From contig JABWCP010000011.1 in NCBI GenBank assembly GCA_013360215.1, positions 1 to 64,000 on the forward strand: a stretch of DNA of 64,000 nucleotides. The letters are read 5' to 3'. Below the pieces are notes generated by a model, which ran no database searches, was not told the DNA's origin, and saw nothing but the letters and a program-made list of their open reading frames with translations. Each line of letters opens with the position of its first letter. Position 1 is the first letter of the stretch. This document shows positions 1 through 64,000 of this stretch, one piece after another. The position numbers and the translations under genes are program-made. This DNA comes from a bacterium (lineage in GTDB: Bacteria > CLD3 > SB21).

Positions 1-42
1 CGCAAAGAGGCCGAGATCGAATACGGCGAAAGAATCAAATAA
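1..42 (+). CDS. C-terminal end of an unidentified plus-strand gene (partial)
   Basis: Frame 1 is open from the first base and stops with TAA at 40-42, giving the last 13 residues RKEAEIEYGERIK. The highly charged composition suits the end of a cytoplasmic protein. The intergenic repeat begins only 9 bases later, which fits a true gene end. Too little is visible to name a family, and a chance open frame cannot be excluded. Confidence 0.4.
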   Translation, partial: RKEAEIEYGERIK

Positions 43-50
43 GCATAATC

Positions 51-197
51 ACATGTATGATACATCAGAGCAGGGTCTTAATCCCAGTTCCGTAGCAAGT
101 AACGGGTTTCACCTTGTCTCAGCAGACTTGGGCACAAGTCGGCGGGACGTCTTTCACTGCACTTCGTTAGCAAAAGGCAAGCCTCACGAATAAAAAA
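51..197. repeat. Intergenic repeat, copy A
   Basis: This stretch resembles 3656-3840 in three blocks. The left end begins ACATGTAT. A block around 77-99 reads CTTAATCCCAGTTCCGTAGC and runs on into AAG. The right block at 161-197 begins ACTTCGTTAGC, continues with GGCAAGCCTCAC and ends in an A-run. The middle differs between copies, but each holds a hairpin: here GACTTG-GGCA-CAAGTC near 125-140. The A-run also supplies the U-tract of the minus-strand terminator beside it. No coding potential was seen. It could be a dispersed extragenic element or a small RNA; two copies do not decide. Confidence 0.6.
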
Positions 198-224
198 ATC
201 GGCACAGGCGATGAACCTGTGCCG
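192..224 (-). terminator. Rho-independent terminator of the T9SS cargo gene
   Basis: A 9-bp perfect stem (CGGCACAGG at 200-208 with CCTGTGCCG at 216-224) encloses a 7-base loop. Read on the minus strand it is followed by a run of seven T (complement of the A-run at 192-198). It lies 26 bases past the stop of the minus-strand gene ending at 251. Confidence 0.85.
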
Positions 225-250
225 GATGAATGAGTCGTTAGTTTCTTAAG

Positions 251-2032
251 CTATTTCATCAACGTGATCTTATGACTTTGTGAGAAATTCCCTGCCTGTA
301 AAAGTACGATATAAATCCCGCTCGGTTGTATATTTCCACTATCATTGGTCGCATCCCACTGCACGATATGTCGACCGGAGGACTTGACGCCACGATAAAG
401 TGTTTTCACTTTCTGCCCCAACGTGTTATATACCGTCAGCGTGACATACGCTTCTTCCGGCGCTTCAAAGGCAATCGTCGTACTGGGATTAAAAGGATTA
501 GGATAGTTGGCGGTGATTCTAAACTGTTCGGGTATGGAAGAAAGTGAGGATGAAGAAGAAGCTTTGGACAATAATGCCGGCTTGATCTCAGGCGTAGCGC
601 TTGGGGTTGTTTCCGGTATAGATTTTGCCCCCCCCATTGATTCCTCTTGATCCAATGCTTCTACATATGGGTCAAGTCCTTCCGTATAAGGATCGTTTTC
701 TGTCCAGCGGAAGTGATAACCTGAGGCGCGCACCATTTCTTTGATCGGACGAAGCCATTCTTTTTTCTCCACATCGCTCATCGTACTAAAGTCCGGGATG
801 GATTGAGAAGCAGTACCGGAGCTTTGCGCATAGTACTCTGAATTCTCGTCACGCTGTGCGATTTGGGGTCCGCCACCACCGCCTCCGCCCGCATAATCTA
901 CGGCATGATCTTCAGCAGAGTATTGAACAATCTGCTCGGACGAATCTCGGGTATAACAACGCAGTAAAAAACTGTAATCTGAAGAGGCATTGGGAGTAAC
1001 GTACGCTACGGTATCCGAGCCCAGCATCTGCCACACGTTAGAAAAATTCCACTTGACGTACCACCGGAATACAGCACGGAGCGTCGGTATGGCTAATTGC
1101 CGCCTAAAAGTCAGTGTCTGCTTCTGTGTAAATATCTCAGGCCCGGTGATCGTCGTTACCTGATTACTTTGTTTGTAGCTTGGTTGAAGATAATTACCAT
1201 CCAAGTTGGCGCTAACGCTGCGAATCGTATCAAAAAGCGCTCCGTTTTCCCACTGGCTAAAATAAATCGAACTCCCGGCACGATGCGGCACGATGATAGA
1301 CGTCGAACCGGTAGCCGCTACGAAGTACAACTGATCTTTGGCTAACGTGACATTGGCGCCATTGATATTGACTATCACTGGATTCATAGCCGCAGTTGAT
1401 GTGGGCTGAACATTCATATTCTTAAACGGCGCGGCATTCTGAGTGCGGTTACCAAGTCCCCATATCGTCCGCGTACCGCCACTAGCGCCAAACTCGATAC
1501 GCTCTGCTATATTGCCAAAACAAGTTACATAAGTATAGTAGTTCGTAGCCGGATCAGACACTTTCTGAAAGCCAACGGCATCGTAATACACCCTGAAGTC
1601 GTAGTCACATGAATAGCTATTACAATACGGCTGGGACGTATTATAATCCGCATCACGAAAATCCAGATACACAGGACTGCCGGGAAGGGGGTCATACCTT
1701 TGAGAAGAACTGTTCCATATTTGATAATTGATTTCATAGAGTCCGTAATACACCGTGCCGTTTATTTGTTCTGCGGATCCAGCCGGAGATCCATCCCCCA
1801 CGAAATTCCAAAGAACATTCTCCGGATCGGTGAATTCGTTGTAGGCAGCATGCCCGAGAGGTAAAGCGTTGTAATTTTGGTCGAACACTAAGGTATTCAA
1901 TTTAGGTTTGATAGAGATGCGCACCGTGCCGGTAGGTTTGGTTTTCCAGCGCACGTAGAGTTCCGAGGCGCCATCGGCTAATATCGCTTGCAGTAAGCAA
2001 GCCTGTAGTAATAAGAGATAAAATAAACGCAT
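251..2032 (-). CDS. Secreted protein with T9SS type A C-terminal sorting domain
   Basis: The 593-residue protein begins with a signal peptide (residues 1-20, hydrophobic LLLLQACLLQAILA). It ends in a classic T9SS type A domain from about residue 506: YPNPFNPSTTI, then VYNTLGQKV, then GIYIVLLQAG and a basic end KITLMK. It is therefore expected to cross the outer membrane by the Por system and be released or anchored at the surface. The central 480 residues match no family I recognise; they look beta-rich, with a Gly-run near residue 387 and a Ser-rich linker just before the sorting domain. The lipoprotein gene upstream ends 23 bases before its start, so the two are probably co-transcribed. An AAAAAGGAA ribosome site precedes ATG 2032. 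Confidence 0.85.
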   Translation of the reverse strand: MRLFYLLLLQACLLQAILADGASELYVRWKTKPTGTVRISIKPKLNTLVFDQNYNALPLGHAAYNEFTDPENVLWNFVGDGSPAGSAEQINGTVYYGLYEINYQIWNSSSQRYDPLPGSPVYLDFRDADYNTSQPYCNSYSCDYDFRVYYDAVGFQKVSDPATNYYTYVTCFGNIAERIEFGASGGTRTIWGLGNRTQNAAPFKNMNVQPTSTAAMNPVIVNINGANVTLAKDQLYFVAATGSTSIIVPHRAGSSIYFSQWENGALFDTIRSVSANLDGNYLQPSYKQSNQVTTITGPEIFTQKQTLTFRRQLAIPTLRAVFRWYVKWNFSNVWQMLGSDTVAYVTPNASSDYSFLLRCYTRDSSEQIVQYSAEDHAVDYAGGGGGGGPQIAQRDENSEYYAQSSGTASQSIPDFSTMSDVEKKEWLRPIKEMVRASGYHFRWTENDPYTEGLDPYVEALDQEESMGGAKSIPETTPSATPEIKPALLSKASSSSSLSSIPEQFRITANYPNPFNPSTTIAFEAPEEAYVTLTVYNTLGQKVKTLYRGVKSSGRHIVQWDATNDSGNIQPSGIYIVLLQAGNFSQSHKITLMK

Positions 2033-2055
2033 AATTCAAATTCCTTTTTTGTGTG

Positions 2056-3408
2056 TTAATTGATCGCATACAGATACCCCGTCTTTCCCGCACTCCCGTG
2101 CACCCAGCTTGCGATATACAGCACTCCATCGCGTCCCATCGCCAAATAACTTTCTAGAAGATTCCCATCTCCCTGAGGAATGTGCATATCCCAATGTTTG
2201 TTGATCAAAAAAGATGGACCGGTTTCAGTCCCCTCTGCTAAATACGCTGAAATACCTGCGCCGGGGAACGGCATATAAAGTGTACCGGCATCATCTATCA
2301 AGGGCGCGGTGTTTTCACTAATATATCTTGCTAATGGTACATAGCCAAATGTTACGGGATCAGTCCCGGTATCCTTATCAAGCCTAAACATAGAGGTAAA
2401 AGCCCCGAAATACAGATACTGTCCACGCAGTGCCAGATCGCTCATACCGCCGATGTTATTGACGCTGCCTACCCAGCGTAATACGCCATTACGATCTATC
2501 GAGCGAAGATTATTGGAACTCGTTTTGAAGTAGATATTCTCCTCCTCATCGGATACCATACTAAAATGAAGTGGGCTAAAAAAATCAACAGGATAAAACC
2601 ACTTTTTCTTACCAGTATAGGATAAAGCAAGTATTCCATCCGAAAAACCACAAATAACCATTGTTGGAGTCAGTACAATCTTCGTACAATACCCTATATA
2701 CTCATCCGGTATATACTGCCATTGCAATTTACCACTACCACTGTAACACCAAATCGTATCTGATCCAAAGTAAGCCCGATGAGAGACATCCACAGCAGGA
2801 CCAGCCGGCGCGTTTTTGCGCTTTGACCATTTTATACTACCGTCTTTACGAAGCGCATAGATTATCCTATCAAACAAGGTTAGATAGATTGTTCCATCAT
2901 CCGCTAAGGCAACGGACCGGCCATGCATAATCGCGCCACCGGGCAGAGTGGAATCAGGTCTGGAAAAATACCATTTCTGCGTACCATTGGGATTGATAGC
3001 AAAAAGCCCGACATCGCGGTAACCTCCGTTATCCGCTTGACCTGGTTTTTCGGCGACTAAGTAGATCGTGCCGTCATCGCCGATCACCGGAGGCGCGGCT
3101 GTGCCCGGGCCGCCGATCTCAAACTTCCACTTGACCGTCGGGGGCAGATACGGCGCTGAAGGCCCTAGATGCCGATATACACAGCCTTTGGTGCGAATAT
3201 CTGTAGCTCTTTTAGTATTTTGCAGATCGCCAAGGCCGTGCGACCACATCGCATCCGATGCCGAGAGCAGACTGTCGGAGCAGTATTGGGGTTCATACTT
3301 AGTCTCATGCTCCTTTGGGTCGCAGCCGGGTATCAGTAGCGCGACAGCCAAAAGCATGATTACAAGACCTCTCAAGCGTTTACGTTTCATCTTATTCCTT
3401 TTTATCAT
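2056..3408 (-). CDS. PQQ-like beta-propeller lipoprotein
   Basis: 450 residues. A basic N-terminus and hydrophobic stretch end in the lipobox LIPGC, so Cys29 is the likely lipidated residue. The mature part has repeated blades of the PQQ/quinoprotein-alcohol-dehydrogenase-like type: GDDGTIYLVAE, ADDGTIYLTLFDR and MGRDGVLYIASW alternate with KWKF, KWYF, KWSK and KWFYP strands. Such proteins are usually scaffolds or binding proteins, and no enzymatic residues are evident. Two starts are possible, ATG 3408 behind GGAGGTGATC and ATG 3390 behind AAAAAGGAATAAG; the upstream one is chosen because its ribosome site is near perfect. It precedes the T9SS cargo gene, so the pair may act together at the cell surface. 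Substrate unknown. Confidence 0.8.
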   Translation of the reverse strand: MIKRNKMKRKRLRGLVIMLLAVALLIPGCDPKEHETKYEPQYCSDSLLSASDAMWSHGLGDLQNTKRATDIRTKGCVYRHLGPSAPYLPPTVKWKFEIGGPGTAAPPVIGDDGTIYLVAEKPGQADNGGYRDVGLFAINPNGTQKWYFSRPDSTLPGGAIMHGRSVALADDGTIYLTLFDRIIYALRKDGSIKWSKRKNAPAGPAVDVSHRAYFGSDTIWCYSGSGKLQWQYIPDEYIGYCTKIVLTPTMVICGFSDGILALSYTGKKKWFYPVDFFSPLHFSMVSDEEENIYFKTSSNNLRSIDRNGVLRWVGSVNNIGGMSDLALRGQYLYFGAFTSMFRLDKDTGTDPVTFGYVPLARYISENTAPLIDDAGTLYMPFPGAGISAYLAEGTETGPSFLINKHWDMHIPQGDGNLLESYLAMGRDGVLYIASWVHGSAGKTGYLYAIN

Positions 3409-3490
3409 TTTAGATCACCTCCCTACAAGGAATGTTTGGTTACTTTAAGTTCACGGAATTCTCCCGTGAAACGACGTACATTCCTTGTAG
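3409..3490 (-). promoter_or_regulatory. Structured 5' leader with consensus ribosome binding site
   Basis: A perfect 13-bp inverted repeat (CTACAAGGAATGT at 3423-3435 and ACATTCCTTGTAG at 3478-3490) encloses a second perfect 7-bp hairpin (TTCACGG at 3450-3456, CCGTGAA at 3464-3470). On the minus strand the closing arm is followed directly by GGAGGTGATC, an almost full complement of the 16S 3' end, and then ATG 3408. The fold would place the ribosome site at the foot of a long stem. It matches no riboswitch class I know. It could be a regulatory leader, a stabilising 5' hairpin or part of an operator. Confidence 0.55.
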
Positions 3491-3655
3491 TACAGATAGG
3501 CTTATAGATATTACAAAATATTTATAAAAATAATAAAATTTCTTTGTACGCTATATTCTGCATGACGATTCTAATCTATGGGATTGAGTTATTTGCTACT
3601 GCTATAAAAATGGGGAATAATGGAGAGCGAAGCAAGAGATAGAACGATTGGAATA

Positions 3656-3840
3656 ACATGTATCGTACCCCTCAGGGCACGCGCTTAATCCAGGTTCCGT
3701 AGCAAGCTGTAGAGTAATATACATTCCATCTTGCATCGCTCACGCCTTGCCTCGATACGCTCGGCGCAAGCGTGAGCAAAATTGTTCGACTAAACCTTTC
3801 GGTGTACTTCGTTAGCAAAGGCAAGCCTCACAAATAAAAA
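3656..3840. repeat. Intergenic repeat, copy B
   Basis: This is the second copy of the element at 51-197. It shares the ACATGTAT start, the CTTAATCC...GTTCCGTAGCAAG block and the right block at 3806-3840 (ACTTCGTTAGC, GGCAAGCCTCAC, A-run). Its middle carries a strong hairpin near 3739-3778 (GCTCACGC paired with GCGTGAGC, plus TTGC with GCAA) that is absent in sequence, though not in kind, from copy A. Like copy A it sits just beyond the terminator of a minus-strand gene. The rest of the gap, 3491-3655, is AT-rich and shows nothing further. Confidence 0.6.
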
Positions 3841-3867
3841 ACCCCTTTCCATACGGAAAGGGGTTTT
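3838..3867. terminator. Terminator of the DUF5916 gene (bidirectional form)
   Basis: A perfect 13-bp stem (AAAACCCCTTTCC and GGAAAGGGGTTTT) closes a 4-base ATAC loop. A-runs on one side and T-runs on the other make it work in both directions. It lies 21 bases beyond the stop of the minus-strand gene ending at 3888. Confidence 0.9.
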
Positions 3868-3887
3868 AAGTTGTTAAACGATAAATT

Positions 3888-6326
3888 CTATATCTGCATC
3901 AAATACTGAAATTTTAAAAAGAAGTTAGTGCGATTGAGGTTCGTTCCGTCATAATTCGGAAAATCTAAATTATTCCTGCCCATGAAATTGGCACCAAGAT
4001 AAAACACCGTAAACGGATTGATCTTGTAACTCATAAGCGGTGATATGGCGTAGAAAACATCATGCGTTTTATCGAGCACCTGCTGATTGTTTACATCAAG
4101 TACGATGTCATCGGTATTTTTATCGCGTTTTGCGCGGTGTGAATTGATAGCACCCATCTCTCCGATCAAGCGAAGAAATAGCCGCTTAGTGAATTGATAC
4201 TGCAATGTATTGCGATAAATCAATTGTTGATCAATGAGATCGCCACCAAAGTCTTTGCGGAAGCTTGCTGAATTAAATTCGAAATCATTACGCAAGCGGC
4301 TGATCGGTCGAATCGTAGCCCAAACCGTCAGCTTGACGCCTTTGATTTTGGATAACGGATTAAACGTGTCTTCTGCGTTTCCTGAGCGATTAATATAATT
4401 ACCGACTTCTCCATAGAGCCCGCCGGAAAGTTTTTGAAAAGCATCCGTACCCGATTCAAATGAAATACGATGAATGTTGTTAAACTGTTTGCCTGCAAAA
4501 TTTTCATTGTTGAGTGCTGCGACGCCTAACCAAAAGTAAGTTTGTTTTTTGAATTGTAAAAAAATCTGAGGATTGATCCACCAATCTTTGAGTTTACCGT
4601 CGTAATTATATTTACGATTAAATCGTACGCGCGGTTCAACGCGGGTCAATAACGGATGGTCGTCATTCATATAAAACGTGTAACGACTAAAGGCGCCCGC
4701 TTCACGAACATTATTGTTGGTGATAAAACCCTGTTCGGAACGAAATCCTGGCGAGCGGTCATTAAACCATGCAAAGAAACCCCACTCGCGAGCGGTTCTG
4801 TCCAAGGTAACGCGCGTTGCTATGCCCTTAAATTTTTCATTGTTAAATCCATACGTTAAGGAATCTCCAAACGCTACAAATCGGTCGGTGCTTCCATACA
4901 GCGACGTCGCATCCGGCTCATCCGTAGTACTAGCGGAGACAATACCGGAAAGAGTGTAGGTATCATTGATTCGTATTTTAGTATCTATCGTGCCGACGGT
5001 ATTCGAACCGTCGGACGTCCGGCGATCTGTTCCTAAAATGCCGACATAGGTGCCTTTGGCAAGTTCGTATTTGGCGCGAATTGTGTTGTTTGTTGTATTG
5101 TTAGTACTTAACAACGTGCGGCTGCCTTCTTCTTTGGGTACAATGTAAGGCGCATTTTCATCCAAGCCTAAAAGATATCCGTAACTTAGCCGGTCTGTTT
5201 TTCCGGACAATTTGCCAAGCAACAGGGGATCATTGATACTGCGCGTGTACATCAGATTAAGATCGTCGTCCACGAAAAAAACATCACGCCCCTCAAGGAA
5301 AAAAGGCCGTCTTTCGTTATAGTACAATGCAAAAGTATTGTTGACGCTGATCTGCGTTGCATCGGCTTCGATCTGGCTGAAATCGGGATTGTAAGCCAAA
5401 TCCAAAGTCATATCGGAGGTGATTCCATACTTCAAGTTGAAACCGAAGTTTTTATCGTAATTACTTTTACTCCATATCCCTTTGGTTGTATCGCCGTTAA
5501 ATTTGACAAAACGATCGCGCGAACCTAAAGCATAAGGTAGAAATTCAATCGGCTTGCTCGGCCGCTTTTCCATATTCATCGCAATTTGGCCGGCCTGTGC
5601 ATATTGGTTTCCTTTCCCGCGGTTAATCGGTATCCATGAATAGAGAAAGCGATTTTCACGAGGATAAACTCGCCAAAGGTGGATTAGCCAGTTTTGATCT
5701 TGTCTGTCGGGGAATCGTAAACTTTTGAACGGGATGGCGATTTCTACGGTCCAACGATCATCATAAATTTTAGCTGCGGATTCCCAAACGGCATCAAAAC
5801 TTTCATCCTCATTTTCGTTGACATCCACGGAAAGATCACCTTGGATACCGAGGGGATTTACGAAAAACTCAAAACCATTAGTTTGTGCGCCAAACGGATC
5901 AATGTTGACTCCGACGAAATCATCGCGAAATATGCGATCCCGGTCGCTCAAATTGGCGCGTAGCTTATGCATCTCCGGGTCATAAGCGATAAATGCAAAA
6001 TAAACATAGTCATTATCAAACAAAATATAACCTTGTGTTTCCGCTAAAGGCTGGCGCCCCTCGACCGGGCCGTTTTCAACAAAATTCCCAAATGACGCGC
6101 CTTGTAACCATGTATCTTCAATTTCACCGTCTATGATAAGCGCCGATTCGGCTTTCGGTACATTGAGAGTCATTTTAGTATTAGGTTGGAAGGTGCTTCC
6201 ACCTGAGCGATGCGCTTTTTTGTTTGCGGACTCGGCCAGTTGTGCAGATACATCCAAACCAAACTGCATCGGCAAAGTCATAAGCCAGGTGTGCATCAGT
6301 ATGCGTATCCAAGAGTTGCGTTGCAT
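3888..6326 (-). CDS. DUF5916 protein with CBM9-like N-terminal domain, predicted outer membrane
   Basis: 812 residues from ATG 6326, chosen over an ATG 45 bases upstream because GGAAGGAATCTT precedes it and a signal peptide then follows directly (MQRNSWIRILMHTW...VSA). After the signal comes a carbohydrate-binding family 9-like domain of about 200 residues (IDGEIEDTWLQGASF, DNDYVYFAFIAYDP, WTVEIAIPFKSLRF). The remaining 550 residues are the DUF5916 region: alternating aromatic-rich beta strands with FFLEGRDVFF and a C-terminus ending in Phe/Tyr-rich strands, which resembles an outer-membrane barrel. The family is common in FCB bacteria, often beside secreted hydrolases; its substrate is not established. 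It has its own terminator and is separated from the Nudix gene by 77 bases. Confidence 0.85.
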   Translation of the reverse strand: MQRNSWIRILMHTWLMTLPMQFGLDVSAQLAESANKKAHRSGGSTFQPNTKMTLNVPKAESALIIDGEIEDTWLQGASFGNFVENGPVEGRQPLAETQGYILFDNDYVYFAFIAYDPEMHKLRANLSDRDRIFRDDFVGVNIDPFGAQTNGFEFFVNPLGIQGDLSVDVNENEDESFDAVWESAAKIYDDRWTVEIAIPFKSLRFPDRQDQNWLIHLWRVYPRENRFLYSWIPINRGKGNQYAQAGQIAMNMEKRPSKPIEFLPYALGSRDRFVKFNGDTTKGIWSKSNYDKNFGFNLKYGITSDMTLDLAYNPDFSQIEADATQISVNNTFALYYNERRPFFLEGRDVFFVDDDLNLMYTRSINDPLLLGKLSGKTDRLSYGYLLGLDENAPYIVPKEEGSRTLLSTNNTTNNTIRAKYELAKGTYVGILGTDRRTSDGSNTVGTIDTKIRINDTYTLSGIVSASTTDEPDATSLYGSTDRFVAFGDSLTYGFNNEKFKGIATRVTLDRTAREWGFFAWFNDRSPGFRSEQGFITNNNVREAGAFSRYTFYMNDDHPLLTRVEPRVRFNRKYNYDGKLKDWWINPQIFLQFKKQTYFWLGVAALNNENFAGKQFNNIHRISFESGTDAFQKLSGGLYGEVGNYINRSGNAEDTFNPLSKIKGVKLTVWATIRPISRLRNDFEFNSASFRKDFGGDLIDQQLIYRNTLQYQFTKRLFLRLIGEMGAINSHRAKRDKNTDDIVLDVNNQQVLDKTHDVFYAISPLMSYKINPFTVFYLGANFMGRNNLDFPNYDGTNLNRTNFFLKFQYLMQI

Positions 6327-6403
6327 AAGATTCCTTCCGGTATGAAGAGAGTGACTGTTACGCCCTGTCATACGATGAGATAAAAAAAAGGTTGCAGGAT
6401 TTT

Positions 6404-6994
6404 TTATAAATGAGGGCGTAGTTTTTCTAAAAATTCATACACGATAAACCCGGTAACACCCCAGACGGTGTGTTCTTGGTAATCGAAATAGTGGATTTCA
6501 TACGTACGATCTTGCCACATACGAAATCCCTTGCGATGATGGCGTTCATCCAAAAGATGGGACATCGGTATTTCGATGATGGATTCGGTTTCATACGGAT
6601 TGATTTTCCAATCAAACGGGTAGGGCACGATGCCGATAAAAGGAGTTACATGAAATTGTGTCGGCGTGACCATCGGGCTGGTTTCAGCTAAAATCTCGAC
6701 GGTATTTCCGGGTATGCCGATTTCTTCTTCTGTTTCGCGAAGTGCGGTATATTGTAAATCATTATCTTCCGCATCCCGCGCACCACCGGGGAAAGCGATC
6801 TGACCTTTATGGGTGCGTACAGTTTCGGTGCGTTTGGTAAATAAGACGTGAATTTTTTTTTCTTTGAGAAAGAGCGGGATTAAAACGGCGGCTTGCGTAT
6901 TCTGTCCGGCGGGCAATATGCGCTTTTCGTGACCCTCGTACACTTGACGAATCAGAGTGCGCAATGTATTCAAATCTTCAAGCGGATGGGGCAT
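6404..6994 (-). CDS. Nudix hydrolase, coenzyme A pyrophosphatase type
   Basis: 196 residues, the usual length for NudL-like CoA pyrophosphatases. Two diagnostic motifs are present: the family-specific stretch LFTKRTETVRTHKGQIAF followed by PGG, and the Nudix box ending in ALRETEEEIGI whose Glu residues bind Mg2+. Expected reaction: CoA or an oxidised CoA to 3',5'-ADP and a 4'-phosphopantetheine product, in the cytoplasm. It overlaps the end of the upstream debranching-enzyme gene by 17 bases, so it is probably translated from the same message. No functional link between the two is known to me. Substrate specificity is inferred from motif only. Confidence 0.88.
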   Translation of the reverse strand: MPHPLEDLNTLRTLIRQVYEGHEKRILPAGQNTQAAVLIPLFLKEKKIHVLFTKRTETVRTHKGQIAFPGGARDAEDNDLQYTALRETEEEIGIPGNTVEILAETSPMVTPTQFHVTPFIGIVPYPFDWKINPYETESIIEIPMSHLLDERHHRKGFRMWQDRTYEIHYFDYQEHTVWGVTGFIVYEFLEKLRPHL

Positions 6995-8981
6995 CGTAGG
7001 ATTCTAACATGTGCATAATGCGCAATACTTCGGCGACGGACCAAGCCTGTGCGATGCAGCCTTTGGGTAAGTGCGGTGCATCCCCGTCGGCGATTTCCGA
7101 TAATGTACCTAAGCCGGCGTCGTGTATCAGCGGTTCGATCGTTTGCAATATCGCCCGGATATGTGTGCGTGCTTCCGCAGAAAAATGATGAACTCGCAAA
7201 TAAGCTTCCATGTAAGGGCCGATAAGCCACAGCCATGCCGTGCCTTGATGATACGCCGCATCACGATGATACGCATCGCCGGCGTAAACGCCCGTATATC
7301 CGCTATCGGAAGGCGCAAGACTGCGCAGGCCGGCGGGCGTTCTCAGCTGCGCATCAACGCAGCGTACCACAGCCAAAGCTTTATCATCAGATAACAACGC
7401 AAAAGGCAGGCTGATCGCAAATATCTGATTGGGGCGTATACTCCCGTCATTTCCTGATGAACTGATTACATCGTAGAGGCAGCGGCGCTCTTCATTCCAA
7501 TATGCGGATTCAAAAATATTTTTTATCCGATCGGCCATCGCTTCATATGCTTTAGCCGCGTCGTCATGGTGGAGCTGGTTTGCAAAGTAAGCCATGATCC
7601 GGAGTGCGTTATACCAAAGGGCATTGATTTCGACCGGTTTGCCGATGCGCGGAGTGACAACCCAATCTCCGATTTTGGCGTCCATCCATGTCAGCTGCAC
7701 ACCGTTGTCACCGGCATATAGCAGCCCGTCATCATCCATGTGAATGTTATAACGAGTGCCTTGCGTATGCGCCGTGATGATATCTTTGAGTGTATCAAAC
7801 AAGCGATGTTTCAGAAATTCTGTATCTTTGGTTTTTTCATAATACTGATAACAGGCCATCACAAACCACAACGTGCCGTCCACGTTATTGTATTCCGGTG
7901 CTTCGCCGGCATCCGGAAAACGATTGGGGATCATGCCTTGCGATACGAATGGAAGAAATGTCGAAATGATAGCCTTCGCGTCTTCGGTTTTTCCTGTGGC
8001 CAGCGTGAGGCCCGGTAAACTGATCATCGTGTCGCGTCCCCAATCGGTAAACCAGTGATAACCTGCGATAATGGTCTTACCGCTTTGTCCGGTCACCATA
8101 AATTGGTCGGCGGCCAACGCCAATCGCCGGGCAAGCGGATCTTTCAACGGAAAATCCGACAGTATTTTTATACGGCGATGAACTTCATGGGTCCACATTT
8201 CCCAAATCGCTTCAGAAGTGAGGCGGGTATCATACAAGGAAGCGGCGACATCGAGAGCCGATCCGGGTTCCAATGTCACCGAAAGAGTGCCGTGCGTAAA
8301 TAAATCTTCGCGAAATTCAAGCCCGCGTTCCTGTTCTTTACGGTACTCAGTGTTATTGTACCAATAAAATTTAGGATCAAAAAAAGCACCGGGTGCGGTG
8401 ATGTACAAAGGCGGTAAATGATCGTAGGGACGAATGGTCAACCGATGTTCGGAGAATTCGGCTTCTTTACGAATTTGCGATGTTTCGCGGGAAAGGCTAT
8501 GGTAATCGCGGAATGCGCATAAGGGGCGAAGAATCAGTGTGACGGGCTGACTGGATTCACGAAGGTGATACCAAACGATCACGGTATTACTTCCATGCGG
8601 CATGAGAATGGCTTTTTCGAGCAGTACACCGTCCAGATCGTAGATCATGCGCGGATAAAGATCGTATTCGAAGGACGCCATGCGCTTATGGCCGTCGGGA
8701 TGAATAATAAACGGATATTGATTGGTCGCGAGGTCATACAATTTGTCGCCGATACGTACTTGTTCGTCGTATTTGGATAAAAAAACAAAACGTTGAGCAG
8801 GCGGGCGTAGCGGGGCGCATAATAAACCGTGATATCGGCGTGTATGCGCGCCGATGATCGTTGACGAAGCAAAGCCACCAAGGCCGTTGGTTTCCAGCCA
8901 TTCTTTTTGCGTGGCATAATAATAATCACCACAGGTTTCGCGGTCTAATCGTATGGGCTCCGGAGGTGCCGGTTTTTGCAT
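6978..8981 (-). CDS. Glycogen debranching enzyme, GH133 (amylo-alpha-1,6-glucosidase)
   Basis: 667 residues, the normal length of the archaeal/bacterial-type debranching enzyme. The N-terminal domain begins with the family hallmark WLETNGLGGFASSTI and TRRYHGLLCA (residues 29-57). The C-terminal (alpha/alpha)6 catalytic domain shows WFTDWGRDTMISLPGL, where the Asp is a candidate catalytic residue, then EYNNVDGTLWFV and a terminal HQGTAWLWLIGPY. It should hydrolyse alpha-1,6 branch points after transferase or phosphorylase action on cytoplasmic glycogen. No other glycogen gene lies in the window. AGGATTTTACC precedes ATG 8981. The gene heads a two-gene unit with the Nudix hydrolase. Confidence 0.92.
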   Translation of the reverse strand: MQKPAPPEPIRLDRETCGDYYYATQKEWLETNGLGGFASSTIIGAHTRRYHGLLCAPLRPPAQRFVFLSKYDEQVRIGDKLYDLATNQYPFIIHPDGHKRMASFEYDLYPRMIYDLDGVLLEKAILMPHGSNTVIVWYHLRESSQPVTLILRPLCAFRDYHSLSRETSQIRKEAEFSEHRLTIRPYDHLPPLYITAPGAFFDPKFYWYNNTEYRKEQERGLEFREDLFTHGTLSVTLEPGSALDVAASLYDTRLTSEAIWEMWTHEVHRRIKILSDFPLKDPLARRLALAADQFMVTGQSGKTIIAGYHWFTDWGRDTMISLPGLTLATGKTEDAKAIISTFLPFVSQGMIPNRFPDAGEAPEYNNVDGTLWFVMACYQYYEKTKDTEFLKHRLFDTLKDIITAHTQGTRYNIHMDDDGLLYAGDNGVQLTWMDAKIGDWVVTPRIGKPVEINALWYNALRIMAYFANQLHHDDAAKAYEAMADRIKNIFESAYWNEERRCLYDVISSSGNDGSIRPNQIFAISLPFALLSDDKALAVVRCVDAQLRTPAGLRSLAPSDSGYTGVYAGDAYHRDAAYHQGTAWLWLIGPYMEAYLRVHHFSAEARTHIRAILQTIEPLIHDAGLGTLSEIADGDAPHLPKGCIAQAWSVAEVLRIMHMLESYDAPSA

Positions 8982-9287
8982 GGTAAAATCCTGATAACTA
9001 ATCGGTAAACCGGAAAATGTAAGCCATGCGGCAAGTTATCGTTCTGATATGAATAGCATAAGTTAGAAGAAATTAGAAATAAAGCATTAGAAAATAATCA
9101 GTATGCTCAAATGAAAATTTGCATGGCAAAAGTTAATGATAATCTGCTGCAAATTATAAAGTGCATGACTTAGTTTGGAAATTTTAATGCTTTTAGGTTA
9201 ATAATAAAGCGCTAGCCTAGTCATACTTACGCACTTTTGATTGGCACTATGTGTATTCTAAAATAGATAGCGTCCCGGATATTTACG
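8982..9287. other. 306-base intergenic stretch, AT-rich, no gene seen
   Basis: It lies between the debranching-enzyme start and the hutI stop, so it should hold the promoter of the former and the 3' end of the latter. No open frame with a ribosome site, no clear hairpin terminator and no repeat were found. The centre (about 9050-9220) is strongly AT-rich. Confidence 0.6.
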
Positions 9288-10514
9288 TTACCTGTTTTCG
9301 CCGAGGGATGATGCGGAGTGCACCACACGGCCTTTTTTGATGACGTGCGCGACATGATTTTGTCCGAAATTATAAGGGATGTACCTATACCCCGGTACAT
9401 CAAACAAAACCATATCCGCTTGCATACCCACGGCGATATTTCCGATATGTGCTTTATCCAGCGCACGCGCGGCATGCAGCGTCACGCCTTTGATCGCTTC
9501 GTCCGGCGTCATGCGCATTTGGGTGCAGGCGATGGACATGATGAGCTGTAGATTTTGCGTCGGACAAGAACCCGGATTAAAATCCGTAGCTAAAGCAACC
9601 GGGATGCCCATGTCGATCATTTTACGGGCCGGCGGATATTGCATACGCAGGTAAAATGAACAGCCGGGTAATAAACCGGCGACGACATTGGATTCGGCCA
9701 GTGCCGCAAGCCCTTTATCGGAAATGGTTTCAAGATGATCGGCGGAAATAGCGCCCATCTCCGCGCATAATTCGGCGCCTCCGGTATTGGTCAATTGATC
9801 CGCATGCAACTTTAACTTCATCCCGTATTTTTTGGCCGTTTCAAAAATGTGACGCGTTTCATCCGGTGTAAATACGTTGGTCTCGCAAAACGCATCACAG
9901 AATTCGGCCAGTCGGTGTTCCGTTACCATGGGAATCATGGTTTCGCAAACCAAACGAATATATGCTTCGCGTTGCTGGCTGTATTCCGGAGGAATGGTGT
10001 GCGCGCCGAGGAAAGTGGCGCAAATCTCAAGCGGTGTGTGTTGCCGCACATCGCGAATGGTTTCGAGTATTTTGATTTCCGCTTCGACCGACAAACCGTA
10101 CCCGCTTTTCATTTCCATCGTGGTGATGCCGAGTCCCAATGCCGACTGACAACGTCGGATACCGAGTTGCAGTAGTTCCTCTTTGGATGCCGCGCGGGTT
10201 TTGTGCATTGTACTTTTGATGCCGCCGCCTTTAGCCGCGATGTCTTGGTAGGTGGCACCGCGCAGTTTCATTTCAAATTCGTCTTCGCGGGAGCCGCCGA
10301 AAATCGTATGCGTGTGCGAATCAATCAATCCCGGAAGCGCGACATACGATGCGCCGTCTAAAATCGTTGCATGGGCCGGCGCTGAAGTGGTCCCGGTGGG
10401 AGTAATGTCTGCGATCATTCCGTTTTCGATACGTATGTCTACCGTGTTGGCTGTGCGGAACAAGTCTTTTTCAAAAAAAACGACTTCTTTGATGTTTTGG
10501 ATAAAAAGCGTCAT
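9288..10514 (-). CDS. hutI: Imidazolonepropionase
   Basis: 408 residues from ATG 10514, chosen because the protein then starts with the family-typical MTLFIQNIKEVVFF; a 41-residue hydrophobic extension upstream is not part of the family. It catalyses hydrolysis of 4-imidazolone-5-propionate to N-formimino-L-glutamate, step three of histidine degradation. Visible signs of the metal-dependent amidohydrolase fold are PGLIDSHTHTIFGGSREDEF, EMKSGYGLSVEAE, KLHADQLTN, SADHLE and LATDFNPGSCPT. No hutH, hutU or hutG lies nearby; a formimino-THF cyclodeaminase-like gene occurs at 48.5 kb, too distant to imply an operon. It is divergent from the threonine dehydratase gene, with 170 bases between. Confidence 0.95.
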   Translation of the reverse strand: MTLFIQNIKEVVFFEKDLFRTANTVDIRIENGMIADITPTGTTSAPAHATILDGASYVALPGLIDSHTHTIFGGSREDEFEMKLRGATYQDIAAKGGGIKSTMHKTRAASKEELLQLGIRRCQSALGLGITTMEMKSGYGLSVEAEIKILETIRDVRQHTPLEICATFLGAHTIPPEYSQQREAYIRLVCETMIPMVTEHRLAEFCDAFCETNVFTPDETRHIFETAKKYGMKLKLHADQLTNTGGAELCAEMGAISADHLETISDKGLAALAESNVVAGLLPGCSFYLRMQYPPARKMIDMGIPVALATDFNPGSCPTQNLQLIMSIACTQMRMTPDEAIKGVTLHAARALDKAHIGNIAVGMQADMVLFDVPGYRYIPYNFGQNHVAHVIKKGRVVHSASSLGENR

Positions 10515-10684
10515 GGGTGTATTTTTTTGCAAGTGAAATAATCGTGCAATGGTAATAAAAACACACCGCAAAAGAAACAGTGATGTATAACCAAAAAAAC
10601 AGAGGACGGTATACTGTCGAAGGCTTTGAAACAGCATGAAACAAGGTTGATTTTAAGCGTCAATTTCAATATCATTTTCGGCTT

Positions 10685-11647
10685 ATGATACAAATCCAAG
10701 ATATACTCAATGCCTATAAAACGGTTCAGCCGATTGTACATAAAACTCCGCTGATGCAGTCCCATGCGCTGGATGAAAAAACGGGGAACTCGGTTTTTTT
10801 TAAGTGCGAAAATTTTCAAAAAGTGGGCGCTTTCAAAATACGCGGGGCGTATAATAAAATTGCATCGCTTTCTGCGGAACAAAAAGACAAAGGTGTAGTA
10901 GCTTTTTCCTCCGGTAATCATGCACAAGGCGTGGCCTTGGCGTCGCGCTTGCTTGGTACGACGTCCAAAATTGTCATGCCGGACAATTCGCCGAAATCTA
11001 AAATGGAAGCGACCCGCGCGTATGGTGCTGAGGTGATTGTTTACGATTTTCTCAAGGAAGATCGTGAAGCGATCGGTAAACGGATTTCCGAATCGGAGGG
11101 ACGTACGTTGGTGCCGCCGTTTAACGATGAATACATCATGGCCGGTCAGGGTACGGTGAGCGTTGAATTGGCGGAGCAAATATCGGATTTGGACTATGCC
11201 TTTATTCCTTGCGGTGGCGGCGGGCTTTTATCGGGCAATGCCGTCGCACTCAAACATTTTTATCCGCACATCAAAGTGGTCGGCGTAGAGACAGACACCG
11301 CTAATGATGCGTACCAATCATTTAACAAAGGCGAAATTGTAAAAATAGCGCCGCCGCCGACGATCGCGGACGGCATGCGAACCCTCGCTCTCGGCGACAA
11401 AACCTTTCCTGTGATCCGGCGTTATGTGGATGCGATGCTCACTGTGTCGGATCACGCCGTGATTGAAGCGATGTATTGGATTTATTCACGACTCAAGATC
11501 GTTGTCGAGCCGACCGCTGCGGTACCTTTTGCTGCGGTCATGCAAAATACATTGCAATTGCGCGGAAAAAAAATCGCCGTGATACTTTCCGGCGGAAATA
11601 TAGACTTGGATGATTTTTTTGAACTTCTCAAACGACAGGCCGCTTAG
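10685..11647 (+). CDS. Threonine/serine dehydratase, PLP-dependent, without regulatory domain
   Basis: 320 residues, fold-type II PLP enzyme. KVGAFKIRGA places the Schiff-base lysine at residue 51, SSGNHAQGVA is the substrate loop and CGGGGLLSGN binds the PLP phosphate. It should deaminate L-threonine to 2-oxobutanoate or L-serine to pyruvate. The ACT-like regulatory domain of biosynthetic IlvA is absent, so a catabolic TdcB-like or serine-racemase-like role is possible; sequence alone does not separate these. hldE begins 3 bases after its stop. The start has no strong ribosome site, but the family begins at this point. Confidence 0.88.
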   Translation: MIQIQDILNAYKTVQPIVHKTPLMQSHALDEKTGNSVFFKCENFQKVGAFKIRGAYNKIASLSAEQKDKGVVAFSSGNHAQGVALASRLLGTTSKIVMPDNSPKSKMEATRAYGAEVIVYDFLKEDREAIGKRISESEGRTLVPPFNDEYIMAGQGTVSVELAEQISDLDYAFIPCGGGGLLSGNAVALKHFYPHIKVVGVETDTANDAYQSFNKGEIVKIAPPPTIADGMRTLALGDKTFPVIRRYVDAMLTVSDHAVIEAMYWIYSRLKIVVEPTAAVPFAAVMQNTLQLRGKKIAVILSGGNIDLDDFFELLKRQAA

Positions 11648-11650
11648 ATT

Positions 11651-13270
11651 ATGAACTTAGCAACGCTCCGGCAAAAATTACTTGATTCCTCTCGCCCTAA
11701 GATACTGGTGGTCGGCGATATTATTTTAGACAAATTTATTTGGGGCAGCGTTGATCGCATTTCGCCCGAAGCGCCGGTGCAGGTCGTCAATATGCGCAGA
11801 GAGACTCTGGCGCTGGGTGGCGCAGCGAATGTCGCCCACAATCTTGCGGCGATTGCTTGTGATGTTACGATGTTGGGTGTGATCGGACAGGATGCGCACG
11901 GCGCGGCGCTGAAAGAAGCGCTTGGGCAGGCCGGTATTCATTCCAGTCACGTAGTTACCGATGCGACGCGTCCTACGACCACCAAAACCCGCGTTATGGC
12001 CGGAAGCCAGCACGTCGTCCGTATTGATAACGAAGTCGCGGATGCTGTTTCGCCCGACGTTGAAAATCAAATCATCGCTTCCGTTAAAAAAATTATCGGT
12101 AACGTTGATGCAGTGATTATTTCTGATTATCAAAAAGGCGTTTTGACCGATAAAGTCTTACTCAATACGATACAGTTGGCCCGTCAAGCCGGTGTTCCGA
12201 GTATCGTGGATCCTAAACGCCGTGAATTTTCAGCGTATTCGGGCGCTACGATCATCAAGCCTAATCTCAAAGAAGCTGAAGCGGCCACGGGAAAAAAATT
12301 GACCAATGCGGACGAAGTTTTAAAAGCAGGGCGGTCCTTGGTCAATCAATATCAAACCGATGCGGTGCTGATCACACGCGGCAAGGACGGCATGATGCTC
12401 GTCGAAGCGCGCACGCATACCTCGATTGCGGCTACGGCGCGTGAAGTTTTTGATGTTACGGGTGCCGGTGATACGGTGAGCGCTTTTTTGGGAATGATGT
12501 TGGCCTCAAAAGCTACGCTTGCGGAAGCGGCCGAAGTGGCCAATCTGGCTGCCGGTGTGGCGGTGAGTCGTATGGGCACGGTGACGGTGACGCGGGAAGA
12601 AGTGCTGCATCAGATGGAGCAATCCGCGAGCGGTTCACGAAAAATCCTGACGGCCGGTGAAGCGCGTGTACTCATCGCCGGTATGCGCGGAAAAAAGAAA
12701 ATCGTATTTACCAACGGTTGTTTTGACATTCTCCATGTCGGTCATATCACGTTGCTCAATCAGGCACGGGCACTCGGTGATGCGCTGGTCGTAGGACTTA
12801 ATAGCGATGCTTCCGTGCGGCGACTTAAGGGCGAAAAACGCCCGATCGTTTCGGAGCAGGAACGCGCGCATATCCTTGCGGCGCTGGCATCGGTAGATTA
12901 CGTCGTGTTGTTTGATGAAGATACGCCGTTGGAACTGATACGACAGATTCAGCCGGATATTTTAGTCAAAGGTTCGGACTACACCTTGGATCGCGTTGTC
13001 GGACGCGCGGAAGTGGAGTCGTATGGCGGACGGGTCGCGCTTGTTGATTTGGTCGTCGGGTTTAGTACGACCAATATTGTCGAATCTATTTTGCAGGCCT
13101 ACGGCGTAAAACAAGAAAATAAAACAACGGACGATAAAAATTTGGCCCATGCTGAAAATACCATGCAACGCATCACATCGTTGCAGGATCGGTATGAAGA
13201 AAAAATTGATCGCATTGAAAATAAAAACAAATCCGACGCGCTAAACGCATTGCACCCAAAAAAGAAATAA
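11651..13270 (+). CDS. hldE: Bifunctional heptose-7-phosphate kinase / heptose-1-phosphate adenylyltransferase
   Basis: 539 residues. Residues 1-320 are a PfkB/ribokinase-type kinase (ILVVGDIILDKF, RISPEAPVQV, and GAGDT with catalytic Asp274). Residues 345-485 are a nucleotidyltransferase (FTNGCFDILHVGH at 353-365, KGSDYT, VVGFSTTNIVE). Together they make ADP-D-glycero-beta-D-manno-heptose for the LPS inner core, except for the phosphatase step by GmhB, which is not in the window. The last 53 residues (487-539) are an extra tail, very rich in Lys, Asp and Glu with a heptad-like stretch, not found in the E. coli enzyme as I know it. Two glycosyltransferases follow, one of the heptosyltransferase family, which supports an LPS-core operon. 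Confidence 0.95.
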   Translation: MNLATLRQKLLDSSRPKILVVGDIILDKFIWGSVDRISPEAPVQVVNMRRETLALGGAANVAHNLAAIACDVTMLGVIGQDAHGAALKEALGQAGIHSSHVVTDATRPTTTKTRVMAGSQHVVRIDNEVADAVSPDVENQIIASVKKIIGNVDAVIISDYQKGVLTDKVLLNTIQLARQAGVPSIVDPKRREFSAYSGATIIKPNLKEAEAATGKKLTNADEVLKAGRSLVNQYQTDAVLITRGKDGMMLVEARTHTSIAATAREVFDVTGAGDTVSAFLGMMLASKATLAEAAEVANLAAGVAVSRMGTVTVTREEVLHQMEQSASGSRKILTAGEARVLIAGMRGKKKIVFTNGCFDILHVGHITLLNQARALGDALVVGLNSDASVRRLKGEKRPIVSEQERAHILAALASVDYVVLFDEDTPLELIRQIQPDILVKGSDYTLDRVVGRAEVESYGGRVALVDLVVGFSTTNIVESILQAYGVKQENKTTDDKNLAHAENTMQRITSLQDRYEEKIDRIENKNKSDALNALHPKKK

Positions 13271-13286
13271 TCAGATATTCTAATCT

Positions 13287-14384
13287 ATGAAGTACTCCGA
13301 AATCAAATTTGATTGCCGCTTTTTCCGCGGTGATATTCCGTGTAAACCTAATAAATTGCACGGCAAAATTTGTAATACCTGCGATCAGTATCAACCGATT
13401 TCGCGTCGCATACTTATCATCAAACTGGGCGCTATCGGTGATGTCATTCGTACGACGCCGCTTGTGGTGCGTTATCATAAAATGTTCCCCAATTGCCATG
13501 TATCTTGGATCACGCACACACCCGAGGTCGTACCCTCTTCGATCGTGGACAAAGTTTACAAATTTGATTTCAAATCCGTGTATGCGTTAAGTCATCAACA
13601 CTTTGACATCGCAATCAACTTAGATAAAGATATCGAAGCCTGCGCTTTGCTCAACGATGTGCACGCCAAAGAAAAATTCGGTTTTGGCCTGAAAGACGGG
13701 CATGCGGCGGCAGAAAATCCGCTGGCAGAACATAAGTTTATTACCGGCGCTTTTGACAGCATCTCGCGCGCCAATACTAAAAATTACCTCGAAGAGATTT
13801 TTGAAATATGCGGGCTTACGTTTGAACGTGAGCCCTATATTTTAGATGTGGATAACAAATATCTTTCTGTAGCCGATCCGGTTTTACGTGCCGCGCAGGG
13901 CAAAAAAATCATCGGACTCAATACCGGTTGTGGAGACCGATGGCTCACGCGATTGTGGCCGGAGGCGTATTGGGTCGAATTGATCCAGATTCTTCAGATG
14001 AATGGTTTTTTTCCTCTGCTTCTGGGCGGGCCTGCAGAAGATGCGATGAACAAAAACTACGCTAAAATGACCGGTGCGTATTATCCGGGAACATTTACAT
14101 TGCAGGAATTTATCGCGTTGTCTTCTCGCTGTGATGTAGTGCTGACAGCGGTTTCCATGATGATGCACATTGCGATCGCAACGCGGGTACCGCTGGTACT
14201 TTTTAATAATATTTTTAATCCGCATGAATTCGAATTGTACGATAACGGTATCATGGTTCAGCCGGCTACCGGGTGCGATTGTTATTTCGGCAATACCTGT
14301 TCCCGCACGCATCACTGCATGCTTGATATTCCTGTAGATTCGGTATATCAGGCGATTGTTCGACTGAAAGACCGCAAAGCATGA
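13287..14384 (+). CDS. Glycosyltransferase family 9 (heptosyltransferase-like) with Cys4 N-terminus
   Basis: 365 residues. The GT9 core starts at about residue 43 (ILIIKLGAIGDVIRTTPLV, a typical first strand of the GT-B fold) and continues with CHVSWITHTPEV, IGLNTGCGDRW and ALSSRCDVVLTAVSMMMHIA, where the nucleotide-sugar site lies. It is expected to transfer heptose from ADP-heptose to the LPS inner core. Upstream of the core are four Cys (10, 19, 29, 32) with a C-x2-C end, and another cluster (GCDCYFGNTCSRTHHC) sits near the C-terminus; such Cys sets suggest a bound metal. It lies 16 bases after hldE and overlaps the next gene by 4 (ATGA). Confidence 0.88.
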   Translation: MKYSEIKFDCRFFRGDIPCKPNKLHGKICNTCDQYQPISRRILIIKLGAIGDVIRTTPLVVRYHKMFPNCHVSWITHTPEVVPSSIVDKVYKFDFKSVYALSHQHFDIAINLDKDIEACALLNDVHAKEKFGFGLKDGHAAAENPLAEHKFITGAFDSISRANTKNYLEEIFEICGLTFEREPYILDVDNKYLSVADPVLRAAQGKKIIGLNTGCGDRWLTRLWPEAYWVELIQILQMNGFFPLLLGGPAEDAMNKNYAKMTGAYYPGTFTLQEFIALSSRCDVVLTAVSMMMHIAIATRVPLVLFNNIFNPHEFELYDNGIMVQPATGCDCYFGNTCSRTHHCMLDIPVDSVYQAIVRLKDRKA

Positions 14385-15508
14385 AAATTGCTTATCTGTC
14401 CACGTTTTATCCCTTTCGCGGCGGGATTGCTCAGTTTAATGCATCGCTGTACCGCACGTTTGAAAAACAACACACTGTTCAGGCTTTTACCTTTACGCGT
14501 CAATATCCCGATCTTCTTTTTCCCGGCAAAAGCCAATACGTAACTCCCGATGATCACGCCGATCCGATACCGTCCCGTGCGCTATTGGATACCGTCAATC
14601 CACTCTCGTATCGTCGCACGGCATTAGAATTAGCCGCGTTTGCTCCGGATATGCTGGTGATGAAGTTTTGGATGCCATTTTTTGCACCATCGTTAGGTTA
14701 TGTGGCGGGTTATCTTCGCCGACGCGGCACCAAAGTGATAACCGTGCTTGATAATGTTATCCCGCATGAAAAGCGACCGGGGGACATGGCATTGATTCGT
14801 TATTTTCTCCGTCGCAATAGCGGCTTCGTTGCGATGAGCAAAACGGTCGAACAGGATTTATTGGCATTGATGCCTGACGCACGATACACGCTCAAAGCGC
14901 ACCCGCTGTACGATCATTACGGTCCGGCTATCGCCCGTGATGAAGCGTGTGCGAAGCTGGGTATTCCGAAAAACAAAAAAACTATTCTTTTTTTTGGTTT
15001 TATCCGCGATTACAAAGGACTAGATCTTTTGATCCGTTCCGTTGCGCGATTGAGTGAATCGCATCATCTGATCATAGCCGGCGAAGTGTATGGAAGCTTC
15101 GATAAATATCAGGCTTTGATCAATGAATTAGGGTTACAAAATCGCATTTCACTGTTTACCCGTTATGTTGACGATGCCGAAGTGCCGTTGTTTTTTTCCG
15201 CGGCACAGTGCTGTGTATTGCCTTACCGTTCCGCAACTCAGAGCGGCATTGTGCAAATCGCGTATCATTATCACCTGCCCGTATTAGTTACCGATGTCGG
15301 TGGTTTATCGGAAATGGTGTCCGGCGGTCAGACAGGTGCGATCATTCCGCAAGCAGAACCGGAATCCATAGCAGCAGCAATTTCAGACTATTTTGATAAG
15401 GGATATTATGAAGCCATGTCACAAGCGATAGCTGGTCGGCGTGCGGAGTATTCATGGCAAGGATTTGCAGTCGCGATAGAAAAGCTATATGCGCAGGTTT
15501 CCGGATAG
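14381..15508 (+). CDS. Glycosyltransferase, GT4 / group 1 family
   Basis: 375 residues. The N-terminus MKIAYLSTFYPFRGGIAQFN is typical of GT-B group 1 enzymes that cradle the acceptor. The C-terminal half has KTILFFGFIRDYKGLDLLI, HHLIIAGEVYG, ISLFTRYVDDAEVPLFFSAA and the donor-binding SATQSGIVQIAYHYHLPVL...VGGLSEMV. Donor and acceptor are unknown; the operon with hldE and a GT9 enzyme points to LPS core or O-chain assembly at the inner face of the cytoplasmic membrane. ATG overlaps the stop of the preceding gene (ATGA), so translation is coupled. No signal peptide or membrane segment is seen. Confidence 0.88.
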   Translation: MKIAYLSTFYPFRGGIAQFNASLYRTFEKQHTVQAFTFTRQYPDLLFPGKSQYVTPDDHADPIPSRALLDTVNPLSYRRTALELAAFAPDMLVMKFWMPFFAPSLGYVAGYLRRRGTKVITVLDNVIPHEKRPGDMALIRYFLRRNSGFVAMSKTVEQDLLALMPDARYTLKAHPLYDHYGPAIARDEACAKLGIPKNKKTILFFGFIRDYKGLDLLIRSVARLSESHHLIIAGEVYGSFDKYQALINELGLQNRISLFTRYVDDAEVPLFFSAAQCCVLPYRSATQSGIVQIAYHYHLPVLVTDVGGLSEMVSGGQTGAIIPQAEPESIAAAISDYFDKGYYEAMSQAIAGRRAEYSWQGFAVAIEKLYAQVSG

Positions 15509-15616
15509 CGTGAACTTAAAATAGAAATTGAAAAATCAAATTATATAAGTTACTTTTCACTCCGTTCTGAAATTAAGATTTAGAATATACCCCTTAATCT
15601 AATCGGTTCGATCCAT

Positions 15617-18472
15617 ATGTATACTTTTTCAAAGAATTTCGCTTTTCTTTGGATTTTTCTATTTCTGGTGCAGTCCGCGGTTTATTCGCAGTCGGCGGCT
15701 TCTCTTAGCGGTATTGTGCGGGATAGCGATACGCGCGAACCGATGATCGGCGCGTATTTGAAATTGGCAGGTACTTCTTTGGGTGCCGTATCCGATAGGG
15801 AGGGACGTTTTCGTATCAGCGGTATTGCATCGGGGTCATACACACTCAAAGTTTCATATCTCGGCTATACAACTTACGAAAAAGAAATCACTGTAGCTGC
15901 CGGTGATCATACTAAGATGGAAATTTTGCTTAAGGCCGGCAGTATCGAATTGTCCGGTAGTGAAGTGTATGGTATGCGCGAAGGTCAAGCGAAAGCATTA
16001 AATCTTCAAAAAAATGCAGACAATCAGCAAGTTGTTACTTCGTCGGAGATTATCAAACTTTTTCCGGACCCCAATATTTCCGAGGCTTTGCAACGCATGC
16101 CGGGCGTAGCCGTACTGCGTGATCAAGGCGAAGGGCGTTATGTTTTTTTACGCGGATTAGAACCTAAATATTCGTCTGTCAAAATTAACGGTCAACCGGT
16201 GCCTTCGCCGGAGGGCGATATTCGCCAGGTTAGTTTGGATGTAATTTCTTCGAGCATGGTATCCCGTATTGAAGTTTCCAAAACGCTCACGCCGGACATG
16301 GATGCCGATGCCGTCGCCGGTGCGATCAATCTGGTTACAAAAAATGCGTTGGATTTTGATCAACAAATGTGGCAAGTGTCCGCCGGAACAGGTCGTAATA
16401 TGCTTGAAGGCAAACCTCTGGCCAATTTTGATATAACCTACGGCAACCGTTTCGGGGAAGAAAAAAGGTTGGGCGTGTTTGTCAATGCGATGGGTTATTA
16501 CACGCATCGCAATTCCGATGACATGGAACGCGTTTGGGGTGAACGCGCTTTCAATGGTAAAAATCACTACTTCATGAATGAATTTGAACTCAGAGACTAT
16601 AATGCAATACGGAAAAGGTTAAGCTTCAATGCCGCGACCGATTATCGTTTTTCGGAAACGAGCGATATACACTTTGGGGCCGTACATAATTATTTTAGAG
16701 ATGACGAGATACGTCGTCGTTTGCGAATTAAACTGAGCGAAGGTTCTGCTGCCGTTCGTGCACGACGTTTTAAATTTGTGTCGGATTCATCGGTAACTAT
16801 GGATTCGGCCGTCGTAGAGAGAGAGACCAAAGATTGGGCGTTGACCCGAAGCCTTACGAGTTTTCAGATGAGTGGTCACGCACAGTGGGCAGATATGGAC
16901 TGGACATACAGTGCCGCTTTATCGCGCGCAACAGAAGCGATTCCGGATCGCTTTGATTTCACCACCCGTCAGACGGATGTCAATCTTAAATACGACATGA
17001 CGAACCGTCAATTTCCAAAGTTCGCGTTTCTTTCCGGCGATCCTTATGACCCGGCCCTTTTCAAACTTAAGAACTTTGAAGTGCAAGAATACGACATTAC
17101 GGAATGGGATCGTATTGCTGAGCTGAATATTCGCAAGTCTTTGAGAATATTGTCGAACGGCGATTATGTCCAGTCCGGTGCAAAAGTGAGGTCCAAGGCA
17201 AAAGAACGGAATGATGAACACAATCGTGCAACGATAGCGAATCCCAATGCTCCACCATTCATGAATTTTTTTGCGGAATCGGATGAAGACATAAATTTTC
17301 TTTATTCGCGATACCGATTCGGCACGTCAGCGGATCCTTCGCTCATTCGGCGTTGGGCCGACACAGTCAACTTGCAGAATAGCGCAGCGTATTCGGCCGA
17401 TAATAATTTTATTACAAACTACAAAGCGGCTGAAAAAATTGTCGCCGTTTATGGACTGTCAAAAATATATTCCGGTTCTTGGGAATTTTTAGCAGGCGTG
17501 CGTATGGAAAAAACCTACATTGATTACGACGGTATAAAGGTGGTGCAAAACGGAAACAGGATTCGATCTACACAACAAGGGTATCCTGACACACTTCATC
17601 CTGCCGGTTATCCGATCGATACGATAAGCCTAAACGGTAAACATGAATATTATCAATTGTTTCCGTCGGTCAACATAAAGTATTCGATGTCGGATAGGTT
17701 TGTTATGCGCGGTGCGATCAGTCGGGCTATTTTTAGAGCTGATTATTTTGATCTTATTCCCTACGAAGTCTTTGATTATCAAAATTTAACTATCGCAAGG
17801 GGCAATACATACCTCCGCCCCACGACTTCATGGAATTTTGATTTGTCTGCCGATTACTATTTTCAGAATGCGGGAATTATAGCCGGCGGAGTATACTATA
17901 AATATATCGATGACTTCATTTATCAACGGCAATATATTGATAGCACGAATATTCAAGACGGTGTCCCGTGGATCGTGAATCAAAAACAAAATGGTAAAGC
18001 GGCTAAACTTTTTGGCGCTGAATTTAATTGGCAGCAAACATTTACTTTTTTACCTCCCAATTTTGACGGGCTTGGCATTTATTTGAACTATGCCTATACG
18101 CATTCGCAAGCCTACTATCCGCAAAGGCCGGGTAATAAAAATACGTTGCCGGGTCAGCCTAATCATGTGGGCAATTTTGCTTTGACTTACGAGAAAAAAG
18201 GATTTGCCGCGCGCGTAGCGTGGAATTATAGCGGGCCTTATGTGTTAACGGTTTCCGATTCGGTAGATACGGATTTTGATACGTACGTGGATCGGCATTT
18301 GCAGTTGGATATTTCCGCTTCCCAGAAATTGACCAAACATATTCGTATTTACCTTGAGCTCAACAACCTGACCAATGAACCGTATCGTGAGTACGTCGGT
18401 TCCCGTAAACGGTTACGCCAGCAGGAATATTATTCGTGGTGGGGCAAATTGGGTGCGGAATATACTTTTTAA
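15617..18472 (+). CDS. TonB-dependent outer-membrane receptor with CarboxypepD-reg-like domain
   Basis: 951 residues. A signal peptide (to about residue 28) is followed by a carboxypeptidase regulatory-like beta-sandwich (SGIVRDSDTREPMIGAYL...VSYLGYTTYEKEI). Then comes the plug domain (NISEALQRMPGVAVLRDQGE, VSRIEVSKTLTPDMDADAVA, GAINLVTK) and a 22-strand-type barrel ending in an aromatic residue (AEYTF). It imports a ligand across the outer membrane with TonB energy. The plug resembles receptors often tied to sugar oligomers, but the ligand cannot be read from the sequence. It stands alone 108 bases after the LPS operon, and the terminator at 18498-18529 follows. Confidence 0.9.
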   Translation: MYTFSKNFAFLWIFLFLVQSAVYSQSAASLSGIVRDSDTREPMIGAYLKLAGTSLGAVSDREGRFRISGIASGSYTLKVSYLGYTTYEKEITVAAGDHTKMEILLKAGSIELSGSEVYGMREGQAKALNLQKNADNQQVVTSSEIIKLFPDPNISEALQRMPGVAVLRDQGEGRYVFLRGLEPKYSSVKINGQPVPSPEGDIRQVSLDVISSSMVSRIEVSKTLTPDMDADAVAGAINLVTKNALDFDQQMWQVSAGTGRNMLEGKPLANFDITYGNRFGEEKRLGVFVNAMGYYTHRNSDDMERVWGERAFNGKNHYFMNEFELRDYNAIRKRLSFNAATDYRFSETSDIHFGAVHNYFRDDEIRRRLRIKLSEGSAAVRARRFKFVSDSSVTMDSAVVERETKDWALTRSLTSFQMSGHAQWADMDWTYSAALSRATEAIPDRFDFTTRQTDVNLKYDMTNRQFPKFAFLSGDPYDPALFKLKNFEVQEYDITEWDRIAELNIRKSLRILSNGDYVQSGAKVRSKAKERNDEHNRATIANPNAPPFMNFFAESDEDINFLYSRYRFGTSADPSLIRRWADTVNLQNSAAYSADNNFITNYKAAEKIVAVYGLSKIYSGSWEFLAGVRMEKTYIDYDGIKVVQNGNRIRSTQQGYPDTLHPAGYPIDTISLNGKHEYYQLFPSVNIKYSMSDRFVMRGAISRAIFRADYFDLIPYEVFDYQNLTIARGNTYLRPTTSWNFDLSADYYFQNAGIIAGGVYYKYIDDFIYQRQYIDSTNIQDGVPWIVNQKQNGKAAKLFGAEFNWQQTFTFLPPNFDGLGIYLNYAYTHSQAYYPQRPGNKNTLPGQPNHVGNFALTYEKKGFAARVAWNYSGPYVLTVSDSVDTDFDTYVDRHLQLDISASQKLTKHIRIYLELNNLTNEPYREYVGSRKRLRQQEYYSWWGKLGAEYTF

Positions 18473-18497
18473 TTTACGGATTCCAGTGGCTCAAAAA

Positions 18498-18529
18498 AAA
18501 GACTATCTGATATCTGTCAGACAGTCTTT
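18498..18529. terminator. Bidirectional terminator between TonB receptor and msrA
   Basis: The stem pairs AAAGACT with AGTCTTT, then one mismatch, then TCTGA with TCAGA around a 6-base loop. An A-run (18493-18500) precedes it and short T-runs follow. It lies between two convergent genes and can serve both. Confidence 0.8.
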
Positions 18530-18554
18530 ATAGCAGATTTTCTTTTGTAATTGG

Positions 18555-19211
18555 CTATTCCGATTTCAACTTATCTTTAAAAACCTTCCTGAATTTTTCC
18601 AGTTTTGGTTTGATCACGTACGCGCAGTACGGCGCATTGCCGTTATCATTGAAATAATTTTGATGATAATCTTCCGCGGAATAAAATTTCTTAAACGCCG
18701 AAATTTCGGTTACGATGGGGCTTTTGAATGCGCCGGATGCATCTAATTTTTGTTTGATGTCCTCGGCGAAACGGCGCTGATCATCACTGTGATAAAAAAT
18801 AGCAGAGCGATACTGCGTTCCTTCATCCGCGCCTTGACGGTTGAGCGTGGTCGGATCGTGGGTGCCGAAAAAAACTTCAAGCAATTCGACAAACGAAACG
18901 GTTTTAGGATCAAATGTCAATTGGATGACTTCCGCATGGCCGGTATTACCGTTGCAGACTTGTTGATATGTCGGGTTGTCCACATGCCCTCCGCTATAAC
19001 CGGACTTGACGGACAATACACCTTTGGTTCGCTGAAATACTGCTTCCACGCACCAAAAGCAACCGGCGCCAAATGTCGCAGTATCTACCGCCGCTTGATT
19101 AGTTATCATAGGTTCCTTCCTCATGGTTGAACGTAAAATTTCGGTTGAATTATCATGTTCTTTACTGCAACCGATGATAAACAACATACTCAATAAAGAG
19201 TATAAACTCAT
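18555..19211 (-). CDS. msrA: Peptide-methionine (S)-S-oxide reductase, lipoprotein form
   Basis: 218 residues. The catalytic motif GAGCFWCVEAVFQ is followed by KSGYSGGHVDNPTYQQVC, TGHAEVIQLTFDP and YHQNYF, all standard for MsrA. A further Cys near the end (NAPYCAYVIKPK) may resolve the sulfenic intermediate. It reduces methionine-S-sulfoxide in oxidised proteins using a thioredoxin-like donor. The N-terminus carries a hydrophobic stretch ending in FIIGC, a lipobox, so this copy is probably anchored in the periplasm rather than cytosolic; a shorter start at ATG near residue 31 would abolish this. AAAGGAA precedes ATG 19211. Regulation is not visible. Confidence 0.93.
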   Translation of the reverse strand: MSLYSLLSMLFIIGCSKEHDNSTEILRSTMRKEPMITNQAAVDTATFGAGCFWCVEAVFQRTKGVLSVKSGYSGGHVDNPTYQQVCNGNTGHAEVIQLTFDPKTVSFVELLEVFFGTHDPTTLNRQGADEGTQYRSAIFYHSDDQRRFAEDIKQKLDASGAFKSPIVTEISAFKKFYSAEDYHQNYFNDNGNAPYCAYVIKPKLEKFRKVFKDKLKSE

Positions 19212-19298
19212 AGATTTCCTTTCATGTTATTGCCGTGTAATACAACGGTGACAATCGTCATCTATTCCCTCATGGCGTCAAAATAACACAAAATAAAA

Positions 19299-19326
19299 AA
19301 GGTTTGTGATCGTCGTCACAAACCTT
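19299..19326 (-). terminator. Terminator of the thiol-protein gene
   Basis: A perfect 11-bp stem (AAGGTTTGTGA with TCACAAACCTT) closes a TCGTCG loop. On the minus strand it runs into TTTTTTATTT. It lies 26 bases past the stop at 19352. Confidence 0.9.
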
Positions 19327-19351
19327 GAAGTGAAATTATTTATCAAATCGT

Positions 19352-19606
19352 TTAAGAAGACCAATCTTCCGCAGATTTGATCCATTTTTCGACCGTAAGA
19401 TAAGCCGGCATGCGACCGGTGCTGATGATGTGCCCATTGATGAGCAAGCCCGGCGTCGCAAAAACGCCAAGGCGGCTGTAGTCCTGCCTCTCGGTAATGC
19501 GTTCGATCTGAGCATCCACGTGATAAGCGTGTATCGCTTCACGGCACATATCTTCGAGTTTGGTGCAGTTGATACATCCCGGTCCGGCAATCTGAATGCG
19601 CATCAT
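19352..19606 (-). CDS. Small thioredoxin-like protein (redox-active disulfide family)
   Basis: 84 residues from ATG 19606, chosen because AAGGAGG lies 7 bases upstream of it; an ATG directly after it at 19603 is equally possible. The protein opens MMRIQIAGPGCINCTKLEDM: a CxxC active site right after the first beta strand. It ends with FATPGLLINGHIISTGRMP, where the cis-Pro of the thioredoxin fold sits in ATPG. This is the pattern of the small thioredoxin-fold family that includes the Methanobacterium Mt0807 protein. It probably acts as a cytoplasmic thiol-disulfide reductant with unknown partner. The decarboxylase-family gene lies 104 bases upstream on the same strand. Confidence 0.82.
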   Translation of the reverse strand: MMRIQIAGPGCINCTKLEDMCREAIHAYHVDAQIERITERQDYSRLGVFATPGLLINGHIISTGRMPAYLTVEKWIKSAEDWSS

Positions 19607-19710
19607 GATGAGACCTCCTTCGTCTATTAAAAAATAATACGACGAATAGCATCGTGATGGCAATGCGGAGAGTCAGGATGGCGATTGACCGAAGTCAGGT
19701 GTTTTAAATT

Positions 19711-20040
19711 CTATTTTGAACCGATGATATCGTTGACCCAGCTCATCGCCGCCATCATACCGGGAAATCCGATGGTGGGAAGCGTAAGCATGATTACGTG
19801 ACGCATTTCCTCCGGTGAAGCGCCGGCTGTAAGGGCTTTGCGCACATGCGAATGGACGGCGCCTTCTTGGCGACTGGCTGCGGAAATAGCCAATTTGATC
19901 AGTGCACGTGTTTTGGTATCCAGAGGTCCGGCATGATGCACGGCATCGCCAAGTTCCTCATACGCTTTAGCTACACGCGGATAGTCTTTGACAAAATTCT
20001 GATAATTTTTCGGGATCTGCTTTTTTTTATTCGTTTTCAT
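19711..20040 (-). CDS. Carboxymuconolactone decarboxylase family protein
   Basis: 109 residues, the usual size of the all-helical CMD domain. DTKTRALIKLAISAASRQEG and AVHSHVRKALTAGASPEEM are family signatures. Where the AhpD branch has CxxC before the His, this protein has QEGAVHSH with no Cys, so peroxidase-coupled disulfide chemistry is unlikely and the Glu/His pair is the probable acid-base set. The reaction is unknown. Followed on the same strand by the thiol protein, with which it may share a message. Confidence 0.85.
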   Translation of the reverse strand: MKTNKKKQIPKNYQNFVKDYPRVAKAYEELGDAVHHAGPLDTKTRALIKLAISAASRQEGAVHSHVRKALTAGASPEEMRHVIMLTLPTIGFPGMMAAMSWVNDIIGSK

Positions 20041-20112
20041 GGGTACTTACTTTCAAATATGGATCACAGATTATTCACGCCATGAGTTTACTCAAAAAAA
20101 ATTAATAAAAAA

Positions 20113-20152
20113 AGGGATGTCCCAAATTGATTTCGCAATCCGGGACATCCCT
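20113..20152 (-). terminator. Terminator of the porin gene
   Basis: A perfect 11-bp stem (AGGGATGTCCC with GGGACATCCCT) encloses an 18-base loop that can itself pair ATTG with CAAT. The preceding A-run (20107-20113) gives the U-tract on the minus strand. It is 21 bases past the porin stop. Confidence 0.9.
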
Positions 20153-20173
20153 TCATAAGGGCGTTATAAAAAA

Positions 20174-21253
20174 CTATTTATACACATAAAAAAATGTCAA
20201 ACGCGCTACCACATCGGCGTCACGGGAACTGCCTTTTTTGGCCGAGAAACCGTTGATCCAAATATTGGGCATGAAGTGAACATTTTTGATCGGCATATAA
20301 TCCAAACCTGCAGTAAAGAAATATTCATTGAACCCGGTTTTGGATATTTCGGTGTTTGGATTATATGAATCATAGCGTACAAATGTGTTGAGCTTTTCTT
20401 TGATCACCGGAGCAGAAGCAAATATGGAAAAACCGAACGGTTTTACATCCGTTGTGTCTGTCAATTTCTGTGTTTGCTGAATAACTTCCAAGCCGGCTGT
20501 AGCCATTTCGCTCTGATAAGCAACAAGTCCTTTTAGAGTATTACGGCTATCCACTTTGTTGTATTTTTTCGGATCGGTGATGGATCCTTCATAATCGGCA
20601 TAAATTTCTGTTATAACAGATTTGATGGGTTTAACGCTTAATGATCCGATATACTTTCTGGATTTATTATTTTCCGGTTTTTGACCGTTTCCATTGACGA
20701 CAGATAATGTATAGCCGAGCATTCCGTCATCAAGAAATTTTCCTCTCGCTACAATACCAATATCGGATGCGCCACCCAATCCACGATAGTCTGTAATAGT
20801 TTTTTCGATTGCTCGGTAACCCCAATATTTTTCAGATAACGACCATGTTGCTGTTGGGATCAAACCGATCGCGATGGAGTGATCTTTAATATAATCTTTC
20901 CATTCTAAGTTAGCGAGTTTGATAAAAACAGAATGGCGCCCAGGCACTTGAGCTTTTGATGTGTCTTCGGCCCACTCCATGGCTTTATCGTTTCCTTCAA
21001 GTAAAAATGTGGCGTGGAAATTAGAACTTAAATCATGTTCATAATACAGATACATACGACGTAATTGAAAAGCGCTTTTTTTTCGTAACGCCGGGTCGGA
21101 GTACTGTGTATTGCTTTGAGCTTTTGCTTTGTCGCCGCCCATCTTATAATAATAATCGCCAAATACATAACCGTGGACTTTGCCGGCGGGTTGGTCCTGT
21201 GCAATCGAGGCCGTCGCTACGCACAAGGCGAGCAGTAAAAACATTTTTTTCAT
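20174..21253 (-). CDS. Outer-membrane porin-like protein, possibly phosphate-starvation linked
   Basis: 359 residues from ATG 21253, chosen because ATCAGGAGAAAGAAAGAG precedes it and a clean signal peptide follows (MKKMFLLLALCVATASIA, then QDQPAG). The mature protein is a series of amphipathic strands with many aromatic residues (VHGYVFGDYYYKMGG, FQLRRMYLYYEHDLS) and ends in LTFFYVYK, a barrel-like C-terminus. It resembles the OprO/OprP-like or Bacteroidetes porin families. It is transcribed divergently from pstS with 341 bases between, which suggests phosphate-responsive expression, but no substrate-selectivity residues can be identified. A general porin remains possible. Confidence 0.72.
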   Translation of the reverse strand: MKKMFLLLALCVATASIAQDQPAGKVHGYVFGDYYYKMGGDKAKAQSNTQYSDPALRKKSAFQLRRMYLYYEHDLSSNFHATFLLEGNDKAMEWAEDTSKAQVPGRHSVFIKLANLEWKDYIKDHSIAIGLIPTATWSLSEKYWGYRAIEKTITDYRGLGGASDIGIVARGKFLDDGMLGYTLSVVNGNGQKPENNKSRKYIGSLSVKPIKSVITEIYADYEGSITDPKKYNKVDSRNTLKGLVAYQSEMATAGLEVIQQTQKLTDTTDVKPFGFSIFASAPVIKEKLNTFVRYDSYNPNTEISKTGFNEYFFTAGLDYMPIKNVHFMPNIWINGFSAKKGSSRDADVVARLTFFYVYK

Positions 21254-21400
21254 CTCTTTCTTTCTCCTGATTAAATAGCAGTTGATTGAAAACTGCGGGT
21301 TCAAAATACATGCAAATTTTCGATAAAATAATTCCAATACATTACCCCGATATGATACAAATATTATGGATTTGTTAAGCTTATAATATGACAAAAATCC

Positions 21401-21426
21401 TATTTCAGATAAATAAATCTGAAATA
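21401..21426. repeat. Inverted repeat, 10-bp arms, in porin/pstS control region
   Basis: TATTTCAGAT and ATCTGAAATA pair perfectly around AAATAA. There is no T-run or G/C-rich stem, and the site lies within a divergent promoter region, so an operator is more likely than a terminator. It lies about 150 bases upstream of the porin start and 170 upstream of pstS. Confidence 0.6.
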
Positions 21427-21435
21427 AATATATGC

Positions 21436-21453
21436 TACTTATTAATATAAGTA
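21436..21453. repeat. Inverted repeat, 7-bp arms, in porin/pstS control region
   Basis: TACTTAT and ATAAGTA pair perfectly around TAAT, 10 bases to the right of the longer inverted repeat. Possible second operator; being wholly A/T apart from one C/G pair it may also be chance in this AT-rich stretch. Confidence 0.4.
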
Positions 21454-21594
21454 TAGAAAAAACAATATTATTTATATCTTTTATATAACAATTTCATAAC
21501 AATTGAATAATCTTTAGAAAACAAGCCAACTATAGATTGCTGCATTATTATATCGAAACAGAAACATGAATTTAATAAACGATCAGGAGAAAGT

Positions 21595-22647
21595 ATGAAA
21601 CACATGCAGCAGTTATTAGCCTCCGCTGTTTTTGCCGGGATGATGATGCTCGGTGCGTGCGGTGATAAGAAAAAAGAAATCAAAAACGAAACGGTGGATC
21701 CTTCCAAAACAACAACAGCTGTTGCCGCTTCGACAGCCGTCAAAGTGGATGAAGGTATTGCGGCTTATGCCAAAACATCCGGTGTTTCAGGCAACGTGAA
21801 TAGTATCGGTTCCGATACGATGAATAACCTCATGACGTTTTGGGCGGAAGCGTTTAAGAAATTTTATCCTAGCGTCAATGTGCAGATCGAAGGCAAGGGC
21901 TCCAGCACGGCGCCTCCGGCTTTGATCGAAGGCACGGCCCAACTTGGTCCGATGTCGCGCCCGATGAAAAAAGAAGAAGAAGATAAGTTTGAAAAAAAAT
22001 ACGGTTACAAACCTACAGGTATCGCAACGTCGTATGACGGCTTAGCGGTGTATGTTCACAAAGACAACCCTATCAAAGGTCTGACGCTGCAACAGGTGGA
22101 TGCGATTTTTTCAAAAACACGTAAAGGCGGCGCCAAAGAAGATGTCGTGACCTGGGGTCAACTCGGCCTTGAAGGGGAATGGAAAGATAAACCGATCAGT
22201 TTGTATGGCCGTAATTCGGCTTCCGGTACTTACGGATATTTTAAAGATCATGCGCTTTTCAAAGGCGATTTCAAAGATCAAGTCAAAGAGCAGCCGGGTT
22301 CGGCTTCGGTCGTGCAAGGTGTGGGAAGCGATAAATACGCGATCGGTTACAGCGGCATCGGTTATACTACCAGCGAAGTGCGCGCCATTCCCGTGGCCAA
22401 AGATGATAAATCGGAATTTGTCGGCGAATCCTACGACAATGTGAAATCCGGAAAATATCCGCTCAGCCGTTATCTGTATGTATATGTTGCCAAACATCCC
22501 ACGAAGGATATGGATCCGCTGACGAAAGAATTTTTGAAATTTATTCTTAGCAAAGAAGGTCAAGAAGTGGTAGTCAAGGACGGTTATATGCCGTTAACCG
22601 CCGATGTAGTCAAACAACAACTGGAATTAGTTGAAAAGAAAAAATAA
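21595..22647 (+). CDS. pstS: Phosphate ABC transporter substrate-binding lipoprotein
   Basis: 350 residues. The lipobox LGAC puts the lipidated Cys at 22. The mature protein has [20 protein letters not shown], then [20 protein letters not shown] with the phosphate-binding Ser/Thr cluster, then [15 protein letters not shown]. This is the pattern of the high-affinity phosphate-binding protein. It delivers phosphate to the PstCA channel in the inner membrane. ATCAGGAG precedes ATG 21595. It is first gene of the pst-pho run, and a strong hairpin follows its stop, which probably keeps its transcript more abundant than the downstream genes. Confidence 0.93.
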
Positions 22648-22662
22648 TCGCACCTAATTTTC

Positions 22663-22699
22663 CCGACGGAAGTCTGCCCGCATGTCAGATTTCCGTCGG
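22663..22699 (+). terminator. Strong hairpin after pstS, probable attenuator or 3' stabiliser
   Basis: CCGACGGAA pairs with TTCCGTCGG, and the stem continues through a G-T pair and TCTG/CAGA to about 14 bp with a 9-base loop. No T-run follows, so it should not stop transcription fully. The position between pstS and the rest of the operon suits differential mRNA stability. Confidence 0.75.
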
Positions 22700-22732
22700 T
22701 ATGTTATAACCTAACCGAAAGCTCGTACTACA

Positions 22733-23662
22733 ATGTCAAACGAAGTGTTGATGTGGATCGGTTTCAATGTGTTTGTTCTGCTCATGTTGGCGCTTGATCT
22801 CGGGATATTTCATAAAAAATCCCATTCCGTCGGCATGAAAGAAGCGCTGATTTGGAGCGGTGTGTGGATCACGCTGGCGATGGTTTTTAATATCGGCGTG
22901 TATCACTACATGGGTTCTGAAGCCGCGATGCAGTTTTTGACGGGTTACGTCATCGAAAAATCGCTGAGCGTGGATAATATTTTCGTTTTTGTACTGATTT
23001 TTTCATACTTCGCGGTGCCCGCCGAATATCAACATAAAGTGCTGTTCTGGGGCATCATCGGTGCGCTTATTATGCGCGCCATTCTGATCGCTGTCGGCGC
23101 GGCCTTGATCTCCGAATTCCATTGGATCATATACATTTTCGGAGGTTTTCTGATCATCACAGGTATCAAAATGCTTGTGCAGAAAGAAATGGAAATTCAC
23201 CCGGAATCCAATCCGGTTGTACGGTTTTTTAAAAAATTCATGTCCGTAACACCGAGTTTTGAAGGCGATCGTTTTTTTGTAAAAAAAGATGCCAAAACAT
23301 GGGCCACGCCGCTTTTTGTCGTGTTGTTGATTGTCGAATTCACCGATTTGATTTTTGCCGTGGATTCGATTCCCGCGATTTTTGCGATCACCACCGACCC
23401 TTTCATCGTGTACACGTCCAATGTGTTTGCGATTTTGGGTTTACGCTCGCTGTATTTCGCCCTTGCCAGTGTGATTGAAAAATTTCACTTACTCAAGCTC
23501 GGTTTGGCGTTAGTACTCATTTTTGTCGGCGTGAAAATGACCATCGTTGATTTTTACAAGATACCGGTCGTCATCGCCTTAGCGGTGGTCGCTTCTATAC
23601 TTTCGGTTTCCGTAATATTGTCACTGCTGATTCCCGCAAAATCTAAAACGGAAAAATCATGA
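22733..23662 (+). CDS. terC: TerC/Alx family integral membrane protein
   Basis: 309 residues, with about eight to nine hydrophobic segments. The family signatures are visible: GYVIEKSLSVDNIFVFVLIF, KVLFWGIIGALIMRA and VEFTDLIFAVDSIPAIFAIT, with the conserved acidic residues inside membrane segments. Members of this family have been linked to tellurite resistance and, for Alx/MntP-like proteins, to manganese export. Its last four bases overlap the start of pstC (ATGA), so it is translated as part of the pst operon, an unusual location. Why a metal-linked transporter should be produced with phosphate uptake is not shown by the sequence; balancing co-imported metal is one idea. Confidence 0.9.
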   Translation: MSNEVLMWIGFNVFVLLMLALDLGIFHKKSHSVGMKEALIWSGVWITLAMVFNIGVYHYMGSEAAMQFLTGYVIEKSLSVDNIFVFVLIFSYFAVPAEYQHKVLFWGIIGALIMRAILIAVGAALISEFHWIIYIFGGFLIITGIKMLVQKEMEIHPESNPVVRFFKKFMSVTPSFEGDRFFVKKDAKTWATPLFVVLLIVEFTDLIFAVDSIPAIFAITTDPFIVYTSNVFAILGLRSLYFALASVIEKFHLLKLGLALVLIFVGVKMTIVDFYKIPVVIALAVVASILSVSVILSLLIPAKSKTEKS

Positions 23663-25833
23663 ATTTTTTGAACCGGCGACATATTTATGATCGCTTAGCA
23701 AGCGGCATCATTGCCGCGGGCGGATTTGCGCTGATCGTGATCATTTTAGGTATGATGGGTTTTATCATCAAACAGGCGTTGCCGCTTTGGTCCGGCGCTG
23801 AATTGTCAACAGTGTCGGCGATCGAATTAGCCCAAGATACCAATGATAAAAGTGCAATCAAGCTGATCGGTCAGGAGGAGCAGCGCGAAATTCTATTTGC
23901 TCTCACCGATAGCGGTGCCGTGCGTTTCATGCGTACCTCTGATCAAAAAGAACTGCAAACGTTTCACATCCCATTGCATAAGGATGAACACATAATCCAT
24001 GCGATGGAAGCTTTTGCATCGCATCGTATCGCCTGTGTGACGGATCAAGGTCGTATCATCGAAGCGGAGATAAAATTTTCTTCGCAGTTCACCGGTGATC
24101 ATCGTTCCATCATTCCCGAACTTCATATCCTCTCCGTACGAACGTCTTCAAAAACCAAAACGCCGGTCCGTGGTATTTCCTACGCCGTAACGGCTTCGGA
24201 TGCGTATGTTGCCGTGGCGAAAGAGAATACGGCTTATTACTACAAATCATCAGACACGGTGCCGTCACTCGTCGTGACCGATGCGGTGATCCGCTCAATG
24301 GCTATCAATCCATTGCGCGAAGAAATCGTATTGGGATTGGAAGACGGGCACATGGAACGTTGGGATATACGCGAAACCAATGCGCCGACGCGGATCGAAT
24401 CCGTGGCGGCTACCGCTCAAAACGGAATTGCGGTGACAGCGCTGGCGTATCTGATCGGCGATATCAGTTTGATCGTCGGAGATGAAGAAGGGCGTGTCTC
24501 GGGATGGATGGAAGTCAAGCATACCGACGGCAGCAAAAATTTTGCACGCATCCGTGATTTTGATCGGCACGAATCTTCGATACAAGCCATCACGGCTTCC
24601 TGGCGCAATAAATGTTTTGTAACCGCCGATGGCCGCGGTGTATTCAAACTGTTTCATTCAACCAGCAATCGGTTGCTGGTAGAACATAAGTTATCGTACG
24701 CGCCGTCGCAGTTGAGTTATGCACCCAAGGCCGACGGGTTAGTTTTCCTGAGCGGCGAAGGCAGAGTTGAAAATTTTGCATTGCATAATCCGCATCCGGA
24801 AAGCAATTGGCAAACGCTCTTCGGCGAAGTATGGTACGAGAGTTATGATGCGCCGGGTTATACTTGGCAATCTACCGGCGGCACGGATGATTTTGAACCC
24901 AAATTCAGTCTGATACCGTTGATTTTTGGTACACTCAAGGCAACCTTGTATGCGATGCTTTTTGCGGCGCCATTGGCTATCCTGGGCGCGTTGTATACCT
25001 CGCAATTTGCTCATCCTCGCATTCGTACGATCGTCAAACCGACCGTGGAAATTATGGCGGCATTGCCTAGTGTCGTCATCGGCTTTATCGCAGGTTTATG
25101 GCTTGCGCCGTTGCTCAAAAATGTGCTGATCGAATTTATCGCCGTGATAACGCTTCTGCCATTGTTGATCATTCTGTTTGTATTGTTGTTTGATAAGCTG
25201 CCCAAAAAATGGACGAATCCGTTTCGTCACGGCTATGAAGTATTTTTGATGTTGCCTGTCTTGGCGATTTCCATTTGGATCGGCTACATGGTCGGTTATT
25301 GGATTGAAACCAACATGCTTGGCGGTGATGTGCAAAACTGGCTTTATCAAACGCTCGGTATCCGCTACGATCAACGTAATTCGATCATTATCGGCATAGC
25401 GATGGCGTTTGCGGTGATGCCGATTATTTTTACGATTACCGAAGATGCACTCTCCAGCGTACCTAAACATTTGACCAGCGCTTCATTGGCATTGGGTGCG
25501 ACGCGTTGGCAGACGGCGATCAAAGTGGTGTTACCCGCGGCCAGTGCGGCCATTTTTTCCGCCGTGATGATCGGTTTTGGTCGTGCGGTCGGTGAAACGA
25601 TGATCGTACTCATGGCGACCGGCAATACCCCCATTATGGACTGGAGCATTTTTAACGGGATGCGTACGCTTTCCGCCAATATCGCCGTTGAAATCCCAGA
25701 AGCGCCTGAGGGTGGAACACTGTACCGCGTACTCTTTTTATCCGGTTTGTTGTTATTTGTGATCACGTTTGTGGTCAATACGCTGGCGGAAATAGTGCGT
25801 CAGCGTTTGCGAAAAAAATATGCATCCATGTAA
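23659..25833 (+). CDS. pstC: Phosphate ABC transporter permease, long form
   Basis: 724 residues, more than twice the E. coli PstC. A first membrane helix (about 15-38) is followed by some 370 extracytoplasmic residues with WD/propeller-like strands (EEIVLGLEDGHMERWDIRE, LIVGDEEGRVSGWME, KCFVTADGRGVFKLFHS). The permease core starts near residue 415 (IFGTLKATLYAMLFAAPLAI) and holds the coupling motif region [20 protein letters not shown]. Long PstC proteins of this kind are known from Proteobacteria such as Pseudomonas and Shewanella; the role of the insert is unclear. Overlaps terC by 4 bases; pstA follows after 12. Confidence 0.92.
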   Translation: MNFLNRRHIYDRLASGIIAAGGFALIVIILGMMGFIIKQALPLWSGAELSTVSAIELAQDTNDKSAIKLIGQEEQREILFALTDSGAVRFMRTSDQKELQTFHIPLHKDEHIIHAMEAFASHRIACVTDQGRIIEAEIKFSSQFTGDHRSIIPELHILSVRTSSKTKTPVRGISYAVTASDAYVAVAKENTAYYYKSSDTVPSLVVTDAVIRSMAINPLREEIVLGLEDGHMERWDIRETNAPTRIESVAATAQNGIAVTALAYLIGDISLIVGDEEGRVSGWMEVKHTDGSKNFARIRDFDRHESSIQAITASWRNKCFVTADGRGVFKLFHSTSNRLLVEHKLSYAPSQLSYAPKADGLVFLSGEGRVENFALHNPHPESNWQTLFGEVWYESYDAPGYTWQSTGGTDDFEPKFSLIPLIFGTLKATLYAMLFAAPLAILGALYTSQFAHPRIRTIVKPTVEIMAALPSVVIGFIAGLWLAPLLKNVLIEFIAVITLLPLLIILFVLLFDKLPKKWTNPFRHGYEVFLMLPVLAISIWIGYMVGYWIETNMLGGDVQNWLYQTLGIRYDQRNSIIIGIAMAFAVMPIIFTITEDALSSVPKHLTSASLALGATRWQTAIKVVLPAASAAIFSAVMIGFGRAVGETMIVLMATGNTPIMDWSIFNGMRTLSANIAVEIPEAPEGGTLYRVLFLSGLLLFVITFVVNTLAEIVRQRLRKKYASM

Positions 25834-25845
25834 CGGAATAATGAC

Positions 25846-27471
25846 GTGAAAAATCTTTTTAAAAGCGGCGATATTTTTTTGTGGTTCACCGGTGCCGTAC
25901 TCGGTATGATCATGTTTCTCGTTGCGGGCTTGCTGCTCATCGTAAGCTTGCAAGGTGTGGGCGTTTTTTGGCCGGGCAGTGTGGCGGAAGTCGAACTCAA
26001 AGATGGACGACGTTTTGCCGGCGAAATCATGCAGGAGGAAAATATCCCGCTGACCAATGTGCCGGATGCATATAAAGAAGAAGTGCAAACGCGCATTCAA
26101 ATCAAAACCGGTAATCGCGATATTTATGGGTTGGATTTCAAATGGCTAAACACATACGATATCGCGTCATTGCAGTATCCGGATGACTTCGTAATTATCG
26201 AACGGCGTGAATTCGGTAATTTCTACGGACGCGTGGCTTCGATTTCAGAAAACGGAACAATCATCGCCAGCGGAGCACAGGCGACCGAAACGTTGGATCA
26301 GTTTCTCCGCAAAGCCTTGGACGTGCATGATGAACAACTGCACCTCGAAAAAGGGGAAGGCGGTCGCATCAACCGGGCGATCGAGGATACGCGACTTGAA
26401 ATCAAACGTCTGAAATTTTATAAAGAAGATACGCCGGAATTATTGTCGTCGCTTGAGGCGGAGATTCATCGTTTGCAAGAAGCGTATCAGGGCATTCAAA
26501 AACAATTGGAAACGTTGCATCTGAAAACGAGCGGCATGTATGTCAGCGTGATCACTACCGACGGTCAAACCCGCGATTTACCGGTGTCCAAAATCGTGCG
26601 TTTTTATCAACCCAATACGATGAATACGTTTGAGAAATCCGGTTTTTATATAAGCAAAATATTTGAGTATCTGACGGATGAACCGCGCGAGTCGAATACG
26701 GAAGGCGGCGTTTTCCCGGCTATATTCGGTACGGTGTTGATGGTGTTTTTGATGAATCTGGTCGTAGTTCCATTTGGCGTCGTGGCCGCGCTGTACCTGC
26801 GCGAATACGCGAAACAGGGAATCGCTGTACGATTGATTCGCATCGCGGTCAATAATCTTGCGGGCGTACCGTCGATCGTTTTCGGAATTTTCGGATTAGG
26901 TTTTTTTGTGTACTTCTGCGGCGGCACGATAGATCAACTTTTTTATCCGGATCGCCTTCCGACGCCGACATGGGGCACCGGCGGTATTTTGTGGGCATCG
27001 CTGACACTTTCTTTATTGACGGTGCCGGTCGTGATCGTTGCAACGGAAGAAGCCCTGACTACCGTTCCTAAAGGCGTACGGGATGCGTCGCTGGCGCTGG
27101 GTGCGACAAAGTGGCAAACCACATGGCGCGTGGTCATACCGGCTTCTACACCGGGTATTTTGACGGGTGTGATTTTGGCTATGGCGCGCGGTGCAGGCGA
27201 AGTGGCGCCGCTGATGATCACGGGTGTCGTTAAGCTGGCTCCCAATCTGCCGTTGGACGGATCGTTTCCCTTCTTTCATTTGGATCGCAAATTCATGCAT
27301 CTCGGATTTCATATTTACGACGTGGGTTTCCAATCGCCCAATGTAGAAGCGGCCAAACCCATGGTGTTTATGACGGCGTTGCTTTTGATCACGATAGTGC
27401 TTTTGCTCAATCTGACGGCGATCATCGTGCGTGCGCGTTTACGAAAAAAATATCAAGGTTCGGCATTTTAA
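25846..27471 (+). CDS. pstA: Phosphate ABC transporter permease, long form
   Basis: 541 residues, about twice the E. coli PstA. After a first helix (about 15-40) come some 230 extracytoplasmic residues that include a predicted coiled coil ([20 protein letters not shown] and the next 40 residues, with many Glu, Leu and Gln). The permease core begins near residue 285 ([20 protein letters not shown]) and carries the EAA-type loop [20 protein letters not shown] that docks on PstB. The insert mirrors the one in PstC, so the two may form one extracytoplasmic cap over the channel; this is inference. The TAA stop overlaps the ATG of pstB by one base. Confidence 0.92.
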
Positions 27472-28313
27472 TGTATATTCATAAAGAGAACACTATGGAC
27501 ATTCGTATCAGTATGGACAATTCCGCGCCGGGTGAATCAACACCGGAGCAAGTTTCACATCGTGTGAAAATCGTTTCGCGCGATATCAATATGTATTACG
27601 GCGCACACCATGCGCTCAAAAACATTTCGGTGGATATTCATGCCAACGAAGTCACCGCGTTGATCGGTCCGTCGGGTTGCGGTAAATCAACATACCTGCG
27701 CTTATTTAACCGGATGAACGATCTGATCGAAAACGTACGTATCGACGGTCAGATTCTCATGGAAGGGCAAAACATCTATGATAAAGATACGGACGTGGTG
27801 GAGCTTCGAAAAAAAGTCGGCATGATTTTTCAGAAGTCCAATCCGTTTCCTAAATCCATCTATGAAAATGTGGCATACGGTCCGCGCGTCAATGGTGAAA
27901 ATAACAAAACCAAATTAGACGGCATCGTCGAACGGTGTTTACGAAAGTCGGCCTTGTGGGACGAAGTAAAAGATCGTCTTCACGCTTCGGCGTACGGATT
28001 GTCCGGCGGTCAACAGCAACGTTTATGTATAGCCCGTGCGTTGGCCGTGGATCCCGAAGTCTTATTGATGGATGAACCATGTTCCGCTCTGGATCCGATC
28101 GCCACACAAAAAATCGAAGATCTTATCGAAGAATTGAAGCGTGATTATACCATCGTCATCGTCACGCACAATATGCAACAAGCGGCCCGCGTGTCGGATA
28201 AAACGGCATTTATGTGGATGGGCGAGTTGATCGAATTTAACGCCACTAAAAAAATATTTACCTCGCCGGAGAAAAAAATGACCGAAGATTATATCACGGG
28301 TCGCTTCGGATAG
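27471..28313 (+). CDS. pstB: Phosphate ABC transporter ATP-binding protein
   Basis: 280 residues. Walker [11 protein letters not shown]-loop [20 protein letters not shown] (typical of PstB), signature [15 protein letters not shown], Walker [14 protein letters not shown] and the switch His in [11 protein letters not shown] are all intact. It powers phosphate import through PstCA. ATG 27471 overlaps the pstA stop by one base. An internal ATG at 27495, behind AAAGAGAACACT, would give 272 residues and is closer to the family's usual N-terminus; both are plausible. Confidence 0.96.
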
Positions 28314-28364
28314 AAAGACATAAACCTAACCATGAAAAGTTTTGAGAATAAAGGATTATAATAC

Positions 28365-29036
28365 ATGAAAGCTCAGTTTACGGAACAGCTCGGCCAACTT
28401 GAAAAACTTGTTATCGAAATGGGCAGCGTCGTTGAATCGCAGGTCAATAACGTCGTGACCGCGCTGCTGACGCACAATTCGGAATTAGCCCAGACCGTGA
28501 TCAAACAGGACGAAACAGTCGATGCGTTGGAAATGCAAATTGACGAAGCCGTGCTTAATCTGCTTGCTTTGCATCAGCCTGTAGCGATGGATTTACGCGA
28601 CATCATCGGTATTTCTAAGATCAACGGTGATCTTGAACGTATCGGCGATCATGCGCTCAATATCGCGCAGTCCGTGCTGGTGATCAATGAACGCAATTAC
28701 CGCGGCATCCACGCACAGATATCCAAAATGGCCGATATTACGCGGGAAATGCTCAAAGATGCGATTGACAGTTTTATTCACAAAGACGCCGATCAGGCTA
28801 TCGCGGTATGCCGACGTGATGATACGATTGACGATATCAATAAGTTCATGTTTGCGGATGTATTGGCCGGAATGATCAAAGACCCGCAGAGTATTCCGAT
28901 TTCGATGGAGATCATTCGCATCAGTAAAAATTTCGAACGCATGGCTGATCTTTGTACCAATATTGCCGAGGACGTTGTGTTTATTCGTAATGCGAAGTCT
29001 ATCAAACATCAGAAAGAACTACTACAACCAAAGTAA
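28365..29036 (+). CDS. phoU: Phosphate signalling protein PhoU
   Basis: 223 residues, two three-helix PhoU repeats. The metal-binding type motifs are visible: VIKQDETVDALEMQIDEAV with DLERIGDHALNIAQS in the first repeat, and CRRDDTIDDINKF with FERMADLCTNIAEDVVF in the second. PhoU binds the PstB/PstC complex and PhoR and holds the Pho response off when phosphate is plentiful. It lies 51 bases after pstB and 5 before phoB, within one run. Confidence 0.95.
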   Translation: MKAQFTEQLGQLEKLVIEMGSVVESQVNNVVTALLTHNSELAQTVIKQDETVDALEMQIDEAVLNLLALHQPVAMDLRDIIGISKINGDLERIGDHALNIAQSVLVINERNYRGIHAQISKMADITREMLKDAIDSFIHKDADQAIAVCRRDDTIDDINKFMFADVLAGMIKDPQSIPISMEIIRISKNFERMADLCTNIAEDVVFIRNAKSIKHQKELLQPK

Positions 29037-29041
29037 AGCGT

Positions 29042-29749
29042 ATGTCTAAAAAACCAAAAACCATCCTGTGCGTTGACGACGAACACGATATCCTGGATAT
29101 TCTAACGTACAATCTCAAAAAAGAAGGATACCAGGTATATACCGCGGACAATGGCGATAAAGCGATCACCATGGCGGAGAAAATTCGACCCGATATGGTT
29201 TTACTGGACATCATGATGCCGGGCAAAGACGGATTGGAAGTGTGTAAAGCGCTGAGAGCGAATCCGCACCTTAAAGATGCGCACGTTATTTTTCTGACCG
29301 CCAAAGCCGATGAAGTGGATGAAATCATCGGGCTTGAATTTGGTGCCGATGACTATGTAACCAAACCATTCAGCCCTCGCAAAATCGTAGCCCGCGTGAA
29401 AGCGCTGTTTCGCCGTGTCGAAGTCCAAAAAGAACTTACGGACGACAAAAAAAGCATCATTAAAATCGGCGGTATCGAAATCAACCGGATCAACTATACC
29501 GTACAAGTGGACGGCCAGGAAGTAAAATTTCTCCACAAAGAATTTGAATTGTTGTATTTTCTGATGAATCGGCCCAATATGGTGTTTTCCAGAAACAATC
29601 TTCTTTATCATGTGTGGGGCGAAGATGCATTTTTTGTGGATCGCACCGTGGATGTCCATATAACAAAAATTAGAAAAAAATTAGGCCCGTACGGCGATTG
29701 GATCGAAACCATTCGCGGTGTGGGTTATAAATTCATACAAAACGCCTGA
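29042..29749 (+). CDS. phoB: Phosphate response regulator, OmpR/PhoB family
   Basis: 235 residues. The receiver domain has VDDEHD at the start, the phospho-acceptor Asp56 in VLLDIMMPG, Thr in FLTAKADEVD, and Lys108 in DDYVTKPF. The C-terminal winged helix has FELLYFLMNRPNMVFSRNNL and RTVDVHITKIRKKLG, both typical of the DNA-binding half. Its kinase partner is the next gene, 2 bases downstream. The expected targets are pstS and the divergent porin, but a PhoB site could not be demonstrated. Confidence 0.92.
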   Translation: MSKKPKTILCVDDEHDILDILTYNLKKEGYQVYTADNGDKAITMAEKIRPDMVLLDIMMPGKDGLEVCKALRANPHLKDAHVIFLTAKADEVDEIIGLEFGADDYVTKPFSPRKIVARVKALFRRVEVQKELTDDKKSIIKIGGIEINRINYTVQVDGQEVKFLHKEFELLYFLMNRPNMVFSRNNLLYHVWGEDAFFVDRTVDVHITKIRKKLGPYGDWIETIRGVGYKFIQNA

Positions 29750-29751
29750 TC

Positions 29752-31155
29752 ATGAAAAAAATCAGTTCGCAGATTTCATATGCGACGATCGCACTTTTCC
29801 TGGTAGGAATCGTAGCCCTTCTTTTCGTTGTAGATAATCTTCTTCGCAAAAATCTCCAACACGAACTGATCGAAAACCTTAAAGTTCATTGCTTACTGAT
29901 TGATGAACTATTGCCGGTACAGCCGGATTCGCTGGAGCGGGAAATCCCTATGTATTCGCGTATGGCCGGCGTGCGTATCACCGTGATGGATATCCAGGGT
30001 CGTGTATGGGCTGATTTTGACGGTACGCGTTTTACACGCACCATCGAAAATCACATCATGCGTCCCGAGATACAAATGGCGCTGAGCGATGTGGCGGGAT
30101 TCGGTTATGCGATACGGCATTCCGGTACCGTGGATCAGGATTTGGTTTATACGGTGTATAAGTCGCCTAAACAGCGTTTTGTGCGCGTCGCTCAAAATCA
30201 ATCGTTCATTGACGGCATTACATCACAAGTCCGATTTACGTTTTATTTGGCGTCCGTATTGGTCGTCGGATTGATGCTGTTTCTTACCGTTCGTATAGCC
30301 AAACGCATCACGCGTCCTTTGACTGAGATCATACAGGCTTCGTCGGAAATCAAATCCGGAAATTATGATAAAGAGATCATTGTCCGTGAAGACAATGAAC
30401 TCGGCGAATTGGGTCGTACACTCAATGCCATGTCGGCCAAATTGAAAGACGATATCAAACAGCTCAATAAAGTACAGGAAATCAGAAAAGATTTTGTGGC
30501 CAATGCTTCGCATGAATTGCGCACTCCGATCAGTTCGGTACGCGGGTATATCGAAACATTGCTGGACGGTGCGTATCATGACGAAGAAGTGAGCAAAAAA
30601 TTTCTTGAACGCGCGCATTCTAATATTTTGCGTCTTGAAAATATCGTCAATGATATGCTGGACCTTTCCCGTTTGGAGTCCCGCGATCAATCGCTGAGTC
30701 TGCGCTATTTTAATGTCGAACAAAGTCTGCGTAATATTGTTGCTGATTTTGAAGAGGTGGCACGGCGTAAAAATCTGGATTTGGCATGTACGGTCAATTT
30801 GCCCTCGGATTTCAAATTTATCGCGGACCCGTATCAGTTTGATAAGGCCGTATTGAATCTCGTAGAAAACGCCGTCAAATATACGGAAAAAGGGCGCGTG
30901 GATGTGCGCGCAAAGTTTGAGAATAAGAAACTAGTGGTCGAAGTTGAGGATACCGGCAACGGTATCAAACAAGAAGATACGGAGCGTATTTTCGAACGTT
31001 TTTATCGTGTGGACCGTGGTCGTTCACGGGAACAAGGCGGGAGCGGTCTGGGGCTTGCTATTGTCAAACATGTTATGGAAATTCATAAGGGAACTGTACG
31101 TCTCGAAAGTGAAGTCGGGAAAGGTTCCCGCTTTATTCTCACTTTTCCTGTGTGA
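29752..31155 (+). CDS. phoR: Phosphate sensor histidine kinase, PhoR type
   Basis: 467 residues. Two membrane segments (about 10-30 and 162-182) flank an extracytoplasmic domain of some 130 residues (SRMAGVRITVMDIQGRVWAD, PAS-like). A HAMP linker follows, then the dimerisation/phospho-acceptor helix with His254 (NASHELRTPISSVRGYIETL). The ATPase domain has NLVENAVKYTEKG (N box), VEDTGNGIKQED (G1), FERFYRV (F) and GGSGLGLAIVKH (G2). It phosphorylates the adjacent PhoB under phosphate limitation. The periplasmic loop is longer than in E. coli PhoR and resembles the Gram-positive type. Confidence 0.92.
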   Translation: MKKISSQISYATIALFLVGIVALLFVVDNLLRKNLQHELIENLKVHCLLIDELLPVQPDSLEREIPMYSRMAGVRITVMDIQGRVWADFDGTRFTRTIENHIMRPEIQMALSDVAGFGYAIRHSGTVDQDLVYTVYKSPKQRFVRVAQNQSFIDGITSQVRFTFYLASVLVVGLMLFLTVRIAKRITRPLTEIIQASSEIKSGNYDKEIIVREDNELGELGRTLNAMSAKLKDDIKQLNKVQEIRKDFVANASHELRTPISSVRGYIETLLDGAYHDEEVSKKFLERAHSNILRLENIVNDMLDLSRLESRDQSLSLRYFNVEQSLRNIVADFEEVARRKNLDLACTVNLPSDFKFIADPYQFDKAVLNLVENAVKYTEKGRVDVRAKFENKKLVVEVEDTGNGIKQEDTERIFERFYRVDRGRSREQGGSGLGLAIVKHVMEIHKGTVRLESEVGKGSRFILTFPV

Positions 31156-31160
31156 GTCGT

Positions 31161-31682
31161 ATGAAATCAATACAATTACTCTCGCAGCTTGAGCTTACCT
31201 GCATCAAACCCGATGACCATCAAAAACGATTTCAGATCATGGATGGAGCCGACGTGGTCGGTGAGCTGAGCTATGCCAAATCGGCGGGCACACTTGCCCG
31301 CGCCGAGTCCGGCGATGCGATTTGGACGTTCAAACGATGCGGTCTTTGGAAGCCGTACATCTCAATCCGTAAAGAGGGCACGCACACCAATCTGGCGCGC
31401 ATCGTTCTCGGTTGGCACAATGTGCTGATGTCGGAGCCGCCACTCCGGCGCGTACATTTTCGCAATTCGAGCTTTTGGCACAACGAATGGTCGTGGGTGA
31501 CCGATGAAGATGAAACGATCATGAAATTCAAACCGACGCATGATCATCATATGCGCGGGAAAATTGTGATTCATGAAAAATTTCGTCAGGACGGATGGCT
31601 CATGATGATGGCATTGCTGGGCTGGTATATGCTGGTTTCGCTTGAAGATGAAGCCGGCGATACGATGGTCGTGATGTCCTGA
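31161..31682 (+). CDS. Unknown protein at the end of the pho run
   Basis: 173 residues from ATG 31161, 5 bases after the phoR stop; an in-frame GTG at 31152 would overlap phoR. I do not recognise the family. It is rich in Trp and His, with short beta strands (RFQIMDGADVVGELSYAK, DAIWTFKRCGLWKPYISI, RRVHFRNSSFWHNEWSWV) and a hydrophobic segment near the C-terminus (WLMMMALLGWYMLV). This layout, a beta-barrel-like body ending in a hydrophobic helix, faintly recalls LURP-one/tubby-like folds. It is likely made with phoB and phoR. Convergent with ftsE, 1 base apart. Confidence 0.7.
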   Translation: MKSIQLLSQLELTCIKPDDHQKRFQIMDGADVVGELSYAKSAGTLARAESGDAIWTFKRCGLWKPYISIRKEGTHTNLARIVLGWHNVLMSEPPLRRVHFRNSSFWHNEWSWVTDEDETIMKFKPTHDHHMRGKIVIHEKFRQDGWLMMMALLGWYMLVSLEDEAGDTMVVMS

Positions 31683-31683
31683 T

Positions 31684-32343
31684 TCAGTTGGGTGCGTCGG
31701 TGATTTTGCCGCCTTCGACACGGATAATGCGTTTGGGAAGCGCCTTCACGATGTTATAATCGTGGGTGGCCATAACGATGGCTGTGCCTTCCGCGTTTAT
31801 TTTGGTCAGCAGCTGCATGATCTCCATCGAAGTATCCGGATCAAGATTACCGGTCGGTTCGTCAGCGAGGATCACCATCGGTTCGTTGACAAGTGCGCGT
31901 GCGATGACGACGCGCTGTTGTTCGCCGCCGGATAATTCGTACGGCATGCTGTTCTTTTTGGTGGAAAGCCCTACTTGGGCCAGTGCACGCATCACTTTTT
32001 TCGGAATTTCGCTTTTGGGCGTCTCCGTGACGAGCAACGTAAACGCTATATTATCGTAAACCGAACGATCCCGTAATAACCGAAAATCCTGAAATACAAT
32101 ACCCAGCTGTCGGCGCAGGTAAGGGATTTCCTTTTTTTTGACATTCGATGATTCAAATTCACCGATGCGCACCTGACCTTCTTCAGGTATGATATCCATA
32201 TATAATAATTTAAGCAGTGTGCTTTTGCCGGCACCGCTAGGTCCCAACAAATATACGAACTCACCCGGAGCGATGCGTAGCGAAGCGTTTTCCAAGCTGG
32301 TGCGATTGCGATAACGTACGGTTACGTTTGAAAGTTCGATCAT
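31684..32343 (-). CDS. ftsE: Cell division ATP-binding protein FtsE
   Basis: 219 residues. Walker [10 protein letters not shown], the FtsE-typical stretch [16 protein letters not shown] with SVYDNIAF, signature [16 protein letters not shown], Walker [14 protein letters not shown] and switch His in MATHDY. With FtsX it controls peptidoglycan hydrolases at the septum. ftsX is not adjacent here; the upstream neighbour, 3 bases away, encodes a lipoprotein with SPOR domains, which bind denuded septal glycan, so the operon retains a cell-division theme. Confidence 0.93.
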
Positions 32344-32346
32344 CGG

Positions 32347-33072
32347 TTACTCCGCGTCTTTTACGACAAACGCTTTGGGAAACGTTTTTTTCAATTCATC
32401 GGCTTTCGCGCGGTCCTCAAACCCGCCGATCCATACCTTGTACATACCGTCGGTATGGGAAATTTTAGAGCGTACTGATTGTTTGGATTCGGCTTCCGTT
32501 TTTGCTTTTTGCGCTGCCGCTTCAGTAGAAAAAGATCCGATTTGAAGCCAGAAAAGTTCTTTACCGGAAATCTTCGGCGTAGCCATATCTTTCATTTCAT
32601 GGATCCACGCATCGGGATAACCGTTTTGTATTAGTTTCTGTTTGGCGGCATCGGCTTCTTCCCGTGTCATAAAATCGCCGACCCAGACGCGCCACTTGCC
32701 GTCGGTTTTGTCATCCAAAACATACACGGCTTTTTTCCATGTGGTATCGGCGGAGAGCGATGTATAATTTTTCTGTGCGTTGGAGGGACTGCCTGCAAAC
32801 ACCTGTACGCGGAAACGCGCCTGGATCGTGGGCTCGTAAGTTTTATAAGTGATCGAATCGGGCGCAGGCGTCATCGGGCTTACCGTATCCGGGGGAGTGA
32901 TCATATCATTGGGTAGTTTTTCATCGGCCAAAAAATCTAATTTTTCTGATTTATTTTTTTCCGACGTCTCAAGCGCTTTGGCAAAGTCGGCATCGGATTT
33001 AGCCGCAGGCTGCGTGGTTTTACAAGAAACTACCGTAAGCACAGCCGCAATGGTCACAATCATCAAACGCAT
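32347..33072 (-). CDS. SPOR-domain lipoprotein
   Basis: 241 residues. Signal peptide with lipobox (VVSC, Cys17), then a linker rich in Lys, Ser, Pro and Asp. Two tandem SPOR domains follow: RFRVQVFAGSPSNAQKNYTS...WRVWVGDFMTREEADAAKQKL (about 88-160) and LFWLQIGSFSTEAAAQKAK...YKVWIGGFEDRAKADELKK (about 172-238). SPOR domains bind peptidoglycan lacking stem peptides, chiefly at the division site. It precedes ftsE by 3 bases, so the two are probably made together. Fixed to a membrane by its lipid, it may be a septal marker or an anchor. Confidence 0.9.
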   Translation of the reverse strand: MRLMIVTIAAVLTVVSCKTTQPAAKSDADFAKALETSEKNKSEKLDFLADEKLPNDMITPPDTVSPMTPAPDSITYKTYEPTIQARFRVQVFAGSPSNAQKNYTSLSADTTWKKAVYVLDDKTDGKWRVWVGDFMTREEADAAKQKLIQNGYPDAWIHEMKDMATPKISGKELFWLQIGSFSTEAAAQKAKTEAESKQSVRSKISHTDGMYKVWIGGFEDRAKADELKKTFPKAFVVKDAE

Positions 33073-33093
33073 ACATTTTCTCCGATAGGTGTA

Positions 33094-33405
33094 TTAAAAC
33101 AAATTACTTTTTTCGCGCAAATAGCTGTATGAATATATACCCGTATCATGTCCGTCCGACCAGGTAAAACGCAGAGCATAGCGCCCGACTTCCTGCACGT
33201 CCGACATCGTAATATCCGCAAATTGCTCCGGATACAGTGGGTTGGCTTCTCCGCCGTGTTTGGTCGTGTCACAATTGGCGCAGGGGCATGCTGCGCGCAG
33301 ATAGGCGTACGGTAACTCGCTGAGTTTTCCGTCGGCCCATTGGATCGTGACTAATTTTTTACCGCGGTCTATCGTGACGTCCGTAGCGGTTTCGTGATTC
33401 AGCAT
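33094..33405 (-). CDS. DUF971 / gamma-butyrobetaine hydroxylase-like N-terminal domain protein
   Basis: 103 residues. TIDRGKKLVTIQWADGKLSE, then LPYAYLRAACPCANCDT and a terminal GRYALRFTWSDGHDTGIYSY. The CPCANC run and a later His resemble the small zinc-binding domain at the N-terminus of gamma-butyrobetaine hydroxylase, which also occurs alone in bacteria, often near iron-sulfur or Mrp genes. Function of the free-standing form is unknown. Its ATG lies inside the last codons of the upstream hydrolase gene (7-base overlap). Confidence 0.88.
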   Translation of the reverse strand: MLNHETATDVTIDRGKKLVTIQWADGKLSELPYAYLRAACPCANCDTTKHGGEANPLYPEQFADITMSDVQEVGRYALRFTWSDGHDTGIYSYSYLREKSNLF

Positions 33406-34163
33406 AATGATTTCAAAAAATTTATGGTTTCGTTTTGTACTATCGTTTTATCAAAATCCAACGTGGCTAAATGATACGTGTTTTCGAGAACAACTTTTTT
33501 CTTTTGGGTCGAAGCGACGCGGCGATAAATCATGTCCTGGTTGCGAAAATCAAACGTATGATCTTCACGTCCGTGTATCGTAAGCAACGGGCAAGCTACA
33601 TTGCCGATCTCGGCCCGCAGCGATTTCAACAGTTTGAGCAACTCATGAATACTGGCATACGGCATGCGTGTGTAATGCACTTCCGTTTGTTTGACGCGTT
33701 CATCTTTGACATCCGGCCCGTACAATTTTGGTTTGTGTTTTATGAAATGTTTGACTAACGGCACCAACCCAATGCCGGTATTATAGATTTTTAATCCCGA
33801 TGCGATGGTAACTACACCGTCTACAGCACGGTTTCGCGCCGCGAGCAATAAAGCGAGGCATCCGCCCATAGATTGTCCGGCGATAAAAACTTTGTTGTAA
33901 TTTTTTTTCATTTCTAAAAAAGCAATATTAACCGCTTCATACCATTCCGACCAATAACGTGTAGCGAGGTCGTCGGGTGTAGTACCGTGTCCCGGAAGCA
34001 GTATGCCGCGTGCATCCATGCCGTTTTCATAAATTCTCTTTCCGAGTTCGCGCATCGAGTGGCAACTGGAAGTGAAACCGTGGACTAATAGTACGGCGTT
34101 ACGTGCCGGGGTTTCCGAAGTGTAAAAGAACGGTTCGGCGCCGGGCATGAGCTCCGGGGTCAT
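33399..34163 (-). CDS. Alpha/beta hydrolase (carboxylesterase/lipase-like)
   Basis: 254 residues from ATG 34163, chosen because it lies 1 base after the stop of the HPt gene and gives a protein starting at the family's usual place (MTPELMPGAEPFFY, then AVLLVHGFTSSCHSMRELG). The catalytic set is visible: nucleophile Ser in GQSMGGCLALLL, Asp in HGREDHTFDF and His in NTYHLATLDFDK. This is the arrangement of Est30-like carboxylesterases and monoglyceride lipases. Substrate unknown, cytoplasmic. Operon order: HPt, this gene, DUF971, SPOR lipoprotein, ftsE. Confidence 0.88.
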   Translation of the reverse strand: MTPELMPGAEPFFYTSETPARNAVLLVHGFTSSCHSMRELGKRIYENGMDARGILLPGHGTTPDDLATRYWSEWYEAVNIAFLEMKKNYNKVFIAGQSMGGCLALLLAARNRAVDGVVTIASGLKIYNTGIGLVPLVKHFIKHKPKLYGPDVKDERVKQTEVHYTRMPYASIHELLKLLKSLRAEIGNVACPLLTIHGREDHTFDFRNQDMIYRRVASTQKKKVVLENTYHLATLDFDKTIVQNETINFLKSLC

Positions 34164-34164
34164 A

Positions 34165-34557
34165 TCACTTAAACGCCGCGAGGCGCTGCATAATACCGCT
34201 GATATCAAAGCCGTCAGTAGTGCCTTCATTGGCCAATTTATCAATGAGTTGCGCCATACCAAGGACGGCAACATTCACGTTTTCGATCATATCGGGCGTC
34301 AGGAGTGGTTTCCCGTCTTTGACGACTTTGAATCCGTCTTCCAGCGCACGCCCGATCTCTTCGATAGGGGTCAGACCGAGCATACGTGCTGCGCCTTTCA
34401 TGCTGTGGGAAGTGCGGTGAAGCTGCTCAATCGCTGCAGGATTGGAAGGGTTCGCAGCAATTTCTTTCATCTTATCGTTAAGTATCTGAAGATTTTCGGC
34501 GCTCTCGGCTTTGAAAACGGCCATAATCTCCATCATTTCTTCTTTGGAAAATTCCAT
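34165..34557 (-). CDS. Stand-alone histidine phosphotransfer (HPt) protein
   Basis: 130 residues from ATG 34557, chosen because CCGAGGTGTGT precedes it; a longer frame runs upstream into the divergent rdgB promoter. It is all helical, with the HPt signature RTSHSMKGAARMLGL placing the phospho-acceptor at His51. It should relay a phosphoryl group between a hybrid kinase and a response regulator. No hybrid kinase is nearby; the two receiver-only regulators at 40-41 kb are possible partners but 6 kb away. First gene of the operon leading to ftsE. Confidence 0.88.
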   Translation of the reverse strand: MEFSKEEMMEIMAVFKAESAENLQILNDKMKEIAANPSNPAAIEQLHRTSHSMKGAARMLGLTPIEEIGRALEDGFKVVKDGKPLLTPDMIENVNVAVLGMAQLIDKLANEGTTDGFDISGIMQRLAAFK

Positions 34558-34689
34558 ACACACCTCGGAATGTTTCAGGTCGGTGAATGTAGGCGATTTC
34601 TCTAAAAACTTCAATTTGTTTTCCGCACGAATAATTCCTTTAGCCTTTGCTCTTTTTTTATGACATTGGTGAATACAACGGAGCACACG

Positions 34690-35301
34690 ATGGAAATTGT
34701 TTTAGCAACAAGTAATCCCAAAAAAGTAAAAGAAATGAATGCTATTATGAGCGGGATGCAAGTCCGGTTCAGACGGCTGAATGAATTTTCTGATGTACCG
34801 GAAATCATTGAGGACGGATTGACGTTTAAGGCCAATGCATTAAAAAAAGCGCACGTGATATTTGAGCATACGGGGATAATGGCGCTCGCGGATGACTCGG
34901 GTATCGAAGTGGATGCGCTGGGCGGAAAACCCGGTGTTTTTTCGGCACGGTATGCCGGCCCGTCACAAGACGATCGTGCTAATCTGGAAAAATTGTTACG
35001 GGATACAGAGCATGTGCCGGATGAAAAGCGTACCGCGCGCTTTCATTGCGTCATCGCGCTGGTGTGGGGTCAAGCCGGTAATGCGATGGAAAAAACATTT
35101 CACGGTGTGATGGAAGGCGCGCTTCTGCGTGCGCCGCGCGGAACACATGGTTTTGGCTATGATCCTATTTTTATGGTGCCTCAATACGATGGAAAAGCCG
35201 CCGCGGAATTAGATCCTGATCTTAAAAATAAAATCAGTCATCGCGGTCGAGCGTTGGAACAGTTTAAAACATTTTTTGAAAAAGAATTTTCTATACGATG
35301 A
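34690..35301 (+). CDS. rdgB: Non-canonical purine NTP pyrophosphatase
   Basis: 203 residues from ATG 34690, chosen because the family starts with MEIVLATSNPKKVKEMN and a GGAG lies 7 bases upstream. Key motifs: GLTFKANALKKA, ALADDSGIEVDALGGKPGVFSARYAG (metal and base recognition), HGFGYDPIF and SHRGRALEQF. It hydrolyses XTP and ITP/dITP to the monophosphates, cleaning the nucleotide pool. Divergent from the HPt operon. Overlaps the next gene by 4 bases (ATGA). Confidence 0.95.
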   Translation: MEIVLATSNPKKVKEMNAIMSGMQVRFRRLNEFSDVPEIIEDGLTFKANALKKAHVIFEHTGIMALADDSGIEVDALGGKPGVFSARYAGPSQDDRANLEKLLRDTEHVPDEKRTARFHCVIALVWGQAGNAMEKTFHGVMEGALLRAPRGTHGFGYDPIFMVPQYDGKAAAELDPDLKNKISHRGRALEQFKTFFEKEFSIR

Positions 35302-36077
35302 AAAATAACCTTTTTAAAATTACATCCGTTCTAGCGGTGACGCTCATCGGTATCGTGGTGAGCTGCAAAAATGATCAAACAAAAAATTCGGTCAACCTAT
35401 CGGCCGATTCAAACATCGTAAAAAACGATACAATGTTGCTATCCAAAGTAATGCCTAAAGGGATTATTACACGATTGCCGGGTTCAGATTCGGTTGTAGC
35501 GCTGACATTGGATGCCTGTGAGTCACTGATCCCTTCTTATTTTGACACTACGATTTTAAACTATTTGTTGCTTGAGCGTATTCCGTTTACTCTGTTTATG
35601 ACGGGCAATTTTGCCGTACGAAATCGGGAGACATTACGTATGTTGGCGGGTTATGAATGGATAGATATTCAAAATCATTCCTACCATCATCACCTGCACA
35701 TGGAGTCGCTGAGTGACAGTGCGGTTGTAGCCGAAGTGAGATCGGCGGAAGATACTATTTTTTCGATCACGGGCCGACGAACAAAGTTGTTTCGTTTTCC
35801 GGGCGGAAATTACGATACGCTGACATTAAATCGTGTCGAACACTTGGGCTATCGCGTCGTCCACTGGAGTTTCGAAAGTGGGGATCCGGACAAAAAAATT
35901 ACGCCACAAAAGATGATTCCGTGGGTTACATCCAAAACACGACCGGGGGGTATTTTGATTTTTCATATCAACGGCCGCGGGTATGCTACAGGCAAGGCTT
36001 TACCGGAAATCGTCACGCATCTGCGTAACACCGGTTATCACTTTGCGAAGCTTAATGACTACACCTTCGCCGAATAA
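35298..36077 (+). CDS. Polysaccharide deacetylase-family lipoprotein
   Basis: 259 residues. Signal peptide with VVSC lipobox (Cys23). The NodB homology domain spans about 65-255: ALTLDACES in place of the TFDD motif, NHSYHHHLH carrying the metal-binding His pair, LFRFPGGNYD and ILIFHINGRG. It probably removes acetyl groups from a cell-wall or surface glycan in the periplasm. Motif 1 keeps one Asp (LDAC) as in a known subset of these enzymes. Translation is coupled to rdgB (ATGA), with no obvious functional link. Substrate unknown. Confidence 0.87.
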   Translation: MKNNLFKITSVLAVTLIGIVVSCKNDQTKNSVNLSADSNIVKNDTMLLSKVMPKGIITRLPGSDSVVALTLDACESLIPSYFDTTILNYLLLERIPFTLFMTGNFAVRNRETLRMLAGYEWIDIQNHSYHHHLHMESLSDSAVVAEVRSAEDTIFSITGRRTKLFRFPGGNYDTLTLNRVEHLGYRVVHWSFESGDPDKKITPQKMIPWVTSKTRPGGILIFHINGRGYATGKALPEIVTHLRNTGYHFAKLNDYTFAE

Positions 36078-36084
36078 GTGATTT

Positions 36085-37560
36085 TTATTCCTCTTCCTCT
36101 TTTTCCCAATTGATTTTACCGAGCATCGTACCCATGATGTCTTTGTAGCTTACATGCGATTCGATCCAGTCTTTGCTTAACGACGAATTTTGATGAAGGC
36201 CTTCCAAAACAAACTCCATCGCTGTTGCCAAGGTCATCGCGTCTTTGTTTTCTGTTTTCATGTATTTGGCGGCGACATCGCGTAAGCCGGGAATGGATAA
36301 TAATTTGGCGTTGTACGATGCAAAAGATTCTTCGTTAGAAAGCTCCAGTTTGTTGCCGGTGGAAAACCAACTAAGGATGGATTGGTACGTCGGGAGATTT
36401 TTTTTGTTGAGCGGGTCGGGAAAGTATTGTTTAAATGTCGCTTTGACGGCGCGCCCGATCAATACTTTAGCGACAGAGGCCATACCTTGTTGTTCGCCTT
36501 CATAGACGAGTTCGATTTTTCCGGTGATCGAAGGGATGAGATAAAACAAATCGCAGATACGCGGAAAAGATGTTTCTTCGTGCAATAGTATCATGCGTCG
36601 CTCGATGGTGCTCAGAAGGTTTTCCATGCACGAAATCGTAAGCCGGGCGCTTACTCCGGATTTTTGATCAATGAATTCACTGCCGCGCGCTTGAAAGGCG
36701 ATATTTTCGACAATCTCACGGAAATAATCGGGTATGGCGATCGTAGCCGGATTTCGATCTTCCCACGCTTCCTGACGTGTGATACGAATGCCGTCCTCTA
36801 TTTGTGTGGGGTAATGGGTCAGGATTTGCGAGTCAATACGATCTTTGAGCGGCGTGATAATGCTGCCGCGATTGGTATAATCTTCGGGATTTGCCGAAAA
36901 GACAATCATGATGTCCAGCGGGATACGAATATTGAACCCGCGAATCTGAAAATCTTTTTCTTCCAAAATATTAAACAAACTAACCTGAATGCGCGGTTGG
37001 AGATCGGGTAATTCATTGATGGCAAAAATGCCGCGGTTGCTGCGAGGGATAACACCAAAGTGCATGACGCGTTCATCGGCGTAGTGAAGTTTTTGGGTAG
37101 CCGCTTTGATCGGGTCGATATCGCCGATCAGATCGGCGACGGTTACATCGGGTGTGGCCAATTTTTCACCGTAGCGCTCATGGCGCGGCCACCATGTGAT
37201 CGGTGTGGCATCACCGTATTTTTCCACGGCATCTTTGGCCGCTCGTGAAACCGGATCAAATGGATTGTCGTTGAGCGGTGCCTCTTCGATGACGGGGATT
37301 TCTTCGTCTAAAAGATTGGTAAGGCTGCGCAGAATACGTGTCTTAGCTTGTCCGCGTAATCCCAATAGGATAATATCGTGTTTGGATAAAATAGCATGAA
37401 TGAGTTCAGGTATAACGGTTTTATCATAGCCGATGATATTGGGAAAAATTGTTTCGCCCTGTTTCAGTTTGCGCATCAGATTGCGCCGCATTTCATCTTT
37501 GACCGATAAAGCTTGATAGCCTGAAGATTTGAGTTCGCCGAGCGTCCGCGGTTTTGCCAT
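36085..37560 (-). CDS. AAA+ ATPase, magnesium chelatase subunit I / MoxR-like
   Basis: 491 residues. The AAA core has a divergent Walker A (LLGLRGQAKTR, residues near 66-76), Walker B with the sensor region GIFAINELPDLQPRIQVSLF, an inserted hairpin (EKDFQIRGFNIRIPL) and the Ser-Ala-Asn-Pro sensor 1 (VFSANPEDYTNRG). Such ATPases usually act with a von Willebrand A protein to remodel or load cofactors; none lies next to this gene. Its start is at ATG 37560, behind AGAGGATATAT. A lone unit: 87 bases separate it from the terminator of the OmpH operon upstream. Target unknown. Confidence 0.82.
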   Translation of the reverse strand: MAKPRTLGELKSSGYQALSVKDEMRRNLMRKLKQGETIFPNIIGYDKTVIPELIHAILSKHDIILLGLRGQAKTRILRSLTNLLDEEIPVIEEAPLNDNPFDPVSRAAKDAVEKYGDATPITWWPRHERYGEKLATPDVTVADLIGDIDPIKAATQKLHYADERVMHFGVIPRSNRGIFAINELPDLQPRIQVSLFNILEEKDFQIRGFNIRIPLDIMIVFSANPEDYTNRGSIITPLKDRIDSQILTHYPTQIEDGIRITRQEAWEDRNPATIAIPDYFREIVENIAFQARGSEFIDQKSGVSARLTISCMENLLSTIERRMILLHEETSFPRICDLFYLIPSITGKIELVYEGEQQGMASVAKVLIGRAVKATFKQYFPDPLNKKNLPTYQSILSWFSTGNKLELSNEESFASYNAKLLSIPGLRDVAAKYMKTENKDAMTLATAMEFVLEGLHQNSSLSKDWIESHVSYKDIMGTMLGKINWEKEEEE

Positions 37561-37648
37561 ATATATCCTCTATTGTAAAGTGGTCTTAATCTAATACGAT
37601 TATAGGTGATCTTCAACGCTCAGGTTTGAGAATTGTGCTGATAAAAAA

Positions 37649-37676
37649 AAGCCGCTTCGGTTTAACGAAGCGGCTT
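37649..37676 (-). terminator. Terminator of the plsY-ompH operon
   Basis: A perfect 11-bp stem (AAGCCGCTTCG with CGAAGCGGCTT) closes a GTTTAA loop. The A-run at 37643-37650 gives the U-tract on the minus strand. It lies 22 bases past the stop at 37698. Confidence 0.93.
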
Positions 37677-37697
37677 ATGTCGACAATGTAAATCAAA

Positions 37698-38315
37698 TTA
37701 TTTTTTCGTCGTGTCTTTACCGCTGAAAGGTACCGGCATAGACGGAGGTACTTTGGAGTTGAGTTCGTTGAGCAGTGTTTCCGTCAGGTCGTGGCCGGTT
37801 TCGCCGTATACGATCAATCCTTCGACGGGCGTGCCAAGGATAACGGTATATCCGTTATCTTTACCGTATTTTTGAATAAACGTGCTGATGTCCTGGAAAA
37901 TAGGTTCCATCAGTTGGGATTGTTTTTGATTGACCTGTTGCTGCAGTGATTGCTGCAATTGGTAAAATTCGGATTGTTTACGTTGAAAGGATTCCATCTG
38001 CGGTGCCATAGCGGCCGAACTTAAGACTTTAGATTTTTTTTCAAGGTCTTCGCCGATGGTTTGCAGCTCCGCATAACGCTTTTGCAAGTCAGCTTGGAAA
38101 GGCGCTGTTTCTTCTTGCAGTTTTTGCTGAATTGCGAGCGCGGGTTTGTACTGTGCAAGCAACGCATCCGATTTGATGAAGCCGACTTTGGAACCGCCTT
38201 TTTCGAGCGAAGTTACTTTGACGAATAAAATGATCATACCGATCAGAAGCAAAGCGCCGAGCGCCACGCCGGCGTAAAGCAGGTTCTTAGAATTATTTCC
38301 GGATTCTTGAGACAT
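37698..38315 (-). CDS. OmpH/Skp-family periplasmic chaperone with membrane anchor
   Basis: 205 residues. Skp-type layout: a first strand (VGFIKSDALLAQYKPALAIQ), two long coiled-coil helices very rich in Gln, Glu, Lys and Leu (about 65-150), and a closing beta section (GYTVILGTPVEGLIVYGETG). The usual cleavable signal peptide is replaced by a hydrophobic helix at about 13-34 without an evident cleavage site, preceded by a polar 12-residue stretch, so the chaperone may stay tethered in the inner membrane. It would escort unfolded outer-membrane proteins, of which this window encodes several. Last gene of the plsY operon. Confidence 0.85.
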   Translation of the reverse strand: MSQESGNNSKNLLYAGVALGALLLIGMIILFVKVTSLEKGGSKVGFIKSDALLAQYKPALAIQQKLQEETAPFQADLQKRYAELQTIGEDLEKKSKVLSSAAMAPQMESFQRKQSEFYQLQQSLQQQVNQKQSQLMEPIFQDISTFIQKYGKDNGYTVILGTPVEGLIVYGETGHDLTETLLNELNSKVPPSMPVPFSGKDTTKK

Positions 38316-38333
38316 GGGATTCTCCTTGTTATT

Positions 38334-39152
38334 TTATGATAATGTAGGAATTTGTTTGTGTTGATCGGCGGCGATCAAGGTGCTGATATTCATCAGCACG
38401 GGAAACATCTCCGTATCACGCGCCAAATTTTCGACCGTTGCGGACTTGACAGCGATGGCGTGACGTTCATTGAATACCGCAAATTTGAATCGGCATTTTT
38501 CAAATAATTCGATCAATTCCGTCTGAATAAAAGGATTTTCAAACGTATGTTGAATCGTTTCTTTATCATAATTGGAAAAAACGATCCCGTGGCGTTGGTA
38601 CGCATACCGGCGCGCATTGAGCACCATCGGTGCATAAAATTCTACGTCCAAAGATTCGCGAATATCCACGCGCGGATTGACAATAACCATCTGAAACGGC
38701 TGGGGTACCCGTACAGCGATGGTGATAAGCCCTTGCTCACCGATAATCGTTTTTTGATCCGCGGTTTCTTTCCCCAAAAAAGTTAATGAAATGCGTATAT
38801 CCGTCTGGCCGTCGCGAATACTATAGCTGCAACCGCGTTCGCTGATCAATCCCCGGGATGTCGCATGCTCCCGGTGAAAATGCCTGAGCTGTACATGGTT
38901 ATGCGTAGCCGTTATGGCAAACACTTCCATCACGTCGCGATCATCCAAAATATAAGACCAGTAACGTCTGATCAAAAAGACCACGCATGTGAGAACGGAA
39001 ACAAACCCTAGGATCAAAAGAAAGGCCTCGTATTCGCCGTCGATAGCGCGGCGGAGATCTTTGATGAGCCAACCCGCTCCGACAACGATGGTAAGGGCCA
39101 GCACGGCGTACCAAAAAAACCGATAACGGAGGACTGCGTAAATCGCCTGCAC
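38334..39152 (-). CDS. Unknown membrane protein with two N-terminal helices
   Basis: 272 residues. Not recognised. Two membrane segments (about 12-30 and 42-62) are followed by some 210 soluble residues with several beta strands (YSIRDGQTDIRISLTFLGKE, GLITIAVRVPQPFQMVIVNP) and one Cys in the early part and another near the C-terminus. It is predicted to lie in the inner membrane with the large part in the cytoplasm. It starts 1 base after plsY ends and is followed by the OmpH gene after 18 bases, so it belongs to an envelope-related operon. Confidence 0.72.
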   Translation of the reverse strand: MQAIYAVLRYRFFWYAVLALTIVVGAGWLIKDLRRAIDGEYEAFLLILGFVSVLTCVVFLIRRYWSYILDDRDVMEVFAITATHNHVQLRHFHREHATSRGLISERGCSYSIRDGQTDIRISLTFLGKETADQKTIIGEQGLITIAVRVPQPFQMVIVNPRVDIRESLDVEFYAPMVLNARRYAYQRHGIVFSNYDKETIQHTFENPFIQTELIELFEKCRFKFAVFNERHAIAVKSATVENLARDTEMFPVLMNISTLIAADQHKQIPTLS

Positions 39153-39153
39153 G

Positions 39154-39816
39154 TCAGACAGCCTGATTGGGGGTAACGGGTTTTGCAGCGCCGAATTTTT
39201 TTTCTTCGCCTCGCATCAAACGCCGTATATTTTCGCGGTGAGTAAAAGTGATGAGCGCCATGACAAAGAGACTAAAACCCAACAAGTAATCGGAAACAGG
39301 TAGTTGTAACACAAAACGCTGGATAAAAACAACGATTGGAAAAACCCATGAACCGATGATTGAGCCCAGGGAAACATAGCGTGTGAGCGCAAAAATCAGA
39401 ATAAATGTTGCGAAACAAATACCGACAGGTAACGGTGCTACACCCAATACTGCGCCGGCCATGGTTAAAACGCCTTTTCCGCCTTTGAATCCGAAAAATA
39501 TGGTCCATATATGCCCGGCAACAGCGGCGATAGCCGCTAAGATTCGTACCAGAGTGATCTCCAACGGTGTCGCATCAAATGCAGAGTATAAGGCATCAGT
39601 AAGCCACAACGATGAGATCAGACCTTTGAGAATATCAATAATGGCGACGACAGCTCCCCAGCGTCCCCCGAGCAATCGGATCGCATTGGTCATACCTGCA
39701 TTGCCGCTACCGTAGGTGCGAATATCCACACCTTTTATCCAACGGGATATTAGAATACTCGGACTGATTGAGCCTAGGAGATAAGCTATTATAAGTATTG
39801 CTAAGAGTGAAATCAT
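39154..39816 (-). CDS. plsY: Glycerol-3-phosphate acyltransferase
   Basis: 220 residues from ATG 39816, chosen because the family starts with a membrane helix (MISLLAILIIAYLLGSI) and the 39 residues upstream are unrelated. Three conserved loops are intact: GSISPSILISRWIKGVDIRT, YGSGNAGMTNAIRLLGG and GFKGGKGVLTMAGAV. It transfers acyl from acyl-phosphate to glycerol-3-phosphate, the first step of phospholipid synthesis, in the inner membrane. First gene of the operon with the two-helix protein and the OmpH chaperone. Confidence 0.95.
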   Translation of the reverse strand: MISLLAILIIAYLLGSISPSILISRWIKGVDIRTYGSGNAGMTNAIRLLGGRWGAVVAIIDILKGLISSLWLTDALYSAFDATPLEITLVRILAAIAAVAGHIWTIFFGFKGGKGVLTMAGAVLGVAPLPVGICFATFILIFALTRYVSLGSIIGSWVFPIVVFIQRFVLQLPVSDYLLGFSLFVMALITFTHRENIRRLMRGEEKKFGAAKPVTPNQAV

Positions 39817-39910
39817 GATGTTCTCTATGTTACTGAACGGCGCATGATACGTAATAATGTAAGAAAATTCAATGTTATATTTGAAATGTGTGAGATACTC
39901 TAAATACATC

Positions 39911-39941
39911 AAACCCTCATGCTGACCAAACATGAGGGTTT
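39911..39941 (-). terminator. Terminator of the first receiver-only regulator
   Basis: A perfect 11-bp stem (AAACCCTCATG with CATGAGGGTTT) around a 9-base loop lies 40 bases past the stop at 39981. The T-run on the minus strand is short, so efficiency is uncertain. It shows that this regulator is its own transcription unit. Confidence 0.75.
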
Positions 39942-39980
39942 GTTATTAAGAAAAGGAGGAGGATTCAAAACGGGTACAGT

Positions 39981-40400
39981 CTAAATCTGTGTATGCCGAA
40001 AGCCGCCGGGCGAATCACTGATACGACCATTCAAGCGTTGAGTTTTTCCCAGATTCACAATGATTGCAGGGATTTGATCCATGTCCGTAGATTTATCAAG
40101 AAAAAAATCGGCACCATAAAATATGCATCGGCTTTTAAATTGAGGATACGGATGTTGCGTAAACATGATAACAATCGGGGGTGAAGACAGGTTTTTGATC
40201 TGAGTCAAAACACCGACGCCGCTGCCATCCCGCATTTTGATGTCCAGTATGACAACGTCAGGACGTATTGTGCTTACGGATTCTAACGCTTGTGCGGCAC
40301 GGGCTTCAGTTTCTATAAAAACATCCCGGCATTCCTCCGTAATCAACGTTTTTAAACGCTCTCGTATAAGCTCCGAATCATCTATGATCAGTATGCGCAT
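39981..40400 (-). CDS. Receiver-only response regulator 1
   Basis: 139 residues from ATG 40400, chosen because the receiver fold starts there (MRILIIDDSELIRERL). Phospho-acceptor Asp53 lies in VVILDIKM, Thr81 in IMFTQHPYPQF and Lys103 in FFLDKSTD, so phosphorylation is likely. After the receiver comes a short tail (QRLNGRISDSPGGFRHTQI) with no DNA-binding domain. It is a close paralogue of the gene at 40709: both share the MFTQ-PYPQF, RC-YGAD and F-DK blocks. Its output must be through protein contact, for instance with an HPt or a kinase. Expression is expected to be governed by the 42-bp element 164 bases upstream. Confidence 0.9.
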   Translation of the reverse strand: MRILIIDDSELIRERLKTLITEECRDVFIETEARAAQALESVSTIRPDVVILDIKMRDGSGVGVLTQIKNLSSPPIVIMFTQHPYPQFKSRCIFYGADFFLDKSTDMDQIPAIIVNLGKTQRLNGRISDSPGGFRHTQI

Positions 40401-40564
40401 ATACTTATTCCGTAAAAAATAAAAATTTAGTGTTCGAACGATCGTGCAAGAAAATATATAAAACCGAGCAGAATGAATATAATACATCACGTGATCATAC
40501 TAGAACACAATGTCTGATTAGATATTGATGCCTACATAAGATAATCAAAATTAAGTTATTTGTC

Positions 40565-40606
40565 TGTAGGTAAATGGCTGAAAATCGTGTAGGTAATTTA
40601 CCTACA
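40565..40606. promoter_or_regulatory. Composite 42-bp operator-like element, copy 1
   Basis: In order: TGTAGGTA (40565-40572), 5 bases, CTGAAAAT (40578-40585), 2 bases, then a perfect inverted repeat TGTAGGTAA-T-TTACCTACA (40588-40606). The same blocks at exactly the same spacing stand at 41176-41217. It lies 164 bases upstream of regulator 1. The repeated GTAGGTA half-sites suggest three contacts by a dimeric regulator. TACCTAC resembles the NarL heptamer loosely, and a NarL-type regulator is encoded 1 kb away, but this link is inference. Confidence 0.75.
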
Positions 40607-40658
40607 AATCTTGATGAGGCAGGATTAAGTTTAAATTAATCAAAGCAAGGTAAAACAA

Positions 40659-40687
40659 AACAACCTGCGATGAGTTCGCAGGTTGTT
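40659..40687 (-). terminator. Terminator of the second receiver-only regulator
   Basis: A perfect 12-bp stem (AACAACCTGCGA with TCGCAGGTTGTT) closes a 5-base TGAGT loop, 21 bases past the stop at 40709. The minus-strand tail (complement of TAAAACAAAA) is moderately T-rich. The remaining 40401-40658 holds the leader of regulator 1 and nothing else recognisable. Confidence 0.85.
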
Positions 40688-40708
40688 TATGTTAAAATCA
40701 AAATGGGA

Positions 40709-41074
40709 TCAATTCATCGCGATTTTTTCGAGGACATCACCGATACGATCAAATTCGCTGGTTTTGTCAAAAAAATAGTCGGCTCCATATTGGAGGCAAC
40801 GATCCCTAAACTGTGGATAAGGGTACTGTGTAAACATAATAATAACCGGCGGTTTTGGCTCGGATTTTAGTTGTTTAAGGACTTCGATGCCGTTCCCTCC
40901 GGGCATCTTAATGTCCAAAATTACTACATCCGGTTTTTGCATGATAGCCTGTCGAATTGTATCAGGCGCCGTTTCCGCATGACCGACTAATTCCAGATTT
41001 TTATGCAACTCATGTATTAATGATGAAAGGCGATCATACACTAGCGCTGAATCATCTGCAATCAGTATTCGCAC
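40709..41074 (-). CDS. Receiver-only response regulator 2
   Basis: 121 residues, a bare receiver domain. Asp54 in VVILDIKMPGG is the phospho-acceptor, Thr82 lies in MFTQYPYPQF and Lys104 in YFFDKTSE. No output domain. It is a paralogue of regulator 1, 611 bases away in element-to-element distance, which suggests duplication of the whole unit including the upstream element and terminator. Partner kinases cannot be named from sequence. The ribosome site before ATG 41074 is AAAAGGGGTATTGTG. Confidence 0.92.
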   Translation of the reverse strand: MRILIADDSALVYDRLSSLIHELHKNLELVGHAETAPDTIRQAIMQKPDVVILDIKMPGGNGIEVLKQLKSEPKPPVIIMFTQYPYPQFRDRCLQYGADYFFDKTSEFDRIGDVLEKIAMN

Positions 41075-41434
41075 AATACCCCTTTTCTCTTTTGTCCCCT
41101 AAAAGAGACTCTTATTATTTTACGATAATAGACCCAAGTAACATTTGAAATATAATGTTCGAAATCACGAAAGTATGTAGGTATTTTTCTGAAAATATTG
41201 TAGGTAAATTACCTACAAGATTTATTTAAACTAAACATTTACAATATAAACATATAACTGTTTAAATTTATTTTAAGGGTTATATAAAACTGCTTTGATC
41301 CAATCCACTCAGGTGTTCGATCATTAGGAAATGAAATGTGAATCAAGGAGAATGAAAAAAATTAGTTGGTATTCAGAGGATCAGCGGAGGCAAACAAGAT
41401 TCAATACACAAAAAATAAAAACACAAAGTAGAAT
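41075..41434. other. 360-base intergenic stretch upstream of regulator 2
   Basis: It contains the second copy of the 42-bp element (listed separately) and is otherwise AT-rich. A 34-codon plus-strand frame at 41352-41456 starts behind AAGGAG, but only one base separates that site from the ATG, and the frame runs into the end of the NarL-type gene; I do not call it. No terminator for the NarL-type gene ending at 41435 was found. Confidence 0.6.
41176..41217. promoter_or_regulatory. Composite 42-bp operator-like element, copy 2
   Basis: TGTAGGTA (41176-41183), 5 bases, CTGAAAAT (41189-41196), 2 bases, inverted repeat TGTAGGTAA-A-TTACCTACA (41199-41217; the arms extend one further base pair to 10 bp). 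Block order and all spacings equal copy 1, while the spacer bases differ, which is what selection on protein contacts would leave. It lies 101 bases upstream of regulator 2. Confidence 0.78.
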
Positions 41435-42079
41435 TTACTCGACTAATTTTTTTTGAATGGCGTAGCGGATAATTTCGGCATTAGATGTTAGATTCATTTT
41501 TTCAAGAATACGGTCTCGCATCGAATTAACCGTTTTGGGGCTGATGCTGAGTGCTTCACCGATCTCTTTGGGTGACAATCCTTGTGCGATCAAGCGCATA
41601 ACCTCGTATTCACGATCCGATAGATTGGTATGGGGTTCATCCGCTCCGGTATCTTTTTCAGCTAGGATCATGGCTACAGCTTTGGTGATAAATTTTTTTC
41701 CGGCCTTTACTGTACGAATTGCTTCGACCAGCTCGTCCGATGCGACGGATTTATTGATATATCCCATAGCGCCTAGGCGAATCGCACGTTCGGCGTATTG
41801 GCTTTCCGGATAAGCCGTTAGTATCAGAACCGGTAATTGAGGTCTTATCATACGCACCTGTTTGAGTGCTTCTAATCCCGTGACACCTGGCATCGAAATG
41901 TCCATCAACGCGACATCAAATATTTCCGTCTGAATGCAGCCAATTAATTCGTCGGCATTCGACGCGTGTGTGATGTGGCAACGCGGATAACGTTCTAGTA
42001 CCGTTTCGGCAAGGCCTTTGCGTACGATAGCGTGATCATCAGCAATAAGAATGCAAGCTATGGGAGCGGGCTGTTCCAT
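41435..42079 (-). CDS. NarL/LuxR-family response regulator
   Basis: 214 residues. Receiver domain with ADDH at the start, phospho-acceptor Asp60 in ALMDISMPG, Thr88 in LILTAYPESQ and Lys110 in MGYINKSV. The C-terminal helix-turn-helix (about 147-210) reads LSDREYEVMRLIAQGLSPKEI and KTVNSMRDRILEKMNL, standard for LuxR-type DNA binding. The gene starts 8 bases after the large propeller histidine kinase ends, so the two are a cognate pair. Possible targets include the 42-bp elements nearby; this is untested inference. Confidence 0.94.
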   Translation of the reverse strand: MEQPAPIACILIADDHAIVRKGLAETVLERYPRCHITHASNADELIGCIQTEIFDVALMDISMPGVTGLEALKQVRMIRPQLPVLILTAYPESQYAERAIRLGAMGYINKSVASDELVEAIRTVKAGKKFITKAVAMILAEKDTGADEPHTNLSDREYEVMRLIAQGLSPKEIGEALSISPKTVNSMRDRILEKMNLTSNAEIIRYAIQKKLVE

Positions 42080-42087
42080 AATGTGGT

Positions 42088-45000
42088 TTACGAAATGGGG
42101 TTAATAATTGGCAGAGATACATGTACTACGGTACCTTTACCTTGTTCGCCGGAGATTGTGATTTCGCCTTGTAAATGTTGAATACGTTCACGCATGCCCA
42201 CAAGACCCAATGAATGGGGGCTGTTGAGTTGTACTTTGGTAATACCTTTTCCGTTGTCGCGAATAATGAGATGAAGATGTTCATGTTCGGCGAAAAACTC
42301 AATAACGACTTCCGTAGCTTCGGCATGGCGCATCACGTTCGTCAGTGTTTCCTGAAAAATACGAAACAGCGCAGTGCCTTGCTCATTGGTGACCGGTGTA
42401 TCGCCTTGTTCCAGATAACAACGGCACTGAAGGCCCGTACGCTTTTCAAATTCCGATGCTTGCCATTCGATGGCGGCCGAAACACCGAGATCGTCCAGAA
42501 GTCCCGGACGCAATTCGCTGGCAATTCGCTGGACACTTTTAACGGTGGCGTCGATGAGTGAACTCATCGTGTTAGATTTTTCTTTGAGGGAAGGGTCTTC
42601 AGGGAGGCGTTTTTGTATCCAGGAAAGATCCATTTTCAGTGCGGTCAGTTGTTGACCCAGTTCATCATGCACTTCGCGCGAAATCCGCGTACGCTCTTCT
42701 TCACGGACCCGAACCAAGTGATCGGAGAGATCGCGCAGCTGTTTAGTGCGCTCTTCGACCCTCTTTTCCAATTCGTCATGCGCATGCTGCAATTCATCTT
42801 TCTTCTGATTTAAAGCTGCCGTGCGTTCGATTACGATACCTTCAAGTCTGCGGTTCATCGCTTCAATATTGCGTACACGAGCGGAATAAGCAAATAGTAA
42901 AATTCCAATCAGCGCGGCAAATAAGATCGTTCGGAACCACCACGTTTCCCAATACGGCGGGCGGATCACAATCGGAAAACGAAGACCGTCGCTATTCCAA
43001 ATCTGATCGTGATTGGAAGCGCGGACCAGGAGCGTGTAATTTCCCGGATCAATGTCCGTATATTTTACGATGCGATTTTTTCCTGTTACAAAATTCCAAT
43101 TTTCATCAATACCATCCAGTTTGTAGGCGTATTGATTTTTTTCGGGGACATAAAAATTGAGTGCGGAAAAGGAAAAGCTAAAAAAATTCTGATCATAATC
43201 TAAATGAAGATCGTGTTTGTAAGGAATGCTTGTATCCAATTTAGTGGGTTTGTCAAAAAGCCTGAAATCCGTAAGCGCTAGTCGCGGTGCTTGTTCGTGA
43301 GGTACGATAGCGCGCGGATGAAAGATATTAAATCCATTAACACCGCCAAATAGAAATTCGCCTTCACGCGTGCGAAGGCAAGCATTCGGTTCAAATTGAT
43401 CAGCTTGTAAACCGTCATCGGATGTATAAACAGTAAAAACGCGGGAAGTATCGGATTTTGTTTGCATCCGAATAATACCGCGATTACTGCTCAGCCACAG
43501 ATTGTCATTTTCATCGCCGATAATACCGTAAATGACATTGTTAGGCAAACCGTCTTTACGGGTGATGCGTTGAAATTTCTGTGTAAGTGGATCAAAGCGA
43601 TTTAACCCGTTAGCCGTGCCGATCCATAGATAACCTGACTTATCCTGATAGATGCTATATACGTGGTTATCTGAAATCGTGAAGGCATCCGCCGTGTTTT
43701 TGGAAAACGTCATAAATTGTTCGGTTTGTCGATCAAAACACATCAAGCCCCGCAGTTGTGTGCCAATCCATAGTTTTCCTCTGTTGTCCATATAGAGTAT
43801 TGTTAACATCTCATGTCGGATATTCTGATCTCCTAATTTGGTTACTCCATAGGTTTTAAATTGCTCATTTTTTGGGTCATATCGCACAAGTCCGTTGCGA
43901 TAAGTTGCAATCCAGATGAACCCTTCGTTGTCTTCGACAATGTCATATACGCGGTTGGCAGTAAATTGACCTTGCGTCGTCGAACGGCGATAGGATTTCA
44001 TTGTCCTACGTGCAGGATCATAACATTGCAGCCCACTCTGATGCGTACCGATCCATATTTTACCGGAGCGATCTTCGAAAACGCGGTGTATTTGACGATC
44101 TCTCAGTGCATCGGAACTATCGGGACTATATCGCAAATGTTCAAAACGATCCGTAGTGCGGTCCCACCGCGAAATGCCGTCATCCGTACTGATCCAGATT
44201 GAACCATCGTCGCTTTCGGTGAAGCTGCGTACTACATTATGGATCAGACTGTGCGGATCCAACGGGTTTTTTTTGTAGTGAACAAAACGCGGCTCCATTC
44301 CGCTGATTTGTGTTACACCATTGGAATACGTACAAACCCAGACGATGCCGTCGGTAGATTGGTAAATATCATAAATATACTCATCGGTAAAAATGGCCGG
44401 CTGATTAGGCGTGTTGCGGAAATTAAGAAATGTGTCGCCGGTCATCAAGTTAATGCCGCCTTCGGTGGTACCTATCCACAATCGGCCATAGGCGTCGCGT
44501 AGAATCCGGCGAACACGGTTGTGGCTTATAGTGTTTGGGTTCTTATTTTCAAACGTAAAAAATTCCCATTGTTTCGTTGTGCGGTCAATTTTCCCCAGCC
44601 CTTGCGGTGTACAAACCCATAAGGTATTACCTCTGTCTATCGGATCTTCATACACATCCCAAATCGTACTAAAATTGAAATGAGGGGGCACAACCAGATC
44701 GTCATATATCTTTGAAAATTTATTGGTCTCCGTATCCATTACGCAGAGACCGCCGGCAGTTGTTCCGATCCAAAGTTTTTTTTCTGCCGTGCCACCTGCG
44801 TTATGAACTTGGCAAATTGCTCGAATCAAATTGGATGATACACTTTTGCTATCGTTGGGGTTGTGTAAGAATGACTCGAAATCCGTTGGATTGGTTTGCC
44901 GTAACTTATTGAGCCCTACGTGCGTGCCGATCCACAATGTGCCGTAACTGTCTTGATATAATACATTGATATTATTATTGCTGATAGATGTCGGCTGCAT

Positions 45001-45390
45001 CGGGTCATGAAAAAACTTTTCGAAGCGGCCTGTGATGGGATCAAAACGGTTGAGTCCGTCTTCCGTTCCGACCCAAATACGTCCGTCTCGATCTTCGAGC
45101 AATGCCGTTACATAATTGTGAGAAATGGAAAAACTGTCGTTTTCGTCGTGCTGAAAGACAAGGAATTCATACCCGTCAAAGCGGTTGAGGCCTTCGCGTG
45201 TACCAAACCACATAAATCCGTCCCTGGTCTGAAGCGCGCATGTTACCAGATTTTGAGATAATCCATCTTCGAGCGTATAGGATCGCACCTGGAAATGGCG
45301 TTGTGGTTTAGCGTCTCCGCCTTGGACGGCGTAACCACAAACCATGATCCATATGCACAATACCGTTGCAAAACGACGCCGTGGGGACAT
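42088..45390 (-). CDS. Two-component propeller-domain sensor histidine kinase
   Basis: 1100 residues. A signal-anchor is followed by about 700 residues of two-component propeller blades (repeats such as GFMWFGTREGLNRFDGY, GRIWVGTEDGLNRFDP, GYLWIGTANGLNRFDP), two seven-blade units in the usual form. A Y_Y_Y domain follows (FSFSFSALNFYVPEKNQYAY, LDGIDENW), then one membrane helix (about 813-836), a coiled coil and a HisKA_3 dimerisation domain with His908 (RISREVHDELGQQL). The HATPase end has NVMRHAEATEV, IRDNGKGI and GLVGMRERI. In Bacteroidetes such sensors often detect sugar oligomers; the ligand here is unknown. Unlike the hybrid forms it lacks fused receiver and AraC domains; the NarL-type regulator downstream serves instead. 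Confidence 0.93.
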   Translation of the reverse strand: MSPRRRFATVLCIWIMVCGYAVQGGDAKPQRHFQVRSYTLEDGLSQNLVTCALQTRDGFMWFGTREGLNRFDGYEFLVFQHDENDSFSISHNYVTALLEDRDGRIWVGTEDGLNRFDPITGRFEKFFHDPMQPTSISNNNINVLYQDSYGTLWIGTHVGLNKLRQTNPTDFESFLHNPNDSKSVSSNLIRAICQVHNAGGTAEKKLWIGTTAGGLCVMDTETNKFSKIYDDLVVPPHFNFSTIWDVYEDPIDRGNTLWVCTPQGLGKIDRTTKQWEFFTFENKNPNTISHNRVRRILRDAYGRLWIGTTEGGINLMTGDTFLNFRNTPNQPAIFTDEYIYDIYQSTDGIVWVCTYSNGVTQISGMEPRFVHYKKNPLDPHSLIHNVVRSFTESDDGSIWISTDDGISRWDRTTDRFEHLRYSPDSSDALRDRQIHRVFEDRSGKIWIGTHQSGLQCYDPARRTMKSYRRSTTQGQFTANRVYDIVEDNEGFIWIATYRNGLVRYDPKNEQFKTYGVTKLGDQNIRHEMLTILYMDNRGKLWIGTQLRGLMCFDRQTEQFMTFSKNTADAFTISDNHVYSIYQDKSGYLWIGTANGLNRFDPLTQKFQRITRKDGLPNNVIYGIIGDENDNLWLSSNRGIIRMQTKSDTSRVFTVYTSDDGLQADQFEPNACLRTREGEFLFGGVNGFNIFHPRAIVPHEQAPRLALTDFRLFDKPTKLDTSIPYKHDLHLDYDQNFFSFSFSALNFYVPEKNQYAYKLDGIDENWNFVTGKNRIVKYTDIDPGNYTLLVRASNHDQIWNSDGLRFPIVIRPPYWETWWFRTILFAALIGILLFAYSARVRNIEAMNRRLEGIVIERTAALNQKKDELQHAHDELEKRVEERTKQLRDLSDHLVRVREEERTRISREVHDELGQQLTALKMDLSWIQKRLPEDPSLKEKSNTMSSLIDATVKSVQRIASELRPGLLDDLGVSAAIEWQASEFEKRTGLQCRCYLEQGDTPVTNEQGTALFRIFQETLTNVMRHAEATEVVIEFFAEHEHLHLIIRDNGKGITKVQLNSPHSLGLVGMRERIQHLQGEITISGEQGKGTVVHVSLPIINPIS

Positions 45391-45502
45391 TTGAAAAAAG
45401 ATTAATGAATTGAGATCGGTGTAGTGAAAACTAATCGAAAAGAGTCGAAAAAAAAAGTGAAAAAATATTATTTAATCCGTGCCTGATTTGTAACGTCAAA
45501 AT

Positions 45503-45976
45503 CTATTTTTTAGGACCGATGCGCGTAAGTAATAAACCGGTGGCTACGGTGTCTCCGTCTTGGTCACGGATATCAACCCGTACGGAGATGTCGCGCGTTT
45601 CGGCTGTCGCCACGATCTCGGTTTGGCATTCTCCAACAAGTGTACCCCGTGCCTTTTTTTGATAATCCACCGCGATATTTTTTACGATAAAACGCGCATC
45701 CTCCGGTAATCCGCATACCAACGCAAGATTGCCGGTGTATTCCGCGAGGTTAGCAAGAGCAATGGCATGTATCGAACGCAGATGGTTGCGCACTTTACGC
45801 CGATCCCGTAATAAAACACGCGCATAACCGGGTTTGAGTTCTAAAACGCGGGCTGATATGCTCCCGGTGTAGGGTATGTAGCGGTTGACAAAACAACTGA
45901 ATATCAAGGCACCCAATGGAAGTTTATTCAAAAATAACCATTGACGGTGTATAGCGTTGCGTCCTTCAGTTTGCAT
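45503..45976 (-). CDS. DUF4442 hotdog-fold thioesterase-like protein
   Basis: 157 residues. The hotdog fold is suggested by YIPYTGSISARVLELKPGYA, the central helix after RNHLRSIHAIALANLAEYTG and a closing VDIRDQDGDTVATGLLL. RNHLRSIHA is the active-site region of the PaaI/DUF4442 branch, with an Asn-His and an acidic residue in NLAEYTG as candidate catalytic groups. It probably cleaves an acyl-CoA; the substrate is unknown. A lone minus-strand gene, 112 bases upstream of the propeller kinase start. Confidence 0.85.
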   Translation of the reverse strand: MQTEGRNAIHRQWLFLNKLPLGALIFSCFVNRYIPYTGSISARVLELKPGYARVLLRDRRKVRNHLRSIHAIALANLAEYTGNLALVCGLPEDARFIVKNIAVDYQKKARGTLVGECQTEIVATAETRDISVRVDIRDQDGDTVATGLLLTRIGPKK

Positions 45977-46113
45977 AAATCGTTATCGGGGTTTAGATGA
46001 AATACAATTCCATTCAGTTCATATACTTATTGTAAAGGAAATCCGACTAAATTCCAATTGAATTGTGTCTGTGAAAAGACTACTTTACGCGCGAATTTAA
46101 AGAAAATGTTAAT

Positions 46114-47703
46114 ATGAAGAAAATCGATTTTTTAGATTGGTCACTTGACGCTTGGTTTTTAGCGTTATGTTTGATGTTGTGTTTAACATGTATGGCCTTC
46201 AGTTGTTCATTGAACGCACAGGAAAAAGACACGGTTATTTTGCGCGACTCCGCTGTAACCGAGGGCGACAGCGTGGACACGTTTAATGCCACAGTACAGA
46301 ATGTGGTGAATGAAACTCGACGTATCGTCAAACGACGCGCCCAAGCCGCATCGCGTTTTCTGAACGAACGCTACATCATCGTCATTGACCCAGGCCATGG
46401 CGGCACAAAGTACATAGACAAAGGGAATTCGGCCAAATTGGATGGCATCGAATACCACGAAAAAGACATGATGTTTGAATATGCACAGCTAGTGGAGAAA
46501 AAATTAGCCGCGGCAGGATATGAAGGACTGCGAAAAACGAAAGAAGCGGCGGATGATTCGTCGCTATCCATTTACACGCGTGCCGGTCGTGCGGCCAAAT
46601 TCGGAAAAGATGCAGGCAAAAAAGTTCTTTTTGTCAGCCTCCACTGGAATAATTTTGAAGATCCTTCGGTCGGCGGTACGGAGATATATATCAAAGAAAG
46701 TCAAAATTACAAAAGTCGTAAATTGGCGGAATTTCTGCGCGGTTCGATGAGTCATATTTTACAAATGCACGGTGCCGGTCAAAATATTACGGGTATCGTC
46801 GAACGCGATTATCGTGTGCTGCGCGAAATGGATACCGGTGTTTTGATCGAAATCGGGTACGCAAGCAACCCCGGCGACCTCCGAAAGATGCTGTCACAAA
46901 AAGACGAGATTGCCACCGCTATTGTCAATGGCATTGATGCGTTTGCGGAATATATGCAGGAACAAGAGGCGCAAAAACAAATGCCCAATGATGATCCCAA
47001 AAAAGCGGCTGAGGATGCCAAGTTAGCCGAAATCCCGAGCATCCCGTTTGGATGGTCCTGGCGCAAAAAAGATATTAGCGCCGATGTGGATCATCTGATG
47101 AAACGTTACGACGGGATGTACGAAAAGGTCACCACTGAAAAAGAAATTTACCTGACGTTTGACTGCGGTTGGGAAAACGGCTATACGCCGAAAATATTAG
47201 ATGTGCTGAAAGCCAACGAAGTCAAGGCCGCGTTTTTCATTACCGGCGGATATTTGAAGTCGGCAGAGGATGTCGTGGCGCGTATGGTGCAGGAAGGTCA
47301 TATCGTCGGCAATCATTCTGTCAACCACCTCAGCATGCCGCAGCTCAAAGTGCGGGAGATGAAGCGGGAGATTCTTGGTTTAGAGCAGGATTTTTATGAT
47401 CTTTTTGAAATGAAAATGAATTATTTCCGTCCGCCCAGCGGCGAATGGAGTCGTCGTTCGCTGGCCGTGACCCAGGCGCTGGGATATAAGACCGTATTTT
47501 GGTCGTTTGCGTACGATGATTGGGATGTGCAGGCACAACATGGGCGGGATTATGCATACAAAAAAATCACCCAAAATGTTCGCCCCGGCGTCATTATTCT
47601 GTTGCATGCGGTATCAAAGGATAATTTTGAAGCATTAGACGCCGTGATCAAAGATCTGCGCAAAGACGGTTATGTATTTAAGAGTTTGGATGAAATCAAA
47701 TAA
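46114..47703 (+). CDS. Fusion of N-acetylmuramoyl-L-alanine amidase (CwlD-like) and PdaA-like deacetylase
   Basis: 529 residues, with an N-terminal export signal ending in an AFSC site that may be a lipobox (Cys31). Residues 87-283 are an Amidase_3 domain: IDPGHGG (His95), HEKDM (Glu116), SLHWNN (His177) as zinc ligands, and catalytic Glu246 in VLIEIGYASNP. A charged linker (284-308) leads to residues 308-528, which follow spore-type PdaA rather than ordinary chitin deacetylases: PFGWSW, YLTFDCGWENGYTPKILDVL with a single Asp350, EGHIVGNHSVNH (His401, His405), FRPPSGEWS, TVFWSFAYDDWDV and ILLHAVSKDN (His498). CwlD removes the peptide from muramic acid, then PdaA deacetylates it and closes the delta-lactam. 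Both in one exported protein is unusual. ubiE follows after 16 bases. Confidence 0.92.
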   Translation: MKKIDFLDWSLDAWFLALCLMLCLTCMAFSCSLNAQEKDTVILRDSAVTEGDSVDTFNATVQNVVNETRRIVKRRAQAASRFLNERYIIVIDPGHGGTKYIDKGNSAKLDGIEYHEKDMMFEYAQLVEKKLAAAGYEGLRKTKEAADDSSLSIYTRAGRAAKFGKDAGKKVLFVSLHWNNFEDPSVGGTEIYIKESQNYKSRKLAEFLRGSMSHILQMHGAGQNITGIVERDYRVLREMDTGVLIEIGYASNPGDLRKMLSQKDEIATAIVNGIDAFAEYMQEQEAQKQMPNDDPKKAAEDAKLAEIPSIPFGWSWRKKDISADVDHLMKRYDGMYEKVTTEKEIYLTFDCGWENGYTPKILDVLKANEVKAAFFITGGYLKSAEDVVARMVQEGHIVGNHSVNHLSMPQLKVREMKREILGLEQDFYDLFEMKMNYFRPPSGEWSRRSLAVTQALGYKTVFWSFAYDDWDVQAQHGRDYAYKKITQNVRPGVIILLHAVSKDNFEALDAVIKDLRKDGYVFKSLDEIK

Positions 47704-47719
47704 AGAACGATGAGAGCGA

Positions 47720-48460
47720 ATGGGTACACATGATCAAACGGCGGATGCCGTACTCCCCAAACCGGAAGAAAAAAAACAATACGTACGCGCCATGTTTGAC
47801 GGCGTGGCGTCAAAGTATGACTTTCTCAATCATTTATTGAGTCTCGGTATTGATATTTATTGGCGCCGTCGTGCCCTGAAACTGATCAATTTTTCGATGA
47901 ATCCGAAATTGCTGGATTTAGCCACCGGCACGGGCGATGTGGCGATCATGGCTATACGTATGGGTGCGCAACATGTGTACGGTGTGGATTTATCGGAAGG
48001 GATGTTGGCCTACGGGCGAAAAAAAATCGAAAAAGAAAAAATGACGGATGCGATCGATATGATCTGTGGTGAGGGCGAACGCATACCGATGGAAGATGCG
48101 TGTGTGGACGCTTCGACGATCGCTTTCGGCATTCGTAATGTCGTGGATATCCCGCAAACGCTGCGCGAAATGGCGCGTGTGACCAAAACATCGGGCATGA
48201 TCGTGGTGCTCGAGTTTTCCCAACCGCAATGGCCGGTGATGAAGCAGTTGTACCAATTCTACTTTACGCAAGTTCTTCCGCGCATTGGTTCTCTCTTTTC
48301 CAAAGATAAAAAGGCGTATCATTATTTGCCGGCGTCGGTGATGCGTTTCCCGGCACGTGACGAGTTTGCTCACATGATGGAACAAGCCGGCTATACCAAC
48401 GTTCGTCATTTTGATATGACGCTGGGTATCGTGACAGTTTATTCCGGCATCAAATTGTAA
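47720..48460 (+). CDS. ubiE: Demethylmenaquinone / ubiquinone C-methyltransferase
   Basis: 246 residues. The family's motifs are complete: MFDGVASKYDFLNHLLSLGI, LLDLATGTGDVAI (SAM site), VYGVDLSEGML, VDASTIAFGIRNVVD and LEFSQPQW, with GIVTVYSGIK at the C-terminus. It methylates demethylmenaquinone to menaquinone in the cytoplasm at the membrane surface. In FCB bacteria menaquinone is the expected quinone, so menG/ubiE activity on that substrate is likely. Co-transcription with the fusion enzyme upstream is suggested by the 16-base gap; no other quinone gene is near. Confidence 0.94.
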   Translation: MGTHDQTADAVLPKPEEKKQYVRAMFDGVASKYDFLNHLLSLGIDIYWRRRALKLINFSMNPKLLDLATGTGDVAIMAIRMGAQHVYGVDLSEGMLAYGRKKIEKEKMTDAIDMICGEGERIPMEDACVDASTIAFGIRNVVDIPQTLREMARVTKTSGMIVVLEFSQPQWPVMKQLYQFYFTQVLPRIGSLFSKDKKAYHYLPASVMRFPARDEFAHMMEQAGYTNVRHFDMTLGIVTVYSGIKL

Positions 48461-48480
48461 ACGTTTTTTTGGAGAACACT

Positions 48481-49110
48481 ATGCTGATCGAAAAAAAAGT
48501 AACAGAATTTTTAGATGAATTGGCCTCGTCGGCGCCTGCGCCCGGGGGAGGCAGTGTAGCCGCGTTGGCCGCGGCTCTGGGGACGGCACTCACAGCGATG
48601 GTCGCGCAGCTTACGATCGGAAAAAAGAAATATGCCGATGTCGAACCTATCATGCAGGAGATCAGCCGTAAAGCGGAAACCCTGCGCCGTGATGCAACAG
48701 CCCTGATTGATAAAGATACGATTGCATTTAATGCCGTGATGGCCGCATTTGCCATGCCCAAAGAAACCGACGAACAAAAACAAGCGCGCGCGTCGGCCAT
48801 CGAAAGTGCGACACAAAACGCAACGCGTATTCCTCTGGATGTTATGAAGTTGTGCGCAGCCGCAATCGGGTTGACCCATACGGTCGTTACGCGCGGCAAT
48901 ACTAACGCCCTCAGCGACGGCGGCGTCGGTGCGCTGATGCTGCAGGCCGCTTGCCGCGGTGCTTATTATAATGTGATGATCAATTTGGGCGGACTCAAGG
49001 ATGCGGCATTTGTATCGGCGACCCAATCGGAAGCGCAAATTACCATGAAAACCGTGGATGATGCGGCGCTTGCGATCAGTCAACACGTAGGCAATCAGTT
49101 CGGCGTATGA
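48481..49110 (+). CDS. fchA: Cyclodeaminase/cyclohydrolase family protein
   Basis: 209 residues from ATG 48481, behind TTGGAGAACACT. The FTCD_C fold is recognised by FLDELASSAPAPGGGSVAAL, then AAALGTALTAMVAQLTIG and NALSDGGVGALMLQAAC, close to formiminotetrahydrofolate cyclodeaminase and methenyl-THF cyclohydrolase FchA. It would convert 5-formimino-THF to 5,10-methenyl-THF and ammonia. A link with hutI at 9 kb (formiminoglutamate route) is possible but not shown. It overlaps the next small gene by ATGA. Confidence 0.86.
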   Translation: MLIEKKVTEFLDELASSAPAPGGGSVAALAAALGTALTAMVAQLTIGKKKYADVEPIMQEISRKAETLRRDATALIDKDTIAFNAVMAAFAMPKETDEQKQARASAIESATQNATRIPLDVMKLCAAAIGLTHTVVTRGNTNALSDGGVGALMLQAACRGAYYNVMINLGGLKDAAFVSATQSEAQITMKTVDDAALAISQHVGNQFGV

Positions 49111-49256
49111 ATTTAGATACGATACTTTTTTTTATTGTCGTTGTCGGACTGTTGTCGTTTACGTTTTTGATTTATATCGGTCGTAAAAGAAAAAAAAGTA
49201 TAGGCGCGCGTAAAGAACGCATCAAAAACCAATGGCGTAACCGCCTTGAGGAATGA
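49107..49256 (+). CDS. 49-residue single-pass membrane protein
   Basis: A small gene of 49 codons plus stop. The residues are a short start MNLDTILF, a strongly hydrophobic helix (about 6-24) and a basic tail with KRKK, RKER and RNR groups. Its ATG overlaps the stop of the cyclodeaminase gene (ATGA) and its own stop overlaps the ATG of the phosphatase gene in the same way, so it sits exactly in the operon's reading flow. The charge pattern predicts the C-terminus in the cytoplasm. No family recognised. It may anchor or regulate the phosphatase; this is inference. Confidence 0.78.
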   Translation: MNLDTILFFIVVVGLLSFTFLIYIGRKRKKSIGARKERIKNQWRNRLEE

Positions 49257-51019
49257 GTATGGAACCGATGGACAAGCCGCTGGATAAACAATCCCTCATC
49301 AAAGGCGAGGTGCAGGATGACGTGGATCGCAAACTGCTGGAACTGTCTGCGCTTTTTGAAATAAGTCAGTTGCTCAATTCTTCCCTCAATCTGACTTCGA
49401 TCGTAGATAATATCTTGCTCTCACCGATGGGCCGCATGATGATCAATAAAGGTCTTTTTTTGCTGCATCGCGGTGATCATCAGTATGAAATATTTACCCT
49501 CAAAGGTTTATCCCGCGATCTGATCGGAAAAAAAATAAGCATCACCGAGATACCGCAAAAATCTTTTCTCCTCGATGAGGTTTCCGACGCGCCGTATCCG
49601 TGGCTTTCGTTTTTTACGCAGTACGACATGAAGCTGATCGTGCCGATCGTTTTGCGCAACGATATGCTTGGGTTGGTCGCTTTCGGAAAAAAATTGATCG
49701 GTGGTCCGTACATCGAAAGCGAGATCGAATTTTTATCGTCCATCGCCAATATTGCCGCCACCAGCATTCAAAACGGTATTGTGTTCGAAGAGTTACGATC
49801 GGTCAATGCGCGCTTAGATAAAAAAATACAAGAACTGCACACCCTTTTTGACATCGGCAAGGAACTCAACGCCACGTTAGATGCGCAGAAGGTCGTCAAA
49901 TTGCTTTCCTACGGGCTTATGGGTGAAATGATGGTTAATCGTTTCGCGATTTTGGTGCGTCGCCATGACGGTGTCGAATATGCCGAAAAACGGGGCCTTG
50001 CCCGATTGCAGCTCGATGACACCCAGACGTCGCTGGTATTCAATTATTCGCAACCGGCGGTGGTGACGGATGACGAGCACAGCGAACTGCAGCACGCTCT
50101 TCAAAATCAGGATATTATCGCAATTGTTCCGATGCGAAGCCAGGATCGCACAAAAGGTGTTCTGCTTCTTGGCCCTAAAATTTCCGGAAAAGGATTTACT
50201 AAAGAAGAATTAGATTTTGTTTTTACGCTGGGTAATCAGGCGATGATTTCGCTTGAAAACGCATGGCTTTTCGAAGATTCACTGGAGCGTAAACGACTGG
50301 AAGAGGAACTCGAACTTGCACGCAAAATTCAGATGGGCTTGTTACCTAAAGATTTTCCAAAACTGAACAATTTTGAAGTGTACGGTTTGAATATTTCATC
50401 CAAACAAGTCGGTGGCGATTACTTTGATGTGCTCAAAATCGATGAAACGCATTATATCATAGCGATCGCGGATGTGAGCGGTAAAGGCGTACCGGCTTCG
50501 CTTTTGATGAGCAATGTGCAGGCCAGTTTGCTGGCGCTCAGTACCGAAGTCAGTGATTTTAGCAAGCTTGTCTATAAGGTAAATAATATCATTTACGCGA
50601 ATACCGATTCCGAAAAATTTATCACGTTTTTTGGCGGTGTACTGGATATCGAAAAACGTACGTTTACATATGTCAATGCAGGGCACAATCCGCCGTATTG
50701 GCGGAAAACGGATGGGACGTTACATACACTGGATAAAGGCGGTTTACTTTTGGGTATGTTGCCCGACATGCCGTATGAACAAGAAACGATCACGCTTTCA
50801 CCCGGTGAAGGCATCGTCATGTTTACCGATGGCGTGACGGAAGCGATGAACGAAAAGTTGGATCAATATGACGAATCGCGCCTTGAAGCATTGATCAAGA
50901 CGCATCCGAAGATAACGGCCAAAGAATGTACGGAAAAAATTGCCGCTGAAGTCAAAGCCTTTGCCGGTGCGGCGCCGCAGTCAGACGATATCACCGTTGT
51001 TATCCTCCATGCTATTTAA
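49253..51019 (+). CDS. GAF-domain PP2C/SpoIIE-type serine phosphatase (RsbU-like)
   Basis: 588 residues. Two GAF-type sensor regions (about 28-185 and 195-345) with a coiled segment EELRSVNARLDKKIQELHTL between them. A linker with RKRLEEELELARKIQMGLLP leads to the phosphatase domain (about 390-588): SKQVGGDYFDVL, IAIADVSGKGVPASLLMSN, FVNAGHNPP in the form YVNAGHNPPYW, MFTDGVTEAMN and the closing PQSDDITVVIL, which hold the Asp residues for Mn2+/Mg2+. It should dephosphorylate an anti-sigma antagonist and so control a sigma factor by partner switching. No RsbV or RsbW gene lies close. The sigma-factor gene at 55 kb has no obvious link. Confidence 0.9.
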   Translation: MSMEPMDKPLDKQSLIKGEVQDDVDRKLLELSALFEISQLLNSSLNLTSIVDNILLSPMGRMMINKGLFLLHRGDHQYEIFTLKGLSRDLIGKKISITEIPQKSFLLDEVSDAPYPWLSFFTQYDMKLIVPIVLRNDMLGLVAFGKKLIGGPYIESEIEFLSSIANIAATSIQNGIVFEELRSVNARLDKKIQELHTLFDIGKELNATLDAQKVVKLLSYGLMGEMMVNRFAILVRRHDGVEYAEKRGLARLQLDDTQTSLVFNYSQPAVVTDDEHSELQHALQNQDIIAIVPMRSQDRTKGVLLLGPKISGKGFTKEELDFVFTLGNQAMISLENAWLFEDSLERKRLEEELELARKIQMGLLPKDFPKLNNFEVYGLNISSKQVGGDYFDVLKIDETHYIIAIADVSGKGVPASLLMSNVQASLLALSTEVSDFSKLVYKVNNIIYANTDSEKFITFFGGVLDIEKRTFTYVNAGHNPPYWRKTDGTLHTLDKGGLLLGMLPDMPYEQETITLSPGEGIVMFTDGVTEAMNEKLDQYDESRLEALIKTHPKITAKECTEKIAAEVKAFAGAAPQSDDITVVILHAI

Positions 51020-51089
51020 GAGCCTACCTTTATTTTGGAAACATAGCGGCGTGATGTAAAACATCCGCCGTTTTTGATATGAAAGTGAT

Positions 51090-53435
51090 ATGTATAAAAT
51101 GTTAGTAAAGAATTTAATTTTTTTAGCGTTGTTTGTTACCGTCGCTGTAGTCACTGGCCAAGAAACCGGTGTGATCACGGGCGTGGTCATTGACGCGAAA
51201 ACCAAAGAGTATCTTGCCGGAGTGAATGTGCAGATACTGGGCACAACGCGCGGAACGGTAGCCGATATCAACGGGCAGTACCGGTTGGATAAATTGGCCG
51301 GTGGGACATACCGCCTGCAATTTTCACTGATCGGATATGCGCCGCTCATCAAGACCGATGTCATTGTCACGGGGAACAAGCCGTTTCGGCTCAATGTTGC
51401 AATGGAAGCGGAAAGTATCGAAGGCGACGAAGTGATCGTAACGGCGGGATATTTTGAAGAGCAAAATCAAACTAAGACGAGCACGGCTAATCTATCCCGT
51501 GAAGAAATACGGCGATTTCCCGGCGGTTTTGAAGACGTCGTGCAAACAGTGGCTACACTGCCCGGTGTGGCGGTCAATGGCGGCGGTGGACGCAATGATT
51601 TACTGGTGCGCGGCGGCGGTCCGTCAGAAAATTTGTATATCGTCAACGGGTTGGAAATTCCCAATATCAATCACTTTGGCACGCAGGGAAACAACGGCGG
51701 TTCGCTGAGTTTCATTAACCTGGATTTCGTGGATAATGTTGATTTTTCGACAGGCGGTTTTTCGGCACGGTACGGTGACAAGATGTCATCCGTCACACAA
51801 CTTACATTGCGAAGCGGACGCGATGATCGTATCGGCGGTAAAGGGCTGATCTCGGCGACGCAATTTGGCGTCAACACCGAAGGACCATTGGGAAAAAGCG
51901 GAAACTTTATCATGTCGGCCCGACGGAGTTATCTGGATTTTATTTTCAAAGCCGCCGGATTTGCTTTCGTGCCGAGGTACACGGATTTTAATGTGATCGG
52001 TCAATACGAACCATCGCCGCGTGATAAATTCACTTTTCTCGCATTGACGGCACTTGATGATGTGAGTAAAAATAATGAAAAACGGAAAGATCGTATTTTT
52101 AATTCCGGGCTTCTTGATAATGAACAATTCATACAAGTCGTCGGTGCCAGTTACCAGCACAACCTTGAAAAAGGATTTTGGCAGGCTACAGCCAATGTCA
52201 ATTTTTCAGGATATCGTTTTTCACAAAAAGATACGACGCTGCGCGAATATTATAACAGCCGTGCCAACGAAGTGGAAACGAATGCTTCCGTTCAGCGGTA
52301 TTTTGTGATTAATAAATCCATGGGTATTTTGACCGGATTGAGTATGAAATCCGTCAATAATCGCAATGAAACCGTATTTGGTGATACGATCGTGGATCGC
52401 AACGGTAATCGTATACCCGCGGATTCGCTGGGCCTAGCGGGATTGGATGAAACACGTGCGTCAGCGTATAAATACGGCGGGTTTACGGAAATGGATTGGG
52501 TCGTGTCGCCGCGCCTCAATGCTAATGCAGGTTTACGCGTAGATCGGTACTCGGCTTTGGAAAAAACAACGTATGTTGCTCCGCGTTTGGCATTCAAATA
52601 TAAAATATCGGACAAATCCAATCTTAAATTGAGCGGCGGAACCTATTATCAATCGCCATCGTACGTATGGTTAGTCAATCCGGCTAATAAAAAACTCAAA
52701 GCATTGCGCAACGACATGGTCGTAGCGGGTGCGGACCGTTTATTGCGTCCGGATGTGAAGTTATCCATTGAGACATATTACAAAAAGTACAGTCATCTGC
52801 CGACCGGAACACAACAAGGTATCAATGATTATATCGTCATTACAAGCACCGGCACCGGGTTTGGTGGGCGCGAAGATAATTTTCAATCCTTCGGATATAC
52901 GACGTTGGTTTCGCGTGCAACTGGAAAAGCGTTTGGTGTCGAAATGTTACTTCAAAAGAAATTTTCTGACATACCATGTTACGGTCAAATCAGTATTACG
53001 GTGGGTAAAAGTACAGTGGTAGCGGGTAACGGTAAAACCTATCCCAATCCGTTTGATCAGCGCTTTATTTTAAATGTTTCCGGCGGTTATAAATTGAATA
53101 CCAAATGGGAATTCAGCGGTAAGTTTCGCTATTTTACCGGCGCTCCGTATACACCGGTTTATCGTCCTCAGGATAATCCCGTGCAACCGGGTGTCGTTCA
53201 AAATCTTCCGGATGAGTACCTTTCCAAACGTCTGGGAGCGAGCCATCATCTGGACTTACGCGCGGATCGGTATTTTAATTATGAACATTGGCGGCTTATT
53301 ATTTTTATGGACGTACAAAATGTATATAACTACAAAGTCAAAACGCCGCCGTCGTACGATTTCGCGGAGGATAAAGTGACCCGTGGTGATCGCATAGGGA
53401 TACTGCCTACGATCGGTATCAGTGCTGAATTTTAA
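51090..53435 (+). CDS. TonB-dependent receptor with CarboxypepD-reg-like domain
   Basis: 781 residues. Signal peptide to about residue 23, then the regulatory-like beta-sandwich (GVITGVVIDAKTKEYLAGVN, LIGYAPLIK), then the plug with a Gly-rich loop (VAVNGGGGRNDLLVRGGGPS, NLYIVNGLEIPNINHFG) and the barrel ending in GISAEF. Such receptors import large or rare ligands. It is the first gene of a unit with an M28 peptidase whose start lies 16 bases downstream, which suggests a link to peptide use, though this is context only. Confidence 0.9.
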   Translation: MYKMLVKNLIFLALFVTVAVVTGQETGVITGVVIDAKTKEYLAGVNVQILGTTRGTVADINGQYRLDKLAGGTYRLQFSLIGYAPLIKTDVIVTGNKPFRLNVAMEAESIEGDEVIVTAGYFEEQNQTKTSTANLSREEIRRFPGGFEDVVQTVATLPGVAVNGGGGRNDLLVRGGGPSENLYIVNGLEIPNINHFGTQGNNGGSLSFINLDFVDNVDFSTGGFSARYGDKMSSVTQLTLRSGRDDRIGGKGLISATQFGVNTEGPLGKSGNFIMSARRSYLDFIFKAAGFAFVPRYTDFNVIGQYEPSPRDKFTFLALTALDDVSKNNEKRKDRIFNSGLLDNEQFIQVVGASYQHNLEKGFWQATANVNFSGYRFSQKDTTLREYYNSRANEVETNASVQRYFVINKSMGILTGLSMKSVNNRNETVFGDTIVDRNGNRIPADSLGLAGLDETRASAYKYGGFTEMDWVVSPRLNANAGLRVDRYSALEKTTYVAPRLAFKYKISDKSNLKLSGGTYYQSPSYVWLVNPANKKLKALRNDMVVAGADRLLRPDVKLSIETYYKKYSHLPTGTQQGINDYIVITSTGTGFGGREDNFQSFGYTTLVSRATGKAFGVEMLLQKKFSDIPCYGQISITVGKSTVVAGNGKTYPNPFDQRFILNVSGGYKLNTKWEFSGKFRYFTGAPYTPVYRPQDNPVQPGVVQNLPDEYLSKRLGASHHLDLRADRYFNYEHWRLIIFMDVQNVYNYKVKTPPSYDFAEDKVTRGDRIGILPTIGISAEF

Positions 53436-53451
53436 TCTAATGGAGAAGGAT

Positions 53452-55050
53452 ATGCCGAAAATATTGATTTGCGTAGTCGTCCTGAACCTAACCGGTTGTG
53501 GTTTTTTTATCACGCCCCGCTCTTCAGACCAGGCATCCATTCGCGAGGAAAATTTAGTGGCTCATTTGACGTATCTTGCATCGGACGAATTAGAAGGACG
53601 GGAGGCGGGTACACGCGGAGAAAAATTAGCTGCCGGTTATATCGCCTCACAGTTAAGACAAAACGGTGTTAAACCTTTTGCGCTCGCCCGAACGGCGGAC
53701 GGCCGAGACAGTCTGTCGTATTTTCAGGAATTTTCTTCGACCAAAATTGCGATCGGCAAACATTCATCCGTGATTTTTTATGACAGCGCAAGCGGGAATT
53801 CGTACACCATGCCTTATGCCGAAACATTTAGTAATTTTCATGAATATGTAGATAATTGTAATACTTCTGCACCGCTCGTTTTTGCCGGGTTTGGTATCAC
53901 GGCGCCGGAATACGGATACGATGATTATGCAGGTCTGGATGTACGCGGTAAAGTCGTATTAGTGCTTGATGGTGAACCGACATCGGATGATGATCAGTTT
54001 TTCGACGGGAAAATAGTAAGTTCGTATAGTAGCGCTTTATTTTATAAGAGGCATCGGGCAAAGGAATTGGGTGCGGCTGTGTTGTTTGTGTTATCATACC
54101 AAGCGCTTTTGGAAAAATGGGATGACTATGTGGATTTCTTCGGATCCAGCCGCATGATTTTTGATCCATCGGTTTTACCAAAATCGGAGGGCGAACGGGT
54201 TCCTTTTTATTATTGCCATATGGCATTTGCCAAACGTGCATTGGCATCCGCTGAGACGAATTTTGAACAAATTCAATCTAAGGCGCAGTCGGGTGCGATG
54301 GTGCCGCGGTTTACTGTGAAAAATATACGTTGCGATGTACGTGTCGAACGCACGGTTACAGAAGTGAAAGCGATGAATATTATCGGTAAAATCGAAGGCC
54401 ATGATCCGGTATTGAAAAATGAATATGTGGCTATCGGGGCACATTTCGATCATTTGGGAGTCAATGCGTCGGCCGCCATATTTAATGGGGCGGATGATGA
54501 CGGTTCCGGCACGGCCGCAGTTTTGGAAACGGTTCGTTCGGTATTTGTTTCACAACAAAATAAACGTTCGGTATTAGTTGTATTTCACGGAGCGGAAGAA
54601 AAAGGGCTGATTGGTTCAAAGTATCTGACCGATCCGGCCACCGTCAACGCGTGGGCATGGAAAGACGTCACTGCACAAATTAATATGGATATGGTAGGAA
54701 GGGAAAGTGTAGATAGTATTTATGTGATCGGCTCGGGCCGCCTTAGTTCACAACTCAAATCAACCAATGAATCCATTAATCGCGGAACGGGCTACTTTCA
54801 TTTTGATTACACATTTGATCGCGACGATGATCCTAATCAATATTACTACCGAAGCGATCACTATAATTATGCCAAATTAGGTATTCCCATCGTTTTTTTC
54901 TTTGACGGCATGACGTCCGATTATCACAAACCCAGCGATGATGTTGCTAAGATCAATTTCAAAAAATTATACAAAATCACCGATCATACGCGCCGGCTAT
55001 TGATGAATCTGACCAATAGGCCGGAGCGACTTGTCGTGGATAAACGCTAA
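53452..55050 (+). CDS. M28-family metallopeptidase lipoprotein with PA domain
   Basis: 532 residues from ATG 53452, chosen because GGAG lies 6 bases upstream; an ATG ten codons earlier is possible. Lipobox LTGC early in the protein. Sequence order: a helix with LVAHLTYLASDELEGREAGT typical of M28, a PA insert (FAGFGITAPEYGYDDYAGLD), then the zinc site: HFDHLGV (His), GADDDGSGTAAV (Asp), HGAEEKGLIG (Glu pair), INMDMVGR (Asp) and DYHKPSDDV (His). It should remove N-terminal residues from peptides in the periplasm or at the outer surface. Operon with the TonB receptor; the sigma gene begins 3 bases after its stop. Confidence 0.92.
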   Translation: MPKILICVVVLNLTGCGFFITPRSSDQASIREENLVAHLTYLASDELEGREAGTRGEKLAAGYIASQLRQNGVKPFALARTADGRDSLSYFQEFSSTKIAIGKHSSVIFYDSASGNSYTMPYAETFSNFHEYVDNCNTSAPLVFAGFGITAPEYGYDDYAGLDVRGKVVLVLDGEPTSDDDQFFDGKIVSSYSSALFYKRHRAKELGAAVLFVLSYQALLEKWDDYVDFFGSSRMIFDPSVLPKSEGERVPFYYCHMAFAKRALASAETNFEQIQSKAQSGAMVPRFTVKNIRCDVRVERTVTEVKAMNIIGKIEGHDPVLKNEYVAIGAHFDHLGVNASAAIFNGADDDGSGTAAVLETVRSVFVSQQNKRSVLVVFHGAEEKGLIGSKYLTDPATVNAWAWKDVTAQINMDMVGRESVDSIYVIGSGRLSSQLKSTNESINRGTGYFHFDYTFDRDDDPNQYYYRSDHYNYAKLGIPIVFFFDGMTSDYHKPSDDVAKINFKKLYKITDHTRRLLMNLTNRPERLVVDKR

Positions 55051-55053
55051 ACG

Positions 55054-55647
55054 ATGTTTCTCCGTCGTAAGGAAATAAATATAGACGAATTTCTGCGCCC
55101 CGGATCGCGCGGGCACGGCTATGTTGTTAATTTTCATCGTAAATACTTCGATGTGTTCCGCGGTACAGATTTGGAAAATCAGGACGCATTCATCAATGAG
55201 GTATATATCGGGTTATCGTCTATTCGCGAAGAGAGCATTCGCGAAAAAGCCGATCATTATCTGATGAAAGCCGTTTATTTTCGTTGCTGGCGTTTATTTG
55301 AAGATAGTAAAGTATACAAACAGTCCGAAGTACCGGCGAGCCGTGCGCAACGCGACAATGAAGATGATGATGCCGTAACGCGTGCGCCCTCGACGACCCC
55401 GCTACCTGATTCACCTCTTTTAGCTCAAGATTTGCTTGAACATATCCATCGTTTTCGTATGACATTGAATTCGCGAGAGATCGTGATACTCAATGGGCTG
55501 ATTGATGAACTGACTGTTGCTGAAATTGCTCGAAAAGCCGGAATCACAATAAATTATGCAGGCGTACTGATACACAGAGTACGTGAAGCGTTACATGTTT
55601 ATTTAGAAGTTATCGGGTATTTCAAAAAAAATAAAAAAAAGTTGTAA
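55054..55647 (+). CDS. RNA polymerase sigma-70-family sigma factor, divergent
   Basis: 197 residues. The N-terminal half fits a diverged region 2 (ENQDAFINEVYIGLSSIREE, DHYLMKAVYFRCWRLFEDSK), followed by an acidic linker (EDDDA...TTPLPD). Region 4 is clear at about 136-190: FRMTLNSREIVILNGLIDEL, TVAEIARKAGITINYAGVLI, HRVREALHVYL. This is the ECF layout without a region 3. The next gene encodes a one-pass membrane protein, as for anti-sigma factors. It lies 3 bases after the M28 gene, so expression is tied to the TonB-peptidase pair. Target promoters unknown. Confidence 0.75.
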   Translation: MFLRRKEINIDEFLRPGSRGHGYVVNFHRKYFDVFRGTDLENQDAFINEVYIGLSSIREESIREKADHYLMKAVYFRCWRLFEDSKVYKQSEVPASRAQRDNEDDDAVTRAPSTTPLPDSPLLAQDLLEHIHRFRMTLNSREIVILNGLIDELTVAEIARKAGITINYAGVLIHRVREALHVYLEVIGYFKKNKKKL

Positions 55648-55713
55648 GTATTTTATTGCTATCCGTACTTACTGTTTGTGAGGAGTTAGTTTAGTGCAAA
55701 AAAAGGCCGTATT

Positions 55714-56763
55714 ATGACAGATGATGAGAAAAAAATAAATCTAGATTTCTTGGACCCGTTACGTCAGATTCCGTCCGTGATATGGAATGCCGAGAAGATG
55801 AGCCGTTGTATTCACGGGTACTCCGTTATGAGTAAATATGAACGGGATTGGTTTGATACGCAGATTCGTGAAGAAGATTCCGCCCGTAATCTTTTTGAAC
55901 AAGTATTTGATGATGATATTCTTTTGGATCCGTCCTATCGCACAGAATCTCCGCTCATACAAAAAATGAGCAAAGGAATCCAAATACGCTGTGCGACGGG
56001 ACTGACATTGCAAATAGATCAATCCACGGCGTTGATTTCTGAAGCGGGTCCGACGTGGATCGGCCAAAGCGCATTAATTACGTCGGTAGGGTGGTCCTTA
56101 CGGATTCTTGAAGTACAAACAGGGTTAAGGTTACCATGCGCATCGCTATCTGAACAATTTTTTAGCGAACTTAAAGTTTGTAGTGTTTCGCTTGCCGATA
56201 AAGAAAATTTAGTTCGCACAGATAGGCCTGTATGGTATATTTGGTCGGCCGCTGCAACGATTGTCGTGATGATCATGGCCGGTATATGGTGGCTGCAGAA
56301 GCCGACTGAAGTTTTAACGACGGATACGAAGCCTGATATTTCCAAAGATACACTCGTGGTGCCTCAACATCACCTCACGGAACAACCCCAAGTCGCATTG
56401 CCTCTGCAGCAAACACCAAAGCCGAACAAAGAAAAATTATTGGCAGCGCATTTCGAACCGAATGCCGTTCTTGAAAATTTTATCGGACGTACATACCGCG
56501 CGGAGGTACGTATAGAAATAATCCAGCCCTCTTCTGGGGATACGCTTCGCGGGCCTTTGGTTTTTACTTGGAAAAAATCGGATCCTAATGTAAATGTTAC
56601 GGTAAATATTTTAAACAATCGTAATGCTTCGGTATGGGAAGCTAATACGAAAGAAGATCAATTGTCGTATAACGGTGTATTGACACCGGGATTGTATTAT
56701 TGGATTATCAAGTCCGGTGATGTGCGTCTTGATGTACGAAAATTTTATATTCCTGTTCAGTAA
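55714..56763 (+). CDS. One-pass membrane protein beside a sigma factor; candidate anti-sigma
   Basis: 349 residues. Not recognised as a known family. Residues 1-170 are cytoplasmic, helical and charged; a membrane helix lies at about 173-193 (VWYIWSAAATIVVMIMAGIW); a Pro/Gln/Thr linker follows; and residues 264-349 form a periplasmic beta domain (IIQPSSGDTLRGPLVFTWKK, VLTPGLYYWIIKSG) of the type often seen in surface-sensing proteins. There is no zinc-finger of the usual anti-sigma kind. It follows the sigma gene by 66 bases. Its stop overlaps by 7 bases with that of the convergent TPR-CHAT gene. Role as regulator of the sigma factor is inference from position and topology. Confidence 0.7.
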   Translation: MTDDEKKINLDFLDPLRQIPSVIWNAEKMSRCIHGYSVMSKYERDWFDTQIREEDSARNLFEQVFDDDILLDPSYRTESPLIQKMSKGIQIRCATGLTLQIDQSTALISEAGPTWIGQSALITSVGWSLRILEVQTGLRLPCASLSEQFFSELKVCSVSLADKENLVRTDRPVWYIWSAAATIVVMIMAGIWWLQKPTEVLTTDTKPDISKDTLVVPQHHLTEQPQVALPLQQTPKPNKEKLLAAHFEPNAVLENFIGRTYRAEVRIEIIQPSSGDTLRGPLVFTWKKSDPNVNVTVNILNNRNASVWEANTKEDQLSYNGVLTPGLYYWIIKSGDVRLDVRKFYIPVQ

Positions 56764-59700
56764 CCGATCAAAACAAACGCGCCCCAATCGCCGGGGTAGG
56801 ATGTGTGTTGTTGTGCTATCCATCGTTTTTGTGTTTTTTGCAGCGCCAGGCTCAGGTTTTTTTCAGTAAAGACATTACGATAAAACTCTGTCATAAATTC
56901 GGCCGTCAAACGGTCATCTACCGGCCAGAGTGACACAAGCACGTGTCTTGCTCCGGCGTAAATGAAGCCCCGTGTTAATCCGATCACCCCTTCGCCTTTT
57001 TCGATTTTTCCCAGCGCCGTTTTGCAGGCACTGAGTGTTACCAAGTGGGCTTTGAGACGGAGGTTGTATATTTCTCCGGCATATAATATATCTTCTTTCA
57101 CGTCAACCGAGTCGTCGGAGTAAAGAGCAATGCCTGATAATTTCGGATTCACTTCATTTATAAAACCGTGACTGGCCACGTGGATATAACCGTAATGGAT
57201 CAAGGTGTCATTTAATACTTGTTTTTTTGTTGCCGCACGGTGGACTATGATTTTAGAATCCAATTTTCTTTGGGAAAAGAGCGATTTAATTTGTTTTACC
57301 TCTTGAATACTGTAGGGTAAAGTCGGAAAACCTTCCCCCTTTTGCTGGATTTGTCGTGAAGAGGTTTTTGTTGAGTCGTAAAATTTATATGATTGAATAT
57401 CGCCGCTCGTTACGCTGTCATCAAATACCGGTGCAATGCCATAGAATGAATTGGGTGCGATTGTAGAATGGGATGATAATAGCATATCTGCTGACATTAA
57501 ATACTGTATCGAATAATCCTCAGATAGATAACGAGCACGCGTATTTTGTTTATCACCTTCGGTAAGCTTTGCTTTCATTAATAATGTTTCAAACGGTAAA
57601 TAATATAACATGCCGTCCGGAATAATAATTAGTGGGGTTCCTATGGCTATTGATTCCAACGAAGGTTTAACCCATTGATTATAAAATGCTATTGAATACC
57701 TCTCATACGAAGAAATATCAAGATCAGTAAGTCCTTGACGTATATGTCTAATAGTGTATTCAAAGGTACTGTCTTTGCTTTGAGCAATCATGGTTTTAGT
57801 TTTATCCGTCAATCGGATAATCATAATCAAGGAATCACCGACAAAATAATCCAAAACGACACCCGGCCTGATTTTCAGATGATTTTGAATATCTGAAATA
57901 TTCGGCACGGTGATATCATATTTTAACTGATAGTAAGCAGGGTTTGTTTTTTCAATCGACTGCTGCAGAGTTTCGTATCTGCTTTTTAGGTCGAAAAGTA
58001 TTTTAGCTGTGTATGATTGTTCGTCTGAATTATTGAATTTACTGCTCTGTGGCGATGGTGTGTATTTTGTTTCATAGAAAGCAATTTGAGTTTTTAACTC
58101 GCGTTCTAAGCGGAGAATCGAATCGGAAATTGTAGCAAAATTCCGAACCTGGAGTTCATGTAGAGCTTCACGTAATGTCCCGGCTTTACTGCGTTGTGAC
58201 ATAACAAATGCGCGATCAATCCATTTATTGTCGGAAGTAATATAATAGGCTTCAGAGATAGTTTTTAATGCCGATTCATAGATTATTTTGGCTTTGGAAC
58301 CTAAAAAGATTTTGGATCCTTCAAGGCGGTAACCTTGACGGAGAATATCTATCCATGATGCCGTAAGGTTATAAACATTATAGGATTCTTCTAAGTACAA
58401 CAATTTCTTTGTTCGATCGTATTGCTTTTTAAGAAGCCGTGCTTTTTGAGCGAGGATAACAATTGTACCGGTTTCAGGGCGGATCAATTGCAGAGGAGGA
58501 TTTTCACTAATTGAGGAGTCAGAAAATGCTGGTAATTGTGTTATGAGAGCATTCTGAGTGTAACGTAATGCAACTTCTACATTGTTATTTTGCTCAGCGA
58601 TTTCAGCGCGATGCATCCACATCTCAGCTATTTCAGGATTTTTTGAACCAAAGGCCTTGTTTGCCATTTCGATTGCTGCAGAAAAAAGTGAGTCAGACAG
58701 GAAAAATTCTTTTCTTTTCCCATGGATAATCGCTAGGTAAGTCATGTTTTTAGCGACTTCGCCGTGAATTTTATATTTTTTTTTATTGACTGCAAAAGCT
58801 GAATCATAATAAAATAGTGCTGAATCATTATCTCCCAGTTCGCGATAAATATTTCCAATATTACCAAGGCTCGCGGCAGCGGCAATAGAATTTATCCCGA
58901 ATATATTTTGGCGAACTTGTAATGCTCTTGACTGATAGTCCAGCGCTGAACGATAGTTTTGGCGATTGTAGTTGAGGATGGCCAAATCTACATAACTCCC
59001 AGCCACATCCGGATGATTTGTCCCAAAAGCTCGGATACGAGACGATAGCGCTTTGGCATGATAATCTGCAGATTTTTCGACATCTCCCATAATGTCATAA
59101 CAGATGCCGAGATTGTCGTATATTAAGGCGGTACGTGGATGCTCATCACCCAGTGTTTTGATGCGAATGGTCAAAGCTTTTTTATAGTACTCTTCTGCCG
59201 ATGTATAATCTCCAAGCCTCCTATAGATGACACCAATGTTGATATAGCTTGAGGCTACCGAATTGTGAAATGGGCCAGAAGTAGATATTCGTATTCGCAG
59301 CGCCTCTTTAGAGTAAAATAACGCACTATCAAATTTGGATTTGTCGGAGTATATAATACCAATCATATTATAAATAGCGGCAACATCAAAATGGTCATAA
59401 CCAAGTTTCGCAATGCGAATTTGTAAAACAGAACGATTTGCCTCTAATGATGAATCTAAATCACCTTTACTCCACAAAGTAATAGTTATAGCACTCAAAA
59501 CTTTGGCGTACGACAAGTTATCTGAGCCTAGGTTTTGTTTAATTTGCTCTAAAGCCATATAGCCTTTTGTGAGAGCTAAATCATATCTGGCCACTGTGCG
59601 GTGTGTTTCAATTATTTCTGAAGCGATGTCGGCAATACGCTCCCAACATTGATGTGATTTATATGCCTCATAAGATTGGTTTAAGTAAATGAGAGCACTG

Positions 59701-59852
59701 TCATATTTCAGAACTTTCAAAAACTGTTGTGCTGTAGTGTAGTCGCGTTGAGCCTGAAGCGTATCTTTAAGGGTTTGTGAAAACGAATAGTCTGTAGGAC
59801 AATGTAAAAACAATATTGACCATGATAGAAATAATAATGGTAGCTTATTCAT
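56757..59852 (-). CDS. Exported TPR-CHAT cysteine protease
   Basis: 1031 residues from ATG 59852, chosen because GGGGAACGC precedes it and it overlaps the upstream gene by ATGA; the frame upstream has no ribosome site. The N-terminus is a signal peptide (MNKLPLLFLSWSILFLHC) that may also be a lipobox-like site. Tetratricopeptide repeats of about 42 residues, of the kind DYTSAEEYYKKALTIR and YRSALDYQSRALQVR, fill roughly residues 40-450. A helical region follows, then the CHAT domain (about 690-1031): His895 in HVASHGFINE and Cys943 in TLSACKTALG, the catalytic pair of the caspase-like CHAT family, followed by GLTRGFIYAGARHVLVSLWP. Both residues are intact. TPRs probably bind a substrate or partner. 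Last gene of the S9 peptidase-YheT unit. Confidence 0.9.
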   Translation of the reverse strand: MNKLPLLFLSWSILFLHCPTDYSFSQTLKDTLQAQRDYTTAQQFLKVLKYDSALIYLNQSYEAYKSHQCWERIADIASEIIETHRTVARYDLALTKGYMALEQIKQNLGSDNLSYAKVLSAITITLWSKGDLDSSLEANRSVLQIRIAKLGYDHFDVAAIYNMIGIIYSDKSKFDSALFYSKEALRIRISTSGPFHNSVASSYINIGVIYRRLGDYTSAEEYYKKALTIRIKTLGDEHPRTALIYDNLGICYDIMGDVEKSADYHAKALSSRIRAFGTNHPDVAGSYVDLAILNYNRQNYRSALDYQSRALQVRQNIFGINSIAAAASLGNIGNIYRELGDNDSALFYYDSAFAVNKKKYKIHGEVAKNMTYLAIIHGKRKEFFLSDSLFSAAIEMANKAFGSKNPEIAEMWMHRAEIAEQNNNVEVALRYTQNALITQLPAFSDSSISENPPLQLIRPETGTIVILAQKARLLKKQYDRTKKLLYLEESYNVYNLTASWIDILRQGYRLEGSKIFLGSKAKIIYESALKTISEAYYITSDNKWIDRAFVMSQRSKAGTLREALHELQVRNFATISDSILRLERELKTQIAFYETKYTPSPQSSKFNNSDEQSYTAKILFDLKSRYETLQQSIEKTNPAYYQLKYDITVPNISDIQNHLKIRPGVVLDYFVGDSLIMIIRLTDKTKTMIAQSKDSTFEYTIRHIRQGLTDLDISSYERYSIAFYNQWVKPSLESIAIGTPLIIIPDGMLYYLPFETLLMKAKLTEGDKQNTRARYLSEDYSIQYLMSADMLLSSHSTIAPNSFYGIAPVFDDSVTSGDIQSYKFYDSTKTSSRQIQQKGEGFPTLPYSIQEVKQIKSLFSQRKLDSKIIVHRAATKKQVLNDTLIHYGYIHVASHGFINEVNPKLSGIALYSDDSVDVKEDILYAGEIYNLRLKAHLVTLSACKTALGKIEKGEGVIGLTRGFIYAGARHVLVSLWPVDDRLTAEFMTEFYRNVFTEKNLSLALQKTQKRWIAQQHTSYPGDWGAFVLIGY

Positions 59853-60817
59853 GCGTTCCCCTTTACAAATGCTATAGCCCTCTCTTCCGACCAATAATAA
59901 CCTTTTTTAGAAGATGCAGGAAAACCGACATGTCCTCCGTCCCGAGGCATTTCTAAAGTAATGTGAGTATGGTGTTGTATCTGTGCGATCGGAAAACACG
60001 ATGGGCCTAAAAACGGATCGTTTTGTGCATTGACCAGTAATGTCGGTATCGCAATGTTATCCAAAAACGTCACGGCACTGCACCGGGACCAATAATCTTC
60101 AGCGTCGCGAAAACCATGTATCGGTGCCGTATAGCGGTCATCAAATTGGCGAAATGTTTTAATTTCTGAAAATCCTGTGTCACTGATTTGTCCGGGAAAC
60201 ATCGTTGATTTCAATTTTATTTTTTCATGAAGCATGCGCAAAAAACGACGCATGTAGATGCGGCAGGCAGGAGACTCCATTGTTAATGCCGATGACTTGA
60301 GGTCCACAGGAACTGAAAATGTGACCGCTTTACGGATAGCCGGATGGACTTGATTTCCCTTGTCACCGAGATATTTGAGGGTCATGTTTCCACCCAAACT
60401 AAATCCGATCAATACAATTTCCGTATATCCTCGGCTGAGTCCATGATGTATGACGACTTCTAAGTCTTCGGTGGCTCCGCTGTGGTATGAACGCAGCAAA
60501 CGATTCGATTCACCGCTGCATCCGCGATAATTCCAGGCGAGAACATTCCAACCTTCTTCATGAAATCGTTTGGCCATGCCGCGCACGTAAGTGCGCGAGG
60601 TATTCCCCTCAAGACCATGCGATAGGATTGCCAGTTTGGTTGATGTGTGCGTAGCGAGCCAATCCAAATCCAGAAAATCATCATCCGGTGTCGTTATGCG
60701 TTCACGCGTAAATGAAACGTCATGTACTTTCCGAAATAACGTCGGAAAAATCGTTTGCACATGGCCGTTAAAAAGAAGTAATGGCGCCCGGTATGTTGAT
60801 GCTTCGATTAAAGGCAT
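59849..60817 (-). CDS. YheT-family alpha/beta hydrolase
   Basis: 322 residues from ATG 60817, chosen because AGAAGGACT precedes it and the family starts with a short MPLIEAS-like stretch. Sequence signs: APLLLFNGHVQTIFPTLFRK, AILSHGLEGNTSRTYVRGMA (oxyanion region), nucleophile Ser in IGFSLGGNMTLKYLG, Asp in NAQNDPFLGPS and His in DGGHVGFP. These are carboxylesterases with unknown natural substrate. The stop overlaps the ATG of the TPR-CHAT gene (ATGA), so the two are translated together; a functional link is plausible but unproven. Confidence 0.88.
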   Translation of the reverse strand: MPLIEASTYRAPLLLFNGHVQTIFPTLFRKVHDVSFTRERITTPDDDFLDLDWLATHTSTKLAILSHGLEGNTSRTYVRGMAKRFHEEGWNVLAWNYRGCSGESNRLLRSYHSGATEDLEVVIHHGLSRGYTEIVLIGFSLGGNMTLKYLGDKGNQVHPAIRKAVTFSVPVDLKSSALTMESPACRIYMRRFLRMLHEKIKLKSTMFPGQISDTGFSEIKTFRQFDDRYTAPIHGFRDAEDYWSRCSAVTFLDNIAIPTLLVNAQNDPFLGPSCFPIAQIQHHTHITLEMPRDGGHVGFPASSKKGYYWSEERAIAFVKGNA

Positions 60818-60824
60818 AGTCCTT

Positions 60825-63020
60825 CTATAAATTACGTTTCCAAAATTCAATCATGGTTTTGCATAGATGCAGTTTGGCCGCTGTATCCGTAAACGTATGT
60901 TTGCGCATGGGGTACATCATCATTTCAAAACGTTTATCCGCGCGAATCAGCTCGTCAACAAAGTGCCATGTATTTTGCGGATGGACATTATCGTCATACG
61001 TGCCATGCACTAGGAGTAATCTTCCGCTCAGGTTTTTCGCATACCGGTTGAGATCTGTTTTAAGATAACCATCCGGATTTTCCTGAGGGGTCTTCATTGT
61101 AGCTTCACCATATTTGGTATCATAATAATGCCAACTAGTGAGCGGAGCGACGGCGACACCGGCTTTAAAAAGCGAAGTTCGTGTCATGGCCAGTAGAGTA
61201 AAGGTTCCGCCACCACTGCGACCCCATATGCCAATACGTTCGGGGTTAACGAATGATCGCGTTTTAATCCAAGCCACGGCATCCTCTAGATCGCGTAATT
61301 CACCGTCGCTGGCTTGCATGCGGACAACGGTATTTTCCAGTATTTTGCTGATTCCGGTAGCGCTTCTATTATCCACGGTGATGACGATATATCCGTCGCG
61401 CACCCATAACTGATGCGGCATGATGGTTTCTTTCGGCCAACGGTGATTGACTTGCGGTGCGCTCGGGCCACCGTACACATGGAGAATGACGGGGTATTTT
61501 TTGGTCGAATCAAAATCGGCAGGACGCAGCATCATTGCGGGCATCGGAAAACTGTCACGCGTGGCGATCGTAAAAAAACGGTATGGTACGAATCCCAAAG
61601 TACGCGCATACGTTGTATCCGCCGCGGCGATCACTTGTTTGATGGAGCCGTCCGGTTTGTGCAACGTAAGGGAAGGTGGTGTATCGGCGGATGAATGATG
61701 GTACATTAGAAACCGTCCGTCCGGACTTAGTGTCGCATCATACGTACCATCTTTGATCGAAAGTCTTTTTTTATTTTTTCCGTCAAAACGAATGCTGTAA
61801 ATGTGGCGTTCAATCGAAGATTTTTCCAGTGACTGATAATATAAGGTCTGCGTTTTTTCATCTATACCGACCACACCGCCTTTGCTGTACAGCGTTGTCA
61901 TTTGTACAGACCATGTTCCAGACGTAACGGGACGTATCAAGCGCCCGTCACTTTGATAATGATACAGATGCGTGTATCCGCTGCGTTGAGACGACCAGAT
62001 AAATTCGCTGCCACCTTTTAAAAAATACAAATCGTTGTGTTCGCGGACAAATCCGGAGTTGGTTTCTGAAAGTATCCGTGTAGGTTTTCCGGAAGCCGCA
62101 TCTACAAAATAAAGATTCAATTCGGTTTGCGAACGGTTCATCGTCTGCATGGCCAATCGCTTGTTGTCGGGAAGCCATTTTACCCGCACGATGTATTCAT
62201 ACGTCAGGCCGGTCATATCCACAGCCACCGTTTTTCCGGTATTCATGTTTCTGCAGTGCAGGGTAGCGATAGGATTGACGCTTCCGGTTTTAGGATAACG
62301 TTGGTGTATCAATGCCGGAACGGCGGGTTTATAATCCTGAAAAACCACATCGTCAACTTGCGATTCATCAAATTTATAAAACGCAAGTAGCGAACCGTCG
62401 TCTGACCAAAAGCTGCCAAGCTCTTCGCGATCGTAGATTTCTTCCCAATAAACCCAGGACAAACGACCGTTTAGTAATGTCGAACTTCCGTCGGAGGTGA
62501 TCCGTGTTTCTTTTTGCGAAACAAGATCGTAACTAAACAAATCATTGTGGCGGACGTAAACGACTTTTTTTCCGTCCGGAGCAAGCCGGGGCGCCATTTC
62601 TTCGTCCGATGTCGCGGTTACGCGCGTCCATTGTGATGTTTTAAAGTGAAAGATAAATACGTCGCCTTCAAAAGAAAATAAGGCCAGCGATCCAGATGCA
62701 TCCAAACCCTCCGGCCAAGGCAATGCGGGGGGAGCGGAGGAGATATGTTTTTGTAAACCCGCGATAGCCGTACGCATATCAAAGAGTGTAAAGCGTTCCC
62801 CGCTTTGGGGATTCAACATTTGATAAGAACGTTCGGACCATGCGACGCGTGTGTCGTAAAGTATAATGGTATTCTGCGAAGTCCAAAAATAAGAAGGCGC
62901 TTCGGTGCGTTGTTTAATTTCACCGTTGTACAGATATTCAGGTGTGAGTGTTACGTTCGTTTGAGCGTAAACGGGCGCGGTTATCATCGCCGCTATGATC
63001 CATAATAATCTTTTTTTCAT
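60825..63020 (-). CDS. S9-family prolyl oligopeptidase, DPP IV-like
   Basis: 731 residues with a signal peptide (IAAMITAPVYAQ). The N-terminal eight-bladed propeller (DPPIV_N) shows WVYWEEIYDREELGSFWSDD with the Glu pair that binds the substrate amino group. The catalytic domain has the nucleophile Ser602 in GIWGRSGGGTFTLL, Asp676 in HGTYDDNVHPQNTW and His708 in MRKHTF. In DPP IV the nucleophile elbow is normally GWSYGG; here it is GRSGGG, which could shift specificity. Periplasmic release of X-Pro dipeptides is the expected activity. It starts the unit that continues with the YheT-type hydrolase and the TPR-CHAT gene. Confidence 0.92.
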   Translation of the reverse strand: MKKRLLWIIAAMITAPVYAQTNVTLTPEYLYNGEIKQRTEAPSYFWTSQNTIILYDTRVAWSERSYQMLNPQSGERFTLFDMRTAIAGLQKHISSAPPALPWPEGLDASGSLALFSFEGDVFIFHFKTSQWTRVTATSDEEMAPRLAPDGKKVVYVRHNDLFSYDLVSQKETRITSDGSSTLLNGRLSWVYWEEIYDREELGSFWSDDGSLLAFYKFDESQVDDVVFQDYKPAVPALIHQRYPKTGSVNPIATLHCRNMNTGKTVAVDMTGLTYEYIVRVKWLPDNKRLAMQTMNRSQTELNLYFVDAASGKPTRILSETNSGFVREHNDLYFLKGGSEFIWSSQRSGYTHLYHYQSDGRLIRPVTSGTWSVQMTTLYSKGGVVGIDEKTQTLYYQSLEKSSIERHIYSIRFDGKNKKRLSIKDGTYDATLSPDGRFLMYHHSSADTPPSLTLHKPDGSIKQVIAAADTTYARTLGFVPYRFFTIATRDSFPMPAMMLRPADFDSTKKYPVILHVYGGPSAPQVNHRWPKETIMPHQLWVRDGYIVITVDNRSATGISKILENTVVRMQASDGELRDLEDAVAWIKTRSFVNPERIGIWGRSGGGTFTLLAMTRTSLFKAGVAVAPLTSWHYYDTKYGEATMKTPQENPDGYLKTDLNRYAKNLSGRLLLVHGTYDDNVHPQNTWHFVDELIRADKRFEMMMYPMRKHTFTDTAAKLHLCKTMIEFWKRNL

Positions 63021-63047
63021 ACATCACTTTGCCGGTATTATGGGTTG

Positions 63048-63767
63048 TTATGCATTGTTGGGATTCATTCGAAGCTGGATTGCGTGCAATTTTTTTCCGG
63101 TACGATACCCGTGAATTCCCATAGCCGGTCCGATCATCCAATACGTTAAGCCGGCCCAATTGGCCATAGCGGAGCCGCCGTATAAAAGTAAAGAGGTTGA
63201 AAAAAGCGCAATACCGATATTGATGATATATGAACGCCGTTCGGAACGGGCAATGAAAATCTCTGCTTCATTAAGTTCAAATCGCGCGCGAAGACGGTAC
63301 GCATGGTGGTACAGCAAGGCATAGATACCGCACACGGCGATGTATCCTGCATTGTAGATGTACATCATGTCGTCGCCTTGACCCGCCGCGATCGGCGGTT
63401 GTTCATAAGCAACACCCAACATCATATTGACGACGAGGGTCATGACAAATTTGAGCGGATAAACAAAGAATAACACTACAAAAAGGAGCGCGGCATTCCA
63501 AACAATTGTAAAACGGTCTTGTAAACCGAAACGTCTGAAAAATTTATAATGCCAATACCATAACATCACCAAGATCGTAAAACACGTGGCAAATGCCGGG
63601 AAACCGCGCATGGTTTCCAAAAGCTGGGAAAGGTTTTTGGGTACTTCAAGTGAAACGACCAGCAAAGTCATTGCAAAAGCAAATACCGCATCGCTGAAAG
63701 CTTCCACACGGGTGACTTCATGCCCGCGCCAGCGAAAATGAGGGTCAAGCGCTTGATTACTCAGCAT
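63048..63767 (-). CDS. TMEM175/DUF1211-family membrane protein, potassium channel-like
   Basis: 239 residues, six hydrophobic segments. The signature of the family follows the first charged stretch: RVEAFSDAVFAFAMTLLVVS, with the FSD motif in the pore-lining helix 1 as in prokaryotic TMEM175 channels. The bacterial proteins form K+ leak channels as tetramers; this one has a single repeat, as expected. It should reside in the inner membrane. 45 bases separate it from the Nudix gene upstream on the same strand and 27 from the peptidase gene downstream. Confidence 0.88.
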   Translation of the reverse strand: MLSNQALDPHFRWRGHEVTRVEAFSDAVFAFAMTLLVVSLEVPKNLSQLLETMRGFPAFATCFTILVMLWYWHYKFFRRFGLQDRFTIVWNAALLFVVLFFVYPLKFVMTLVVNMMLGVAYEQPPIAAGQGDDMMYIYNAGYIAVCGIYALLYHHAYRLRARFELNEAEIFIARSERRSYIINIGIALFSTSLLLYGGSAMANWAGLTYWMIGPAMGIHGYRTGKKLHAIQLRMNPNNA

Positions 63768-63812
63768 AACGACCTCGCTAATTTCGAAGTTAGTCTGGAA
63801 AAAGAAGAAACG

Positions 63813-64000
63813 TTAAAGATTGTTTTGCATTACGGCAGTTTTTCGCGCCATACGGAGTACGGATTCTTCTGTTGTATAATCGGCAATGCGATTCAACGCA
63901 ATCCAAGCTAAATCTTTGGACTCGGAAGAAATGCGCAGCGGTATGGCATCATCTATTTCGATCAGAAACCGCACGTCGTAATGAAGATGCGCCGCGTCCG
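63813..64000 (-). CDS. Nudix hydrolase, C-terminal part (cut by the window edge)
   Basis: An open minus-strand frame enters from the window edge and stops with TAA at 63813-63815, giving 62 residues. The sequence has HLHYDVRFLIEIDDA, IPLRISSESKDLAWIALNR and YTTEESVLRMARK, which match the end of Nudix hydrolases of the form HxDxRFL...ESxDxxWxxLxxL. The Nudix box itself lies beyond the window, so substrate cannot be judged. Assigned from the C-terminal pattern only. Confidence 0.75.
   Translation of the reverse strand, partial: DAAHLHYDVRFLIEIDDAIPLRISSESKDLAWIALNRIADYTTEESVLRMARKTAVMQNNL

Follow-up and report, generated by a model that had tools for sequence, protein, structure and literature searches.

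The window analysed here, a stretch of 64,000 nucleotides, belongs to a bacterial genome of 3.7 Mb in 56 contigs whose phylum is sampled by nine genomes. On its forward strand, a 529-residue open reading frame encodes a polypeptide in which a zinc amidase domain is fused to a deacetylase domain of PdaA type; the features of this gene and its neighbourhood are as follows.

45503..45976, minus strand: DUF4442 neighbour, divergently oriented (conserved in three genera)
46114..47703, plus strand: coding sequence of the amidase-PdaA fusion, 529 aa (Pfam domains; orthologues in 7/7 family genomes examined)
46144..46212, plus strand: hydrophobic N-terminal segment, residues 11-33, a signal peptide or membrane anchor (direct sequence reading; helix 9-39 in the model)
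46378..46938, plus strand: Amidase_3 domain, residues 89-275 (Pfam; PDB fold matches to amidases)
46396..46398, plus strand: zinc ligand His95 (invariant; aligns with known amidases)
46459..46461, plus strand: zinc ligand Glu116 (invariant; aligns with known amidases)
46642..46644, plus strand: zinc ligand His177 (invariant; aligns with known amidases)
46849..46851, plus strand: catalytic Glu246 (invariant; aligns with known amidases)
46954..47067, plus strand: inter-domain linker, residues 281-318 (found in 7/7 fusions)
47068..47697, plus strand: PdaA-type CE4 deacetylase domain, residues 319-528 (TIGR02884 at 284 bits, clade, fold)
47155..47181, plus strand: motif 1, TFDCGWENG, residues 348-356 (Asp350 corresponds to the PdaA base Asp73, Cys351 to PdaA Asn74)
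47314..47328, plus strand: metal-binding motif H-S-V-N-H (His401 and His405 correspond to PdaA His124 and His128)
47428..47442, plus strand: motif RPPSG (Arg439 corresponds to PdaA Arg163; Ser442 stands at the place of PdaA Arg166)
47605..47607, plus strand: His498, counterpart of the PdaA acid His222
47720..48460, plus strand: ubiE methyltransferase, downstream (gene context comparison)
48469..49110, plus strand: stand-alone FTCD_C (cyclodeaminase-like) gene immediately downstream of ubiE (shared by two genera)
49253..51019, plus strand: GAF-PP2C (SpoIIE-domain) phosphatase (conserved neighbour)

Both domains are matched by Pfam far above the curated cutoffs, Amidase_3 (PF01520) over residues 89-275 with 101 bits (cutoff 27) and Polysacc_deac_1 (PF01522) over residues 339-461 with 120 bits (cutoff 23.1); the same Pfam search returned neither a match to PF04748 (Polysacc_deac_2) nor a wall-binding module. 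The hydrophobic N-terminus suggests that the protein is exported. An earlier, sequence-only reading of this DNA had described a two-domain fusion at 46114-47703 with intact amidase residues and a single-Asp TFD-GxENGY motif, and all of this is borne out: the frame is exact; in alignments, His95, Glu116, His177 and Glu246 fall on the zinc ligands and the catalytic Glu of Bacillota amidases, with no variation across seven homologues; and the motif is present as TFDCGWENGY in the window protein and as TFDCGYENG, once TFDNGYENG, in the homologues. Asp350, His401, His405, Arg439 and His498 of the deacetylase half are likewise invariant among seven homologues. In the AlphaFold model of the fusion (mean pLDDT 83, pTM 0.55), each domain taken by itself is trustworthy but their mutual arrangement is not.

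In Bacillus, the peptide is removed by CwlD, and PdaA, which works on peptide-free strands only, carries out deacetylation and cyclization; the two enzymes suffice for lactam formation in vitro and, when co-expressed, in the periplasm of E. coli (PMC10116595). The amidase half of the fusion shares with CwlD (TIGR02883; PDB 7rag) the Amidase_3 fold, the zinc ligands and the catalytic Glu, and it would share the role of CwlD, the removal of the stem peptide before PdaA acts. Unlike CwlD, the amidase is part of a fusion; although TIGR02883 is its best NCBIfam match, the match is weak (66.2 bits against a cutoff of 221.55), and in a tree of 11 CwlD and 20 other amidase rows the domain forms a long branch of its own (support 100), separate from the CwlD clade. 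In a fold search, C. difficile CwlD, Rv3717 and others came within a narrow range. The sub-cutoff score and the tree placement thus reject CwlD orthology, so that of the CwlD role formerly ascribed to the first half it is the amidase function that stays plausible; by its sequence, this half is a divergent Amidase_3 of its own kind and likely has amidase function. Three more Amidase_3 genes are present in the source genome, one of them AmiA/AmiC-like.

The deacetylase half is most closely matched by PdaA. Among NCBIfam models it scores 281.9 bits to PdaA (TIGR02884), 160.4 to PdaB, 113.5 to NodB and 106.8 to YlxY (TIGR02873), which places PdaA as the best CE4 model, 121 bits above the next. The curated TIGR02884 cutoff of 298 bits is nevertheless missed (281.9 bits, 284.3 in the genome search, 260.9-288.8 for the homologues) and by the curated rule the domain is no TIGR02884 member. 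A quick tree of 74 CE4 domains, which had no bootstraps and whose outgroups were long-branched, puts it on the PdaA side (SH-aLRT 96), with the PdaAs of an unrelated small-genome family, f38, as its sister group (SH-aLRT 86), a join that may move; two Bacillota CE4 rows of the outgroup were considered as PdaB and rejected, as they are GlcNAc-deacetylase-like. Bacillota PdaA conserves residues at 34 positions that are rare among the remaining CE4 enzymes; of these, the fusions retain 15-17, the f38 proteins 16-19, PdaA2-like paralogues 9-15 and all other CE4 enzymes 0-5. The closest fold match, B. subtilis PdaA, has a TM of 0.91 on the target, an rmsd of 1.3 Å and 43% identity. Sequence comparison thus supports an assignment of this half to the PdaA clade, although the curated cutoff is narrowly missed.

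With B. subtilis PdaA (TIGR02884; PDB 1w17, 1w1a, 1ny1), the fusion has in common the clade, the fold, the YLTFD-x-GYENG and HSxxH motifs, the base Asp73 (the base of deacetylation; PMC10116595, PMC12444981), the acid His222, whose mutation abolishes cyclization in both PdaA and SwsB (PMC12444981), and the lack of the second Asp of TFDD, at the place of which the window protein has Cys351. The missing second Asp is, according to a review, a mark of MurNAc deacetylases (PMC5855634). The fusion differs from PdaA in its attached amidase, its sub-cutoff score and two residues conserved in Bacillota PdaA: the place of Asn74 is taken by Cys351 in six of the seven fusions and by Asn in one, and that of Arg166 by Ser442 in all seven; its organism, moreover, lacks Spo0A and SleB/CwlJ. 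The view that the second half is of PdaA type, for which the sequence-only reading had called an HMM comparison decisive, holds as to best model, clade and fold, and has to be qualified by the sub-cutoff score and by the replacement of Asn74 and Arg166. The muramic-delta-lactam cyclase SwsB/YlxY (TIGR02873) shares the CE4 fold and the His needed for cyclization; SwsB, however, has Asn for the base Asp and cyclizes only (PMC12444981), whereas in the fusion Asp350 is retained and the TIGR02873 score is 107 bits, compared with 282 for PdaA. Agrobacterium MdaA (PMC10838918) is another CE4 enzyme of a Gram-negative, with a MurNAc-type sugar substrate and a Cys substituted for the metal Asp, a likeness taken from the published description of Cys for the second Asp and not from a sequence alignment; unlike the fusion, MdaA is unfused and acts on peptide-bearing anhydroMurNAc ends (PMC10838918). 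Elsewhere in the window, a second CE4 protein with a lipoprotein-like N-terminus and the motif TLDACES is encoded at 35298-36077 (plus strand); its best NCBIfam match is PdaB, below cutoff at 116 bits, and TFDAC motifs like its own occur in three other sampled genomes.

The fusion is present, in single copy, in each of the seven genomes examined of the source family, and the family members are 51-62% identical over their full length, encoded in one open frame with no internal stops. An assembly chimera or frameshift join is ruled out by this common occurrence. Both domains are under strong purifying selection: comparisons of close relatives give dN/dS values of 0.02-0.08 for each, while the N-terminal segment has 0.11-0.51, and both activities are therefore being kept. 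Invariant catalytic residues and low dN/dS also rule out an inactive deacetylase serving as a binding module.

Outside the family, the fusion is missing from both sister-family genomes of the phylum and was unseen in some 780 further sampled genomes. None was found outside the source family among 386 genomes sampled across the domain (PdaA matches at E <= 1e-50), in 399 sampled Bacillota genomes or in the genomes sampled from the phylum of f38; these searches cover samples of genomes, and their limits of 1e-50 and 1e-75 would miss distant fusions. A search for the domain pair mapped on relationships, as the sequence-only reading had advised, thus finds the fusion, among sampled genomes, in the source family only, and a scan of genome contigs gave four loci, all in that family. 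In the 386-genome sample, strong PdaA matches are limited to the source family, where they are always fused, to f38, where they are unfused, and to a family (f54) with PdaA-rich relatives that is taken as Bacillota and from whose phylum the 399 genomes were drawn. A 593-residue frame in one genome (G484) was rejected as a further fusion, being actually an unfused PdaA of 379 residues. Unfused PdaAs with the motif TFDEGYEAG, in which Glu stands at the place of Asn74, are found at two loci (L089, 7222-8184; L088, 3682-4719) in a family whose genomes measure 1.2-1.4 Mb, and one of them exceeds the PdaA cutoff with 303 bits. Recent uptake of a Bacillota gene is unsupported, as the nearest sister is the f38 PdaA, outside the Bacillota PdaA branch. 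PdaA-like enzymes are mentioned by a review in the non-sporulating Rhizobium leguminosarum (PMC11555704); in the open-access literature searched, neither a fusion of this kind nor muramic-delta-lactam outside spores is reported, which does not prove that they are absent.

The organism had been described as a Gram-negative with LPS genes and no sporulation genes in view, and both parts of that description are upheld. An HldE-like protein (PfkB and cytidylyltransferase) and a heptosyltransferase-family (GT9) protein are encoded at 11651-14384; none of the nine whole genomes of the phylum has Spo0A or SleB/CwlJ, in a search whose controls were positive in B. subtilis, and cortex synthesis of the known type is therefore excluded. 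The "SpoIIE" domain at 49253-51019 was rejected as a sign of sporulation, since it is part of the GAF-PP2C phosphatase. DUF4442, ubiE, FTCD_C and GAF-PP2C genes flank the fusion in two genera, and partly in a third, whose contig ends; a fourth genus has other neighbours, yet there too the second gene downstream is a GAF-PP2C gene, so that this phosphatase lies near the fusion in both of the differing contexts (49253-51019 in the window; 11068-13554 at locus L056). The context differs between genera and no dedicated operon was found; neither is there a degradative cluster around the gene, and the neighbours give no functional clue to the wall. Further downstream, two neighbouring genes for proteins of 197 and 349 residues without Pfam match (55054-56763, plus strand) are followed by a TPR-CHAT protein of 1045 residues (56757-59894, minus strand).

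Among Gram-negatives, the closest precedent is E. coli SddA (YibQ, PF04748), a periplasmic enzyme that works on amidase products: it removes the acetyl group from GlcNAc in strands denuded by amidases and has ties to the septal amidases (PMC12440217). SddA differs from the fusion in its family, its GlcNAc specificity and its unfused state, and it is absent where the fusion is present. PF04748 proteins occur in exactly the two genomes of the phylum that are devoid of the fusion (L140, 6231-7352, and L141, 5360-6451, in genomes G008 and G007) and in none of the seven that carry it; as the complementarity represents one split on the tree, it is a hint. Both proteins have a hydrophobic N-terminal segment, with the motif IDDFG in one genome and IDNFG (DN for DD) in the other, and no EnvC-like neighbour was recognised. 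Denuded glycan is read by SPOR domains (PMC6895207); a SPOR-domain protein, a possible reader, is encoded in the window at 32347-33072 (minus strand).

The explanation we favour, to which we give roughly an even chance, is that of a bifunctional periplasmic amidase and PdaA-type enzyme of a non-sporulating Gram-negative, probably lactam-forming, at work in wall remodelling. The N-terminal zinc amidase would strip the stem peptide from MurNAc, the C-terminal domain would then take the N-acetyl group off the bared MurNAc and, most likely, close the muramic acid to muramic-delta-lactam. As PdaA is inactive on peptide-bearing strands, fusing both domains would couple the second reaction to its obligatory substrate. 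Amidase and MurNAc-deacetylase activities are what the conserved residues suggest; closure of the lactam is plausible but the least certain step, because His222 also serves deacetylation and sequence proves no cyclization, and conserved catalytic residues cannot separate deacetylation alone from deacetylation with cyclization. Against this explanation count the sub-cutoff PdaA score, the replacement of Asn74 and Arg166, an amidase that is not CwlD and the absence of the lactam-reading enzymes SleB/CwlJ. The likeliest site of action would be denuded glycan arising from wall remodelling or cell separation and not an endospore cortex.

An amidase and deacetylase acting without ring closure, leaving denuded glycan with MurN and possibly GlcN that would tune septal amidases, SPOR-protein binding or lytic transglycosylases much as is supposed of SddA in E. 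coli, is a less likely but still serious candidate. It draws on the SddA precedent in a Gram-negative (PMC12440217), on the restriction of PF04748 to genomes where the fusion is absent, and on the Ser at the place of Arg166 and the Cys at that of Asn74, which could have cost the cyclase activity; SddA, however, comes from another family and acts on GlcNAc, His498 is kept, and the nearest characterised relatives, BsPdaA and CdPdaA1, both cyclize. The Cys that replaces the second Asp, as it also does in MdaA (PMC10838918), and that is found as Cys351 in six of the seven fusions, would also suit a deacetylase of anhydroMurNAc or turnover fragments, with the amidase trimming chain ends in recycling. 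This appears improbable in view of the placement of the deacetylase half in the PdaA clade (in a tree that holds no MdaA), of the one homologue that has Asn, as PdaA does, and of the activity of MdaA on peptide-bearing strands.

That the fusion marks the wall of cysts or of resting cells of another kind, an idea prompted by the sporulation role of the PdaA family in Bacillota, has little probability given that Spo0A and SleB/CwlJ, the genes to which this argument extends, are absent from the nine genomes; the cyst-like or dormant-cell mark proposed earlier is thus unsupported, the distribution hinting rather at amidase-linked wall remodelling. Slighter still is the chance of a secreted enzyme degrading the peptidoglycan of other bacteria as food: an exported amidase and deacetylase could attack a foreign wall, and four of the relatives are environmental MAGs, but Pfam finds no wall-binding module, the single-copy gene is kept in every family genome examined and its surroundings hold no degradative cluster. 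Vegetative remodelling of denuded glycan would therefore be favoured over cysts or dormancy, on account of the missing Spo0A, SleB and CwlJ, the SddA precedent, the complementarity with PF04748 and the SPOR-domain protein.

Muramic-delta-lactam has been described as unique to endospores (PMC12444981), and a conserved amidase-PdaA fusion in bacteria devoid of the spore genes searched makes that endospore-only status testable. The fusion presents a variant of a known enzyme pair in an unexpected setting, with lactam formation plausible but unproven. With both steps of the pathway naturally coupled, it is useful for learning how PdaA can make an amide with no input of energy, and it would connect the spore pathway with a new field, the deacetylation of denuded glycan and of MurNAc in Gram-negatives (SddA, MdaA). 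The finding suggests, without proving it, that the "spore-only" muramic-lactam mark may also exist in non-spore-formers; if true, the mark would label amidase-denuded glycan more generally. With a confidence somewhat short of even, these non-sporulating Gram-negatives may, across their lineage, make muramic-delta-lactam in their ordinary wall by means of a coupled two-domain enzyme, in place of the SddA-type deacetylases of denuded strands.
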